A stretch of DNA of 47,455 nt from Rubrivivax sp. (GTDB lineage: Bacteria; Pseudomonadota; Gammaproteobacteria; Burkholderiales; Burkholderiaceae_C): the NCBI GenBank assembly GCA_016789955.1, contig JAEUPB010000046.1, positions 1-47,455 on the forward strand. The letters are read 5' to 3'. The position numbers were made by a program, and so were the translations under genes. The notes beneath the pieces are model-generated. The model was not told the origin of the DNA and made no database searches. It was given only the letters and a program-made list of their open reading frames with translations. Shown in pieces: positions 1-47,455 of this stretch. The first letter of the stretch is position 1, and the number at the start of each line of letters is the position of its first letter.

Positions 1-204
1 CGCCCGAGAAGCGCAGCTTCTTCGACCGCGCGCCGCAGGCGCGCTTCGTGATCTGACTCACCGCGATTGTTCGAGCACAGCGAACGCAGTGAGCGGAGCG
101 AGTTCCGCGGTGGGGCGAAGAAGCGAGCATCGCAGGGGACGTGGTGCGCAGCACCACGCAACGGCTCGATGCTGAGCCGTTGCGAGGGCCCACCCACAGC
201 CTTG
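1..204. repeat. Folded dispersed repeat, copy 1 (cut by window edge)
   Basis: Near-identical to 14309-14513, in the same orientation. Several nested inverted repeats can be read directly: 7-bp arms GCGCGCC/GGCGCGC at 28-44, GCTTCTTCG at 16-24 facing CGAAGAAGC at 116-124, CCGCG at 61-65 facing CGCGG at 106-110, an 8-bp hairpin at 140-158 and an 11-bp hairpin at 157-184. The right end, CCACCCACAGCCTTG, corresponds to the terminal inverted repeat of copy 2. The left terminus lies outside the window. No convincing protein is encoded. It could be a non-autonomous transposable element (MITE) or a REP/BIME-like repeat. Confidence 0.85.
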
Positions 205-311
205 CCCCTACGGCCTACTCACGCCAGGCTCTCAACGACCGCAACGCGCCGGCAGCAGACGGCTGGGCGCCTTCGTGAAAGGCCGGATCGCAAGGTCACG
301 CGATGCGCTGG
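205..311. other. Short non-coding spacer
   Basis: The stretch between the repeat and the stop codon of the GntR gene. No promoter, hairpin or small gene could be recognised in it. Confidence 0.5.
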
Positions 312-1034
312 TCACCGCCCGATCACCAGCCGGATCGCCGGCATCGCCTTCTCGCTCTCCGCCCGCCGCTCCAGGGCCTGCCGCAGGTTGAACTGCGCCA
401 CCTGCGTGTGCTCCACCGCCAGGGCCTCTGCGCGCACGCCCTCGCCGGCCTTCAGGGCCTGCACGAGCATGTGGTGCTGGCGGTGGGCGTAGAGCATCCA
501 GTCGCGGTCCAGCGCCAGCGAGCCCTGCATCGGCAGCATCGCGCTGGCCGGCGCGAACGGCAGCTTGTCGTTGAGCTGCACAGCGCGCTGCAGCGCGCGG
601 TTGCCGCTGGCCTCGAGGATCAGCGCGTGGAAGCGATCGTTCATCGCGGCGTAGCGCGCGTAGTGGGGCACCTTGAGCACCGGCGCGGCGAGTGCCGCGT
701 CTCCCTCGTCGAGGCAGGCCTGCAGGTCCAGCGCCAGCTGGCGCGGCACGCCGTGCTCGGCCACCAGCCGCGCGGCCATGCCTTCCAGGTGACCGCGCAC
801 CGCGATCGCATCGGCCACCTCGGCCGAGGTGAACTGCCGCACCTCGTAGCCACCACCGGCCGACGGCTCCACCAGCCCCTCCTGCTCCAGCGCCGCCAGC
901 GCCGAACGCACCGGCGTGCGCGAGGCCCCCAGCCGCTCGGCCAGCTGCTGCTCGGCCAGCCGCTCGCCAGGGGCGTAGTCGCCGCGCAGGATCAGGTCGC
1001 GCAGCTGCATCAGCACCGTCTCTTGCAGACCCAT
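312..1034 (-). CDS. GntR-family regulator with FCD domain
   Basis: The 240-aa product has an N-terminal winged helix (residues about 5-65; core residues LAERLGASRTPVRSAL, then LEQEGLV), followed by an all-helical FCD ligand-binding domain with the usual R-x2-E-x-MAARL start and H-x-Q-H near residue 185. FCD regulators normally repress catabolic operons and are released by an organic acid or pathway intermediate. I chose the ATG at 1034. Upstream starts at 1082 and 1181 are in frame but would run the gene through the palindromic site at 1064-1075. The gene is divergent from the Rieske operon that starts at 1135, so it is the likely local regulator. The ligand is unknown. Confidence 0.9.
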   Translation of the reverse strand: MGLQETVLMQLRDLILRGDYAPGERLAEQQLAERLGASRTPVRSALAALEQEGLVEPSAGGGYEVRQFTSAEVADAIAVRGHLEGMAARLVAEHGVPRQLALDLQACLDEGDAALAAPVLKVPHYARYAAMNDRFHALILEASGNRALQRAVQLNDKLPFAPASAMLPMQGSLALDRDWMLYAHRQHHMLVQALKAGEGVRAEALAVEHTQVAQFNLRQALERRAESEKAMPAIRLVIGR

Positions 1035-1063
1035 CGCCCACCACCGTACACTGATTTCGATCG

Positions 1064-1075
1064 ATGGTATACCGT
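1064..1075. promoter_or_regulatory. Candidate GntR operator
   Basis: ATGGTATACCGT contains the perfect palindrome GGTATACC (1066-1073) and matches the TGGTATACCA-like sites of FCD-type GntR proteins. It lies between the divergent gntR and oxygenase starts. A partial second half-site (GGGATACCACC) follows at about 1088-1098. Binding by the adjacent regulator is inferred. Confidence 0.6.
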
Positions 1076-1134
1076 CTGCCATTGTTCGGGATACCACCTG
1101 CAACACCGCCCGCCCCCACCGCGAGGACACCGCC

Positions 1135-2517
1135 ATGAAGGCCGAGCAGAACCACCTCATCACCCGCATCGGCCCCGGCACGCCCTGCGGCGCACTGATG
1201 CGCCGCTACTGGCAGCCGGTGGCGCTGCTCGACGAGTTCGACGCGGCGCTCGACCCGCGCATGTGGCAGCGTCCGCTGAAGGCGGTGCGCGCGCTGGGGC
1301 AGGACTTCATCCTGTTCCGCGACGAGCAGAACCGCTGGGGCCTGCTCGACCGCGACTGCCCGCACCGCAATGCCGACCTCGCGTTCGCGCGCCACGAGGG
1401 CGACGGCGTGCGCTGCCCCTTCCACGGCTGGAAGTTCGATGCCACCGGCCGCTGCCTGGACACCCCCGCCGAGCCGATCGGCAGCACGCTGTGCCAGCGC
1501 GTCAAGCAGCGCAGCTACCCGGTGCAGGAACACGCCGGCGTGCTGTTCGCGTGGCTGGGCGACGAAGGCAGCACGCCGCCGCCCTTCCCGCGCTTCGACT
1601 GCTTTGCCGCACCCTCCACACATGTGTTCGCCTTCAAGGGCCTGTGGAAGTGCAACTGGCTGCAGGCGTTCGAGGTGGGGCTGGACCCGGCGCACACGTC
1701 GTTCCTGCACCGCTTCCTGAACGACGCGCCGCTGGAGAGCATCGGCGACAACCCGGCCGGCAAGCAGTTCCGCAGCGCCAGCGCCGGCGACTTCGGCGGC
1801 GAGCGCTGGCCGATGACGCGCGTCATGCGAGAGTTCCACCGCCCCGACATCAGCCACGAGGCCAAGCCCTGGGGCCTGCAGATCACCACGCTGCGGCCGA
1901 TGACCGAGGAGCTGACGCACGTGCGCGTGACGCACGGCATCTTCCCCTACACCTTCGTGATCCCGCTGTCGGAGACGCTCACGATCACGCAGATGCACAT
2001 GCCGGTGGACGACGAGAACACCTACTGGTATTCGTTCTTCACGAGCTTCGCCGGGCCGGTCGACAAGAAGGCGATGCGCGACCAGCGCACGCAGTTCATC
2101 CCGCCGCCGCTGTTCGCGCCCAAGAGCGGGCGCCACAACGACTGGGGCTTCAATGCCGAGGAGCAGCGCAGCCGCACCTTCCTCGGCATGGGCGAGGAAG
2201 ACATCAACGTGCACGACCAGTGGGCCGTGGAGAGCATGGGCCCGATCCAGGACCGCACGCGCGAGCACCTGGGCACCAGCGACAAGATCATCATGGCCAA
2301 CCGGCGCATGCTGCTGGCGGCCATCGAGAGCGTGGCGCAGGGCGGCCCCGCGCCCGGCATCGCCGACCCGGCGCTGGCCGCGCAGATGCAGGGCCCCGAC
2401 ACGGTGGACGGCATCGCGCCGGCCGGCACCTGGGGCACGTGGTGGAAGGAGCGCACGCAGGCCAAGCGCGACGGGGCGCCCTGGATCGCCAAGGCACCCG
2501 AGACCACCACCGCATGA
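1135..2517 (+). CDS. Rieske non-heme iron oxygenase, alpha subunit
   Basis: The 460-aa product has an N-terminal Rieske domain with C75-x-H77-x16-C94-x2-H97, then a catalytic domain with E180-x3-D184-x2-H187-x4-H192 for the mononuclear iron. Length and layout fit the PobA/phthalate-dioxygenase-like class of one-subunit oxygenases: homo-oligomeric, no beta subunit, fed electrons by a separate reductase. It would hydroxylate, demethylate or dealkylate an aromatic or amine-derived substrate in the cytoplasm. It is the first gene of an operon, and its stop overlaps the next start by ATGA at 2514. A glutamine-synthetase-like gene and a ferredoxin follow, but no reductase or beta-subunit gene. The substrate cannot be read from the sequence. 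Confidence 0.92.
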   Translation: MKAEQNHLITRIGPGTPCGALMRRYWQPVALLDEFDAALDPRMWQRPLKAVRALGQDFILFRDEQNRWGLLDRDCPHRNADLAFARHEGDGVRCPFHGWKFDATGRCLDTPAEPIGSTLCQRVKQRSYPVQEHAGVLFAWLGDEGSTPPPFPRFDCFAAPSTHVFAFKGLWKCNWLQAFEVGLDPAHTSFLHRFLNDAPLESIGDNPAGKQFRSASAGDFGGERWPMTRVMREFHRPDISHEAKPWGLQITTLRPMTEELTHVRVTHGIFPYTFVIPLSETLTITQMHMPVDDENTYWYSFFTSFAGPVDKKAMRDQRTQFIPPPLFAPKSGRHNDWGFNAEEQRSRTFLGMGEEDINVHDQWAVESMGPIQDRTREHLGTSDKIIMANRRMLLAAIESVAQGGPAPGIADPALAAQMQGPDTVDGIAPAGTWGTWWKERTQAKRDGAPWIAKAPETTTA

Positions 2518-3995
2518 CGGTGCCGTTCGCGCAGCGCTGCGGCGTGCACGGCGCCGCGCGCGACGAAGCCGTGCGCGCCGTGCTGAAGCGCGTGCAGGAC
2601 GAGAACGTCGACCTCGTGCGCATCGCCTGGTGCGACGTGCACGGCCTGCTGCGCGGCAAGACCGTGGTGGCGTCGGCGCTCGTACGCGCGCTCGCCGACG
2701 GCATCGGCATGGTCAGCACGCTGATGCTGAAGGACACCTCCGACCGCACCGCGCTGCCGGTGTTCCGCCCCGACGGCACCGCGGGGCTGAGCGGCTTCGG
2801 GCAGGCCAACAACATCGTGCTGCTGCCCGACCCCACCAGCTACGGCACGCTGCCGTGGGCGCCGGGCAACGGCTGGCTGCGCGCCGAACCGTTCTTCGAG
2901 GATGGCAGGCCGGTGCTGCTGGACACGCGACGCGTGCTGCAACGGGCGCTCGCCCGGCTGGCCGAAGCCGGCTACGGCATGCGCTGCGGGCTGGAGGTGG
3001 AGTTCCACATCTACCGCCGCCGCGCCGGTTCGCCGCACGCCGACCCGGCGCTGTCGAACTGGCCCGGGCCAGCGCCGGAGGTCGAGTTGCTGCACCCGGG
3101 CTACGCGCTGCTGGCCGAGAGCGGCTTCGACCAGTGCGAGGAGGCGCTGCGCATCGTGATGCACACGGCGCAGGGGCTCGGGTTGCCGCTGAGTTCGCTG
3201 GAGGTGGAGTTCGGCCCGTCGCAGGTGGAGGCGGTGTTCGATGCCACCGACGCGCTCACCGCCGCCGATGCGATGGTGCGCTTCCGCAACGGCGTGCGCA
3301 TGGCGCTGGCCCGTGCCGGCTACCACGCCACCTTCATGTGCCGGCCGCCGTTCCCGCACGTGATGAGCAGCGGCTGGCACCTGCACCAGTCGCTGGTGCG
3401 GCTGGACGACGGCCGCAACGCGTTCTGCCGCGACGCGCCGGCGCCGGGCAGCACGCCGCGCGACGCGGCGCACCTGCTGTCCGACACGGGCGAACACGTG
3501 CTGGCTGGCCTGCTGGCCCATGCGCGCGCGATGGCCGTGCTGTGCACGCCCACGGCCAACGGCTACGGCCGCTTTCGCCCCAACGCGCTGGCGCCGCAAT
3601 CGGTGCTGTGGGGCCGCGACAACCGCGGCGCGATGCTGCGCGTGGTGGGCGGCGGCACCGATCCCGCCACGCGCATCGAGAACCGCATCGGCGAGCCGGC
3701 CGCCAACCCGTACCTCTACATCGCGTCGCAGGTGCTGGCGGGCCTGGACGGCCTCGCCCGCGGCCTGCGCGCGCCACCAGCCACCGACGACCCCTACGGC
3801 GATGCCGCCGAGCGCATCCCCACCACGCTGGCCGACGCACTGGCGGCGCTGCAGGAAGACGCCGTGCTGCGCGAGGGCCTGGGCCCAGAACTGACGCAGG
3901 TCTTCCGCCGCATCAAGGAATCCGAGATCGCGCGCATGGCCGAAGCCCCCGATGGCGACGAGTTCATGCGCCGGGAATACTTCGCAAGAATCTGA
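2514..3995 (+). CDS. Glutamine-synthetase-like ligase (gamma-glutamylamide synthetase type)
   Basis: The 493-aa product has the N-terminal beta-grasp region (VRIAWCDVHGLLRGKTV) and the catalytic fold of the glutamine synthetase family. Metal and substrate residues appear intact: GLEVEFHIY, EFGPSQVEAVF, SSGWHLHQSL, and the C-terminal WGRDNRGAMLRV and IENRIGEPAANPYLY blocks. Its length and VHGLLRGK motif fit the PuuA/IpuC/AtdA1-like branch, which joins glutamate to an amine using ATP, better than the ammonia-assimilating GlnA. Lying between an oxygenase and a ferredoxin, it probably activates or detoxifies an amine before oxygenation, as in the aniline and isopropylamine pathways. The specific amine is not known. 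Its start overlaps the oxygenase stop (ATGA). Confidence 0.88.
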   Translation: MTVPFAQRCGVHGAARDEAVRAVLKRVQDENVDLVRIAWCDVHGLLRGKTVVASALVRALADGIGMVSTLMLKDTSDRTALPVFRPDGTAGLSGFGQANNIVLLPDPTSYGTLPWAPGNGWLRAEPFFEDGRPVLLDTRRVLQRALARLAEAGYGMRCGLEVEFHIYRRRAGSPHADPALSNWPGPAPEVELLHPGYALLAESGFDQCEEALRIVMHTAQGLGLPLSSLEVEFGPSQVEAVFDATDALTAADAMVRFRNGVRMALARAGYHATFMCRPPFPHVMSSGWHLHQSLVRLDDGRNAFCRDAPAPGSTPRDAAHLLSDTGEHVLAGLLAHARAMAVLCTPTANGYGRFRPNALAPQSVLWGRDNRGAMLRVVGGGTDPATRIENRIGEPAANPYLYIASQVLAGLDGLARGLRAPPATDDPYGDAAERIPTTLADALAALQEDAVLREGLGPELTQVFRRIKESEIARMAEAPDGDEFMRREYFARI

Positions 3996-4333
3996 TGACC
4001 CTCACCGTCCACCTCCACGAGATCCGCGCCAACGGCGAACGCGTCGACCATGCCGTGCCGGCGCGGGCCGGCCAGTCGTTGATGCAGGCCGCCATTGAAG
4101 CCAATGTCTCGGGCATCTCGGCCGACTGCGGCGGGCTGATGACCTGTGCCACCTGCCACGTCTACGTGCACGACGACTGGGCCGAGCGCGTGCCGCCGGC
4201 GGGCGACGAGGAGGTCGGCATGCTCGACTTCGTCGCCGCCGAGCGACGGGCAACCAGCCGGCTGTCGTGCCAGATCACGCTCACCGATGCGCTGGACGGC
4301 CTCGCGGCCGACCTGCCGCCCACGCAGTACTGA
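3995..4333 (+). CDS. [2Fe-2S] ferredoxin, putidaredoxin/adrenodoxin type
   Basis: The 112-aa product carries C45-x5-C51-x2-C54-x37-C92, the ligand spacing of vertebrate-type (putidaredoxin-like) ferredoxins rather than plant-type ones. The C-terminal SRLSCQI is also typical. It would pass electrons to the Rieske oxygenase encoded two genes upstream. Its reductase is missing from the window, so an unlinked FAD reductase must serve it. The start codon shares one base with the upstream stop (TGATG), which indicates translational coupling. Confidence 0.93.
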   Translation: MTLTVHLHEIRANGERVDHAVPARAGQSLMQAAIEANVSGISADCGGLMTCATCHVYVHDDWAERVPPAGDEEVGMLDFVAAERRATSRLSCQITLTDALDGLAADLPPTQY

Positions 4334-4341
4334 TCCTCACG

Positions 4342-5130
4342 ATGGACGCCCGCGCCGTGGCCACGCCCTACCTGCAGCTGGCCGGCGTGCGCAAGGTCTA
4401 CGACCACGGCGGGCAGCAGACGGTGGCGCTCGGCCACGTCGACCTGACGGTGGACGACGGCGAGTTCCTCGCGATCGTCGGGCCCTCGGGGTGCGGCAAG
4501 AGCACGCTGCTGCAGATCGCCGCCGGCCTCGCGCCCGCCAGTGCCGGCGAGGTGCGTTTCCGCGGCGTGCCGGTGACGGCGCCGCCCGAGGGCATCGTGT
4601 ACCTGTTCCAGCAGTACGGCAAGTCGCTGCTGCCGTGGCGCACGGTGGCCGACAACGTCGCCTTCGCGATCGAGCACCGGCCCGGGCAGACGCGCGCCAC
4701 CGCGCGCGAGACCAGCCGCCGCTACCTGGGCCTCGTGGGCCTCGCGGAGTTCGCCGAGCGCTACCCGTGGCAGCTCTCCGGCGGCATGCAGCAGCGCGTG
4801 ACGATCGCGCGCGCGCTCGCCGCCGAGCCGCGCGTGCTGCTGATGGACGAGCCGTTCAGCTCGGTGGACGCGCTGACGCGGCTCGAGCTGCACCAGCTCG
4901 TGCTCGACCTGAAGGCCCGCCACGGCTTCACCGCAGTGCTGGTGACGCACGACGTCGACGAGGCGGTGTACCTGGCCGACCGCATCGCGGTGCTGTCGGG
5001 GCGCCCGTCGCAGGTGGCGCAGGTGGTGCAGACCGACCTGCCGCGCCCGCGCGACCCGATCGCCACGCGCGAGCTGCCGCGCTTCGTCGAACTCCGGCAC
5101 GCGCTGCTGGAGCGGCTGCTGGGCCGCTGA
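4342..5130 (+). CDS. ABC transporter ATPase, NitT/TauT type
   Basis: The 262-aa product has Walker A GPSGCGKST (residues 47-55), a Q-loop near residues 90-91, signature LSGGMQQRV (145-153), Walker B VLLMDEPFSSVD (165-176) and the switch histidine in VTHDVDEA. Close kin are SsuB/TauB, which energise uptake of sulfonates, nitrate or small organic molecules. The open frame extends back to 4267, but ATG 4342 starts right after the ferredoxin stop and gives the normal length. It probably drives both permeases of this operon. Confidence 0.95.
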   Translation: MDARAVATPYLQLAGVRKVYDHGGQQTVALGHVDLTVDDGEFLAIVGPSGCGKSTLLQIAAGLAPASAGEVRFRGVPVTAPPEGIVYLFQQYGKSLLPWRTVADNVAFAIEHRPGQTRATARETSRRYLGLVGLAEFAERYPWQLSGGMQQRVTIARALAAEPRVLLMDEPFSSVDALTRLELHQLVLDLKARHGFTAVLVTHDVDEAVYLADRIAVLSGRPSQVAQVVQTDLPRPRDPIATRELPRFVELRHALLERLLGR

Positions 5131-5143
5131 CCGGGACCGACCG

Positions 5144-5923
5144 ATGGCCCGCGCCCGCCCCTGGCACGACCCCGAGCGCTGGCTCGGCGCCGCGACGGTC
5201 GTGGGGCTGGTGGCGATGCTCGAGGCCGCGGTGCGCAGCGGCGGCGTGAACGCGGCGCTGGTGCCTGCGCCCAGCACGGTGGCCGTGAGGCTGGGCACCA
5301 TTCTCCAGGGCGGCGATGCTTGGCGGCCACTGGGCGAGACGCTCGCGCTGCTGGCCGCAGCCTACGCCGTAGGCTGCGCGCTGGCGGTGGCCGCCGGCCT
5401 TGCGATGGGCCGCTCGGCGTGGATGCACGGGCTGCTCGAGCCGCTGGTGGAAGTGCTGCGCCCGCTGCCCAAGCCGGCGCTGCTGCCGCCGCTGATCCTG
5501 TTCCTGGGCCTGGGTGCGCCGATGAAGCTCACGGTCATCGCGCTGGGCGTGTTCTTCCCCGTGCTCGTCAACACCGTGCAGGGCGTGCGCGGCACCGAGC
5601 CGGTGCTGCTGGATGCCGCGCGCACCTTCGGCCACACGCGGCTGCACACGCTGCTGGCGGTGGTGCTGCCGGCGTCGTTGCCGATGGTGCTGGCCGGCAT
5701 GCGCGTGAGCCTGGGCCTGGGCCTCGTGCTCGTGATCGTCGCCGAGATGATGGCGGGCACCGGCGGCGTGGGCTACCTGATCCTCGACATGCAGCGCTCG
5801 TTCCGCGTGCCCGAGATGTACGCGTGGATCGTCATCCTGGCCGTGCTCGGCTGGGCCCTCAACGCCGTGTTCGTGCGCCTGGAAGGGCGCGTGACGCGCT
5901 GGTCGTTCGCCACTCGGGACTGA
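5144..5923 (+). CDS. ABC transporter permease 1, NitT/TauT type
   Basis: A 259-aa inner-membrane protein with about six hydrophobic helices. The family's coupling loop is present (GVRGTEPVLLDAARTFG, then LPASLPMVLAGMRVSLGLGLV). It begins 13 bp after the ATPase gene. It is clearly homologous to the second permease at 8561, with the same blocks (LVEVLRPLPKPALLPPLILF against LVELLRPIPIPALVPPLILL). The two may form a heterodimer, which is unusual for this class, where one permease normally homodimerises. Confidence 0.93.
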   Translation: MARARPWHDPERWLGAATVVGLVAMLEAAVRSGGVNAALVPAPSTVAVRLGTILQGGDAWRPLGETLALLAAAYAVGCALAVAAGLAMGRSAWMHGLLEPLVEVLRPLPKPALLPPLILFLGLGAPMKLTVIALGVFFPVLVNTVQGVRGTEPVLLDAARTFGHTRLHTLLAVVLPASLPMVLAGMRVSLGLGLVLVIVAEMMAGTGGVGYLILDMQRSFRVPEMYAWIVILAVLGWALNAVFVRLEGRVTRWSFATRD

Positions 5924-5975
5924 CCCGCGGCGACCTTCACTCCCCTGCCCCGATCAACCCCAAGGAGCCGACACC

Positions 5976-6941
5976 ATGACCACGCCGACCTCGATCACCC
6001 GCCGCACCGCCTGCGGCGCCGCCGCGTCGCTGCTGCTCGCGCCGGCCGCCCGCGCGCAGCCGGTGAAGCTGCGCGTCAGCACCATCCCCATCCTCGACAC
6101 CGCGCCGCTGCAGGTGGGCATCGCCAAGGGCTTCTTCGCCGCCGAAGGGCTGGAGATCGACACCACGCCCACCACGGGCGGCGCGGCCGGGCTGCCGGCG
6201 CTGGCCGCCGGCCAGGTGCAGATCACCTTCAGCAACATCATCAGCATCGTGCTCGGCGCCAAGCAAGGCCTGGGCTTCGAGGTCATCACCGCCGGCAGCG
6301 GCACCGGCGACAAGCTGCCCGACCTGGCCGGCCTCGTCGCGAAGAAGGGCCACGCATTCAAGACCGGCAAGGACCTCGAGGGCAAGCGCATCGCGGTGAA
6401 CACGCGCAACAACATCATCTGGCTCTACGCGCGCGCCTGGGTGCAGGCCACCGGGGGCAACCCCGACGCGGTGACGTACCTCGAGGTGCCGTTCCCGCAG
6501 ATGATCGATGCGGTCAAGGGCGACCGTGTCGACGCGGCGTTCGTCGTCGAGCCGTTCATGACCGGCGGCATCTCCAGCGACGCCGTGTCGCTCGTCGCCT
6601 GGCCGTACTACACGGTGCAGAAGCGCATCCCGGTGGGCCAGTACGCGGCCACCAAGACCTACATCGCGCAGAACCCGCAGGTCATCGAGAAATGGGTGCG
6701 GGCCTACAACAAGTCGGCCGACTGGTGCAACCAGAACGTCGGCTCGGAGGAGTTCCTGAAGATCGTCTCGGCCTACACGCGCATGCCGCCCGAGGTGATC
6801 AAGGGGCTGAACGTGCCGGTCTACGAGAAGACCGTCGACCTCGGCGCGGTGGACCAGGTGGTCGAGCTGATGCGCAAGCACAAGCTGATCGAAGGGCCGT
6901 TCGACAGCAAGGCGCTCTTCAGCAAGTCCGCCGTCAAGTAG
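5976..6941 (+). CDS. Periplasmic binding protein, NitT/TauT (NMT1/SsuA-like)
   Basis: The 321-aa product has an N-terminal twin-arginine-like signal (TRRTACGAAASLLLAPAARA, cleavage near residue 27), then the NMT1/SsuA fold: LRVSTIPILDTAPLQVGIAKGFF, DTTPTTGGAAGLPALAAG, and GKRIAVNTRNN before the second lobe. It delivers the transported compound to the permeases at 5144 and 8561. A good AAGGAG ribosome site precedes the ATG. The ligand could be a carboxylate, sulfonate or pyrimidine-like compound, and the sequence does not decide which. Confidence 0.93.
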   Translation: MTTPTSITRRTACGAAASLLLAPAARAQPVKLRVSTIPILDTAPLQVGIAKGFFAAEGLEIDTTPTTGGAAGLPALAAGQVQITFSNIISIVLGAKQGLGFEVITAGSGTGDKLPDLAGLVAKKGHAFKTGKDLEGKRIAVNTRNNIIWLYARAWVQATGGNPDAVTYLEVPFPQMIDAVKGDRVDAAFVVEPFMTGGISSDAVSLVAWPYYTVQKRIPVGQYAATKTYIAQNPQVIEKWVRAYNKSADWCNQNVGSEEFLKIVSAYTRMPPEVIKGLNVPVYEKTVDLGAVDQVVELMRKHKLIEGPFDSKALFSKSAVK

Positions 6942-8564
6942 ATGACCGACACCATCGTCCGCGGCGCGCTGGTCACGATGGACCCGGCGCGCCCGCGCGC
7001 CGAGGCGATGCTGGTGCGCGACGGGCGCATCGCCGCGGTGGGCACGCTGGCCCAGGTGCGCGCCGCCGCCGCGGCCGGCGCGCACGAGATCGCGTACCCG
7101 CGCGGCGCGGTGGTGCCCGGGCTGATCGACACGCACAACCACATGCACTGGACCGGCCTGCAGTCGCGGCTCGTCGACCTGTCGGGTGCGCGCTCGATCG
7201 CCGACATCCAGGCCGCCATTCGCGACTGGGCGGCGAGCCACCCGCAAGCCTCCTGGATCACCAGCGGCAGCGGCTGGCACGTGGCCGTGCTGGCCGAGCA
7301 GCGCTACCCCACGCGGCAGGAACTCGACGCGGCCTGCCCCGACCGGCCGGTGTACCTGCCGCGTGTCGGCCACGCCGCGGTGGCCAACTCGCGCGCGCTG
7401 GCGCTGGCCGGCATCACCGCGGCCACGCCCGACCCCGACGGCGGCCGCATCTCGCGCGACGCGCAGGGCGAGCCCGACGGGCTGCTGCTGGAACCGCCGG
7501 CCTTCGAACCGGTGGCGCGGCTCGTGCCCCCGCCTTCGGCCGCTGACCAGGAAGGCGCGCTGCGCGACGTGCAGCGCCGCTACCACGCGGCCGGCCTCAC
7601 CGGCATCATGGACCCCGGCGTGCCGCCCGACGTGATGGGGCTGTACCAGCGGCTGTGGCAGCGCGGCGAACTGAGCGTGCGCTCGGTGCTGATGCCGCTG
7701 GCCGATGCCAGCCGGCCGGTGGACGAGACGATCGCGCGCATCGAAGGCTCGGGCCTGCGCACCGGCTTCGGTGACGATCGGCTCAAGCTCGGCGGCGTCA
7801 AGGTGTTCCTCGACGGCGGCGCCTCGCTGGGCACCGCGCTGATGCGCGAGCCCTACCCGGACGAGCGCTGCAACTGCGGCATCCAGGTCACGCCCACCGA
7901 ATCGTTGCGGCGCATCGCGTGGGCCTGCGCGAGGAACGGCTGGTCGCTGGGCGTGCACGTGGTGGGCGGCAAGGCCATCGACCTCGCGCTCGAGATCTTC
8001 GAGGAGGTGAACTCCGAGATCCCGCTGCGCGACCTGCGCTTCTCGCTGATCCACGCCTACCTGTGGCCCGACGAGCGCAACATCCGCCAGTGCGCGGCGA
8101 TGGGCATCGCGGTGGCTACGCAGTGCAGCATGCAGTACACCTTCGGGCCGCTGCTGGTGAAACGCTTCGGCACGGTGATGATGTCGCTGGCCACGCCGGT
8201 GCGCAGCTGGCTCGACGGCGGCGTGCGCGTGGGCGGCGGCTCGGATTCGCCGGTCACGCCGTACCCGCCGCTGCTGGGCCTGTGGCAGTCGCGCACGCGG
8301 CGCATCGCCGGCACCACCGAGCCCATCGGCCGCCAGCAGGCGGTGAGCGGCGACGAGGCGCTGGCGATGCTGACGCGCGACGCGGCGTGGCTCTCGTTCT
8401 CCGAGCACGAGCGCGGCATGCTCAAGCCCGGGCTGCTGGCCGACTGGACCGTGCTGTCGGTGGACCCGGTGGCCTGCGAGCCCGACGAGCTGGAACACGC
8501 GCAGGTGCTGGCCACCGCGGTCGGCGGCCAGGTGGTGCACGATGCGGAGCGCGGGGCCGCATGA
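6942..8564 (+). CDS. Amidohydrolase, YtcJ-like
   Basis: The 540-aa product belongs to the Amidohydro_3 family: a beta-sandwich start (IVRGALVTMDPARP), the metal motif H65-x-H67 in DTHNHMH, a GVKVFLDGGASLGTALM segment, GVHVVGGKAID, SLIHAYLWPDE, and a metal aspartate in GGSDSPVTPYPPL. Members are cytoplasmic metal-dependent hydrolases of amide or related C-N bonds. The gene starts immediately after the binding-protein stop and overlaps the next permease gene (ATGA at 8561), so it is part of the pathway. It may release glutamate from a gamma-glutamyl intermediate or open an amide or lactam substrate; both are inferences. Confidence 0.9.
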   Translation: MTDTIVRGALVTMDPARPRAEAMLVRDGRIAAVGTLAQVRAAAAAGAHEIAYPRGAVVPGLIDTHNHMHWTGLQSRLVDLSGARSIADIQAAIRDWAASHPQASWITSGSGWHVAVLAEQRYPTRQELDAACPDRPVYLPRVGHAAVANSRALALAGITAATPDPDGGRISRDAQGEPDGLLLEPPAFEPVARLVPPPSAADQEGALRDVQRRYHAAGLTGIMDPGVPPDVMGLYQRLWQRGELSVRSVLMPLADASRPVDETIARIEGSGLRTGFGDDRLKLGGVKVFLDGGASLGTALMREPYPDERCNCGIQVTPTESLRRIAWACARNGWSLGVHVVGGKAIDLALEIFEEVNSEIPLRDLRFSLIHAYLWPDERNIRQCAAMGIAVATQCSMQYTFGPLLVKRFGTVMMSLATPVRSWLDGGVRVGGGSDSPVTPYPPLLGLWQSRTRRIAGTTEPIGRQQAVSGDEALAMLTRDAAWLSFSEHERGMLKPGLLADWTVLSVDPVACEPDELEHAQVLATAVGGQVVHDAERGAA

Positions 8565-9319
8565 AGCCGCACCGCCTCGCCGGCTTCGCGCTGCTGGCCG
8601 CGCTGCTCCTGCTGTGGCAAGTCTCGGCGCTGAGCTGGGTCAGCAGCACGAACTGGCCGCCGTTCACGCAGGTGCTGAAGGCGCTCGTCGAGGGCTTCCG
8701 TTCGGGCGAACTGGTGCAGGTGTTCGGCTCCAGCCTGGGCCGCATGCTCGCGGGCTACGCGGCCGGCTCGGCGGTGGGCATCGCGGTGGGCGTGGCGATG
8801 GCACGCTCGCGCTGGCTGAATGCGGCGCTCGGGCCGCTGGTGGAGCTGCTGCGGCCGATCCCGATCCCGGCGCTGGTGCCGCCGCTGATCCTGCTGCTGG
8901 GCCTGGACAACGCGATGAAGATCTTCGTCGTCGCCTTCGCGGTGTTCTTCCCGGTGCTGATCAACACCGCCACCGGTGTGCGCGCGGTCGATCCGGTGGC
9001 ACTGGACGTGGCGCGCACCTTCCAGGCCGGCCGCTGGCGCACGCTGGCCGGCGTGGTCCTGCCGGCGGCCCTGCCCTACGTGATGGCCGGGCTGCGCACG
9101 AGCCTGGCGCTGGCGCTGATCGTCACCGTGGTGGCCGAGATGATCGCGGGCTCCGCCGGCCTGGGCTACCACCTCGTGACGATGCAGTACGCGATGCGCG
9201 CGCCCGACATGTACGCGGCCATCGTGCTGTTGGCCGCGGTGGGCTACGTGCTCAACCGCGGCATGCTGGCGCTGGAACGCCGGCTGCTGCACTGGTACCA
9301 GCGCGACGCGGCGGCATGA
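8561..9319 (+). CDS. ABC transporter permease 2, NitT/TauT type
   Basis: A 252-aa inner-membrane protein and paralogue of the permease at 5144, with the family coupling loop (GVRAVDPVALDVARTFQAG) and the helix pair around LPAALPYVMAGLRTSLALAL. The first 25 residues are an uncleaved hydrophobic helix. It is overlapped by ATGA at both ends. It is separated from the rest of the transporter by the amidohydrolase gene, an order that suggests duplication or assembly from two cassettes. Confidence 0.93.
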   Translation: MKPHRLAGFALLAALLLLWQVSALSWVSSTNWPPFTQVLKALVEGFRSGELVQVFGSSLGRMLAGYAAGSAVGIAVGVAMARSRWLNAALGPLVELLRPIPIPALVPPLILLLGLDNAMKIFVVAFAVFFPVLINTATGVRAVDPVALDVARTFQAGRWRTLAGVVLPAALPYVMAGLRTSLALALIVTVVAEMIAGSAGLGYHLVTMQYAMRAPDMYAAIVLLAAVGYVLNRGMLALERRLLHWYQRDAAA

Positions 9320-10206
9320 CGACACAGACCTGGCGCATCGGCGCGGCCACCGTGACCCGCATCGAGGAGCAGCTCGGGCCCGGCAGCTTCCCGCCCGAGC
9401 AGTACTTCAGCGGCTACGAGCCCGAGGTGCTCGAACGCCACCGGTCGTGGCTGGTGCCGCACCACTACCTGCCCGACCGCCACGCGCTCGTGACCAGCGT
9501 GCACAGCTGGCTGATTCGCACGCCGCGGCACACGGTGCTGCTGGACTGCTGCTCGGGCAACCACAAGAACCGCCCGTGGTGGCCGCGCTTCCACCAGCTC
9601 GAGACGCCGTTCCTCGAACGCCTGGCCGCCGCCGGCGTCACCCCCGAGCAGGTCGACATCGTGCTGTGCACGCACCTGCACGCCGACCACATCGGCTGGA
9701 ACACGCGGCTGCGGGATGGCCGCTGGGTGCCCACGTTCCCGAACGCGCGCTACCTCTTCGGCCGCACCGAAGCCGAGTGGTTCGACCCGCAGCGCCACCC
9801 CGACAGCGACGACCCGCACCGCCGCATCGCCTGGGCCGACAGCGTGCTGCCGGTGCTGGAGGCGGGGCAGGCCGAACTCGTCGACACGCCGCATGCGATC
9901 GACGACACGCTGACCATCGAGGCCGCTCCCGGCCACACGCACGGCCACGTGCTGCTGCAGCTGCACATGCCCCGAGGCCAGGCCGTGTTCTGCGGCGACG
10001 TGCTGCACCACCCGCTGCAGGTGGTGGCGCCGCATTGGAACAGCCAGTTCTGCGTGCTGCCCGACGAGGCACGAGCGACGCGCCGCCGCGTGCTCGAACA
10101 CTGCGCCGCTCAGGGTGCGCTGCTGCTGCCGACGCACTTCAGTGCGCCGCACGTGGCGCGCATCACGGCGCCCGGCGAGGTGCCGCAGTTCGTCGAGCCC
10201 GGTTGA
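9316..10206 (+). CDS. Metallo-beta-lactamase-fold hydrolase
   Basis: The 296-aa product has H120-x-H122-x-D124-H125 (THLHADH), a further histidine at about 207, D228 in FCGDVLHHP and H274 in LLPTHF, giving a full two-zinc site. It resembles the AHL-lactonase-like MBL proteins often found in catabolic operons, where they hydrolyse lactones, thioesters or esters. It is the last gene of the operon and overlaps the permease stop by ATGA. Its role as a late hydrolytic step is inferred from context. Confidence 0.88.
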   Translation: MTTQTWRIGAATVTRIEEQLGPGSFPPEQYFSGYEPEVLERHRSWLVPHHYLPDRHALVTSVHSWLIRTPRHTVLLDCCSGNHKNRPWWPRFHQLETPFLERLAAAGVTPEQVDIVLCTHLHADHIGWNTRLRDGRWVPTFPNARYLFGRTEAEWFDPQRHPDSDDPHRRIAWADSVLPVLEAGQAELVDTPHAIDDTLTIEAAPGHTHGHVLLQLHMPRGQAVFCGDVLHHPLQVVAPHWNSQFCVLPDEARATRRRVLEHCAAQGALLLPTHFSAPHVARITAPGEVPQFVEPG

Positions 10207-10242
10207 TGCCGCCGGCGGGCGGGTCTCGCAGCCGCTCCGTCG

Positions 10243-12237
10243 TCAGAAGACACACCGGGCCTGCGGCGGCTTCGAATCGAAGCCGAGCCTCTCGGCAAGG
10301 GCGACGAAGCGCGCTTGCCCGCGCACCGCAGCCCAGCGGTGGTCGAGCTGCAGGTAGGCCAGGCGGATGTCGCGTTCTTCGTAGGCGCGCTCGAGCGCGG
10401 TCAATGCCGCGTCGTGCTCACCCAGCGCGACATGCACGAGCGCCATCATGGCCGGCGAGATGAATCCTTCGCGGCCTTGCGCCTGCATGCCGCGCAACAC
10501 GGCTCGCGCACGATCGGCGTGCCCCGTCTCTCCGAGCGCGAAGCCGAACGGGCCGCTGGCCCAGGCGCTGCCGCCGGACAGTTCGACGGCACGCTGCAGC
10601 GAAGCGAGCGCCGCCTCGCTCTGGCCGGCGTTGAACATCACGTTGCCGAAGATCAGGTGTCCGATCCAGAAACCGGGGCCGATCTGCAGCGCACGCCGTA
10701 TTTGGGCAATGCCTTCGTCGAGGCGGCCCATCGATGCCAGCGCGCCTCCCTCGAACGCGTTGGCGAGGACGGAGTGCGGCTCGATCTCGCGAGCACGAAC
10801 GAACCCGCGCAGCGCCTCGGCGGCCCGCCCATGGCTCATGTGGACATGGGCCAGACCGTGGTGGGCATCGGCCGCACTGGGGTTCAACTCGCGGGCCACG
10901 GTGAACGCCTGTTCGGCGCGCAGCCAATCCCAGTCGTACAGGTAGGCCACCCATCCAAGGATCGCCTGGCCTTCGCCGAGTCGCGGATCGATGTCCACCG
11001 CGCGTTGCGCCGCGGCGCGGATGCGCTCGAAGGTCTGGCGCGGCGCCTTGTTCGAGGTGAACAGCTCGCGCCGCAGCACGTCAGCCAGGCCGCACCAGGC
11101 ATAGGCATAGCGTGGGTCGGCGGCGATCGCCTGTTCGTACAGCGCGATCGAACGCCGGTAGGCATCGGCTGTGAACAGCAGCGACAGGTAGCGGGCCTCC
11201 AGGTACAGGCGATAGGTCTCGGCGCTGCGCGTGCCGGCCACGCCCAGCGCACCGCGCTCGCGCTCGCCCAGGCGCGGCATCAGCACCTCGGCGACGCGGC
11301 GCGAGATCGCCTCCTGCACGTCGAAGACATGGGTAAAGGTCTCGTCGAACGTGCCGCTCCAGGCTGCGCTGCCGTTGCGCACGTCGAGCAGACGTGCCGT
11401 CACGCGCAGCCGCTCGCCCTGCTGTGCCATCGTGCCTTCGACGACCCAGCCGACGCCCAGGTCGCGCGCTGCCTGCAGCGCATCGGTATCCTGCCCGGCA
11501 TAGCGCCGCACGGCGCCGACCGGTCGCACGATCACGCCCCTCGCCGCGCTCAAGCGCGCGATCAGGCTGTCGGCCATGCCCAGTTCGAGCACCTCGTCGC
11601 GCGCGCTGCCGCTGCCGGCCAGCGGTCGAAACGGCAGCACCGCCAGCGTCGTCGGCGGTGTCGGATCGGACACGGGCGTGTCGGCCTCGCTGCCGGCGTC
11701 GGCGCGCCAGAGGCGTGGACCGATGACGAGTCCCACGCCGAGCGCGACCGCAGCGCCCGCCGCACCGGCCAGGGCGAAGACCCATCGCCGTGGCCGGGCG
11801 GTTGCCGGCATCGCTCCTGCCGTCGCCGCGGCGCTGGCGGAAGCATCGGAAGCACCGGCGACCGGGCCGGTCGCGGCCACCACCGCGTGCACGTCGGCGA
11901 CGAATCGGAACCCCCGCCGCGGCACCGTGAGCAGGTAGCGCTTGTCGTTGCCGTCGTCGCCGAGCGCGCGCCGCAGCGCCGACACCAGCTTGTTGAGGTT
12001 GTTCTCCTCGACCACCTGACCCGGCCATAGGTCCGCCAGCAGGGTGTCCTTGTCCAGCAGCTCGCCGCGGCGCTCGACGAAATAGACGAGGGCGTCGAAC
12101 AGCCGCGGCGACAGCTCGACCGTGGCGCCGCGCGCATCGAGCAGGCGCCGCCGCCCGAGGTCGAGCCTGAAGTCGCCGACAGCCAGGTGGATGGAGTCAC
12201 CGACGGTCGCTTCGACCGGGCGTTCAGAAAGATTCAT
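10243..12237 (-). CDS. CadC-like membrane regulator with TolB-like and TPR domains
   Basis: The 664-aa product has an OmpR-type winged helix (residues 17-115; LSPRLFDALVYFVERRGELL, WPGQVVEENNLNKLVSALR, PRRGFRF), an Ala-rich linker, one transmembrane helix (about 152-173), a TolB-N/FlgO-like domain (about 195-330; AVLPFRPLAG, WVVEGTMAQQGERLRVTARLLD), and then TPR-type helical repeats to the end. This is the common ToxR/CadC-TPR design, in which a membrane-bound wHTH protein senses through its outer part. It is divergent from the binding-protein gene at 12292, which it may control. It converges with the MBL-fold gene, with only 36 bp between the ends. Confidence 0.88.
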   Translation of the reverse strand: MNLSERPVEATVGDSIHLAVGDFRLDLGRRRLLDARGATVELSPRLFDALVYFVERRGELLDKDTLLADLWPGQVVEENNLNKLVSALRRALGDDGNDKRYLLTVPRRGFRFVADVHAVVAATGPVAGASDASASAAATAGAMPATARPRRWVFALAGAAGAAVALGVGLVIGPRLWRADAGSEADTPVSDPTPPTTLAVLPFRPLAGSGSARDEVLELGMADSLIARLSAARGVIVRPVGAVRRYAGQDTDALQAARDLGVGWVVEGTMAQQGERLRVTARLLDVRNGSAAWSGTFDETFTHVFDVQEAISRRVAEVLMPRLGERERGALGVAGTRSAETYRLYLEARYLSLLFTADAYRRSIALYEQAIAADPRYAYAWCGLADVLRRELFTSNKAPRQTFERIRAAAQRAVDIDPRLGEGQAILGWVAYLYDWDWLRAEQAFTVARELNPSAADAHHGLAHVHMSHGRAAEALRGFVRAREIEPHSVLANAFEGGALASMGRLDEGIAQIRRALQIGPGFWIGHLIFGNVMFNAGQSEAALASLQRAVELSGGSAWASGPFGFALGETGHADRARAVLRGMQAQGREGFISPAMMALVHVALGEHDAALTALERAYEERDIRLAYLQLDHRWAAVRGQARFVALAERLGFDSKPPQARCVF

Positions 12238-12248
12238 GACTATTCAAG

Positions 12249-12292
12249 CGCTGGCAAAGCAGCGTAACGCCACCGACACGATGCTGCCAGCG
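12249..12292. promoter_or_regulatory. Inverted repeat in divergent intergenic region
   Basis: CGCTGGCA (12249-12256) faces TGCCAGCG (12285-12292), with a 28-bp spacer, between the divergent regulator and binding-protein starts. It may be an operator for the wHTH regulator. The right arm runs into the GTG start at 12292, which slightly favours the in-frame ATG at 12301 as the true start. Confidence 0.35.
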
Positions 12293-13269
12293 TGAACCGC
12301 ATGCCGTACCTACGCCTCTGGCTGCCGGCCCTGCTCGTACTCGCCGCCTGGACGGGCTCGGCGGCGCAGCCGGCCAAGCCGGCCCGCGTGGCATTCCTGG
12401 GCATGGACTCGCGCATGCAGGCGCCCTTCGTCGCGGCCTTCGTCGATCGCCTGCGCGCCCTCGGCTACCAGGAAGGCCGCCAGGTGGTGTTCGAGTTCCG
12501 CTGGGCCGAGCGGCACTTCGAGCTGCTGCCCGCCCTGGCGGCTGAACTCGTCGCGAACCGGCCCGATGTCATCGTCACCGCCGCCCCGCCGGCCGTGCGC
12601 GCGGTGCAACGGGCGACCACCAGCATCCCCACGGTGGTTCTGATCCACGACCCGGTGGGCAGCGGCTTCGTCGAGACCTTGGCGCGGCCGGGGCGCAACA
12701 TCACCGGCGTGGCCTTCCAGGACTCGGAGCTCTCGGCCAAGCGGCTGGACCTGCTGCGGCAGATGATTCCGCGCATCGGCAAGGTCGGCGTGATCTGGAA
12801 CCGGGAGGGCGGCGGTGTCGGCGCCGTGCAGGCCCTGGAACACGCGGCGCGCACGCTGGGCGTCGAACTGCGTGCGTTCGAGATCGTTCATCCTTCGGAC
12901 CTCCCTGAGGCCATGCGCCAGGCGAAATTGTGGGGCGCCCAGGGCATCGTACAGCCGGCGTCGCCGGTGTTCACCCAGAACCGCGTGTCACTGCTCGAGG
13001 CGGCGGCGAGACACCAGCTGCCGATGATGTGCGAGATGCGCAACCTGGTCGTCGAAGGGTGCCTGGCCACCTACAGCGCCAGCTTTCCCGCGCAGTACGC
13101 CCGCATGGCCGACTACGTCGACCGCGTGCTGCGCGGCGCGCGCGCGGACAGCCTGCCGGTGGAGCAGCCGCGCGAGTTCGAGTTCGTCATCAACGCGAGG
13201 ACGGCGCGCGAGCTGGGCCTGGAGATCAACCCGGCCATCCGCCTGCGTGCGACCGAAGTGCTTCAGTGA
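12292..13269 (+). CDS. ABC_sub_bind-family periplasmic protein
   Basis: The 325-aa product has a cleavable signal (WLPALLVLAAWTGSAAQ) and the two-lobe fold of PF04392 (YtrE/TrpX-like): RVAFLGMDSRMQAPFVAAFVD, LGYQEGRQVVFEFRWAE, PDVIVTAAPPAVRAVQ, IPTVVLIHDPVGSGFV, GRNITGV. Family members in Burkholderiales often occur without permease or ATPase genes, as here. The listed start is GTG; ATG at 12301 is nearly as good. It is probably co-transcribed with the outer-membrane gene 10 bp downstream. The ligand is unknown; known TrpX-like members bind aromatic amino acids. Confidence 0.9.
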   Translation: MNRMPYLRLWLPALLVLAAWTGSAAQPAKPARVAFLGMDSRMQAPFVAAFVDRLRALGYQEGRQVVFEFRWAERHFELLPALAAELVANRPDVIVTAAPPAVRAVQRATTSIPTVVLIHDPVGSGFVETLARPGRNITGVAFQDSELSAKRLDLLRQMIPRIGKVGVIWNREGGGVGAVQALEHAARTLGVELRAFEIVHPSDLPEAMRQAKLWGAQGIVQPASPVFTQNRVSLLEAAARHQLPMMCEMRNLVVEGCLATYSASFPAQYARMADYVDRVLRGARADSLPVEQPREFEFVINARTARELGLEINPAIRLRATEVLQ

Positions 13270-13278
13270 GGAGGGTCG

Positions 13279-14223
13279 ATGAACAGGATTCCCATGCCGG
13301 ATCGTGCTGCCTGCGGCGCGGCGCTCTTGATGGTTGCGATGGTGCCGGCATCGGCCACCGAAGGCGGCGGCACCGCCAAGATCCTCGGCGTCGAAACGGT
13401 GATGGCCGGCGTGATGCAGGCGCCGGGCCAGTGGCGCGTGGTGACCGTCGTGGGCCACTACCGCAGCGAGCACACGCTGGATGGCAACGGCAACCCGCGC
13501 GCACCGCTGTCCAACTTCGACCTGAAGGTCACCGCCTTCGCGATGCGCTTCCAGTACGTCTGGCCCGAGCTGAAGCTGCTCGGCGCCGACGTCGAATCCC
13601 GATTCGGCGCCGCGTGGTACACCGACACGACGCTGTCGTTCGACGTCGCCACGCCCGGCGGACCGGTCCATCGCGCCGACGCTTCCACCGGCCATGGCGA
13701 CGCGCTGCTGGCGCCCATCACCCTCGGCTGGAAAAGTCCGTCCCTGCACCAGATCGCCGGCCTCGAAATCTACGTGCCCTGGGGGCGGTTCGACACGAGC
13801 CGGCTGGCCAACCGCACCCGTGGCTACCTGGCCGTGGCGCCGGCCTATCGCTTCACCTGGTTCCCGGCGCCCGCTTTGGAGGTGAGCGGCAACCTGATCT
13901 ATCTGCTGAACCGCGAGAACCCGGACACGCGGGTGAAGAGCGGGCGCGAACTGAGCTTCGACTATGGCATCGGCTACACCCTGGCTCCGGGCTGGCAGGT
14001 GGGCGCCTCGGGCTATCTGTATCGCCAGGTCAGCGACGACACGCTGCGCGGCATCCGCGTCGCGCCCGACGGCAATCGCGGCCGTGTCGCCGCGACGGGC
14101 CCCTTCCTGCGCTGGTACACCAGCGACGGCATGGGCATCACCTTGAAGTGGCAGGTGGAGAGCGGCGCGAGGAACAAGACCGACGGCAATCGCTTCTTCC
14201 TGCAGTTCGCGCGCAATCTCTAG
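13279..14223 (+). CDS. MetA/SphA-type outer-membrane protein
   Basis: The 314-aa product has an N-terminal signal (ending near VPASAT) and alternating beta-strand texture with aromatic girdles throughout (FAMRFQYVWPE, YRFTWFPAPALEVSGNLIYLLN, GYTLAPGWQVGASGYLYRQ, FFLQFARNL). The C-terminal aromatic/leucine ending fits an outer-membrane barrel. It matches the Phenol_MetA_deg (PF13557)/SphA group, found next to aromatic degradation genes and presumed to admit hydrophobic substrates. A GAGGAG ribosome site precedes the ATG. It is likely the outer-membrane partner of the upstream binding protein. Confidence 0.85.
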   Translation: MNRIPMPDRAACGAALLMVAMVPASATEGGGTAKILGVETVMAGVMQAPGQWRVVTVVGHYRSEHTLDGNGNPRAPLSNFDLKVTAFAMRFQYVWPELKLLGADVESRFGAAWYTDTTLSFDVATPGGPVHRADASTGHGDALLAPITLGWKSPSLHQIAGLEIYVPWGRFDTSRLANRTRGYLAVAPAYRFTWFPAPALEVSGNLIYLLNRENPDTRVKSGRELSFDYGIGYTLAPGWQVGASGYLYRQVSDDTLRGIRVAPDGNRGRVAATGPFLRWYTSDGMGITLKWQVESGARNKTDGNRFFLQFARNL

Positions 14224-14268
14224 CGCGTGGGTTCGGCGCGCGTGAGCCGCGGGCCACCGACATCCCAG

Positions 14269-14513
14269 CAAGGCTGTGGGTAGGCCCTTGCGGCGGCGAC
14301 TATCGAGACGCCCGAGAAGCGCAGCTTCTTCGACCGCGCGCCGCCAGGCGCGCTTCGTGATCTGACTCACCGCGATTGTTCGAGCACAACGAACGAAGTG
14401 AGTGGAGCGAGTTCCGCGGTGGGGCGAAGAAGCGAGCATCGCAGGGGTCGTAGCGCGCAGCGCCACGCAACGGCTCGATCCGGAGCCGCTGCGAGGGCCT
14501 ACCCACAGCCTTG
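14269..14513. repeat. Folded dispersed repeat, copy 2 (complete, with terminal inverted repeats)
   Basis: The element begins CAAGGCTGTGGGTAGGCCCT and ends with the inverse complement of the same string, giving terminal inverted repeats of about 26 bp with a few mismatches. From 14309 it matches copy 1 with scattered substitutions and one single-base indel. All the internal hairpins are kept, and one base pair in the 8-bp hairpin changes on both sides (T-A in copy 1, C-G here). Size, ends and lack of coding fit a MITE or a large REP-like element. Confidence 0.87.
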
Positions 14514-14566
14514 CCGCGCCAGCGCCACGCACACGACAGCCGACACGCCGACCAACCCGGCGCCGA

Positions 14567-15394
14567 TCAGCAGGGCCCCCACCCATACGCCCGCGACGCG
14601 TTGTCCGCGAGCACCGCATCGCTCAGGCGCCTGTCCCCATCGGTCCAGGCATCGAGCAACGCGAGCAGGTCCGCGTCGGCCGGCGGCGGATTCCGGTTCG
14701 GATGCGGCCAGTTGCTGGCCCACAGGCAGCGGTCGGGCCGCGCCTGCACCAGCGCGCGGGCCAGCGCCGACACGTCGGCGTAGTCGGGCGGCCCGCTGCG
14801 CGAGGTCTCGTACGGTGCGGACAGCTTGATCCAGCGGCCCGGCGCCGCCAGCACCTGCAGCAGCGCCTGGAACGACGGCGCATCGGGCGCGACGGGCACC
14901 ACGAAGCGGCCGACGTGGTCGATCACCACGTCGCACGGCAGCGCGTCGATCAGCGCGCGGCGCTGCGGTATCTCGCGGCCGTCGAACTGCAGGTCGATGT
15001 GCCAGCCCAGCGCAGCGATGCGTTCGGCATGCGCGGGCAACGTGTCCCACGACAGCATGCCGCCCGAGCCGCCGAGCAGCATGTAGCGCACGCCGCGCAC
15101 ACCGGCGGCGTGCAGCCGCTGCAGTTCGATATCGTCGACGTCGGGCGGCACCACCGCCACGCCGCGCGCCGCGGAGCCCAGCTGCGCCAGCGCGTCGAGC
15201 AGGCAGCGGTTGTCGTACCCGTAGCCGGTGGGCTGCACCAGCACCACGCGCTGGAGCCCCAGCGCCTGCTGCACCTCGCGGTAGCGCGACACCGGCGCGT
15301 GCGGCGGCTGGAACGTGGCGGTGGGCGCGAGAGGGTAGCCGTGCTCGTAGATGTGAACGTGGCAGTCGCAGGCACCGGAGGGCATGTCGCTCAT
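14567..15394 (-). CDS. LigI-type amidohydrolase (PF04909)
   Basis: A 275-aa TIM-barrel protein starting DCHVHIYEHGYPL at residues 10-22, with IDHVGRFVVP and LWASNWPHPN further on. This is the pattern of 2-pyrone-4,6-dicarboxylate hydrolase, D-galactarolactone isomerase and sulfomuconolactone hydrolase relatives, which act on lactones. It is the last gene of the TRAP operon; its ATG overlaps the dehydrogenase stop (15391-15394). With a hydroxyacid dehydrogenase, a LacI regulator and a TRAP transporter, a sugar-acid or aromatic lactone is a reasonable substrate class. The exact one is unknown. Confidence 0.85.
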   Translation of the reverse strand: MSDMPSGACDCHVHIYEHGYPLAPTATFQPPHAPVSRYREVQQALGLQRVVLVQPTGYGYDNRCLLDALAQLGSAARGVAVVPPDVDDIELQRLHAAGVRGVRYMLLGGSGGMLSWDTLPAHAERIAALGWHIDLQFDGREIPQRRALIDALPCDVVIDHVGRFVVPVAPDAPSFQALLQVLAAPGRWIKLSAPYETSRSGPPDYADVSALARALVQARPDRCLWASNWPHPNRNPPPADADLLALLDAWTDGDRRLSDAVLADNASRAYGWGPC

Positions 15395-16392
15395 GCGCCG
15401 CTCCACGCACGCAGGCGCCGCGCATGCTCGGCGTTCACGGCGCCTTCCGGCACGCGGCCCTGCAGCAGCGCCTCCACCTGCCGCACCGTCTCCAATGACT
15501 GGTGCTCGATGGCCGGCGGCGTGAGCCCGCCGATGTGCGGCGTGGCGATGACGCGCGGGTGGGCGGCCAGCGCGGAGCTGGGCATCTGGTCGGGCGCGCG
15601 GCCGACGTCCATCGCGCAGCCGGCGATGCGGCCGCCGTCGAGCGCATCGCGCAGCGCCGCCTCGTCGACGAGGTTGCCGCGCGAGGCGTTCACGAAGTAC
15701 GCGCCCGGCCTCATCGCCGCGAAGGCGGCCGCGTCGAAAAGGTTCTCGGTCTGCGGCGTGGCCACGGCCAGGCAGACGACGAAGTCGGACCCTGCCAGCA
15801 GTTCGGCCATCGAGACCTGCGCAGGCCCCTGCGGACCGACGGCCGCGTGGGGATCGGACACCAGCACCTGCATGCCCAGCGCCTGCGCCGTGGCCGCCAG
15901 CGTGCGGCCGATCTGCCCGTAGCCGACGATGCCCAGCACCGAGCCGCGCAGCTCGCGCCCCATCGCGACGGGCGGCACCTGCCCCGCGCGGTAGGCCTGC
16001 ACCGCGTCGCTGATGCCACGGGCCAGGTCGATCATCACGCCGACGATCCACTCGGTCACCGAGGTCATGAAGCCCGCGCTGGCCTGCGTGACGAGGATGC
16101 CGTGCGCGCTGGCCGCCGGGACGTCGACGTTGCGGATGTCCACCGCGCAGCGGCACCAGGCCACGAGTTGCGGCAGCCGCGCCAGCAGTGCCGCCGGCGC
16201 TTCGGTGGCGCGGTCGCTGACGATCAGGTCGCAGTCCGCCGCGGCGGCGACGAGCGTCTCCATCGCCCACGGCGTCTCGTCGTCCTTGCACCGCACGTCG
16301 GCCACGGCGCGCAGGCCGGCCAGCGCGCGCGGGCCGTAGTACTGCGCCAGCGCGGCGGGCCCGTGCGTCAGAAGCACGGTGCGGCGGCTCAC
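15391..16392 (-). CDS. D-2-hydroxyacid dehydrogenase
   Basis: The 333-aa product has the flavodoxin-like outer domain and the NAD-binding Rossmann domain with GIVGYGQIGRTLA (residues about 153-165). It also has the family's catalytic arginine segment (FVNASRGNLVDEAAL), a Glu/Asp region (AMDVGRAPDQ) and the catalytic His in PHIGGLTP. It would oxidise a 2-hydroxy acid or reduce a 2-keto acid in the cytoplasm with NAD(P). It overlaps the LacI gene by ATGA on one side and the amidohydrolase on the other, so all three are translationally coupled. Confidence 0.92.
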   Translation of the reverse strand: MSRRTVLLTHGPAALAQYYGPRALAGLRAVADVRCKDDETPWAMETLVAAAADCDLIVSDRATEAPAALLARLPQLVAWCRCAVDIRNVDVPAASAHGILVTQASAGFMTSVTEWIVGVMIDLARGISDAVQAYRAGQVPPVAMGRELRGSVLGIVGYGQIGRTLAATAQALGMQVLVSDPHAAVGPQGPAQVSMAELLAGSDFVVCLAVATPQTENLFDAAAFAAMRPGAYFVNASRGNLVDEAALRDALDGGRIAGCAMDVGRAPDQMPSSALAAHPRVIATPHIGGLTPPAIEHQSLETVRQVEALLQGRVPEGAVNAEHARRLRAWSGA

Positions 16393-17474
16393 GTGCGCCT
16401 CCTGCGCACCGGCGCCGAGGCGGAGGCCGAAGCCGATGCCGGCGGCGGGGCGACGCTGCCGCGCGATTCCAGCTCCGGCGCGAACAGGAACTCGCCGGCC
16501 GGGATGTCGGGGTCGGCCAAACGGCCTATGACGCGCTCGACGATGGTGCGCGCCATCGCCGGCACCGGCAGGCGCACGGTGGTGAGCGCCGGCGACATCA
16601 GCGACGACAGGAAAAGGCCGTCCATGCCGATGACCGACACGTCGCCCGGCACCGAGAGACCGGCATCGCGCAGGCCTGCCAGCAGTCCGTAGGCGAGCAT
16701 GTCGTTCACCGCCACGAGCCCGGTCGGGCGCGGGCGCTCGGCGGCGATGCGGGCCGCGAGCATGCGGCCGACGTCGGCCATCTCGGAGTCGCCGTAGTCG
16801 GAACTGGCGCTGCCGTCGATCACGCGGGCGTGCGCCGCAAGGCCCGCCGCCGCAGCCGCCGAGCGGAAGCCGCGGATCTTCTCGCGGCGGCTCATCGTCA
16901 GGCCCGACGCGGTGACGAACGCCAGCTCGCGGTGCCCGCGCTCGATCAGGTGCGCCGCGGCCAGCCGCGCCGCCTCGTGGTTGTCCACCGACACGTGGTC
17001 GATCGCCGAACTGGCGCCGGGCGTGGCGCGGCGGTCGTAGCTGACCATCACCAGGCCGCGCTGCACGGCCTGCTCGAAGTGCCGCTCGTCGGCCAGCGAG
17101 GAAATCACGATCACGCCGCGCACGCCGTGCGCCAGCAGGTCGTCGAAGAAGCCGACCTCCTTGTCGCGGTTGCGGTAGGTGTTGCCCAGCACCACGCGGT
17201 AGCCGTGGCGCTCCTGCGCCGATGTCTCCACCTCGCGCGCGATGTAGCCGTACATCGGGTTGGCGATGCTGGGCACGAGCAGGCCGAGCATCGGCGTCTG
17301 CCCGGTCTTCAGCTGCTGTGCCGCACGGTTGGGGCGGTAGTCCAGCGCCGAGATCGCGGCGCGCACGCGCTCGAGGGTCTCGGCCCTCATGCGCTCCACG
17401 CGCCCGTTGAGCACGTTGGAGATCGTGCTCACCGAGACACCGGCGTGGCGGGCGACGTCGGCGATGGTGCTCAT
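16389..17474 (-). CDS. LacI-family transcriptional regulator
   Basis: The 361-aa product starts with a standard LacI helix-turn-helix (IADVARHAGVSVSTISNVLN, residues 3-22, then a hinge with YRPNRAAQQLKTG). A periplasmic-binding-like effector domain follows (LGLLVPSIANPMYGYIAREV, AVNDMLAYGLL, SVIGMDGLFLS). The last 20 or so residues are an Ala/Ser/Arg-rich tail not usual for the family. The open frame extends upstream to 18137 inside dctM; ATG 17474 fits the HTH start and overlaps the dctM stop (ATGA). A regulator in mid-operon implies autoregulation with the TRAP genes. Confidence 0.93.
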   Translation of the reverse strand: MSTIADVARHAGVSVSTISNVLNGRVERMRAETLERVRAAISALDYRPNRAAQQLKTGQTPMLGLLVPSIANPMYGYIAREVETSAQERHGYRVVLGNTYRNRDKEVGFFDDLLAHGVRGVIVISSLADERHFEQAVQRGLVMVSYDRRATPGASSAIDHVSVDNHEAARLAAAHLIERGHRELAFVTASGLTMSRREKIRGFRSAAAAAGLAAHARVIDGSASSDYGDSEMADVGRMLAARIAAERPRPTGLVAVNDMLAYGLLAGLRDAGLSVPGDVSVIGMDGLFLSSLMSPALTTVRLPVPAMARTIVERVIGRLADPDIPAGEFLFAPELESRGSVAPPPASASASASAPVRRRRT

Positions 17475-18760
17475 CCGAGGAAGTGGTGCGGGATCCAGGT
17501 CGACAGCGGCGGCACGAGGATCACCAGCAGCAGCACCAGCGTCTCGGCGAGCATGAACCACCAGACATGGCGGTTCACCTCCGCGTACGAGCATTGTGCG
17601 ATGCCGGTGGTGACGAACAGCAGCGGCGCGGTCGGCGGCGACACCGCGCCGATCTGGTTGCACATCACCATCACGAGTCCCATCTGGAACGGGTCGATGC
17701 CGTAGACCTTGGTGATCTGGATCGCCGCCGGCGCGAACACCAGCAGCACCGCGAGCGAGTCGACGAAGGTGCCGAGCACGATCATCACCACGGCGATGAT
17801 GAAGAGGATCATCGTCGGGTTGCCCGACATCGACGTGACGAACTTCAGCGCACCTTCGTTGAACTCGAGGTAGCCCATCAGCCAGCCCGACGCGCCGGCC
17901 ACCGCGATCACGCCCGAGACCATCGTCGTCATCACCACCGACTCGAGCAGGATGCCGGGCAGGTCGCGCCAGCGGATGCGCTTGTAGAAGAAGAGGCCGA
18001 GCACCAGCGCGTACAGGCAGGCGATGGCCCCGGCCTCGGTGGCGGTGAACACGCCGCTCAGGATGCCGCCCACCACGATCACCGGCCCCATCAGCGCCGG
18101 CCACACCTCCTTCAACGAGCGCCCCAGCGCGCCCCACTCGAAGCGGCCGTGCGTGACGCGCAGCTCGGGGTAGTCGGGCAGGAAGGTGTAGACCTTGATC
18201 GTGACCATCAGCGCCAGGCCCACGAGGATGCCCGGCACGATGCCGCCGAGGAACAGGCCACCGATGGATACCTGCGCCATCGAGCCGTAGACCACCATCA
18301 CCATGCTCGGCGGGATGATCGCGCCGATGGTGCCGGCGGTGGCGATCAGCGCGGCCGCGAAGCCGGGCTTGTAGCCGTTGCGCTTCATCGTGGGCACCAC
18401 GATCGACGCGATCGCCGACGCGTCGGCGGTGCTCGACCCCGATACGCCGGCGAACACCATGCTCGCCACCACCGAGGCGTGCGCCAGCCCCGCCTGCAGG
18501 TGGCCCACCAGCACGCGCGAGAACTGCACCAGCTGCTGGCTCATGCCGCTGGCCGACATCAGCGCGCCGGCGAGGATGAAGTACGGCAGCGCCAGCAGCG
18601 TGAACGAGTCCAGCTGCGTGTACATCTTCTGCGCGAACAGCGGCAGCACGAGGTTGGGCGTGGCCGCGATGCCCACGTAGCCCACCAGCGCGATGGCCAG
18701 CAGGATCGGCACGCCGACCAGCATCGTGCCCAGCATCAGCACGAACAGGAACCAGATCAC
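17471..18760 (-). CDS. dctM: TRAP transporter large permease (DctM)
   Basis: A 429-aa, strongly hydrophobic protein with about 12 membrane helices and DctM signatures: VFAGVSGSSTADASAIASI, ATAGTIGAIIPPSMVMVVYG, GAVSPPTAPLLFVTTGIA. It is the sodium- or proton-coupled uptake subunit. I chose the GTG at 18760 because it overlaps the dctQ stop as GTGA and gives the canonical N-terminus (VIWFLFVLMLGTMLVGVPI). Confidence 0.94.
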   Translation of the reverse strand: MIWFLFVLMLGTMLVGVPILLAIALVGYVGIAATPNLVLPLFAQKMYTQLDSFTLLALPYFILAGALMSASGMSQQLVQFSRVLVGHLQAGLAHASVVASMVFAGVSGSSTADASAIASIVVPTMKRNGYKPGFAAALIATAGTIGAIIPPSMVMVVYGSMAQVSIGGLFLGGIVPGILVGLALMVTIKVYTFLPDYPELRVTHGRFEWGALGRSLKEVWPALMGPVIVVGGILSGVFTATEAGAIACLYALVLGLFFYKRIRWRDLPGILLESVVMTTMVSGVIAVAGASGWLMGYLEFNEGALKFVTSMSGNPTMILFIIAVVMIVLGTFVDSLAVLLVFAPAAIQITKVYGIDPFQMGLVMVMCNQIGAVSPPTAPLLFVTTGIAQCSYAEVNRHVWWFMLAETLVLLLVILVPPLSTWIPHHFLG

Positions 18761-19233
18761 GCGCGCACCCTCCACGCGCCGCCGGCGATGCGGCGCAGCG
18801 CCACGAACATCAGGTACGCGCCGCCCAGCACCATGCCGGTGTACGGGTAGCTCATCGGCACCTCCAGGCCCGGTGAGGTCTGCAGGTGGGCGATGCTCAC
18901 CACCTTCCAGCCCAGCGCCATCAGCGACACCGCGAAGGCCGCCCACATCAGCTCGACCGTCAGGTTGAAGGCAGAGCGCGGCGCCGGCGCGAGCTTGTCG
19001 CAGAAGGTCTCGATGTACAGGTGCGCGCCGCGCCGGTAGGCGATCGGGACGCCGAGGAAGACGATCCAGATGTGGCCGAAGATCTGGGCTTCCTCGCTCC
19101 ACGAGAGCGAGCGGTTCAGGCCGTAGCGGCTGAACACCTGCACCAGCGCGATGACGGCGATCACGCCGAGGATGGCCGCGGCGAGCGCTTCGGCGCCGCG
19201 GTCGATGGCGCCGAACGCGCGCTGCAGGCTCAT
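18757..19233 (-). CDS. dctQ: TRAP transporter small permease (DctQ)
   Basis: A 158-aa protein with four hydrophobic helices and the DctQ motif set: VFSRYGLNRSLSWSEEAQIFGHIWIVFLG-type segment at residues 34-61, then AYRRGAHLYIETF. The ATG at 19233 overlaps the dctP stop (ATGA). It pairs with DctM in the inner membrane. Confidence 0.93.
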   Translation of the reverse strand: MSLQRAFGAIDRGAEALAAAILGVIAVIALVQVFSRYGLNRSLSWSEEAQIFGHIWIVFLGVPIAYRRGAHLYIETFCDKLAPAPRSAFNLTVELMWAAFAVSLMALGWKVVSIAHLQTSPGLEVPMSYPYTGMVLGGAYLMFVALRRIAGGAWRVRA

Positions 19234-20228
19234 TGCTTGCGGATCTGCGCCAGCAGCGCCTCGGCGCCGAACTCCTTGGCCAGCTCGTCCTGTGCCGTCA
19301 GCGCCGCCTTCTGCAGCGGCGCGACGTCGATCTCGTTGACCTTCATGCCGAGCTTCTTCACCTGTGCCAGCGCCTCGGCCTCCTTCTCCGGCGCCATCTT
19401 GCGCACGATCTGCTCGGCCTGCTTGGCGCCCTTCATCATCACCGCCTGCTCGGCCGGGGTGAACTTGTTCCACTCGGCCAGCGAGAACACCAGCACCGTC
19501 GGGTCCATCAAGTGGCGCGTCATCGCGATGCAGCAGGCCACCTCGTTGAACTTGAACGAGATCGTCGTCGACGCGGTGTGCTCGTAGCCGTCGAGCACGC
19601 CGCTCTGCAGCGACGTGTAGATCTCGCCGAAGTTCATCGGGGTGGCGTTGGCGCCCATCGCGTTGATCGCCGACACGAACACCTTGGTCGGGATGGTGCG
19701 GATCTTCAGGCCCTTCAGGTCGGCCGGCGCCTTGACCTCCTTCTTCGACGTGACCACGTTGCGGTAGCCCCAGCTCACCGCCCACGCCAGCACCTTGAAG
19801 CCGGCCTTCTCCATGTCGGCGTTGAGCTCCTTGCCCACCGGCCCGTCGAGCACCGCCTCGGCATGCGCGTAGCTCTTCCACACGAAGGGCAGCCCGAGCA
19901 CGCCGACGCGCTTGACGAACGACGCGTATTCCGCCGGCCCGCCGGCGGTGGCCGACGCACCGCCGCCCAGCCGCATCGCCTCGATCACCTCGCGGGACTG
20001 GCCGAGCTGGCTGTTGGGGAACAGCTTGACCTCCACGGTGTCGGAGTTCGCGTTCACGTAGGTCATGAACTGGTGCGCGAGCATCGTGTTGTCCACGCCC
20101 AGGTCGGCCGGGCCGGCGGTGTGGATGCGCACGAGCTTCTTGGCGGCCTGCGCGGCGGCGGGGCCGGCCGCGAGGAGGGACCCGGCGAGGACGAGCGCCA
20201 GGGCGGCGCCGGTGGTGCGACGGTGCAT
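19230..20228 (-). CDS. dctP: TRAP transporter substrate-binding protein (DctP)
   Basis: The 332-aa product has a cleavable signal (LALVLAGSLLAAGPAAAQA) and the DctP fold: MTYVNANSDTVEVKLFPNSQLG, GLKIRTIPTKVFV with the conserved carboxylate-binding arginine, and SLQSGVLDGYEHTASTTI. The ligand is therefore probably a carboxylate, fitting the hydroxyacid dehydrogenase encoded in the same operon. It is the first gene of the operon, preceded by an inverted repeat at 20271-20289 and a TCTCC/GGAGA ribosome site. Confidence 0.94.
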   Translation of the reverse strand: MHRRTTGAALALVLAGSLLAAGPAAAQAAKKLVRIHTAGPADLGVDNTMLAHQFMTYVNANSDTVEVKLFPNSQLGQSREVIEAMRLGGGASATAGGPAEYASFVKRVGVLGLPFVWKSYAHAEAVLDGPVGKELNADMEKAGFKVLAWAVSWGYRNVVTSKKEVKAPADLKGLKIRTIPTKVFVSAINAMGANATPMNFGEIYTSLQSGVLDGYEHTASTTISFKFNEVACCIAMTRHLMDPTVLVFSLAEWNKFTPAEQAVMMKGAKQAEQIVRKMAPEKEAEALAQVKKLGMKVNEIDVAPLQKAALTAQDELAKEFGAEALLAQIRKQ

Positions 20229-20270
20229 GGGGTTGTCTCCTGTCGTGGTGGCGTGGAACGCCTGCGGTGA

Positions 20271-20289
20271 ATCGTTCTAGTAAAACGAT
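20271..20289. promoter_or_regulatory. Candidate LacI-type operator upstream of dctP
   Basis: ATCGTT and AACGAT arms around a 7-bp AT-rich spacer (CTAGTAA) form a 19-bp dyad about 43 bp before the dctP start. Inside GC-rich DNA the AT content stands out. Size and symmetry fit a LacI-family operator, and a LacI protein is encoded in the same operon. Binding is inferred. Confidence 0.55.
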
Positions 20290-20440
20290 ACACAAGAGGA
20301 CCGGCCGGTGAGCCGGGGTTTGCACGCATCCGATGCACATCGTTGTCGGCAGACGAAACCCGCCAGGCTCATCTAGGGGCTCGCCGCGCGGCCCCGCGTC
20401 GCTAGCATCGCCCTCCTTCCCCGACCCGACGGAGCCACAC

Positions 20441-21088
20441 ATGGGTTTCAATGCCTACGAGAACCGAGCCACCATCGACGACCACGGCGTCAGCTTCGAC
20501 AAGGTGCCCACCGAGGCCGATCGCGTCAACGGCGTACGCCGCATCACCAAGGGCTGGGAGGGCGTGAAGGGCGAGGTCGACGGCCTCGGCGGCCTGAAGC
20601 TGAGCAAGCCCGATGTCGAGGATCTGTTCTCGCACGTCGTCAAAGAGCAGACGCACGCGGTGATCTTCGAGCTGGTGCTCACGAAATCGGACTTCCGGCT
20701 CGATGTCATCGTCGGCAACGCGACCTTCAAGCAAGGCACCGTGCGCGTGCCCTCCGAACTCGAGGAGTACCGCAACTTCCTGTCGAACCTGAACGGCTGG
20801 TCGTCGAGCGACCACAACATCGTGCCCGACGCCGACTGGAAGAAGTGGAACGCCGACAACCCGAAGGCGCCGGCCAAGCCGCCGACCTACAAGGACTTCG
20901 ACGAGATGCAGAAGAAGAGCAAGAGCGACGCCGACGCCTTCCGCACCTGGACGAAGGGCCAGAGCAAGCACAAGAACGTCTTCGCCGAGTACGACAAGGT
21001 CGCCAAGGCCAAGGACAGCGACCCCGCGAAGCAGAAGGCCGTGAAGGCGGTGAACGACGCGCTGAAGGACTACTACAAGTCGTTCTGA
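20441..21088 (+). CDS. Unknown 215-aa soluble protein
   Basis: I do not recognise this gene. The product is rich in Lys, Asp and Glu, has no signal peptide or membrane helix, and contains no cysteine. A mixed alpha/beta N-terminal part (residues about 1-130, with AVIFELVLTKSDFRLDVIVGN as likely strands) is followed by a Lys-rich helical C-terminal part (KDFDEMQKKSKSDADAF, AVKAVNDALKDYY). The ATG at 20441 follows CGGAGCC; an earlier in-frame ATG at 20333 falls in the divergent promoter region. The gene stands alone, divergent from dctP, and ends at a strong hairpin. The codon pattern is that of a real gene. Confidence 0.75.
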   Translation: MGFNAYENRATIDDHGVSFDKVPTEADRVNGVRRITKGWEGVKGEVDGLGGLKLSKPDVEDLFSHVVKEQTHAVIFELVLTKSDFRLDVIVGNATFKQGTVRVPSELEEYRNFLSNLNGWSSSDHNIVPDADWKKWNADNPKAPAKPPTYKDFDEMQKKSKSDADAFRTWTKGQSKHKNVFAEYDKVAKAKDSDPAKQKAVKAVNDALKDYYKSF

Positions 21089-21093
21089 GCGGG

Positions 21094-21122
21094 CCGCGGG
21101 CCAGGGCTCGCCCGGCCCGCGG
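21094..21122. terminator. Bidirectional hairpin between convergent genes
   Basis: CCGCGGGCC (21094-21102) pairs with GGCCCGCGG (21114-21122), with an inner GGGC/GCCC stem. It sits between two convergent genes, six bases past one stop and nine before the other. There is no long U-tract, so it may act as a barrier or a Rho-assisted end. Confidence 0.6.
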
Positions 21123-21131
21123 TCGTTCGCA

Positions 21132-22208
21132 TCAGGCCCTCGCCTCCAGCACGAGGTTGAATGGCGTCTCGGCGGCACGGCGCATGCGGCCGAAGCCGCC
21201 GGCCGTCACCACCTGGCGCAGCCGCAACTCGCCGGCCTGCGCGCCCAGCCCCAGGCCCACGTCCTGCGACAGCGAGCACGGCGTGCAGATCATCGTCGAG
21301 GCCGCGTAGTAGATGCGCCCCACCGGGTTCAGGTTGTCGCGCAGCCGGTCCTGCGCGTAGGGCTCGACGATCATCCACGTGCCGTCGGGCGCGAGGGACT
21401 CGCGCACGTGCGCCGCCGCGCCCACCGGGTCGCCCATGTCGTGCAGGCAGTCGAAGAAGGTCACCAGGTCGTAGCGGCCGCGGTAGCTGCGCGCGTCCGA
21501 GACCTCGAAGCGCGTGTTGGCCGCCACGCCCATGTCGCGCGCGGCCTCGCGGGCGGCCTCGATCGACTCGGGGTGGTAGTCGAAGCCGACGAAGGTCGAC
21601 TTCGGGAAGGCGCGCGCCATCACGATGGTCGAACTGCCGTGGCCGCAGCCGACGTCAGCCACGGTGGCGCCGCGCTCGAGCTTGGCCACCACGCCGTCGA
21701 GCGCCGGCAGCCACGTCGACACGAGGTTGGCGTTGTAGCCGGGGCGGAAGAAGCGCTCGGTGCCGCGGAAGAGGCAGCGGCTGTGGTCGTGCCACGGCAC
21801 GCCGCGGCCGCTGCGGAAGGCCTCGGCCACCTTGGGCTCATCCAGCCACAGGCTCGCCAGCACCTCGAAGGCGCCGGCCATCGAGGCCGGGCCGTTCTCG
21901 TCGGCGAACACCGCCGCCTGCTCGGGATCGAGGAAGAAGACGTTGGCGTCCTCGTCGTAGGTCACGTAGCCCGCGGCCGCCTGCGCGGAGAGCCACTCGC
22001 GCACGTAGCGCTCATGGGTGTCGGTGCGGCGGGCGAGTTCGAGCGAGCTCATGCGCGTGCCGTCGCGCATCGCGGCATAGAAGCCGAGGTGGTCGCCGAG
22101 AAGCACGAGCGCGCCGCTGGCGATGGCGCCGAGGTCGCCCACCATGCGCCCGAGCAGGGCATTGAGGCGTTCCGTGTCGGGGGTGCGGGCGGGTGTGTCG
22201 GTGGTCAT
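21132..22208 (-). CDS. Class I SAM methyltransferase with winged-helix N-terminus
   Basis: The 358-aa product has an N-terminal winged-helix dimerisation domain (residues about 30-95, MSSLELARRTDTHERYVREW), then a Rossmann methyltransferase domain with motif I VADVGCGHGSSTIVMA near residue 178, a following acidic FVGFDYHPES, and FFDCLHDMGDP. It matches the Rv2258c-like group; substrates are usually small molecules and mostly unknown. CTPCSLSQ near residue 308 is also typical of this group. It is adjacent to, and on the same strand as, the small exported-protein gene. Confidence 0.88.
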   Translation of the reverse strand: MTTDTPARTPDTERLNALLGRMVGDLGAIASGALVLLGDHLGFYAAMRDGTRMSSLELARRTDTHERYVREWLSAQAAAGYVTYDEDANVFFLDPEQAAVFADENGPASMAGAFEVLASLWLDEPKVAEAFRSGRGVPWHDHSRCLFRGTERFFRPGYNANLVSTWLPALDGVVAKLERGATVADVGCGHGSSTIVMARAFPKSTFVGFDYHPESIEAAREAARDMGVAANTRFEVSDARSYRGRYDLVTFFDCLHDMGDPVGAAAHVRESLAPDGTWMIVEPYAQDRLRDNLNPVGRIYYAASTMICTPCSLSQDVGLGLGAQAGELRLRQVVTAGGFGRMRRAAETPFNLVLEARA

Positions 22209-22292
22209 GGGGCTCTCCGGGTGTCGTCCAGGGTGGGGTGGGCTGGGACCGGTTCGCGATCGGGTTCGCCGTCCGGTGTGCGGCAGGGTCGT

Positions 22293-22703
22293 TCAGGGCT
22301 TGAGCGCCGCCGCGACCCAGTGCTCGCGGGGCGGCTTGCCGTTCTGCAGCATCCACGCGGTGGCATCGAGGCGGTCGCCGCGCACGTAGCCGGTCCAGCG
22401 CAAGCTGCCGTAGCGCGGGCTCTCGGTCTGGGCGTCGAAGCGCACCGCACCGCCTTCGTCGGTGGTGGTGTAGGCCGCGTCGCCGTAGCCGTAGCGGTCG
22501 CAGGCGGCCGAACGGAAGCGGCCATTGCGGAAGCTCAGCGTGTCGGCATCGCCCTTGGTCTGGCCGCGCGCCAGGAACACGCCTTCGTAGGTCTTGCCGT
22601 CCAGCGACGCGGCGCGGGCCGTGCCGCTGGCCAGCGCCGCGGCCGAGGCCGCGATGGCCACGGCAAAGGATCGTCGCGTCGGGTTCTTGCAGATGTTCGC
22701 CAT
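22293..22703 (-). CDS. Small exported protein of unknown function
   Basis: The 136-aa product has a Tat-like signal (TRRSFAVAIAASAAALASG, cleavage near ARAA at residue 30). The mature part is about 105 aa and beta-rich (LDGKTYEGVFLARG, LSFRNGRFRSAACDRYGYGDAAYTT, YVRGDRLDATAWM). I do not recognise the family with certainty; it resembles small periplasmic lipocalin-like or DUF proteins. ATG 22703 was chosen over 22787 because GAGGAG precedes it and it gives a proper signal peptide. It is divergent from the large regulator at 22850. Confidence 0.75.
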   Translation of the reverse strand: MANICKNPTRRSFAVAIAASAAALASGTARAASLDGKTYEGVFLARGQTKGDADTLSFRNGRFRSAACDRYGYGDAAYTTTDEGGAVRFDAQTESPRYGSLRWTGYVRGDRLDATAWMLQNGKPPREHWVAAALKP

Positions 22704-22849
22704 GGCGTCACTCCTCATCGAGTCGTTGCCGTCGGTGCACGCGGGTGGTCGCCCGACGGCAGCGCTAGGCTGCGCGCTGCGCGTCAATGGGCGCCGCGTG
22801 CAGGCGTCAACGGATCGTCAAAGCGTGCGCGGCTCACTACCATCGCCGC

Positions 22850-25800
22850 GTGGCGCGGTTGCGGCTCCAGACCTTTGGCGGCCTCCAGGTGCACGATGCG
22901 GGAGGCGGCCCGCTGGTGCTCGCCGCACGCAAACCCGCGGCACTGTTCGCCTACCTCGCGCTGCACCCCGGCAAGCCGCAACCGCGCTCGAAGCTCGGCG
23001 CGCTGCTGTGGAGCGACAGCGGCGACGCTGCCGCCCGCGCCAGCCTGCGCCAGGCGCTGCTCGTCGTGCGGCGCGCCACCGGGCTCGGCGACGACGAACT
23101 GGTCGCAGGCCCCGGCGAGACGCTGGCCATCGCCGAGGGCGTGGTGGCCGCCGATGCACTGGAGCTGGAGGCCGCGATCGACGACGACGCTTTCGATGCG
23201 CAGCGCGTCGGCTCCCTGGTCGCGGCGATCGACGGCGAGTTCCTCGAGGGCCTGGCCACGCGCGAGGCCGGCTACGACGACTGGCTCGCGCTGCGCCGCG
23301 CGCAGCTGCGCGAGCGGCTGGTCGCCGCGCACCAGCGGCTGCTCGACGAGCACCGCCTGCACGGCCGGGCCGATGCGGCGATGGCCAGCGCGTTGCGCCT
23401 GCTGGCGCTGGATCCGCTGCGCGAGGACGCGCACCGCCTGCTGATGGAGCTGTACGCCGGCCAGCACCGCTGGGGCGCGGCGCTGCGCCAGTTCCAGCTC
23501 TGCCGCGACGTGCTGGCGCGCGAGCTGGGCGTGCGGCCGCAGCCGCAGACGGTGCGCGTGCGCGACGAGGTCGAGCGTCTGCGCGCACAGGCCGGTGCGG
23601 CGCCCACGAACGAGCCCGGCGCCGCGCACCCGGGTGCCGAGCCGCGGCCGGGCCCGGGCACCGAGCTGCGCGCCGCGGTGCTGCTGGCGGCCGAATCGGC
23701 GCAGGCCGCCGACGAGGCCGACCCCGAACGCGCGCAGGCGCAGGCCGAGGCCGCTGCGCGCGCCGTGCGCGAAGGCGCCGCGGGGTTCGGCGGCACCGTC
23801 GAGCGCCGCGCCGGCGGTGCGACGCTGGTGTGCTTCGGCGCCCCGTTCGGCCATGGCGACGACGCGGAGCGCGCGGCCCGTTGCGCACTGCGTCTGGTGG
23901 CGCAGGCGCCCGAGTTGCGCATCGGCGTGGCCACCGGCCCGGTGCTCGTGGAACACGCCGGCCGCGACGGCGCCACGAGCATCGCCGGCGGCGAGGTGGC
24001 GGGCCTGGCCATGCGCCTGATGGGCCTGGCCGGCGCCGGCGAGGTGCTGCTGCCGGGCGCGCTGTGGCGGCGCGTGCAGCCGGTCGCCGAAGGGGCGGCC
24101 CTCGCCGAGAGCGCGCTGCCGCCCATGCTGCGCAAGACGGGCGTGCACCGGCTCGTCGGGTGGCGGCAGGCACCCGTGCGCCGCGCGGCCCGCGTCGGGC
24201 GCCGTGCCGAGCTGGCGCAGTTCGGCACGCTGCTGGACGCCTGCCTGCGCGACGGAACCGGCAGCGTGCTGCACCTGCGCGGCGAGCCCGGCATCGGCAA
24301 GACGAGGCTGGCCGACGAGTTCCGCCAGGCCGCGGTGGCGCGCGGCTGCGCCGTGCATGCGGGGACCGTGCTCGACTTCGGTTCCGGCGTCGAGCGGGAC
24401 GCGCTGCGCACGCTGGTGCTGGACCTGCTCGGCCTCGGTGCCGCAGCGATCGATGACGCATCGGTGGCGCGCGGCATCGCCGCCGCGGTGGCCAACGCGT
24501 GGGTGCGGCCCGAACACGAGGCGGCGCTGCACCTGCTCGTGCGCCGCGCACCCCCACCGGCCTTGCGCGCCATCGTCGACGGCATGGACCCCGCCGGCCG
24601 CCTGCAGGCCCAGCGTGACGCCTTGCGCCATCTGGTGTCGGGCTGCGCGTTCCGCCAGCCGCGGCTGCTGGTGCTCGAAGACCTGCACTGGGCCGACGCC
24701 GACACGCTGGGCCACGCCGCGGCGCTGGCCGCGGTGACCGCGAGCGCCCCGCTGCTGCTGGTGACCACCGCGCGCGACGACGGCGATCCGCTGGACGCCG
24801 CGTGGCGCCAGGCCGCGCGACCGTGCGCACTGACGATCCTCGACATCGGCCCGCTGCGCTGGGTCGACGCCAGCACGCTGGCGGCGCAGCTCGCCGACGC
24901 CGCCGATCCGTACACGGTGGGCTGCGTCGAGCGGGCCGGCGGCAACCCGCTCTTCCTCGAGCAACTGCTGCAGGCCGACCGCGTGGCGCCGAGCGGCCTG
25001 CCGGCCACGGTGCAGTCGGTGGTGCAGGCGCGGCTCGACCGCCTTGCCGCGCCCGAGCGCGAGGCCGTGCGCGTGGCCGCGGTGCTCGGCCAGCGCTACG
25101 CGCTCGCGGCGCTGGATCACCTGCTGGGCGCCGAAGCGGCGTGGGACCCGCGCCTGGCGCGCGGCCTGATGCGCACCGACGGACGCGAAGGCGTCTACGA
25201 CCACGCGCTGATCCGCGACGGTGCCTATGCCTCGCTGCCGCGAGCGCGGCGCCAGGAGCTGCACGCGCGCGCCGCGCGCTGGTACCAGGGGCGCGACCCG
25301 GTGCTGCGCGCCGAGCAGCTGCAGGCCGCCGAGGACCCTTGCGCTGCCGCGGCCTGGCTGGAGGCCGCGCGGGCCGAGGCCGCAGCGCACCGGCACGAGC
25401 GGGCGCAGGCTTACGCGGCGCGCGGGCGCGGCATCGCGGCTGACGCGCACACCCTCTTCGCGCTGGCCTGCGTGGAAGCCGACGCGCTGCAGGACCTGGG
25501 GCGCTCCGGCGAAGCCCATGCCGCGTGGCAGCGCGCGCTGGAGGCGGCCGGCGACGACGCGGCGCGCGCCCGCGCCTGGTTGGGCATCGCCTCGGCCCTG
25601 CGGCTGCGCGACGACCTCGACGGCTCCACCCGCGCCCTCGACGCCGCCGCAGCGCTGGCCGCCGCGGCCGGCACCGACGAGCTGCGCGCGCGCATCCACG
25701 GGCTGCGCGGCAACCTGCTGTTCCCGCGCGGCGACCTCGATGGCTGCCGGCGCGAGCACGAGGCCGCGCTGGAACTGGCGCAACGCGCCGGCTGCGCCGA

Positions 25801-26686
25801 GCTCGAAGCCGCGGCGCTCGGCGGCCTGGGCGACGCGGCCTACCTGCGCGGCCACATGCTCACCGCCGAGCGGCGCTTCTCGGCCTGCGTGGCGCTGGCG
25901 CGGCGCCACGGGCTCACGCGCGTGGAAGCGGCCAACCTGCCGATGGGCGCGTGGACCTGCTGGTTCGCCGGCCGCTGCGACGAAGCGCTCGCGGCGGTCG
26001 AACGCGGCATCGCCGGCGCGCGCGCCATCGGGCACCTGCGCGCCGAGGCCATCGCCCACCACATCGGGTGCCTGGCCCGGCAGGCGGCCGGCGATGCCGC
26101 ACGGGCGCGGCAGCATGCCGAGGCGGCACTCGATCTCGCGCGGCGGCTGCAATCGCCGCGCTTCGAGGCCGAGGCGCTGGCGTTCCTCGGCAGCCTCGAT
26201 GCCGATGACGGCGACCGCGCTTCCGCGCTCGCCCGGCTGCACGAGGCGCTGGCGCTCGCGCGCTCGAGCGGCATGGCCTACATGGGCCCGGTCTTCCTCG
26301 GCATGCTGGCGCGCGTCGCCGCGCACGATGAGGACGTGCGCGTGGCTTGCCTGACCGAGGCCGACCGGCTGCTCGACAGCAACGGACTCGCGCACAACCA
26401 CCTGCTGTTCCGCCGCGAGGCCATCGAGGCCTGCCGCGCGGTGGGCGACACCGCGGCGATGCGGCGGCACGCCGAGCAGCTGCAGGCCCGCACGCAAGGC
26501 GAGGCGCTGCCGTGGAGCAACTTCGTCGCCGACCGGGCGGTGGCCCTGGCCGGTGCGCAGGACAGCCTCGGCAGCGACGGCCTGCGGGGGCGGCTTCTCG
26601 CGCTGATCGACGCCGGCCGCGCGATCGGCCTGCTCGGCGACGTGGCGGCGCTGCAGGCCGAGCACGCGCGGCTCGGGGGCTCCTGA
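22850..26686 (+). CDS. Giant BTAD / dead-cyclase / ATPase / TPR regulator
   Basis: The product is about 1278 aa. Order: wHTH plus BTAD domain (residues 1-245; LQTFGGLQVHDAGG, ALRQFQLCRDVLARELGVRP), then a nucleotide-cyclase homology domain (about 268-430). The metal aspartates of that domain are replaced (VLLAAESAQ where ADIVGFT is usual; GGATLVCFGAPFGHGDDAERA keeps the frame), so it is probably inactive. Next is an AAA/STAND ATPase (Walker A GEPGIGKTRL near 480, LVLEDLHWAD near 607), then TPR-like repeats from about 790 to the end. This is an AfsR/SARP-like signal-integrating regulator. GTG 22850 fits the start of the domain better than 22787. Its target may be the divergent exported-protein gene. 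Confidence 0.85.
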   Translation: MARLRLQTFGGLQVHDAGGGPLVLAARKPAALFAYLALHPGKPQPRSKLGALLWSDSGDAAARASLRQALLVVRRATGLGDDELVAGPGETLAIAEGVVAADALELEAAIDDDAFDAQRVGSLVAAIDGEFLEGLATREAGYDDWLALRRAQLRERLVAAHQRLLDEHRLHGRADAAMASALRLLALDPLREDAHRLLMELYAGQHRWGAALRQFQLCRDVLARELGVRPQPQTVRVRDEVERLRAQAGAAPTNEPGAAHPGAEPRPGPGTELRAAVLLAAESAQAADEADPERAQAQAEAAARAVREGAAGFGGTVERRAGGATLVCFGAPFGHGDDAERAARCALRLVAQAPELRIGVATGPVLVEHAGRDGATSIAGGEVAGLAMRLMGLAGAGEVLLPGALWRRVQPVAEGAALAESALPPMLRKTGVHRLVGWRQAPVRRAARVGRRAELAQFGTLLDACLRDGTGSVLHLRGEPGIGKTRLADEFRQAAVARGCAVHAGTVLDFGSGVERDALRTLVLDLLGLGAAAIDDASVARGIAAAVANAWVRPEHEAALHLLVRRAPPPALRAIVDGMDPAGRLQAQRDALRHLVSGCAFRQPRLLVLEDLHWADADTLGHAAALAAVTASAPLLLVTTARDDGDPLDAAWRQAARPCALTILDIGPLRWVDASTLAAQLADAADPYTVGCVERAGGNPLFLEQLLQADRVAPSGLPATVQSVVQARLDRLAAPEREAVRVAAVLGQRYALAALDHLLGAEAAWDPRLARGLMRTDGREGVYDHALIRDGAYASLPRARRQELHARAARWYQGRDPVLRAEQLQAAEDPCAAAAWLEAARAEAAAHRHERAQAYAARGRGIAADAHTLFALACVEADALQDLGRSGEAHAAWQRALEAAGDDAARARAWLGIASALRLRDDLDGSTRALDAAAALAAAAGTDELRARIHGLRGNLLFPRGDLDGCRREHEAALELAQRAGCAELEAAALGGLGDAAYLRGHMLTAERRFSACVALARRHGLTRVEAANLPMGAWTCWFAGRCDEALAAVERGIAGARAIGHLRAEAIAHHIGCLARQAAGDAARARQHAEAALDLARRLQSPRFEAEALAFLGSLDADDGDRASALARLHEALALARSSGMAYMGPVFLGMLARVAAHDEDVRVACLTEADRLLDSNGLAHNHLLFRREAIEACRAVGDTAAMRRHAEQLQARTQGEALPWSNFVADRAVALAGAQDSLGSDGLRGRLLALIDAGRAIGLLGDVAALQAEHARLGGS

Positions 26687-26756
26687 GCGCGCCGGGCCTC
26701 GCCCGCGCTGTTCAAGGGGTGCACTCTGCGATAGCCTGCCGCGGGCCCGCTACGCC

Positions 26757-27158
26757 ATGCACCCCTTCGAGACCCGGACGCTGCCACCCGAACCGACGAT
26801 CACCGCCCCGGACGGGTCGGACGTGCGTGTGCTCGTGGCACTCCCCAGGGGCAGCATGGCGCACTTCCGGCTCGACCCGGGTCGCACCTCCGCCGCCGTC
26901 GAACATCGTTCGGTCGAGGAGCTCTGGTACGTCGTGGGTGGGCAGGCCGAGATGTGGCGCCGGCAAGGGGCCGTCGAGGAGATCGTGCTGCTGCAGGCGG
27001 GCACGTCGCTGAGCATTCCCGTGGGGACCCGGTTCCAGTTCAGGACCGTCGGCGCGGAGCCCTTCTGCGCCGTGGGCACGACCATGCCTCCGTGGCCGGG
27101 CCCGGACGAGGCCGTCCTCGTCGAGGGCCCGTGGCGGGCGTCGCCGGCCGCCCCCTGA
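26757..27158 (+). CDS. Cupin-domain protein
   Basis: A 133-aa single beta-barrel cupin. The first motif is recognisable in AVEHRSVEELWYVVGGQAEMW (His and Glu ligands) and the second in LQAGTSLSIPVGTRFQF. Its function cannot be read from the sequence; such proteins bind a metal and a small molecule or act as sugar or amine dioxygenases. It stands alone, downstream of the large regulator. Confidence 0.8.
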   Translation: MHPFETRTLPPEPTITAPDGSDVRVLVALPRGSMAHFRLDPGRTSAAVEHRSVEELWYVVGGQAEMWRRQGAVEEIVLLQAGTSLSIPVGTRFQFRTVGAEPFCAVGTTMPPWPGPDEAVLVEGPWRASPAAP

Positions 27159-27234
27159 GCATCGCCGACGTCGAATCGCGCCCGCCTCGATCGTCGTTCC
27201 TGCGAACGCACCATCCGCACGGAAGAGGAGAACC

Positions 27235-27450
27235 ATGGCGACGACGACACCCAAGGTCCAGGGGCCGGCCTCGTACTTCCCGTCCATCGAGAAGACCTAC
27301 GGTCAGCCCATCGATCACTGGATGAGCGTGCTCGCGGCCGCCGGGCCGCTGAAGCACATGGAGCTGGTCTCGCTGCTCAAGACCGAGCACGCGATGGGCC
27401 ACGGACACGCCAACGCGCTCGTCGCCTGGCACATGGCCAAGAATCGGTAA
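27235..27450 (+). CDS. DUF4287 protein
   Basis: A 71-aa product with the DUF4287 pattern: YFPSIEKTYGQPIDHWM, then LVSLLKTEHAMGHGHANALVAWH. A strong AGAGGAG ribosome site precedes the ATG. The biochemical role is unknown. It is followed at 31 bp by the acetyltransferase gene. Confidence 0.85.
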   Translation: MATTTPKVQGPASYFPSIEKTYGQPIDHWMSVLAAAGPLKHMELVSLLKTEHAMGHGHANALVAWHMAKNR

Positions 27451-27481
27451 CCTGGACAGCCGCCCCAACGCCCGCACGAAC

Positions 27482-28024
27482 GTGCTCCCGATCGACACCC
27501 CCGCGCTCCGGCTCCGCCACATCGTCGTCGACGAATCGGTCCGCATGATGGAGCTCAACGGCGAACCGTCCACCCGGCGCTGGCTTCCATCGCATGTCTA
27601 CGCGAACGCGGACGAGGCCGCCGATCGTCTGCAGTACCTGATCGCCTGCTACGCGTCACCCGGCGATCCGCGACTGGGCCCCTACGTGCTGGCGGTGGAC
27701 CACCTCGCCAGCGGCCGGCTGCTCGGCCACGTCGGCTTCAGTCCGTTCGACGACGACGTGGAGACGTCCTACGCCATCGCGGAAGATTCCCGCGGACGCG
27801 GGTATGGCTCCGAAGCGCTGCGCCATGCCTGCCGATGGGCGGCCGAGCGCTTCGGCCTGCCGCGCATCCTGGCCCTCACCGAATCCGCGAACGAGCCTTC
27901 ACGCCGCACGCTGGATCGCGCCGGATTCGTGCATGACGGAGACACGGTCATGCGCTTCCAGGGCAGCCAGCAGTCAGTCAGCCGTTATGTGTGGCGGCCC
28001 GCGCCAGGAGGAACCGGATTGTGA
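27482..28024 (+). CDS. GNAT-family N-acetyltransferase
   Basis: A 180-aa RimJ/RimL-like acetyltransferase. The acetyl-CoA loop reads EDSRGRGYGSEALR, followed by ESANEPSRRTLDRAGFVHDG. It starts with GTG and overlaps the next gene (GTGA at 28021). The acceptor is unknown; the coupled LysE-type exporter suggests an amino acid or amine. Confidence 0.88.
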   Translation: MLPIDTPALRLRHIVVDESVRMMELNGEPSTRRWLPSHVYANADEAADRLQYLIACYASPGDPRLGPYVLAVDHLASGRLLGHVGFSPFDDDVETSYAIAEDSRGRGYGSEALRHACRWAAERFGLPRILALTESANEPSRRTLDRAGFVHDGDTVMRFQGSQQSVSRYVWRPAPGGTGL

Positions 28025-28647
28025 TCGAGGTCAGCTGGCTGCTCTTCGTGGCGGCGTCGCTGGTGCTGATCGTCACGCCGGGCCAGGACATGATCCTGGT
28101 CATGTCGCGGTCCATCACCCAGGGCTCGGTGGCGGGTGTGGTCACCGCTGCAGGCGTCAGCGTCGGACTGGTCGGCCACACCCTCCTTGCGACGCTCGGC
28201 CTCGGGGCGCTGCTCCAGGCGTCGGAAACGCTCTTCCTCGTCCTCAAGCTGGTCGGGGCCGCGTACCTGGTCTTCCTCGGTGTGCAGTTGCTGCGCGCCG
28301 GGGGCCGCGAGCTGGCCCTGTCCAACGCCGCGCCCGTGTCGCTGACGCGGCTGTTCCTCAGCGGCGCGGCCTCGAACATCTCCAACCCCAAGATCGCGGT
28401 CTTCTACTTCGCGTTCATGCCCCAGTTCGTGCAGCCGGGCGCATCGCATCCCACCCGAGCCATCTTCGCGCTCGGACTGGTCTTCGCGGGGCTGACCTTC
28501 CTGGTCAAGGGTCCGGTCGGCCTCGGCGCCGGGGCACTGTCCGGCTGGCTGCGCGCGCGCCCGAGGGTGCTGTCCGGCCTCTATCGATTCAGTGGCGTGG
28601 TGCTGCTCGGCCTGGGGATCCGGCTCGCGTTCGAGCGCAGGCCGTAG
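28021..28647 (+). CDS. LysE/RhtB-family exporter
   Basis: A 208-aa inner-membrane protein with about six helices and family landmarks: IVTPGQDMILVMSRSITQG, LKLVGAAYLVFLGVQLLR, LSGAASNISNPKIAVFYFAFMPQF. It exports amino acids or related metabolites. The GTG start overlaps the acetyltransferase stop. Confidence 0.92.
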   Translation: MIEVSWLLFVAASLVLIVTPGQDMILVMSRSITQGSVAGVVTAAGVSVGLVGHTLLATLGLGALLQASETLFLVLKLVGAAYLVFLGVQLLRAGGRELALSNAAPVSLTRLFLSGAASNISNPKIAVFYFAFMPQFVQPGASHPTRAIFALGLVFAGLTFLVKGPVGLGAGALSGWLRARPRVLSGLYRFSGVVLLGLGIRLAFERRP

Positions 28648-28656
28648 CACAGTGCC

Positions 28657-29007
28657 ATGAGCGAACACCGGATCTACTCGACGCCGTTCGCCGCGGTGTA
28701 CCCGCTGTACGTGCAGAAGGCCGAGCGCAAGGGCAGGACCCGGGAAGAGGTCGACGAGGTGATCGGCTGGCTGACGGGCTACGACGCCGCGGCGCTGCGG
28801 CGGCAGATCGACGCGCGCGTGGACTTCCGCGCCTTCTTCGAGGCCGCGCCGGCGCCCCATCCCAACGCCGACCTGATCAAGGGCGTCGTCTGCGGCGTCA
28901 GGGTCGAGGACGTGGAGCATCCCTTGATGAAGCGGATCCGGCAGCTGGACAAGCTGGTGGACGAGCTGGCCAAGGGCAAGGCGATGGGCAAGATCCTCCG
29001 GGGCTAG
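28657..29007 (+). CDS. DUF2200 protein
   Basis: A 116-aa product that matches DUF2200 along its length ([54 protein letters not shown]). Function unknown. It may be cotranscribed with the exporter. It converges with the DUF2798 gene, and the two stop codons overlap at 29004-29007. Confidence 0.88.
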
Positions 29008-29231
29008 GCATCGTCCACCAGCCGCGCCACGATGCGCCGCGTCAGCGGCGCCACCACCAGCACCACCGGGAACGCCACCGCCCACGCGGCCAGCCACGAC
29101 GACATCCACAGGCCGAGGTAGTCCGCGCCCAGGCCCGAGGCGCGCGCGGTGGCGATGCCGGAGACCAGCAGCGACATCAGCCCCGAGAGGATGGCGCCGA
29201 AGAGCAGCGGCGCATGGCGGGCCGGAATCAC
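29004..29231 (-). CDS. DUF2798 small membrane protein
   Basis: A 75-aa product with two membrane helices ([19 protein letters not shown] and [20 protein letters not shown]), the second followed by the conserved LTRRIV. The GTG at 29231 overlaps the flavoprotein stop as GTGA. It is the last gene of the MerR-controlled set. Function unknown. Confidence 0.85.
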
Positions 29232-29857
29232 GATGCGGCCTCCGCGACCGGCGCGGCCGACTCGGAGCCGAGCCTGTCGATCTCGACGCGCTCGGGCCCG
29301 TGCCAGCGCTGCAGGCTCTGCGCCACGTGCCGGCCGAACAGGCGCGCGGTCTTCAAGTCGCCGGGCACGAAGGCATCGGGCGCCGAGGCGTGGCCGGCCT
29401 GCGCCATCAGCCCCGACCACGAGCCCAGCCGGTTGGCCGCCTCGTCGTACGGCACGCCGCGGTGCTGCTCGGGCAGGATCGGGTTGCCCACCCACACCAG
29501 GCCATGCTGCATCGCGAACACGAACATCGAGAGCAGCGTCGACTGCTTGTCGCCCGCGGGCAGCGAGGACACCGTGAAGCCGGCCGCCAGCCGCCCGCGC
29601 AGCCGCTGCCCGGCCCACAGGCCGCCGGTGGCATCCATGAACGACTTGAACGGCCCGGAGACGCCGCCGAGGTAGGTGGGCGAACCGAGGATGTAGGCGT
29701 CGTGGTCGAGCAGCGCCTCGGGCGTGCGGCGCAGGTCCTCGGCGCGGACCAGTTCGGCCTCGATGCCCTCGACCTCGCGCGCGCCCTGCTGCACCTGGCG
29801 CGCGATGAACTCGGTGTGCCCGTGGGCGCTGTGGAAGATGATCGCGATCTTCTTCAT
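29228..29857 (-). CDS. WrbA-like NAD(P)H:quinone oxidoreductase / flavodoxin-fold protein
   Basis: A 209-aa FMN-binding protein with the phosphate loop IIFHSAHGHTEFIA at residues 6-19, GSPTYLGGVSGPFKSFMDATGG, and VSSLPAGDKQSTLLSM in place of the usual GSQHGGQETT-type loop. It probably carries out two-electron reduction of quinones or electrophiles. It lies between the DUF2938 and DUF2798 genes and under the MerR-type promoter at 30443-30473, which suggests a stress or electrophile response. Confidence 0.87.
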   Translation of the reverse strand: MKKIAIIFHSAHGHTEFIARQVQQGAREVEGIEAELVRAEDLRRTPEALLDHDAYILGSPTYLGGVSGPFKSFMDATGGLWAGQRLRGRLAAGFTVSSLPAGDKQSTLLSMFVFAMQHGLVWVGNPILPEQHRGVPYDEAANRLGSWSGLMAQAGHASAPDAFVPGDLKTARLFGRHVAQSLQRWHGPERVEIDRLGSESAAPVAEAAS

Positions 29858-29902
29858 GTCGTCTGCTTTCGATGGGTGTCGTGTCGCGGGGCGCAGCGGC
29901 GC

Positions 29903-30397
29903 TCAGCGGATGGTGCGGCCGAGCACTTCGGCCGCGAGGTACAGGCCGATGCCGAACACGGCGTGGTTGGCCAAGCTGCGCAGGCTGTTCTTCAGCGGCG
30001 TGGCGGTCTTCGACGAGAGCAGGCCCGCCCCCATCGCCGGCTGCATCACCAGCAGCGGCATCGCCACGGTGGCCACGCCGAAGGCCAGCGCCGGCGCCAG
30101 TGCCGGCTCGCGCAGCCAGGCCGCGCCCCGCAGTGCCACCAGCAGCGCCGCGAACGCGATGCCCACCGCGTAGTGGATGAGCCAGCCGAGCGCCCCCTCG
30201 CGCGGGATCGGATCGGCGCGCTGGATCGATGCGTGCGACCAGCGGCCGCGCGCGATATGGCCGACCCAGCGGCCGACGAGCGCTAGGTTGCCGGCCGGCA
30301 CGCCCAGCCGGCCGAGCAGCAGTGTCCACGCGTCCATCACGGCGGTGGCGCCGACGCCGACGAGCAGCACGGCAGCGAGATCATGGGTCGAGGACAT
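29903..30397 (-). CDS. DUF2938 membrane protein
   Basis: A 164-aa product with about four membrane helices and the DUF2938 pattern (VGVGATAVMDAWTLLLGRLG, GWLIHYAVGIAFA, MPLLVMQPAMGAGLLSSKT). It is the first gene after the MerR-type promoter. Function unknown; the family is often found beside flavodoxin-like oxidoreductases. Confidence 0.87.
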   Translation of the reverse strand: MSSTHDLAAVLLVGVGATAVMDAWTLLLGRLGVPAGNLALVGRWVGHIARGRWSHASIQRADPIPREGALGWLIHYAVGIAFAALLVALRGAAWLREPALAPALAFGVATVAMPLLVMQPAMGAGLLSSKTATPLKNSLRSLANHAVFGIGLYLAAEVLGRTIR

Positions 30398-30442
30398 GGC
30401 GGGGACTCCTGGATGCGGTTGACGGGGGTGTCGATGGACCGC

Positions 30443-30473
30443 ACGATAGAAGTTGAACTCGAGTTCAAGTCAA
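30443..30473 (-). promoter_or_regulatory. MerR-type promoter with 19-bp spacer
   Basis: On the minus strand a -35 TTGACT (30468-30473) and a -10 TATCGT (30443-30448) are separated by exactly 19 bp. The spacer region holds the 16-bp perfect palindrome TTGAACTCGAGTTCAA (30453-30468). The over-long spacer with a central dyad is the hallmark of MerR-activated promoters. It drives the DUF2938 set, and the regulator gene starts divergently at 30481. Confidence 0.82.
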
Positions 30474-30480
30474 GACCGCG

Positions 30481-30909
30481 ATGGACATATCCGAGGTGGC
30501 GAAAAGGTCGGGCGTGGCAGCCTCCGCGCTGCGCTACTACGAGCGCAAGGGATTGATCCGGCCGCTGCAGCGCGACGGCGGCCGGCGCCACTATGCCCCG
30601 GCGGTGCTCGACCAGCTCGCGCTGATCGCGCTCGGCCAGGCGGCCGGGTTCTCGCTCGACGAGATCCAGGCCATGTTCACGCCCGGCGGCCCGCCGCGCA
30701 TCGAACGACCGGTGCTGGCCGCGAAGGCCGACGAGATCGACCGCACCATCGCCGGGCTGAAGGCCATCAGCGCGGGTCTGCGGCACGCGGCGGTGTGCCC
30801 GGCACCCAGCCACGCGGAGTGCCCGTCGTTCCAGCGGCTGCTGAAGGCGGCGGCGAGAGGCGTGCTAGGCCGCCGCGCGACGCGCCCGGCGGCTGAACGC
30901 GAGCGATAG
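30481..30909 (+). CDS. MerR-family regulator
   Basis: The 142-aa product has the MerR HTH (DISEVAKRSGVAASALRYYERKGLI, residues 2-26), a wing (RRHYAPAVLDQLALI), a coiled-coil helix and a C-terminal effector tail with CPAPSHAEC (two cysteines, residues about 107-115). The cysteine pair could sense metal or redox state. It is divergent from the DUF2938/flavoprotein/DUF2798 operon and almost certainly acts on the 19-bp-spacer promoter between them. Confidence 0.92.
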   Translation: MDISEVAKRSGVAASALRYYERKGLIRPLQRDGGRRHYAPAVLDQLALIALGQAAGFSLDEIQAMFTPGGPPRIERPVLAAKADEIDRTIAGLKAISAGLRHAAVCPAPSHAECPSFQRLLKAAARGVLGRRATRPAAERER

Positions 30910-30913
30910 CGCG

Positions 30914-31312
30914 TCACTCCTGCGGCTTGGCGCGCAGCGCCTTGACCTGCGCGCGCACGGCCTTGCCCTCCAGGCGCCGCAGCCGCGAGCCGTGGGTCGG
31001 GCGCGTCGGGCGGCGAGGCAGCGGCAGTTCCGACGCCCGCGCCACAACCTCCCGCAACCGGTCCAAGGCCGAGGCCTTGTTCTCCTCCAGGCTGCGCGAG
31101 CCCTGCGCCTTGATCACCAGCACGCCGTCCTTGCTCAGGCGCCGGTCGGCCGCCGCGAGGAGGCGGTCCTTCACGTGCACGGGCAGCGACGAGCGCGCCA
31201 CATCGAAGCGCAGTTGCACGGCGTTGGAGACCTTGTTGACGTTCTGCCCGCCCGGCCCCTGCGCCCGCACGGCGACGAACTCGACCTCGTCCTCCCAGCT
31301 CGGCGGCTGCAT
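30914..31312 (-). CDS. arfB: Alternative ribosome-rescue factor ArfB (YaeJ)
   Basis: A 132-aa release-factor-like protein with the GGQ catalytic motif (residues 21-23 in QGPGGQNVNKVSNAV) and a Lys/Arg-rich C-terminal tail that would enter the empty mRNA channel. It hydrolyses peptidyl-tRNA on stalled ribosomes. The ATG at 31312 is set by homology; the longer open frame upstream belongs to the MAPEG region read in another frame. Confidence 0.93.
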   Translation of the reverse strand: MQPPSWEDEVEFVAVRAQGPGGQNVNKVSNAVQLRFDVARSSLPVHVKDRLLAAADRRLSKDGVLVIKAQGSRSLEENKASALDRLREVVARASELPLPRRPTRPTHGSRLRRLEGKAVRAQVKALRAKPQE

Positions 31313-31365
31313 GCAGTGGCCTGCCGCGGGGTCGTGGGCGTTGGAGCGGTGGCGCGCTGGCCGCT

Positions 31366-31761
31366 TCAGCCGACGAAGAACAGAGCCACGCTGGCCCCTA
31401 TGCCGACCGTCCAGCACAGCGAGCGCAGCGTGGCGCGGTCGGCCACGTAGGAGGCGATGTAGCCGAGCCTTGCAGCGATGAACACCAGCGCGAGGAGGTC
31501 GATGCGTGCCTGCAGCGCGGGTGCCAGCCGTTCGGCGATCAGCACGCCGGCGATGAACAGCGGCAGCGCCTCGAAGCTGTTGTGCTGCGCCGCGTTGGCC
31601 CGTGCCTGCCAGCCCTGCAGCCCCGCCAGCCACTGCCGCGGGTTGTGGTTGTCGAAGCCGCCCAGCCGGCGCGGCGTGCCGAAGCCCTTGGACTTGGCCA
31701 GACCGGCGCAGACGATGGGCAGGAAGCAGGCGACGAGGATGGCGGCGTGCGCGACAGTCAA
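31366..31761 (-). CDS. MAPEG-family membrane protein
   Basis: A 131-aa product with about four helices and the MAPEG core NHNPRQWLAGLQGWQARANA followed by NSFEALPLFIAGVLIAE. Bacterial members are glutathione-linked or of unknown role. It lies upstream of arfB on the same strand with a 53-bp gap. Confidence 0.9.
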   Translation of the reverse strand: MTVAHAAILVACFLPIVCAGLAKSKGFGTPRRLGGFDNHNPRQWLAGLQGWQARANAAQHNSFEALPLFIAGVLIAERLAPALQARIDLLALVFIAARLGYIASYVADRATLRSLCWTVGIGASVALFFVG

Positions 31762-31846
31762 GGCGGGTCCCCCGGTACGCCGGCGGCACCACGCTGCCGA
31801 CGTGCGGGATGTTAGGCCGCGCGCCGGGCGCCCCGTGCGGGAACGC

Positions 31847-32476
31847 TCAGCCGGCGGCCCGCGCCGCCGACACCGTGGCGCCCACGCCTTGCCAGCGGCG
31901 CACCAGCCCGCTGTCGATGTCGAACAGGTCCAGCACGCGGCCCACGCTGTGGTCGACGAGGTCCTGCACCGTCTGCGGCTGCGTGTAGAAGGCGGGCATC
32001 GGCGGCACCAGCAGCGCGCCCATCTCGGCCGCCGCGGTGAGCAGCCGGCAGTGGCCCAGGTGCAGCGGCGATTCGCGCGGCATCAGCACGAGGCGGCGGC
32101 GCTCCTTCAGCACCACGTCGGCGGCGCGCGTGAGCAGGTTGTCCGACAGCGAGTTGACGATCGCCGACAGCGTGCGCATCGAGCACGGCGCCACCACCAT
32201 GCCGGCGGTGCGGAACGAGCCGCTCGCGATGCTGGCGCCGATGTCGCGCTCGTCGTGCACGTGGTGCGCCAGCGCGTTCACCTCGGCCACGCTGCGGCCA
32301 GTCTCCAGCGCCAGCGTGAGCTTGCCGGCGGCGGAGATCACGAGGTGCGTCTCCACGCCGGGCGCCTCGCGCAGCGCCTCGAGCAGCCGGATGCCGTAGA
32401 TGGAGCCGCTGGCGCCCGAAATGCCGATGACGATGCGTCGAGGTTCGGAAACCGGCGGCGCGGGAGTGGCGTCCAT
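31847..32476 (-). CDS. ubiX: UbiX-like flavin prenyltransferase
   Basis: A 209-aa flavoprotein with IGISGASGSIYGIRLLEAL (residues about 17-35), VVAPCSMRTLSAI, and LTRAADVVLKERRRLVLMPRESPL near residue 120-143. Together these define the UbiX/Pad1 family, which makes prenylated FMN for UbiD-type decarboxylases. No ubiD is in the window. It lies 14 bp after an isochorismatase-like gene on the same strand. It may be the housekeeping ubiquinone enzyme or a catabolic copy. Confidence 0.9.
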   Translation of the reverse strand: MDATPAPPVSEPRRIVIGISGASGSIYGIRLLEALREAPGVETHLVISAAGKLTLALETGRSVAEVNALAHHVHDERDIGASIASGSFRTAGMVVAPCSMRTLSAIVNSLSDNLLTRAADVVLKERRRLVLMPRESPLHLGHCRLLTAAAEMGALLVPPMPAFYTQPQTVQDLVDHSVGRVLDLFDIDSGLVRRWQGVGATVSAARAAG

Positions 32477-32490
32477 GGGGGTGCTTCCGG

Positions 32491-33180
32491 TCAGCCGCGC
32501 GGCAGCCGCGCCAGCTCGGCCAGCGCGCGCTCCAGGCCGATGACTTCGGCGTACTTGGCCTGCAGGTCGAACAGGTTGGCCTCGTGCGGGCGCGGGTCGC
32601 GGTCGCCGCAGGCCTCGCGCACCACGAACGGCGCGTAGCCGTGCTGAAGCGCGTCCAGCGCGGTGGCGCGCACGCAGCCCGAGGTGGAGAAGCCGGTGAT
32701 CAGCACGGTGTCCACGCGGCAGGCCGCCAGCGTGCTCGACAGCGAGGTGCCGAAGAACGCCGACGCGTACTGCTTGGTCACCACCGTCTCGCCGGGCAGC
32801 GGCCCGACCCCCTCGACGAACGCGCCCAGCGGCGAGCCCGGCAGGAAGCTCCGCAACGCGGGCACCTTGCGGAAGAACAAGCCACCGTCGCGGCCGGCGC
32901 TGTCGTAGGCCACGGTGGTGTGGATCACCGGCACTCCGGCGGCGCGGGCCGCCGCGACGAGTGTCCGGTTGGCGGGCACGGCGTCGACGAAGCCTTGCGC
33001 GTAGAGCCCGCTGCCGGGCTGCGTGTAGGCCTGCACCAGGTCCACCACCAGCACCGCGGGGTTCCGCCCGAAGGGCAGCGTGGCGCCGAAGCCGGCGCCC
33101 TGGTAGTCGGCATGCAGGTCGGGGCGGGCAGGGTCGGTCACGGGCAGGACGTCGGGTTGCGCAGGAGCGGAGGATGCCAC
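32491..33180 (-). CDS. Isochorismatase-family cysteine hydrolase
   Basis: The 229-aa product has the catalytic triad D47 (VVDLVQAYT), K136 (VVTKQYASAFFG) and C169 (FSTSGCVRATALDAL). The C-terminal pattern is that of N-carbamoylsarcosine amidase and maleamate/N-formylmaleamate amidohydrolase relatives, so amide hydrolysis is more likely than isochorismate cleavage. The GTG at 33180 is a weak start choice; a later in-frame GTG at residue 14 would also work. It is divergent from the lyase/CoA-transferase/LeuCD operon. Confidence 0.87.
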   Translation of the reverse strand: MASSAPAQPDVLPVTDPARPDLHADYQGAGFGATLPFGRNPAVLVVDLVQAYTQPGSGLYAQGFVDAVPANRTLVAAARAAGVPVIHTTVAYDSAGRDGGLFFRKVPALRSFLPGSPLGAFVEGVGPLPGETVVTKQYASAFFGTSLSSTLAACRVDTVLITGFSTSGCVRATALDALQHGYAPFVVREACGDRDPRPHEANLFDLQAKYAEVIGLERALAELARLPRG

Positions 33181-33256
33181 GGTGGCGCACGCACCCGGCC
33201 CGGCGCAAGCGCGGCCCAGTCCACATCCACCACGCGGCAGCCGGCATGATGCGGGG

Positions 33257-34234
33257 ATGAACACTCCCGACATCGACATTCTCGTCAGCGAGGTGGGCCT
33301 TCGCGACGGGCTGCAGAGCATCGACCGCGTGATGCCCACCGCAGCCAAGAAGGCCTGGATCACCGCCGAGGCCGCGGCCGGCGTGCGCGAGATCGAGGTC
33401 GGCTCCTTCGTGCCCGCGAAGCTGCTGCCGCAGCTCGCCGACACCGCCGAGATCGTGGCCCACGCGCGCACGATCCCCGGCCTGCACGTGGCGGCGCTGG
33501 TGCCCAACTTCCGCGGCGCGCAGGCGGCGGTGGAGGCCGGGGCGCACAAGATCACGCTGCCGCTGTCGGCCAGCGAGAGCCACAGCCTGAAGAACCTGCG
33601 CCGCACGCATGCGCAGGTGCTCGACGAGGCGCGCCAGATCGGCGACATGCTGAAGGCGCTGCCGGCCGACCACCGCCCGCATTTCGAAGGCGCGCTGTCC
33701 ACCGCCTTCGGCTGCACCATCGAAGGCGTGGTGCCCGAGGCCAAGGTCGTCGGGCTCGCGGTGGCGCTGATGGAAGCCGGCTGCGACGAGGTGGGCCTGT
33801 CGGACACCACCGGCTACGCCAACCCGGCGCGGGTGCGGCGGCTGACGAAGGCCGTGTGGGCCGCGGTGGGCCGCGACCAGCTCACCGGGCTGCACCTGCA
33901 CAACACGCGCGGCCAGGGCCTGGCCAACGTGGTGGCGGCGCTGGACATCGGGCTGACCACCTTCGACGCCTCGCTGGGCGGCATCGGCGGCTGCCCGTTC
34001 GCGCCCGGCGCCAGCGGCAACATCGTCACCGAGGACCTCGTGTTCCTGCTCGAGGCGATGGGCCTGCGCACCGGCATCGACATCCCGAAGCTGCTGGAGG
34101 TGCGCCGCCTCGTCGAGGCCGCGCTGCCGGACGAACAGCTCTACGGTTTCGTGCTTGACGCCGGTCTGCCCAAAGGCTTCGTGCCGGCCGGTGGGGCTGG
34201 CACGCACGCCGACGTGACGAAGGTCGGGACATGA
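33257..34234 (+). CDS. HMG-CoA-lyase-like protein
   Basis: A 325-aa TIM-barrel lyase with EVGLRDGLQ, LSDTTGYANP, LHLHNTRGQGLAN and the active-site loop GGIGGCPFAPGASGN followed by TEDLVFLLEAMG. The family includes 3-hydroxy-3-methylglutaryl-CoA lyase and (R)-citramalyl-CoA lyase. Given the following CoA-transferase and LeuCD-like genes, cleavage of a citramalyl-CoA-like thioester to acetyl-CoA and pyruvate is my favoured reading over leucine degradation, because no other leucine-pathway gene is near. Its stop overlaps the next start (ATGA). Confidence 0.9.
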   Translation: MNTPDIDILVSEVGLRDGLQSIDRVMPTAAKKAWITAEAAAGVREIEVGSFVPAKLLPQLADTAEIVAHARTIPGLHVAALVPNFRGAQAAVEAGAHKITLPLSASESHSLKNLRRTHAQVLDEARQIGDMLKALPADHRPHFEGALSTAFGCTIEGVVPEAKVVGLAVALMEAGCDEVGLSDTTGYANPARVRRLTKAVWAAVGRDQLTGLHLHNTRGQGLANVVAALDIGLTTFDASLGGIGGCPFAPGASGNIVTEDLVFLLEAMGLRTGIDIPKLLEVRRLVEAALPDEQLYGFVLDAGLPKGFVPAGGAGTHADVTKVGT

Positions 34235-35445
34235 GCGAAGGGACCCGCATGAACGACCGTACGCGCCCGCTGCAGGGGATCCGCGTGGTGGAGATGACGC
34301 ACATGGTGATGGGGCCGACCGTCGGCGTCATCCTGGGCGACCTGGGCGCCGACGTGATCAAGGTCGAGCCCGTCAAGGGCGACAACACGCGGCGGCTGCT
34401 GGGCTCGGGCGCCGGCTACTTCCCCATGTACAACCGCAACAAGCGCAGCCTGGCGGTGGACACCACGGTGCCCGCGGGCAAGGCGGTGGTGGATGCGCTG
34501 CTGGCCGAGGCCGACGTGTTCGTCGAGAACTTCCGCCCGGGCGCGATGGCCGAGAACGGCTGGGACGCCGAGACGCTCGCGCGCAAGCACCCGCGGCTGA
34601 TCAGCTGCTCCGCCAAGGGCTTCCTCGGCGGCCCGTACGAGAGCCGCACCGCTCTCGACGAGGTGGCGCAGATGATGGGCGGGCTGGCCTACATGACGGG
34701 CCTGCCGGGCAAGCCGATGCGCGCCGGCGCCTCGGTGATCGACGTCACCGGCGGCATGTTCTGCGTCATCGGCATCCTCGCGGCGCTGGAGCAGCGGCAC
34801 CGAACCGGCCGCGGCCAGCACGTCACCGCCTCGCTGTTCGAGACCACCGCGTTCCTGTGCGGCCAGCACATGGCGCAAGGCGCGGTGACGGGCAGGCCGG
34901 CGCCGCCGATGACGCAGCGGCTGTCGGCCTGGGGCGTGTACGACATCTTCGACACCGCCGATGCCGACCAGGTCTTCATCGCGGTGGTCAGCGACACGCA
35001 GTGGCGCAAGTTCTGCGCATCCTTTGCCTTCGAGCAGTTCCTCGCCGACCGCAGCCTGGACACCAACAGCGGCCGCGTGCAGCAGCGCGAACACACGATG
35101 GGCGTGCTGCGCGAGGAGTTCCGGCGCTGGACCAAGGCCGAGCTGATGGCGAAGCTCGAGTCGATCGGGCTGCCGTTCGCGCCGGTCAGCAAGCCCGAGG
35201 ACCTGTTCGACGACCCGCACCTCAACGCCGAGGGCGGGCTGGTGCCGCTGACGCTGCCCGACGGCCGTGCGACGAAGCTGCCCGCGCTGCCGCTGGCGAT
35301 GGACGGCGCGCGCTTCGGCACCTGGCGCGACCTGCCGCGCATCGGCCAGCACACGCACGCCGCGCTGCGCGATGCGGGCTACGACGACGCGCAGATCGAC
35401 GCCCTCGCCGCCCAAGGTGTGGTGCACCTGCCGGACGCCGCGTGA
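34231..35445 (+). CDS. Class III (CaiB/BaiF) CoA-transferase
   Basis: The 404-aa product has the family N-terminus (GIRVVEMTHMVMGPTVGVIL, LGADVIKVEPVKGD) and a catalytic aspartate in the ALDEVAQMMGG segment (about residue 143). RGQHVTASLFETTAFLC and LPFAPVSKPEDLF are also typical. It moves CoA between carboxylic acids, in this setting perhaps succinyl-CoA to a citramalate-like acid. ATG 34249 is an alternative start, but 34231 gives the ATGA overlap. Confidence 0.92.
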   Translation: MSEGTRMNDRTRPLQGIRVVEMTHMVMGPTVGVILGDLGADVIKVEPVKGDNTRRLLGSGAGYFPMYNRNKRSLAVDTTVPAGKAVVDALLAEADVFVENFRPGAMAENGWDAETLARKHPRLISCSAKGFLGGPYESRTALDEVAQMMGGLAYMTGLPGKPMRAGASVIDVTGGMFCVIGILAALEQRHRTGRGQHVTASLFETTAFLCGQHMAQGAVTGRPAPPMTQRLSAWGVYDIFDTADADQVFIAVVSDTQWRKFCASFAFEQFLADRSLDTNSGRVQQREHTMGVLREEFRRWTKAELMAKLESIGLPFAPVSKPEDLFDDPHLNAEGGLVPLTLPDGRATKLPALPLAMDGARFGTWRDLPRIGQHTHAALRDAGYDDAQIDALAAQGVVHLPDAA

Positions 35446-36887
35446 TGGCCGGGCTATCGCTCTTCGACAAGCTGTGGCAGCAGCACCTCGTCGCCGACCT
35501 CGGCGACGGCGCCAGCCTGCTGCACATCGACCGCATCTTCCTGCATGAACGCACCGGCAGCGTGGCGCTGCAGACGCTGCAGGCCGACGGCCGCCGCGTG
35601 CGCCACCCCGAGCTGGCGTTCTGCACGATGGACCACATCGTCGACACGCTGCCCGGCCGCGGGGACGACACGCGCATGCCCGGCGGGCGCGAGTTCATCA
35701 CCACCACGCGCGCCGCCGCGCGCGGCGCCGGCATCCGCCTGTTCGACGTCACCGACCCGCTGCAGGGCATCGTGCACGTGATCTCGCCCGAGCAGGGCAT
35801 CGTGCTGCCGGGGCTCACCGTGGTCTGCCCCGACAGCCACACCTGCACCCAAGGCGCATTGGGTGCGCTGGCCTGGGGCATCGGCTCGTCGGAGGCCGAG
35901 CACGCGTTGGCCACGCAGACGCTGCGCCTGGGCCGCCCCGGCACGCTGCGCGTGGTGTTCGACGGCCGGCTGCGCGAGGGCGTCACCGCCAAGGACATGA
36001 TGCTGTGGCTGATCGGCCGCCACAGCGCCAGCGGCGCCGCCGGCCACGCGGTGGAGTTCGCCGGCGAGGCGGTGCGTGCGCTGTCGATGGAGGCGCGGCT
36101 GACGCTGTGCAACCTGGCGGTGGAGTTCTCAGCCTTCACCGGGCTCATCGCGCCCGACGACACGGTGTTCGAGTATCTGCACGGCCGGCCCTACGCGCCC
36201 AAGGGCGCGACGTGGGAGCGCGCGGTGGCCGCCTGGCGCACGCTGCACAGCGACGACGACACGGTGTTCGACCGCGAGATCGAGGTCGACGCCTCGGCCA
36301 TCCCCCCGATGCTCACCTGGGGCACCAGCCCGCAGCACGCGGTGGCGGTGGACGCCGCCGTGCCCGACCCCTTCCACGAGCCCGACCCGCACACGCGCCA
36401 GGCGATGGAACGCGCGCTGCACTACATGGACCTGCAGCCCGGCCAGCAACTGGCCGGCGTGCCGATCGGCGCGGCCTTCATCGGCTCGTGTACCAACGCG
36501 CGGCTGTCGGACCTGCGCGTCGCCGCCGCCGTGCTGCGCGGGCGCAAGGTGGCGCCCGGCGTGCGCGCGATCTGCGTGCCGGGCTCGATGCAGGTCAAGC
36601 GCGAGGCCGAGGCCGAGGGGCTGCACCGCGTGTTCCTCGATGCCGGCTTCGAGTGGCGCGAATCGGGCTGCTCGATGTGCTTCTACGCCGGCGGCGAGAG
36701 CTTCGGCCACCGGCAGCGCGTGGTCAGCACCACCAACCGCAACTTCGAGGGGCGCCAGGGCCCCGAGACGCGCAGCCACCTCGCCAGCCCCGCCACGGTG
36801 GCCGCCAGCGCCGTGGCCGGCTGCCTGGCCGACCCGCGCGTGCTGGTGGCGCAGGGCGTGCGCGGCACGGAGGCCGTGCATGGATAG
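35445..36887 (+). CDS. Aconitase-family dehydratase large subunit (LeuC-like)
   Basis: The 480-aa product has all three [4Fe-4S] cysteines, C349 (GSCTN), C409 and C412 (SGCSMCF), in LeuC-like spacing. It also has DSHTCTQGALGALAWGIG and the MEARLTLCNLAVE segment. It pairs with the small subunit encoded next and would hydrate or dehydrate a branched hydroxy-dicarboxylic acid. No leuA or leuB is nearby, so a catabolic (citramalate/citraconate/maleate-type) role is likelier than leucine synthesis. The start overlaps the upstream stop by one base. Confidence 0.9.
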   Translation: MAGLSLFDKLWQQHLVADLGDGASLLHIDRIFLHERTGSVALQTLQADGRRVRHPELAFCTMDHIVDTLPGRGDDTRMPGGREFITTTRAAARGAGIRLFDVTDPLQGIVHVISPEQGIVLPGLTVVCPDSHTCTQGALGALAWGIGSSEAEHALATQTLRLGRPGTLRVVFDGRLREGVTAKDMMLWLIGRHSASGAAGHAVEFAGEAVRALSMEARLTLCNLAVEFSAFTGLIAPDDTVFEYLHGRPYAPKGATWERAVAAWRTLHSDDDTVFDREIEVDASAIPPMLTWGTSPQHAVAVDAAVPDPFHEPDPHTRQAMERALHYMDLQPGQQLAGVPIGAAFIGSCTNARLSDLRVAAAVLRGRKVAPGVRAICVPGSMQVKREAEAEGLHRVFLDAGFEWRESGCSMCFYAGGESFGHRQRVVSTTNRNFEGRQGPETRSHLASPATVAASAVAGCLADPRVLVAQGVRGTEAVHG

Positions 36888-37509
36888 GTTCACCGTGCAC
36901 CGCGGCGTGGCCGCGCCGCTGCTGCGCATCAACGTCGACACCGACGCGATCATCCCGTCGCGCGAGATGAAGCGCGTCTCCAAGACCGGCCTCGGCGAGG
37001 GCCTGTTCGCCGGCTGGCGCTACACAGAGGTGGGCGGCCGCGAGCCCGACCCGGCCTTCGTGCTGAACCAGCCCGACTACGCCGGCGCGTCGATCCTGCT
37101 GGCCGGCGTGAACTTCGGCTGCGGCTCGTCGCGCGAGCACGCGGTGTGGGCGCTGAAGGAGTTCGGCATCCGCGCCGTGGTGGCGCCGAGCTTCGGCGCG
37201 ATCTTCTACAACAACTGCATCCGCAACGGCCTGCTGCCGGTGGAGTTGCCCGAGCACGCGGTGCAGGCGCTGGCCGACGCGTCGCGCGGCGGCGCGCAGC
37301 TGCGGGTGGACCTGCAGCACTGCCGCGTGGAAGCGCCCACCGGCGAGGCCTACGCCTTCACGATCCAACCGGCGCTGCGCGAGATGCTGCTCGAAGGCCT
37401 GGACCCGGTGGCGCTGACGCTGAAGCTGCAGCCGCGCATCGAGGCGTACCAGGCCGCCGACCGCGCGCAGCGGCCGTGGGTCTACCTGGAGCCGGACCGG
37501 GCCGCGTGA
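36880..37509 (+). CDS. Aconitase-family dehydratase small subunit (LeuD-like)
   Basis: A 209-aa product with NVDTDAIIPSREMKR, NFGCGSSREHAVWAL and VVAPSFGAIFYNNCIRNGLLP, all LeuD landmarks. It provides the substrate-recognition domain for the large subunit. The start lies eight bases inside the LeuC-like gene, so the two subunits are translationally coupled. It is the last gene of this operon. Confidence 0.92.
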   Translation: MDRFTVHRGVAAPLLRINVDTDAIIPSREMKRVSKTGLGEGLFAGWRYTEVGGREPDPAFVLNQPDYAGASILLAGVNFGCGSSREHAVWALKEFGIRAVVAPSFGAIFYNNCIRNGLLPVELPEHAVQALADASRGGAQLRVDLQHCRVEAPTGEAYAFTIQPALREMLLEGLDPVALTLKLQPRIEAYQAADRAQRPWVYLEPDRAA

Positions 37510-37570
37510 AGGCCGGCGGCCGGCCCACGGCATGCCATCGATGGTCCGCGCCACCTCGCCCGGAGCTCGC

Positions 37571-38040
37571 TCACGGCAAGGTCAGGGCTTGCGCCAGATG
37601 CGCATACACCGCGCCGACTCGCCGCATGTGGCGCGACTCGGGATGCGTGAGCAGCCACTGCTCCGTCTCGCACTCGTCCAGCGGCTCGGTCAACCGCACC
37701 ACGTCCTTGCGGCCTGCGGCCAGGAACAAGAGCACGATGCCCACGCCCATGCCCAGCGCCACCAGTTCCAGCACCGACTGGATGCCGTGGGCCCGGTAGC
37801 GAGGGGCCAGCTTCGGGAAGTGGCGCTTGCGCCAGACCACCGACGGGTGCTCGGGCAAGGCATCGTCGGGCGCGTTCCAGTCGGCCTGCCCGGCCTCGAC
37901 CTCGGCGTGGCCGCGCACCGGCCCGCGCCGGGCCGCATAGAGGCGACGCGGATCGGCCCGATGTTCTTGCCGACCAGGTGCTGCGGCGGCAGCTTGGCGG
38001 CGCGCTGCTGGGCTTCGGCCTGGGCACGCTGCGCAACGAG
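37571..38040 (-). pseudogene. LysR-type regulator remnant, frameshifted and lacking its HTH
   Basis: The minus strand encodes the C-terminal half of a LysR effector domain: PPQHLVGKNIGPIRVA in one frame, then in another frame LYAARRGPVR, PEHPSVVWRKRHFPKLAPRY, VLELVALGMGVGIVLLF and LLTHPESRHMRRVGAVYAHL. The frame changes at about 37941-37944 and is explained by loss of one base before the CTC TAT GCG codons. The N-terminal 180 or so residues, including the HTH, are not found upstream. It was probably the regulator of the neighbouring lyase/LeuCD operon and is now dead. Confidence 0.75.
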
Positions 38041-38177
38041 GAAGGGCTGGGGTGTTCGACGACGACTGTCGCGCCGCGCCGGTGTGAGGCCGCGCCGCGA
38101 GCTGCCGGCCCCCCTGTCTCTGGCTCCGTCGCGGCGCACCGGCGTCGTAGACTTCCTCGCCGAAGAAGGGAGGCCTC

Positions 38178-39353
38178 GTGCTGATCAAGTCGAAGTCGTT
38201 GAGCGATGCCGCGTGGAAGGATCTCGTCGCCAAGCACAAGCTGAAGGACAACGGCCTGCTGAAGGTGCTTGAGAAGCTGAAGAAGTTCGGCGACGAGGAC
38301 TTCGATGACGCGCTGAAGGCGCTCGACGAGGCGAGCAAGCTCGCCGGGCAGCTGAAGAAGGACAAGGCCATCGCCGCCGCGCCGCCGGCGGCCAAGTACA
38401 TCGGCGACCTGCTCGGTGCGGCCGACACGACGCAGCGCGAGATCACCAAGTCCAAGGCCGATGCCGACAAGAAGAAGGCGGAGGCCGACAAGAAGGCCGC
38501 CGAGGCAGCGAAACGGAGCGAGGCCGAGGACGGCGACGACGAAGAAGAGACGCCCGAGCTGCTGACCACCAAGCTGAAGCCGCTGCTCAGGCTCGTGATG
38601 AAGGGCGAGACGGTGCACGCGCTGCTGGCCAAGGCGGGCAAGCGCGTGGTGGTGATGCTGTCGCGCAAGCCGATCCCTCCGGCGCGGCGCAAGCTGCTCA
38701 ACGATCAGCTCGGTGGCGGCAGCACGAAGTACTACCCGGGACATTGCACGACGGAGCGCGGGGCGGTGACCTTCGTGCTGAAGGCCGAGGTGGCCGGCAT
38801 GTCCAAGCTCGTGAAGGCCGCGCTGCTCGAACAGACCGGCCTGCGCGTCAACAAGATCAAGTGCCGCGGCGACGATGGCGACGATCACGATGACGACGAA
38901 GGCGAAGGCGAACTGCCCGCCGGCGCGGCCCCGGGCGACGACGAACCCGGCGCCGACGCGCTGGACGCCAAGGCGCAGACCATCCACCAGGCGGTGCTGG
39001 CGTGGAACGACAGCACGGCGTCGGCCACCACCGAGCTGCGCAAGCTGCAGCAGCTGGTGCTGGGCCTGGGCGACCCGCGCGCGGCCCCGGTGGCCAAGGG
39101 CCTCGAGTCGATCCTGCAGCGGCTGGGCACGGTGGACGACGAGGCCGAGGCGGCGGCCACCGCGGCGCGGGCCGGCGACGCCGCCGGCTTCGACCGCGCG
39201 CGCGACACGCTGGTGGCCAAGCTGCGCAACATCCAGTCGTACGTCGAGACCGACGAGTTGATCAAGGAAGCCGACAGCAACCCGCTGATGGACATCCGGC
39301 TGTCCGAGACGCTCGGCCAGTCGATCAAGGCGATCCTGGCGGCGCTGGCCTGA
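38178..39353 (+). CDS. Unknown 391-aa coiled-coil protein
   Basis: I do not recognise the family. Soluble, no signal or membrane helix. Layout: Lys-rich helices (1-95), a highly charged Lys/Ala/Glu coiled coil (about 93-125), a compact alpha/beta part (130-235; LKPLLRLVMKGETVHALLAKAGKRVVVMLS-type segment, then YYPGHCTTERGAVTFVLKAE), an Asp/Glu-rich linker (about 235-262) and a C-terminal helical bundle (265-391). It starts with GTG, preceded by GGGAGG. It ends at a hairpin facing the 1096-aa gene; both are large orphans and may belong together. Confidence 0.78.
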   Translation: MLIKSKSLSDAAWKDLVAKHKLKDNGLLKVLEKLKKFGDEDFDDALKALDEASKLAGQLKKDKAIAAAPPAAKYIGDLLGAADTTQREITKSKADADKKKAEADKKAAEAAKRSEAEDGDDEEETPELLTTKLKPLLRLVMKGETVHALLAKAGKRVVVMLSRKPIPPARRKLLNDQLGGGSTKYYPGHCTTERGAVTFVLKAEVAGMSKLVKAALLEQTGLRVNKIKCRGDDGDDHDDDEGEGELPAGAAPGDDEPGADALDAKAQTIHQAVLAWNDSTASATTELRKLQQLVLGLGDPRAAPVAKGLESILQRLGTVDDEAEAAATAARAGDAAGFDRARDTLVAKLRNIQSYVETDELIKEADSNPLMDIRLSETLGQSIKAILAALA

Positions 39354-39354
39354 C

Positions 39355-39375
39355 GCGCGGCCCCCAGGGCCGCGC
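39355..39375 (+). terminator. GC hairpin after the 391-aa gene
   Basis: Perfect 9-bp arms GCGCGGCCC and GGGCCGCGC with a CCA loop, immediately after the stop codon. There is no U-tract, so it may be a Rho-assisted end or an mRNA 3' stabiliser. Confidence 0.5.
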
Positions 39376-39381
39376 CGGCCG

Positions 39382-39407
39382 GCGGATCGGTCTGCCAGCC
39401 GGTCCGC
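39382..39407 (-). terminator. GC hairpin after the 1096-aa gene
   Basis: GCGGATCGG (39382-39390) pairs with CCGGTCCGC (39399-39407) with one G-T wobble and an 8-base loop, four bases past the minus-strand stop codon at 39411. It forms a pair with the neighbouring hairpin between the convergent genes. Confidence 0.4.
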
Positions 39408-39410
39408 TGA

Positions 39411-42400
39411 TCAGTACTTCGCGCGCTCGCGCCACTGCGCGTAGACGCGCGTGTTCATGGGGTCTTTCGAGCTGTTGCCGGTCTGCGCATCGCACGCGCT
39501 CTGGTGGATCTTGATGAGATCCTCGATGTGCGGCTCGTAGTTGGCGTTGCGCGGCGCCTTGGCGTCCATGCCGACCACGCGCAGCGATTCCGGCGTGGCC
39601 GCCGTGCCGTACAGCTCGCGCAACCGCAGAATGCGGGTGATCCAGTACTCGTGCAGATCCGAGACCTCGGAAAGCACCTTGACCGCCGCCACCACGTCCT
39701 CGGAGAACGTGGCGCCGACCGATCCGAGCAGGAAGTCCTCGTCCTTCAGCGATCCGCCGTGGATGGCGCGCAGCTGGCCGCGGGCTGCGTCGAGCAGCTT
39801 GGCCTCCTTCTGCCGCATGTCCCACAGCTCCTTCTTCACCGACTCGATCTCGCGCTGCATCGCCTGCGCCTGCGCGTCCGTGGCCGCACCGGCCGCGGCG
39901 GCTGGCCCTCCCGCCGGCGCTGCCGCCTTCGCCGCATCGACCTCGTTGCGCAGCTGCGCGATCAGGCCGTTGATCTTCGTGGTCATCTCGGCGCGCGCGC
40001 GTTCCGACGTGATGTCAGGGCTGGCCTTCACCGCCTCGCCCACGGACGTGAGGTCGGCGAACAGCGGCTGCGCGTAGCGGTGCACGGCGGCCGCGTCGCC
40101 CTTGAGCTTGGCCAGCGTCTTCGCGGCGGCCTGCACCTGGCCTTCGACAGTCTCGAACTTCGCGCGCTCCTTGGCCAGCGACGACGGCCACTCGTACTTG
40201 CCGCCGAGATCGGCGCCGCTGTTGACGGTCTGGTGGCCCGGCCCCTCGCCCCAGTGGCGCAACACGTTCTCGATGGCTTCCTCCGCGGCGTAGCCGTAGT
40301 CCGACATGAACTCGGCCAGCGCGTGGGCGCGCGCGACCTGCTTGGACTGCTGCTTGTCGGGCGACGTGTCCATCTTGACCCACTCGCCGTCGGGCACCGG
40401 GCTGACCAGCGTCTTGCGCAGCGTCTCCCACGGTTCGAGGGTGCGCGGCGACAGGCTGCAGTTGCTCCAGTTCTTCTTGTCCGCGGCGCGGCGCACCACT
40501 TCCTCGAAGTGGGTCGGGTTGATCTTGTAGCCCTTCAGGTCCTCGTACTTCTTCATCAGCAGATCGGTGAGCGCGCCTTGCGCTCCCTTGGCCAGCGCCG
40601 CCTGGCCCTGGTCCTGCGCGGTGTTGGAGGTCTGCCCCATCAGGTTGCCGACGAATTCCTGAACGCCACGCAGCGGATCGATCACGCCGGTGGTGGTGCC
40701 GACGTCGGCCGACACGCCTCCGTCCTCGTCCACCGTGGCGTCCATGCGATCGGTGCTGGTGGCCACGCCGCCGAGGTCCACCGCATTGGAGCCCTTGCCG
40801 CTGCCGGTGACCTTGCCGCCCTCCACCTGCGCGGAGTCCTCGAGGCTCGAGCTCTGCACGATCTTGGGGCCCTTCTCGCCGGCCATGCCGGAACCCACCT
40901 GGCTCGTCTTGCCGGCCGTCCACGAGCGCGACGCGACCAGCTCGGGGTGGGCTTGCGCGAACTCGCGCGCCGCGTCGGGCGTGGGCAGCACCTTGATCTG
41001 GTCGAACCAGCCCTTGTACGACGGGTCGGCCTGCACCAGCCGGAATCCGAACGAGTTGCCTTGAGAGTCGCCCCCCTTGACCTGGAACTCGGCCCCCATG
41101 GCCGAGCCGCCGCCGCCCAGCTCTTGCGCTGTGGTGAACGACAGCGTCACGTTGACCACCGGGATGCCCGGGTCGGCCTTGCCGGTGGCCACCTGCACGC
41201 TGCGCTTCCAGGTCTTGCTGGCACTGCCCTGCGCGCCGATCGCGCCCGCCTTGACCTGGGCGCCGCCCTCCACCTGGCCGCTCAGGTCCAGCGAGATCGA
41301 CTGTCCCTCGGGCAGCGCCTTGGCGAAGTCCGAATCCACCAGGGCCGCAGCCCCCGCGCCGAGGTCGCCGCCGCCGCGCACGAGGGCCACGAGGCGCTCG
41401 AGGCTTTTCAGCTCCGGGAAGCCCGCCTTGGCCTTGCCGCCGCCGTCGACAGCCTTGGCCTGCCCCAGGTAGTCCACCTTCTGAGCTTCGGTCAGCACCT
41501 GCTTGAACACCAGCGCCGCCTCGGCGGCGCCCCCCAGCGTCACCGACTGCCCGCCCTTGCCGCCGGTGGCGGACAGCTTGCTGTTGATCTTGATCGTGAG
41601 CGTGATCTCGAACTTCTTGACCCAGGCGCCGCCCTCGAAGACCGGCGTCATCTCGGCCACATCGGCCAGGTAGCACGCGCCGGCGGTGTGCTCCACCTTT
41701 CCGGTGTAGCCGCCCTTCGTGGTGGCGCCCTTCGAGCTCGAGGCCTGCGCACCCGCGCCGAGGGCCGTGCCTTCGGCCTTCAGGCCGCCCTGGACCTGCT
41801 GGCTGGAACTGCGCGAGGAGGTCTTGCCGGTGGCATCGGTGGTGCTGAACTGCTGGCTCTCGGACCGTTGCGCGCCGGCCATGCCGCCGCCGAGCAGCCC
41901 GTTCTTGCCATCGGTCTCCTGCGTGAACTGCGCCTGGCCGCCGTCGGCCTGATCCTTCGTGACGGTGACGGTCTTCTTGTTGCCCTCGGTCTTCACCGAG
42001 TGCTGGACGGTGTTGCCTTCGGCGTCGGACCAGGCCTGGATGGTCTCGGTGCTCGTCACCTCGTCGCCTCCGCCGCCCTTGGTCCCCTTGACGATGGTGA
42101 GCGTGCCCGTCTTGAGCCCCTGCCGGGCTGCGTCATCGGGCTTGATCTCCAGGCCCGCCCGGCCGCCGATGGCCACCACCGACGCGGCATCGGCGCTCTT
42201 CAGTGCCGTCATGTCGTTCACGATCGCGGCGCGTCGCGACGCCAGCTGCGCCTTCTCCTGCTCGGCGGCGGGGTCGCCCTTGCGTTGGTCCAGCGCCTTG
42301 ATGCGGGCGGCGATCCGGTTGCCTTCATCGAGCAGCTGCTTGCCCACCTCGCGCTTGGCCGCGGCCAGGTCGAAGCCGGTCGTGCCCGACATCGTCGACG

Positions 42401-42701
42401 ACGTGAACGCGGTCTTCTCGCCGGGCTTGATGACGGCCTCCTCGCGGGTGGCCACATCGCCGTCCTTGGCGTCGACCACCACCTGGTGGCCGCCTCCGTC
42501 CTGGGGTTCCACGCTCACCTGGTTCTTGCCGCTGGGCAGCGGCGTCGCCGCCGCTTCGGGCGCGGCGGCTTCCTGCCCGGTGACCAGCGCCTCGGCCTTC
42601 TGCGCGGCGCTGTCGACGCCGGCAGCGGCGGTGTTGCCGATCTTGCTCAGGATGCGGTTGAGCCAACCGTCGAGCGCGGCATCGGTTTGGGCATCGGCCA
42701 T
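39411..42701 (-). CDS. Unknown 1096-aa protein, beta-rich body with coiled-coil tail
   Basis: I do not recognise the family. No signal or membrane helix. Residues 1-120 are Ala/Gly/Gln-rich. About 120-160 is a charged helix. About 190-720 is a long, probably beta-structured Gly/Ser/Thr/Val body with repeated short motifs (QVQGGLKAEG, QVEGGAQVKAG, QVEGGKVTGSG) and few cysteines. About 720-860 is globular, and 860-1000 is coiled coil (REIESVKKELWDMRQKEAKLLDA-like). The start has CAGGAGG eight bases upstream. The motif style recalls secreted, phage-like or toxin-delivery proteins, but no known domain can be named. It lies downstream of the cytochrome-like gene on the same strand. Confidence 0.8.
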   Translation of the reverse strand: MADAQTDAALDGWLNRILSKIGNTAAAGVDSAAQKAEALVTGQEAAAPEAAATPLPSGKNQVSVEPQDGGGHQVVVDAKDGDVATREEAVIKPGEKTAFTSSTMSGTTGFDLAAAKREVGKQLLDEGNRIAARIKALDQRKGDPAAEQEKAQLASRRAAIVNDMTALKSADAASVVAIGGRAGLEIKPDDAARQGLKTGTLTIVKGTKGGGGDEVTSTETIQAWSDAEGNTVQHSVKTEGNKKTVTVTKDQADGGQAQFTQETDGKNGLLGGGMAGAQRSESQQFSTTDATGKTSSRSSSQQVQGGLKAEGTALGAGAQASSSKGATTKGGYTGKVEHTAGACYLADVAEMTPVFEGGAWVKKFEITLTIKINSKLSATGGKGGQSVTLGGAAEAALVFKQVLTEAQKVDYLGQAKAVDGGGKAKAGFPELKSLERLVALVRGGGDLGAGAAALVDSDFAKALPEGQSISLDLSGQVEGGAQVKAGAIGAQGSASKTWKRSVQVATGKADPGIPVVNVTLSFTTAQELGGGGSAMGAEFQVKGGDSQGNSFGFRLVQADPSYKGWFDQIKVLPTPDAAREFAQAHPELVASRSWTAGKTSQVGSGMAGEKGPKIVQSSSLEDSAQVEGGKVTGSGKGSNAVDLGGVATSTDRMDATVDEDGGVSADVGTTTGVIDPLRGVQEFVGNLMGQTSNTAQDQGQAALAKGAQGALTDLLMKKYEDLKGYKINPTHFEEVVRRAADKKNWSNCSLSPRTLEPWETLRKTLVSPVPDGEWVKMDTSPDKQQSKQVARAHALAEFMSDYGYAAEEAIENVLRHWGEGPGHQTVNSGADLGGKYEWPSSLAKERAKFETVEGQVQAAAKTLAKLKGDAAAVHRYAQPLFADLTSVGEAVKASPDITSERARAEMTTKINGLIAQLRNEVDAAKAAAPAGGPAAAAGAATDAQAQAMQREIESVKKELWDMRQKEAKLLDAARGQLRAIHGGSLKDEDFLLGSVGATFSEDVVAAVKVLSEVSDLHEYWITRILRLRELYGTAATPESLRVVGMDAKAPRNANYEPHIEDLIKIHQSACDAQTGNSSKDPMNTRVYAQWRERAKY

Positions 42702-42767
42702 GCGAACCTCCTGGGGGAGGCCGACATGCTAGCCGCCGCAGCGGCTCGGGTGGGTGGTACCGGGACC

Positions 42768-43466
42768 TCAGTTGTTGGGGGCCCCGCTGGCGATCCACGA
42801 CCGGATCCGGGCCATCGTCGCGTCGTCGAGATACGGCCCGCCGAAGGGCATGCGCTGGCCCGTGATGCCCGACCCCAGCAGCTTGCGGTACAGGTAGCTG
42901 TTGTCGGGGTCGCCCGGGGCCACGCGCATCAGCGCCGCCTCCCGTGCGGACACGTTGACGAGGTTCGCGTAGCTGTTGCCGGTGGTCAGGTTCAACGCGC
43001 CCGGCAGGATCGCGCCCGACGAGCCGTCGTGGCAGCCCGAGCACATCGGCGTGAACACCAGCGCCTGGATCTGCGCCAGCGTCGAGGCCGCGGGCTTGAT
43101 CTCCGCCGAGGCGAGCACGAAGGTGTAGGTGGCCAGGTCCGTGAGCTGCAGCCTCGCGCTGTAGTTGGCGCTGCCTACCGCGACATCCGGAATGGTCAGC
43201 CCGCCACTCGCGGCATCGAAGACGACATCGGCAGCTCCGGCCGGGGTCTGCAGCGTCGCCGTCTGCAGCCGGAACGTGAAGGTGGCCGGATCGATCAGGC
43301 CCAGCACCACGTTGACGTAGGTGGCGGCGCCCACTCTCACGGCGGGCAGGGTCAGCAGCCCGGTGCCCCCGTCGAAGGTGGCGCGCTGCGCCGATGCGGC
43401 CCCTGCGGCCACGGCGAGCAGCACCAGGACAAGGCGCTGGATCGACAACAGGATCGCGCGGATCAT
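42768..43466 (-). CDS. Exported cytochrome-c-like protein with tandem beta repeat
   Basis: The 232-aa product has a signal peptide (residues 1-26, cleavage near ASAQ). Two copies of a ~40-residue repeat lie at residues 31-72 and 83-122; each has the form F-D-x3-G-x-L-T-x-P-x-V-x-V-G-x2-Y, then T-(F/Y)-T-F-x-L. A heme c motif C142-SGC145-H146 follows, with a plausible axial Met in QRMPFGG (206). The last part resembles the cytochrome tail of PSD1/CxxCH planctomycete-type domains (PDNSYLYRKLLG). A GAAGGAGG ribosome site precedes the ATG. The electron-transfer partner is unknown. Confidence 0.83.
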   Translation of the reverse strand: MIRAILLSIQRLVLVLLAVAAGAASAQRATFDGGTGLLTLPAVRVGAATYVNVVLGLIDPATFTFRLQTATLQTPAGAADVVFDAASGGLTIPDVAVGSANYSARLQLTDLATYTFVLASAEIKPAASTLAQIQALVFTPMCSGCHDGSSGAILPGALNLTTGNSYANLVNVSAREAALMRVAPGDPDNSYLYRKLLGSGITGQRMPFGGPYLDDATMARIRSWIASGAPNN

Positions 43467-43484
43467 CGGAGGTCCTCCTTCAGG

Positions 43485-43524
43485 TTCGGCATGCAACGGT
43501 CGTGAGTACCGCCTGCATGCCGAA
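43485..43524. promoter_or_regulatory. Large dyad upstream of the cytochrome-like gene
   Basis: TTCGGCATGCA (43485-43495) and TGCATGCCGAA (43514-43524) are perfect 11-bp inverted arms with an 18-bp spacer that itself holds CGGT/ACCG. The dyad ends 19 bp before the start codon of the minus-strand gene. It could be an operator or a leader-RNA hairpin next to the ribosome site. Confidence 0.6.
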
Positions 43525-43610
43525 AGGATCAACCGATGAGGACAAGCCCGGAGCCGTTGTGTATCGGGCTGATTCGGATGCGTTGCATCGAAGGCGGCGC
43601 GCCAATGAAA

Positions 43611-43635
43611 AAGGCCACCGCAGTGCGGTGGCCTT
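43611..43635 (-). terminator. Rho-independent terminator of a displaced tRNA gene
   Basis: AAGGCCACCGC and GCGGTGGCCTT form an 11-bp stem with a 3-base loop, followed on the minus strand by TTTTT. It lies directly downstream (minus strand) of the tRNA-like 3' end at 43643-43656, the order expected for a tRNA operon end. Confidence 0.75.
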
Positions 43636-43642
43636 CGGGATC

Positions 43643-43656
43643 TGGCGGAGTGGACG
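43643..43656 (-). other. Probable island attachment site: tRNA-Asp 3' end
   Basis: The minus strand reads CGTCCACTCCGCCA: the acceptor strand, discriminator G and encoded CCA as found at the 3' end of betaproteobacterial tRNA-Asp(GUC). The T-arm that should precede it is absent, so only the 3' fragment is present, followed by its terminator. An integrase gene starts 174 bp away. This is the pattern of the displaced att copy at one edge of a tRNA-integrated island. The tRNA identity is from memory of the family. Confidence 0.65.
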
Positions 43657-43830
43657 TCCCCCTCCGTCGAACTTTTCCCCGTCTCATCACGCATCAAGAA
43701 TCGGGCTGCGACCTAGCAACGGTGCGGAAATTGTGTTCCACGACATCTTGCCGCGTATCATCCAATCGCACCCTTCGTGATGGGTGGGTGTTGGGTAGCC
43801 GGACCGAACCGGCACGATGGGTGATCGGCG
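43657..43830. other. Non-coding leader of the integrase gene
   Basis: The sequence between the attachment site and the integrase start. It holds two weak hairpins, CACCC/GGGTG near 43768-43787 and GCCGG/CCGGC near 43798-43813. These may be part of the arm-type binding region or leader. No gene was seen. Confidence 0.45.
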
Positions 43831-45057
43831 ATGCCCGCTCGAGCCTCCGAGTTGAACGCCCTGGCGGTGCAGCGCCTGAAGTCGCCCGGCTTGCACTTCG
43901 TTGGGGGCGTGGCGGGCCTTGCGCTCCAGATCACCGACACCGGCAGCCGGAGTTGGACTCTGCGGCTGTCCGTGGCTGGCCGGCGCCGCGACATGGGGCT
44001 CGGTGCTTACCCTGACGTGACGCTGGCCATGGCCCGGGAAAGGGCCCGAGAGGCCCGAGAACTGGTGCGCCGGGGAGTCGACCCGATCGAACAACGTCGT
44101 GCCGCAACGAGCGCGCTCAAGGCATCCGTAGCGGCCGCGCTGACGTTCCGGCAGACCGCCACGGCCTACATCAGCACACATGAGGCCGGCTGGAAGAACG
44201 CCAAGCACGCCCAGCAGTGGCGCAACACGCTGGAGGCCTATGCCTACCCGGTGATGGGCGACCTGCTGGTGCGAGACGTCCAGAAGGAGCATGTGCTGGC
44301 GGCGCTGCGGCCGATCTGGACGGAGAAAAATGAGACCGCCACGCGGCTTCGGGGACGTATCGAGCTCGTGCTCAGCTACGCCATGCAGGCCGGGTATCGG
44401 CCAGAGGGCCTGAATCCCGCACGCTGGCGCGGGGGGCTGGACAAGCTGCTGCCAGCCCCGGCCAAGGTCGCCAAGGCCGAGCACCACCCGGCGCTCCCCC
44501 TCGGCCAGGTAGGGGCGTTCATGCAGCGGTTGCGGGCTGCGCCAGGAATGGGCGCCCGGGCGCTGGAGTTCACCATCCTGACGGCGGCGCGCTCGGGGGA
44601 GGTCCGCGGAGCGACATGGGCCGAGATCGACCTGCAAGACAAGGTTTGGTCGGTACCGCCCTCACGGATGAAGGCGGGCAATGAGCATCGGGTACCGTTG
44701 TCGACCGCCGCCATAGCGCTGCTCGAAGCGCTGCCGCGAATCGCGGGAACCGACTTGGTGTTCCCGGCCCCTCGCGGCGGGCAGCTATCCGACATGACGC
44801 TGTCCGCGGTCCTGCGGCGGATGGAGATCCCGGCCGTCCCTCACGGGTTCCGGAGCACGTTCCGGGACTGGGCTGCGGAACGCACGACCTTCCCACGGGA
44901 AGCCGCGGAGATGGCGCTGGCGCACACGATCGAGTCGAAAGTCGAGGCGGCGTACCGGAGGGGCGACCTCTTCGAGAAGCGGCGAGTCATGATGGCCGAG
45001 TGGGCGGACTTCTTGAGCTTGGAAGAGCAGCCGGCCAAGGTGATCCCGATGAGGTAG
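43831..45057 (+). CDS. P4-type tyrosine integrase
   Basis: The 408-aa product has an N-terminal DUF4102-like arm-binding domain (FVGGVAGLALQITDTGSRSW, MGLGAYPDVTLAMARERA), a core-binding SAM-like domain (about 105-195) and the catalytic domain. Active-site residues are R254 (TAARSGEVRG), K281, H338 and R341 (HGFRSTFRDWA), H365 (LAH) and Y375 (AYRRGDLF), all intact. It would integrate and excise the element at the tRNA 3' end. It points away from the attachment site, into the island. Confidence 0.95.
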   Translation: MPARASELNALAVQRLKSPGLHFVGGVAGLALQITDTGSRSWTLRLSVAGRRRDMGLGAYPDVTLAMARERAREARELVRRGVDPIEQRRAATSALKASVAAALTFRQTATAYISTHEAGWKNAKHAQQWRNTLEAYAYPVMGDLLVRDVQKEHVLAALRPIWTEKNETATRLRGRIELVLSYAMQAGYRPEGLNPARWRGGLDKLLPAPAKVAKAEHHPALPLGQVGAFMQRLRAAPGMGARALEFTILTAARSGEVRGATWAEIDLQDKVWSVPPSRMKAGNEHRVPLSTAAIALLEALPRIAGTDLVFPAPRGGQLSDMTLSAVLRRMEIPAVPHGFRSTFRDWAAERTTFPREAAEMALAHTIESKVEAAYRRGDLFEKRRVMMAEWADFLSLEEQPAKVIPMR

Positions 45058-45167
45058 ATACAAGCCTGACCGCTGACCAATTGGTGCGGCAGGCCCGGCA
45101 GTGCCCGTTGAGACTTGCCGCCCGAGTGACCGCCATCAACGCGATACCCCCTCTACGATCTGAATAG

Positions 45168-46397
45168 ATGACTAGCTCGCCGCTTACCTCGATACCTCCC
45201 GAAACGGACCTCGATGGCGAACTGCTCAGTCAGGAGGAGAGCCTGTTGGCATTGATCGAGGCGCTACGGAGGGTCGAGCGAGATTTCAGGCTTGCCACCG
45301 GCTTCAACGTCTTCGAAGCCGCAGCCATGGCTCGACAAGAGATCCGCCACTCGCGCTTCTTGGCGTTCTTGCTCGATCCGGGAAATCCTCATGGCCTTGG
45401 TTCAGCCTTCTTGCGCGCAATCTTGTCTGCAGCGGTCGCCGAGCATCCCGATCCACCAGTGTCACGCCTGGATGTAGCGGTAGCAGACCTTGGCAGCTGC
45501 AGCGTTCATTGCGAGAGAGATCACTTTGACATCGCAGTCGAGGTACCCTCAAGACGGCTTCTCTTCGTCATAGAGAACAAGATCGAGGCGGCGGAGAGCA
45601 CAGAGCAGCTACAGAAGTACCGCGCGCGTGCTTTATCGCGCTACCAGGACTACCGCTTCATGGGCACATTCCTGACGCCGACCGGCTACGAGGGCGAGGA
45701 CGATTCCTGGGGCACGATGGGCTACGCAACCGTAGTCTCGGAGCTGAAGAACGCGCTCCAGAACGCCTCGGCTCCACCGGATGTCGCCATGGCGATTGCG
45801 CACTACGTCCAACTGGTCGAGAGGAAGATCATGGCTTCGCAAGCGCTCATTGACGCCTGCAAGAGCATCTATCAGCAGCACCGCGCCGCTGTTGACTTGG
45901 TCGTGCAGTACGGACAGGAGCCGCAACTGGCGTTGGCGTTCGAGCAGTTTGTTCGGACGAATGACAAGCCACTTCAGCCCACGGCGGTACGTAGCAATAC
46001 GGCCTGGTTCCTCTTCGACGAATGGCTTCGGATTGACGACTTTCCCCAGGCTGACCGCAAACGTTGGAGTTCGACGTTTCCGGTTCTACTCTGGTTCGAC
46101 GTCGGCACTAAGCGTCTGCACCTGCGCCTTGAGGTCGGACCACTGGCTGACGCGGAGAAGCGGCCTCGTCTCGTGCAGGCTATGCAGACACGAATCGAAA
46201 CCGACAAGACGCGAAAGGGCGGAAAGGGTAAGGGCGGCACATACACCCGGATCGTGACCTACGTAACCGCCATCCCCGAAGATCCCAGTGTCGGGGACTT
46301 GGTGAGCGCGATGGAAAAGCTCTGGAAGGACTCTGCCCACCTCGACCTGAAGAAGGTGGTCGGTCAAGTTATCGGCGATCTATTGACGCCTCAGTAA
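45168..46397 (+). CDS. PD-(D/E)XK nuclease-like protein
   Basis: The 409-aa product has a nuclease core in DIAVEVPSRRLLFVIENKIEA (start of the motif at D121; E136-N-K138), preceded by EIRHSRFLAFLLDP. It fits the PDDEXK_4 (PF14281) type common in mobile islands and linked to restriction or phage defence. The C-terminal 250 residues are of unknown fold and may bind the target. Base use is visibly more AT-rich than in the surrounding chromosome, which suggests recent transfer. It is the first cargo gene after the integrase. A role in defence is inferred. Confidence 0.82.
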   Translation: MTSSPLTSIPPETDLDGELLSQEESLLALIEALRRVERDFRLATGFNVFEAAAMARQEIRHSRFLAFLLDPGNPHGLGSAFLRAILSAAVAEHPDPPVSRLDVAVADLGSCSVHCERDHFDIAVEVPSRRLLFVIENKIEAAESTEQLQKYRARALSRYQDYRFMGTFLTPTGYEGEDDSWGTMGYATVVSELKNALQNASAPPDVAMAIAHYVQLVERKIMASQALIDACKSIYQQHRAAVDLVVQYGQEPQLALAFEQFVRTNDKPLQPTAVRSNTAWFLFDEWLRIDDFPQADRKRWSSTFPVLLWFDVGTKRLHLRLEVGPLADAEKRPRLVQAMQTRIETDKTRKGGKGKGGTYTRIVTYVTAIPEDPSVGDLVSAMEKLWKDSAHLDLKKVVGQVIGDLLTPQ

Positions 46398-46518
46398 GGG
46401 ACGCAACGCGGACCCCTTGGTGCTTGTCGGGGACGGGCCGCAGCTGCAGTTCGATCTCGGCGAAGGGCTCGGGCTCGACCGCCGCAGTCGTTATGTTGAG
46501 CCGCGTACCTACCTCCGA

Positions 46519-47331
46519 CTACATGACGGCTCGGCGTAGCCGTGTCATCTTATCGACGCCTTCGGATGTCGACGCAAGCCCCGAAGCCGGGCGCATGGCT
46601 TCGGCTTCTGCCAGCATCTTGCGCGCCCCGTCGATCCGTCCCATCGCGTGCTCGATGAGACCGGACAGGCACGTGACGTCGACAAGCCTTGGCAGGGCAT
46701 CGGCCAAGCGAAGCACCTTTCGCGCCTCGGAAGCATGCTCCAGAGCCACATCAAGCGTGCCCTGTTCGAATAGGACCCCGGCCAGGTTGCCCAGGCATGC
46801 TCCCTCGAGCACACGGTCGCCGATCGCGCGGGCGACCTTCAGCGCGGCCTCGATGTGTTCCTGTCCCTCGGTCGGCCGGCCCTCCGCGGCGGACAACTCA
46901 CCGAGGTTGACCAAGACGACCGCCTCGGACCTTCGGTTGCCGAGCTCGCGGTGGATGGCGAGCGCAGCTTCGCACGCGCGGCGGCATGCAGGGTAGTCGC
47001 CGCGCTGTCCATGAACGTTTCCGAGGTTTCCGAGCACCATCCCTTCGACGCGTCGAAGGCCGAGGTCACGCGCCTGGCGTAGGGCCCGCTCGAGCACTTC
47101 TCGCGCCGCGTCGAACCGTCCTTGATCTAGGTGCATCGAGGCGAGGTTGCACAGCGCCAGCGCAAGCTCGGCCGCGTTGCCAACCTCCTCGTGCACGCTG
47201 ATCGCTGCCATGCAAAGCTCCATCGCCAAGTCCCGACGGCCTTGCTCGGCGTGGATCAGCGCGAGTCCCCCTAGGACGGTGCCTTCCTCGCGCCGATTGC
47301 CGATCTGGCGGCACAGCGTGCGCATTTCAAC
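46519..47331 (-). pseudogene. TPR-repeat protein, truncated at its 5' end
   Basis: At least seven tandem TPR-like repeats of about 40 residues are seen, each with a G-N-(R/A)-x-x-E-x-x-(V/A)-L-x-N-L-(G/A) core, as in the C-terminal arm of AfsR/SARP-like or STAND regulators. The frame stays open to 47394, but its first 20 or so residues are encoded by the direct-repeat array at 47325-47389, not by TPR sequence. The gene was therefore most likely cut by an insertion, losing its regulatory head. The C-terminus looks natural. Confidence 0.65.
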
Positions 47332-47449
47332 GATCGTAGACGCCCATTTCAGGCTGATCGTGGACGTCGTTTCAGCGTGATCGTGGACGGTCACGGAAGC
47401 GCGCGAGCGACCGGTTGGATGGTAGTGGATCGTCCACGATCGGCTTGAA
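47325..47449. repeat. Array of ~20-bp repeats, probable end of an insertion sequence
   Basis: Three direct copies of the pattern TTTCA-n-GATCGTGGACG lie at 47325-47342 (diverged), 47347-47366 and 47370-47389, spaced 22-23 bp apart. A fourth copy at 47431-47449 is inverted. Multiple transposase-binding repeats like these are found inside the ends of IS21-type elements. The transposase gene would be outside the window, so this assignment is tentative. Confidence 0.55.
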
Positions 47450-47455
47450 GTGCTG

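Follow-up and report, generated by a model that had tools for sequence, protein, structure and literature searches.

Nine genes of Rubrivivax sp., at positions 1135-10206 of the window (the whole stretch of 47,455 nt analysed here), encode a Rieske-ligase-ferredoxin core of an already known kind together with a rare importer and two-hydrolase part. On balance we favour, with somewhat better than even confidence, reading the operon as a sadABD-type core with a front end of its own, in which an importer and hydrolases would release a para-anionic arylamine from a conjugate. An earlier note on this DNA had described a tightly packed nine-gene operon, and coordinates, strand and junctions (-4 to +52 bp) bear this out: nine co-directional genes occupy exactly this span on the plus strand, with junctions of, in order, -4, -1, +8, +13, +52, 0, -4 and -4 bp. 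The features are collected in Table 1.

Table 1. Features of the operon and its upstream region (window coordinates)
Feature	Coordinates	Strand	Basis
GntR/FCD-family regulator gene, divergent	312..1034	-	Pfam GntR + FCD
Conserved two-box element, 29 nt	1045..1073	+	Pattern count in divergent GntR/Rieske intergenic sequences
Rieske oxygenase alpha subunit, SadA-type, alpha only	1135..2517	+	Pfam Rieske + LigXa_C
GS-like putative arylamine:glutamate ligase, SadB-type, Lys73 + Arg78	2514..3995	+	Pfam Gln-synt_C, tree, residue signature
[2Fe-2S] ferredoxin, SadD-type	3995..4333	+	Pfam Fer2; nearest NCBIfam fdx_isc, below cut-off
NitT/TauT-type ABC importer ATPase	4342..5130	+	Pfam ABC_tran; best NCBIfam ntrCD, below cut-off
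ABC importer permease 1	5144..5923	+	Pfam BPD_transp_1
Periplasmic substrate-binding protein, NMT1/SsuA family	5976..6941	+	Pfam NMT1; NCBIfam SsuA_fam below cut-off
Amidohydro_3 metal hydrolase	6942..8564	+	Pfam Amidohydro_3; HNH metal motif intact, no evident export signal
ABC importer permease 2	8561..9319	+	Pfam BPD_transp_1
Metallo-beta-lactamase (MBL)-fold hydrolase (lactonase / organophosphorus hydrolase-like)	9316..10206	+	Pfam Lactamase_B; HxHxDH intact

The Rieske motif (C-x-H-x16-C-x2-H) begins at residue 75 of the oxygenase alpha subunit, whose nearest solved relatives are phthalate-type dioxygenases, and the ferredoxin has the cysteine pattern of the [2Fe-2S] type. Oxygenases of the phthalate/LigXa family by nature lack a beta subunit. 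Pfam searches of the nine genes found no beta subunit, class I amidotransferase or ferredoxin reductase inside the operon, the first two absences being as the earlier note had recorded them. It had gone on to take them as signs of new chemistry, which does not follow, because the core is laid out like the sad operon already published (PMC5632844), and in a sadABD-type core both absences are ordinary. Elsewhere in the genome there is a class I amidotransferase homologue (32%); no close ferredoxin reductase was found in the assembly (79.6% complete), the best match being 37%.

The ligase had been distinguished from GlnA, rightly by two measures: it scores 189 bits against the NCBIfam GlnA model (cut-off 429), and in the tree it stands apart from E. 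coli GlnA, a long branch, and from PuuA. It shares a clade with the ligase of Hydrogenophaga intermedia MER 62 at modest support (91/85), and the aniline-type ligases, 35-41% identical to it, form a clade of their own (100/100) outside which it falls. All 139 Sad-type ligase sequences have Lys73. The same position is Phe in 6/6 aniline-type sequences, a set to which L172 and L173 were assigned after the Phe was seen in the alignment, with independent support for L173 (annotated alpha and beta subunits) and none for L172; L199, which has no Rieske match of the window's type beside it, was set apart from the Sad-type ligases after first being counted among them. By alignment, Lys73 corresponds to F75' of NpaA1, a substrate-tunnel bottleneck that has been probed by mutation (PMC11335346), so that the window ligase has lysine where NpaA1 has its aromatic bottleneck. 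This difference at a tunnel position between Sad-type and aniline-type ligases suggests an amine substrate with an anionic para group and, if that is true, specificity for charged arylamines could depend on a single residue.

The core is widespread and its front end is rare. The Rieske gene adjoins the ligase gene in 106 of 110 related loci; Sad-type ligases with Lys73 occur in 24 of 397 sampled Pseudomonadota genomes, the window's own included, and 23 of these 24 have a Rieske gene near the ligase. Most core loci lack the importer-amidohydrolase-MBL part. Conservation of the gene set elsewhere is nonetheless established, since the full nine-gene order is found in five genomes (the window's own and four others), and a sixth has eight of the nine genes, rearranged. 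Within the genus, where up to the best 14 candidates per genome were scored, just 4 of 60 genomes have close orthologues of genes 7 and 9, and in all four these adjoin the core. Recurrence of the nine genes, together with these orthologues always lying beside the core, places the gene order beyond chance. Other Amidohydro_3 genes lie near the core at L115 (once) and L208 (twice), where chance could account for them because such genes are common.

The importer has the parts of a NitT/TauT system (an NMT1-type binding protein, BPD permeases and an ATPase of the ntrCD/tau kind), with the specific NCBIfam models below their cut-offs. By eye, the N-terminus of the binding protein resembles an export signal. 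The metal motifs of the Amidohydro_3 protein are kept in 10/10 locus rows compared (six genomes, window included) and the THLHADH motif of the MBL hydrolase in 9/9 (five genomes, window included). The nearest solved relative of the MBL hydrolase is 4le6 (68 bits), and it stays under the lactonase models AidB (68 bits, cut-off 360) and YtnP (53 bits, cut-off 425). We consider it more likely that the hydrolases act before glutamylation, freeing the amine first, since a CehA/McbA-like hydrolase lies between importer and core at two further loci whose importer is of the same type.

The mechanism that we propose would begin with uptake, through the ABC system, of a conjugated arylamine: a para-anionic aniline, for example 4-aminobenzoate, in N-acyl, ester or similar form. 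The cytoplasmic Amidohydro_3 and MBL hydrolases would release the amine from it. The SadB-type ligase would glutamylate the freed amine, with Lys73, and perhaps Arg78 too, holding its carboxylate or sulfonate group. The Rieske alpha subunit would then dioxygenate the nitrogen-bearing carbon and its neighbour, supplied by the ferredoxin together with a reductase whose gene lies outside the operon. Loss of the glutamyl amide would give a catechol (protocatechuate from 4-aminobenzoate) that could enter the 4,5-cleavage route of the genome.

Genes for such a route are present: pobA, ligA and a ligB-like gene lie together in the genome. PF00775 (intradiol dioxygenases) also gave four matches there. 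An importer of the window's ABC type stands on a Palleronia plasmid with a CehA/McbA hydrolase, GS and pcaHGBDC, and at the G735 locus with a CehA-like hydrolase, ferredoxin, Rieske and GS genes. Plasmid pSA3 of N. resinovorum SA1 likewise bears a Rieske-GS pair with Lys73, which speaks for the Sad-type reading. PnbB-like genes occur in 4 of 12 plasmid loci, and the product of PnbB is protocatechuate (PMC9590159). Taken together, the pcaHG and PnbB/nitroreductase neighbours and the genome's own pobA-ligAB point in the direction of 4-aminobenzoate-like substrates and protocatechuate. In Comamonadaceae the genes around the ligase often belong to the gentisate rather than the protocatechuate side: of 76 modelled loci (from 81 locus sets, leaving out L041, L042, L056, L072 and L073, whose gene models are empty or nearly so), 21 have a member of a maiA-type cluster no more than 5 kb from the ligase, 18 a 3-hydroxybenzoate 6-monooxygenase and 15 a gentisate dioxygenase. 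One cluster member of the flanking dioxygenase passes the gentisate model (531 bits against 442) and falls short of the 5-aminosalicylate model (222 against 650). Gentisate as the main downstream route was dropped, because the Limnohabitans core flanks tested (a MiaB-like radical-SAM gene and Ffh) differ and vicinal dioxygenation would not be expected to lead to gentisate. These flanks had also brought the mab route of Comamonas QT12, for 3-aminobenzoate, into consideration. It was dropped as well, since according to a title cited in PMC9584955 the route starts with a 3-aminobenzoate 6-monooxygenase, and the flanking dioxygenase is by model of the gentisate rather than the 5-aminosalicylate kind.

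Upstream of the operon lies a two-box element, CGTACACTGA-N10-TGGTATACC, with the consensus TGTACACTGA-N10-[CT]GG[TG]ATACC. Of 49 intergenic sequences between divergent GntR and Rieske genes, in which two genomes appear twice, 40 contain it, against 0 expected from window shuffles, and every match is 29 nt long although the pattern permitted spacers of 12-20. A regulon search allowing up to 2 mismatches found the full element once in this genome. Its probable make-up is a promoter, with the boxes TGTACA and TATACC 17 bp apart, and a palindromic operator, GGTATACC, that overlaps it; a sigma-70 consensus scan gave no match at the element. The divergent GntR protein may control the operon through it. 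The start of the GntR/FCD gene at 1034 is that of the gene model, the reading frame staying open to 1181; in 38 of the 76 loci with gene models, a member of its cluster is found no more than 5 kb from the ligase.

Other readings of the same genes were weighed. In the earlier note a substrate taken to be new is imported, glutamylated and oxygenated, after which an amide and then a lactone or ester would be hydrolysed. The import-glutamylation-oxygenation logic stands, all the activities are encoded within one operon, and lactonases and organophosphorus hydrolases are the nearest relatives of the MBL protein. What fits poorly is the placing of amide hydrolysis after oxygenation, because in the related 1-naphthylamine route the glutamylated amine goes to a diol, the abstract mentions no amidase step (PMC11335346) and a section heading credits NpaA1A3A4A5, with A2 absent (PMC11335346). 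Sad-type cores mostly lack these hydrolases, which are therefore not generally required after oxygenation, and the CehA/McbA-like hydrolase at the two other loci suits an input step, so that we regard the full order as quite unlikely. Equally doubtful is a chance association, with the importer-hydrolase block as a cassette unrelated to the core in front of it. Most core loci do without it, the ligases of its carriers do not form a single clade in the tree, though the block may have had one origin, and L060 has the ABC-hydrolase genes in a divergent operon of their own, with no MBL gene within the stretch examined; against this, the amidohydrolase orthologue adjoins the core in all 4 genus genomes that have it, the block in the window shares its strand and has 4-bp overlaps, and a similar importer lies beside the core in Palleronia and at G735.

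It is unlikely, too, that arylsulfonates, for instance 4-aminobenzenesulfonate itself, are the substrates of the core, with a sulfonate importer and hydrolases serving sulfonated conjugates. This would agree with the published activity of the Hydrogenophaga core (PMC5632844), with the Lys73-bearing Rieske-GS pair on plasmid pSA3 of N. resinovorum SA1, a well-studied 4-aminobenzenesulfonate degrader (PMC5632844), and with SsuA_fam as the nearest model of the binding protein; but that score is far under the cut-off (82 against 163.5 bits), the pca and PnbB neighbours elsewhere indicate carboxylates, and the original sad substrate has been argued to be a natural compound of similar structure (PMC5632844). 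An SsuA-like binding protein fits a sulfonate substrate equally well. That the enzyme is a standard glutamine synthetase, or a ligase for alkylamines or polyamines of the IpuC, PuuA or GmaS kind, is far less credible: gamma-glutamylputrescine synthetase is the best-scoring NCBIfam model (211 bits), but all four models matched are far below cut-off, the tree puts the ligase with Sad-type ligases, and its partner is a phthalate-type aromatic oxygenase.

The sad operon is described as conserved across Hydrogenophaga, its original substrate probably being an unnamed natural compound (PMC5632844). Beyond the front-end reading of this operon, we put forward tentatively, as a possibility short of even odds, that Lys73 Sad-type ligases form a general device for para-anionic arylamines, combined with varied importers and amine-unmasking enzymes, of which the window would hold a version dedicated to a natural 4-aminobenzoate conjugate. 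Enzymes of the unmasking kind beside Sad-type cores include Amidohydro_3 with MBL, CehA/McbA and nitroreductase/PnbB. If this is true, the dedicated version explains the purpose of these widespread operons, and many freshwater and soil bacteria recover aminobenzoate-type compounds through glutamylation. The question of the original substrate becomes testable through the Lys73 signature, the importer-hydrolase version and the neighbours on the protocatechuate side, and the analysis names a substrate class, a mutable residue and a candidate operator.

Judged from sequence, the closest known system found is Sad, and the AtdA and Ipu routes named earlier were not shown to be closest. The sad operon of Hydrogenophaga encodes a 4-aminobenzenesulfonate 3,4-dioxygenase with a Rieske alpha subunit, a GS-like protein and a ferredoxin (PMC5632844), and the window has the same order as SadABD of H. 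intermedia PBC, whose SadA, SadB and SadD are deposited as WP_009515254.1, WP_009515256.1 and WP_009515258.1 (PMC5632844). For PBC we used H. intermedia MER 62 as a stand-in, in which a single Rieske-GS-Fd locus was found; its Rieske, ligase and ferredoxin proteins are 69, 63 and 60% identical to those of the window, and both loci have a divergent GntR gene. Unlike the window, MER 62 has an upstream ABC system with a Peripla_BP_6 binding protein and an FAA-hydrolase cluster member downstream, and no Amidohydro_3 or MBL homologue was matched in 21.3 kb of its locus. The SadA/SadB proteins of Microbacterium, which are sulfonamide monooxygenases, resemble the sad operon in name only. With AtdA, DcaQ/TdnQ and NpaA the operon would share the glutamylation of an arylamine followed by dioxygenation; the aniline-type systems differ in their order (GS-amidotransferase-alpha-beta, then a reductase on pLME1), and of the alpha and beta subunits and class I amidotransferase in such clusters the window operon has the alpha subunit alone. 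The PnbB-linked clusters on Cupriavidus, Caballeronia and Methylobacterium plasmids have, as in the window, an alpha-only Rieske oxygenase and a Lys73 GS, but their amine probably comes from nitro reduction rather than hydrolysis (nitroreductase match in 3/4), and all 4 have a ferredoxin-reductase homologue, which the window operon lacks. Adjacent pca genes occur in Palleronia and not at G735, and in both the window's importer type stands beside a GS gene (41-62% per subunit), with a CehA/McbA-like metallohydrolase in place of the window's Amidohydro_3 and MBL proteins.

Nine genes, all on the + strand, fill positions 1135-10206 of the window, with successive junctions of -4, -1, +8, +13, +52, 0, -4 and -4 bp. 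The operon is real and conserved: its core (Rieske alpha subunit, GS-like ligase and ferredoxin) is of a known kind, while the importer-hydrolase part behind it, here called the front end, is a rare variant. The source genome is a 5.26 Mb assembly in 116 contigs with a completeness of 79.6%. ARAGORN found no tRNA gene in the window. Past the operon lie a convergent regulator gene and, soon after, two + strand genes; toward the other end of the window a phage integrase gene adjoins a nuclease gene, within or close to a stretch of lower G+C (0.64-0.69), and this pair may mark a mobile or defence island.

Features of the window and of compared loci (L numbers)
Feature	Location	Strand	Remark
GntR/FCD gene	312-1034		divergent from operon
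Two-box element	1045-1073		between GntR gene and Rieske gene
Gene 1, Rieske alpha		+	Rieske and LigXa_C domains
Gene 2, GS-like ligase		+	
Gene 3, [2Fe-2S] ferredoxin		+	
Gene 4, ABC ATPase		+	
Gene 5, permease		+	
Gene 6, NMT1-type binding protein		+	
Gene 7, Amidohydro_3		+	
Gene 8, second permease		+	
Gene 9, MBL-fold hydrolase		+	
Regulator gene	10243-12237		Trans_reg_C DNA-binding domain and TPR repeats
ABC_sub_bind protein gene, then Phenol_MetA_deg family gene	12292-14223	+	
PD-(D/E)XK nuclease and tyrosine-type phage integrase genes	43831-46397		
ABM-domain protein gene	L066 5223-5522		
CHMI-like gene	L114 10578-10919		
CHMI-like gene	L120 8427-8780		
CHMI-like gene	L171 9368-9706		
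CHMI-like gene	L200 near 9.0 kb		

At least 564 relatives of the ligase were found; 80 of these were kept for locus comparison and joined by 30 loci from a search of the genus, making 110 loci that include the window and some doubles. The earlier note expected the gene set to recur elsewhere, and it does: a Rieske gene adjoins the ligase in 106 of the 110 loci (manual count), and the whole nine-gene order is found in the window, L031 (same contig as G026:C19), L042 (a Limnohabitans MAG), L083 (same as G040:C62) and L123 (genome G007). At three of the four loci lacking the Rieske gene (L011, L059, L088) a contig end falls at its expected place; at L009 it is truly missing, also from the longer stretch L128. 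A ferredoxin match is present in 91 of the 110 loci; for the 30 genus-search loci the flanks span only 1.5 kb. Within the genus, 35 of 60 genomes have a ligase match of at least 53% identity (manual count, partial matches included). A small ABM-domain protein gene (cluster of 34 loci) often directly follows the ferredoxin gene in Comamonadaceae cores and is absent from the window operon.

The front end is much scarcer. Amidohydrolase (>=75%) and MBL (>=71%) orthologues occur in the same four of 60 genus genomes, always beside the core; the remaining genus matches listed reach at most 36% and 48%, respectively. In a scan of 399 genomes from the order at E 1e-100, scoring no more than three candidates per genome, the amidohydrolase matched its own genome alone. 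A Polaromonas locus, L060, has the importer and amidohydrolase placed divergently and no MBL gene within the 21.5 kb fetched. The front-end carriers do not form one clade in a 44-row ligase tree, whose firm branches are compatible with one origin.

A sample not chosen by genus, 397 Pseudomonadota genomes queried with the Palleronia ligase at E 1e-85, gave ligase matches in 24 genomes, the source genome included. In 24 stretches from the 23 other genomes, 23 ligases have lysine at the position of window residue 73 (Lys73); the remaining one, L222, is of aniline type, and its genome also has a Lys73 ligase (L221). All Lys73 ligases but one (L201) are accompanied by a Rieske gene within the fetched stretch (22/23). 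Judged by eye from matches to a chosen reference set, the importers of these 23 stretches are branched-chain-type ABC in 13 (one, L212, with NitT-like matches too), TRAP in five and window-type NitT/TauT in one (L200), with none seen in four. L200 also carries a CehA/McbA-like hydrolase and a ferredoxin, and L208 has two Amidohydro_3 genes. In this sample the front end varies around a fairly constant core. A small CHMI-like gene (5-carboxymethyl-2-hydroxymuconate isomerase family) recurs beside the Sad-type ligase at alphaproteobacterial plasmid loci and at L200.

The ligase is not an ordinary GlnA, as the earlier note held: it scores under the cut-off of the NCBIfam GlnA, PuuA-type and type III models, and the 44-row tree groups it with Sad-type rows (support 91/85). 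A clade of its own (100/100) unites NpaA1 (the 1-naphthylamine ligase), the pLME1 ligase and a second H. intermedia ligase; E. coli GlnA and PuuA fall outside, but their branches are long and the placement is therefore unsure. The closest solved ligase is 8wwu, reported to be NpaA1 (PMC11335346). Window residues 66-79 and the NpaA1 tunnel loop V68'-M81' form a gap-free alignment, in which Lys73 falls at F75', a bottleneck whose alanine mutant is described as keeping 15-25% activity on 1-naphthylamine and nearly none on aniline (PMC11335346). Among 145 distinct ligase rows (initially 140 Sad-type and five aniline-type, L199 later being moved to the latter), Lys73 occurs in 139/139 Sad-type rows and Phe in 6/6 aniline-type rows, a small sample partly picked with the residue in view. 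Under the first grouping, the Sad group has 70 columns with an identity of 98% or more, of which only T69, K73 and G372 differ from every aniline-type row; two of these sit in the tunnel loop. At residue 78, which faces S80', 142 of 143 Lys73 loci (counted as loci, not distinct sequences) have Arg, Lys or His and the other has Gln; a basic side chain at this position would be suited to an amine bearing a carboxylate or sulfonate.

Hydrolysis had been proposed to follow oxygenation. Since the core is mostly found without hydrolases, and the two other loci with the window-type importer have a hydrolase from a different family, we place it between import and glutamylation instead, so that the order would be import, hydrolysis, glutamylation. 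By eye, the start of the binding protein resembles an export signal and those of the two hydrolases do not. The Amidohydro_3 family takes in D-aminoacylases as well as N-substituted formamide deformylase. What the MBL protein does is least certain; among solved structures it is closest to organophosphorus hydrolases and lactonases (at most 68 bits).

Several neighbourhoods bear on the substrate. On a Palleronia plasmid (L120) the window-type importer, a CehA/McbA-family hydrolase and the ligase adjoin pcaHGBDC. Four of 12 plasmid loci (L117, L166, L168, L169; two Pfam-tested) have PnbB-like genes close to the core, and nitroreductase matches occur at three of these four and at L115; nfnB/pnbA and pnbB are described as converting 4-nitrobenzoate to protocatechuate (PMC9590159). 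Plasmid pSA3 of N. resinovorum SA1 carries a Rieske-GS pair with Lys73. In the source genome pobA and ligA exceed their model cut-offs, and an adjoining class III extradiol (ligB-like) gene is over a subfamily cut-off and under the fused protocatechuate-enzyme model. Taken together, these clues suggest benzene rings that carry an anionic group para to the nitrogen. Speaking against this, within 5 kb of the ligase in 76 modelled loci, clusters for maiA (21), 3-hydroxybenzoate 6-monooxygenase (18) and gentisate dioxygenase (15) are found, one member of each having been named by model, and Limnohabitans cores adjoin housekeeping genes. Neighbourhood alone is therefore insufficient to settle the substrate, and the class is narrowed, not proven.

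Upstream of the operon, TGTACACTGA-N10-[CT]GG[TG]ATACC or a close form occurs in 40 of 49 GntR-Rieske intergenic sequences, in which the window (WIN, L001) and L083 (also as L122) each count twice. This two-box element, which the earlier note does not mention, is always 29 nt long, 14 to 81 nt from the start codon; shuffles gave no match, and the genome holds no second copy at up to two mismatches. One reading of it is a promoter (17-bp spacer) that overlaps a palindromic operator; a consensus promoter scan did not call it. Six of the nine misses (L041, L073, L074, L083, L122, L123) show variants visible by eye, and L116, L168 and L169 are distant.

In titles and abstract openings we found neither a NitT/TauT importer joined to a Sad-type core nor the Lys73 signature, weak evidence of absence since the searches were worded for neither and most subscription journals lie outside coverage. 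The sad operon of Hydrogenophaga has the same gene layout as the window core. Its sadB was reportedly needed for activity in E. coli, in work by Gan in 2012. The operon comprises sadA (4-aminobenzenesulfonate 3,4-dioxygenase), sadB (glutamine synthetase) and a ferredoxin; it is described as fairly conserved across all Hydrogenophaga genomes reported by then, and its original substrate is argued to be naturally occurring (PMC5632844). In H. intermedia MER 62, our proxy for strain PBC, a single close ligase adjoins Rieske and ferredoxin genes, and a further ligase (41%) is of aniline type. Compared with the window, the Rieske, ligase and ferredoxin proteins of the MER 62 locus are 69, 63 and 60% identical.
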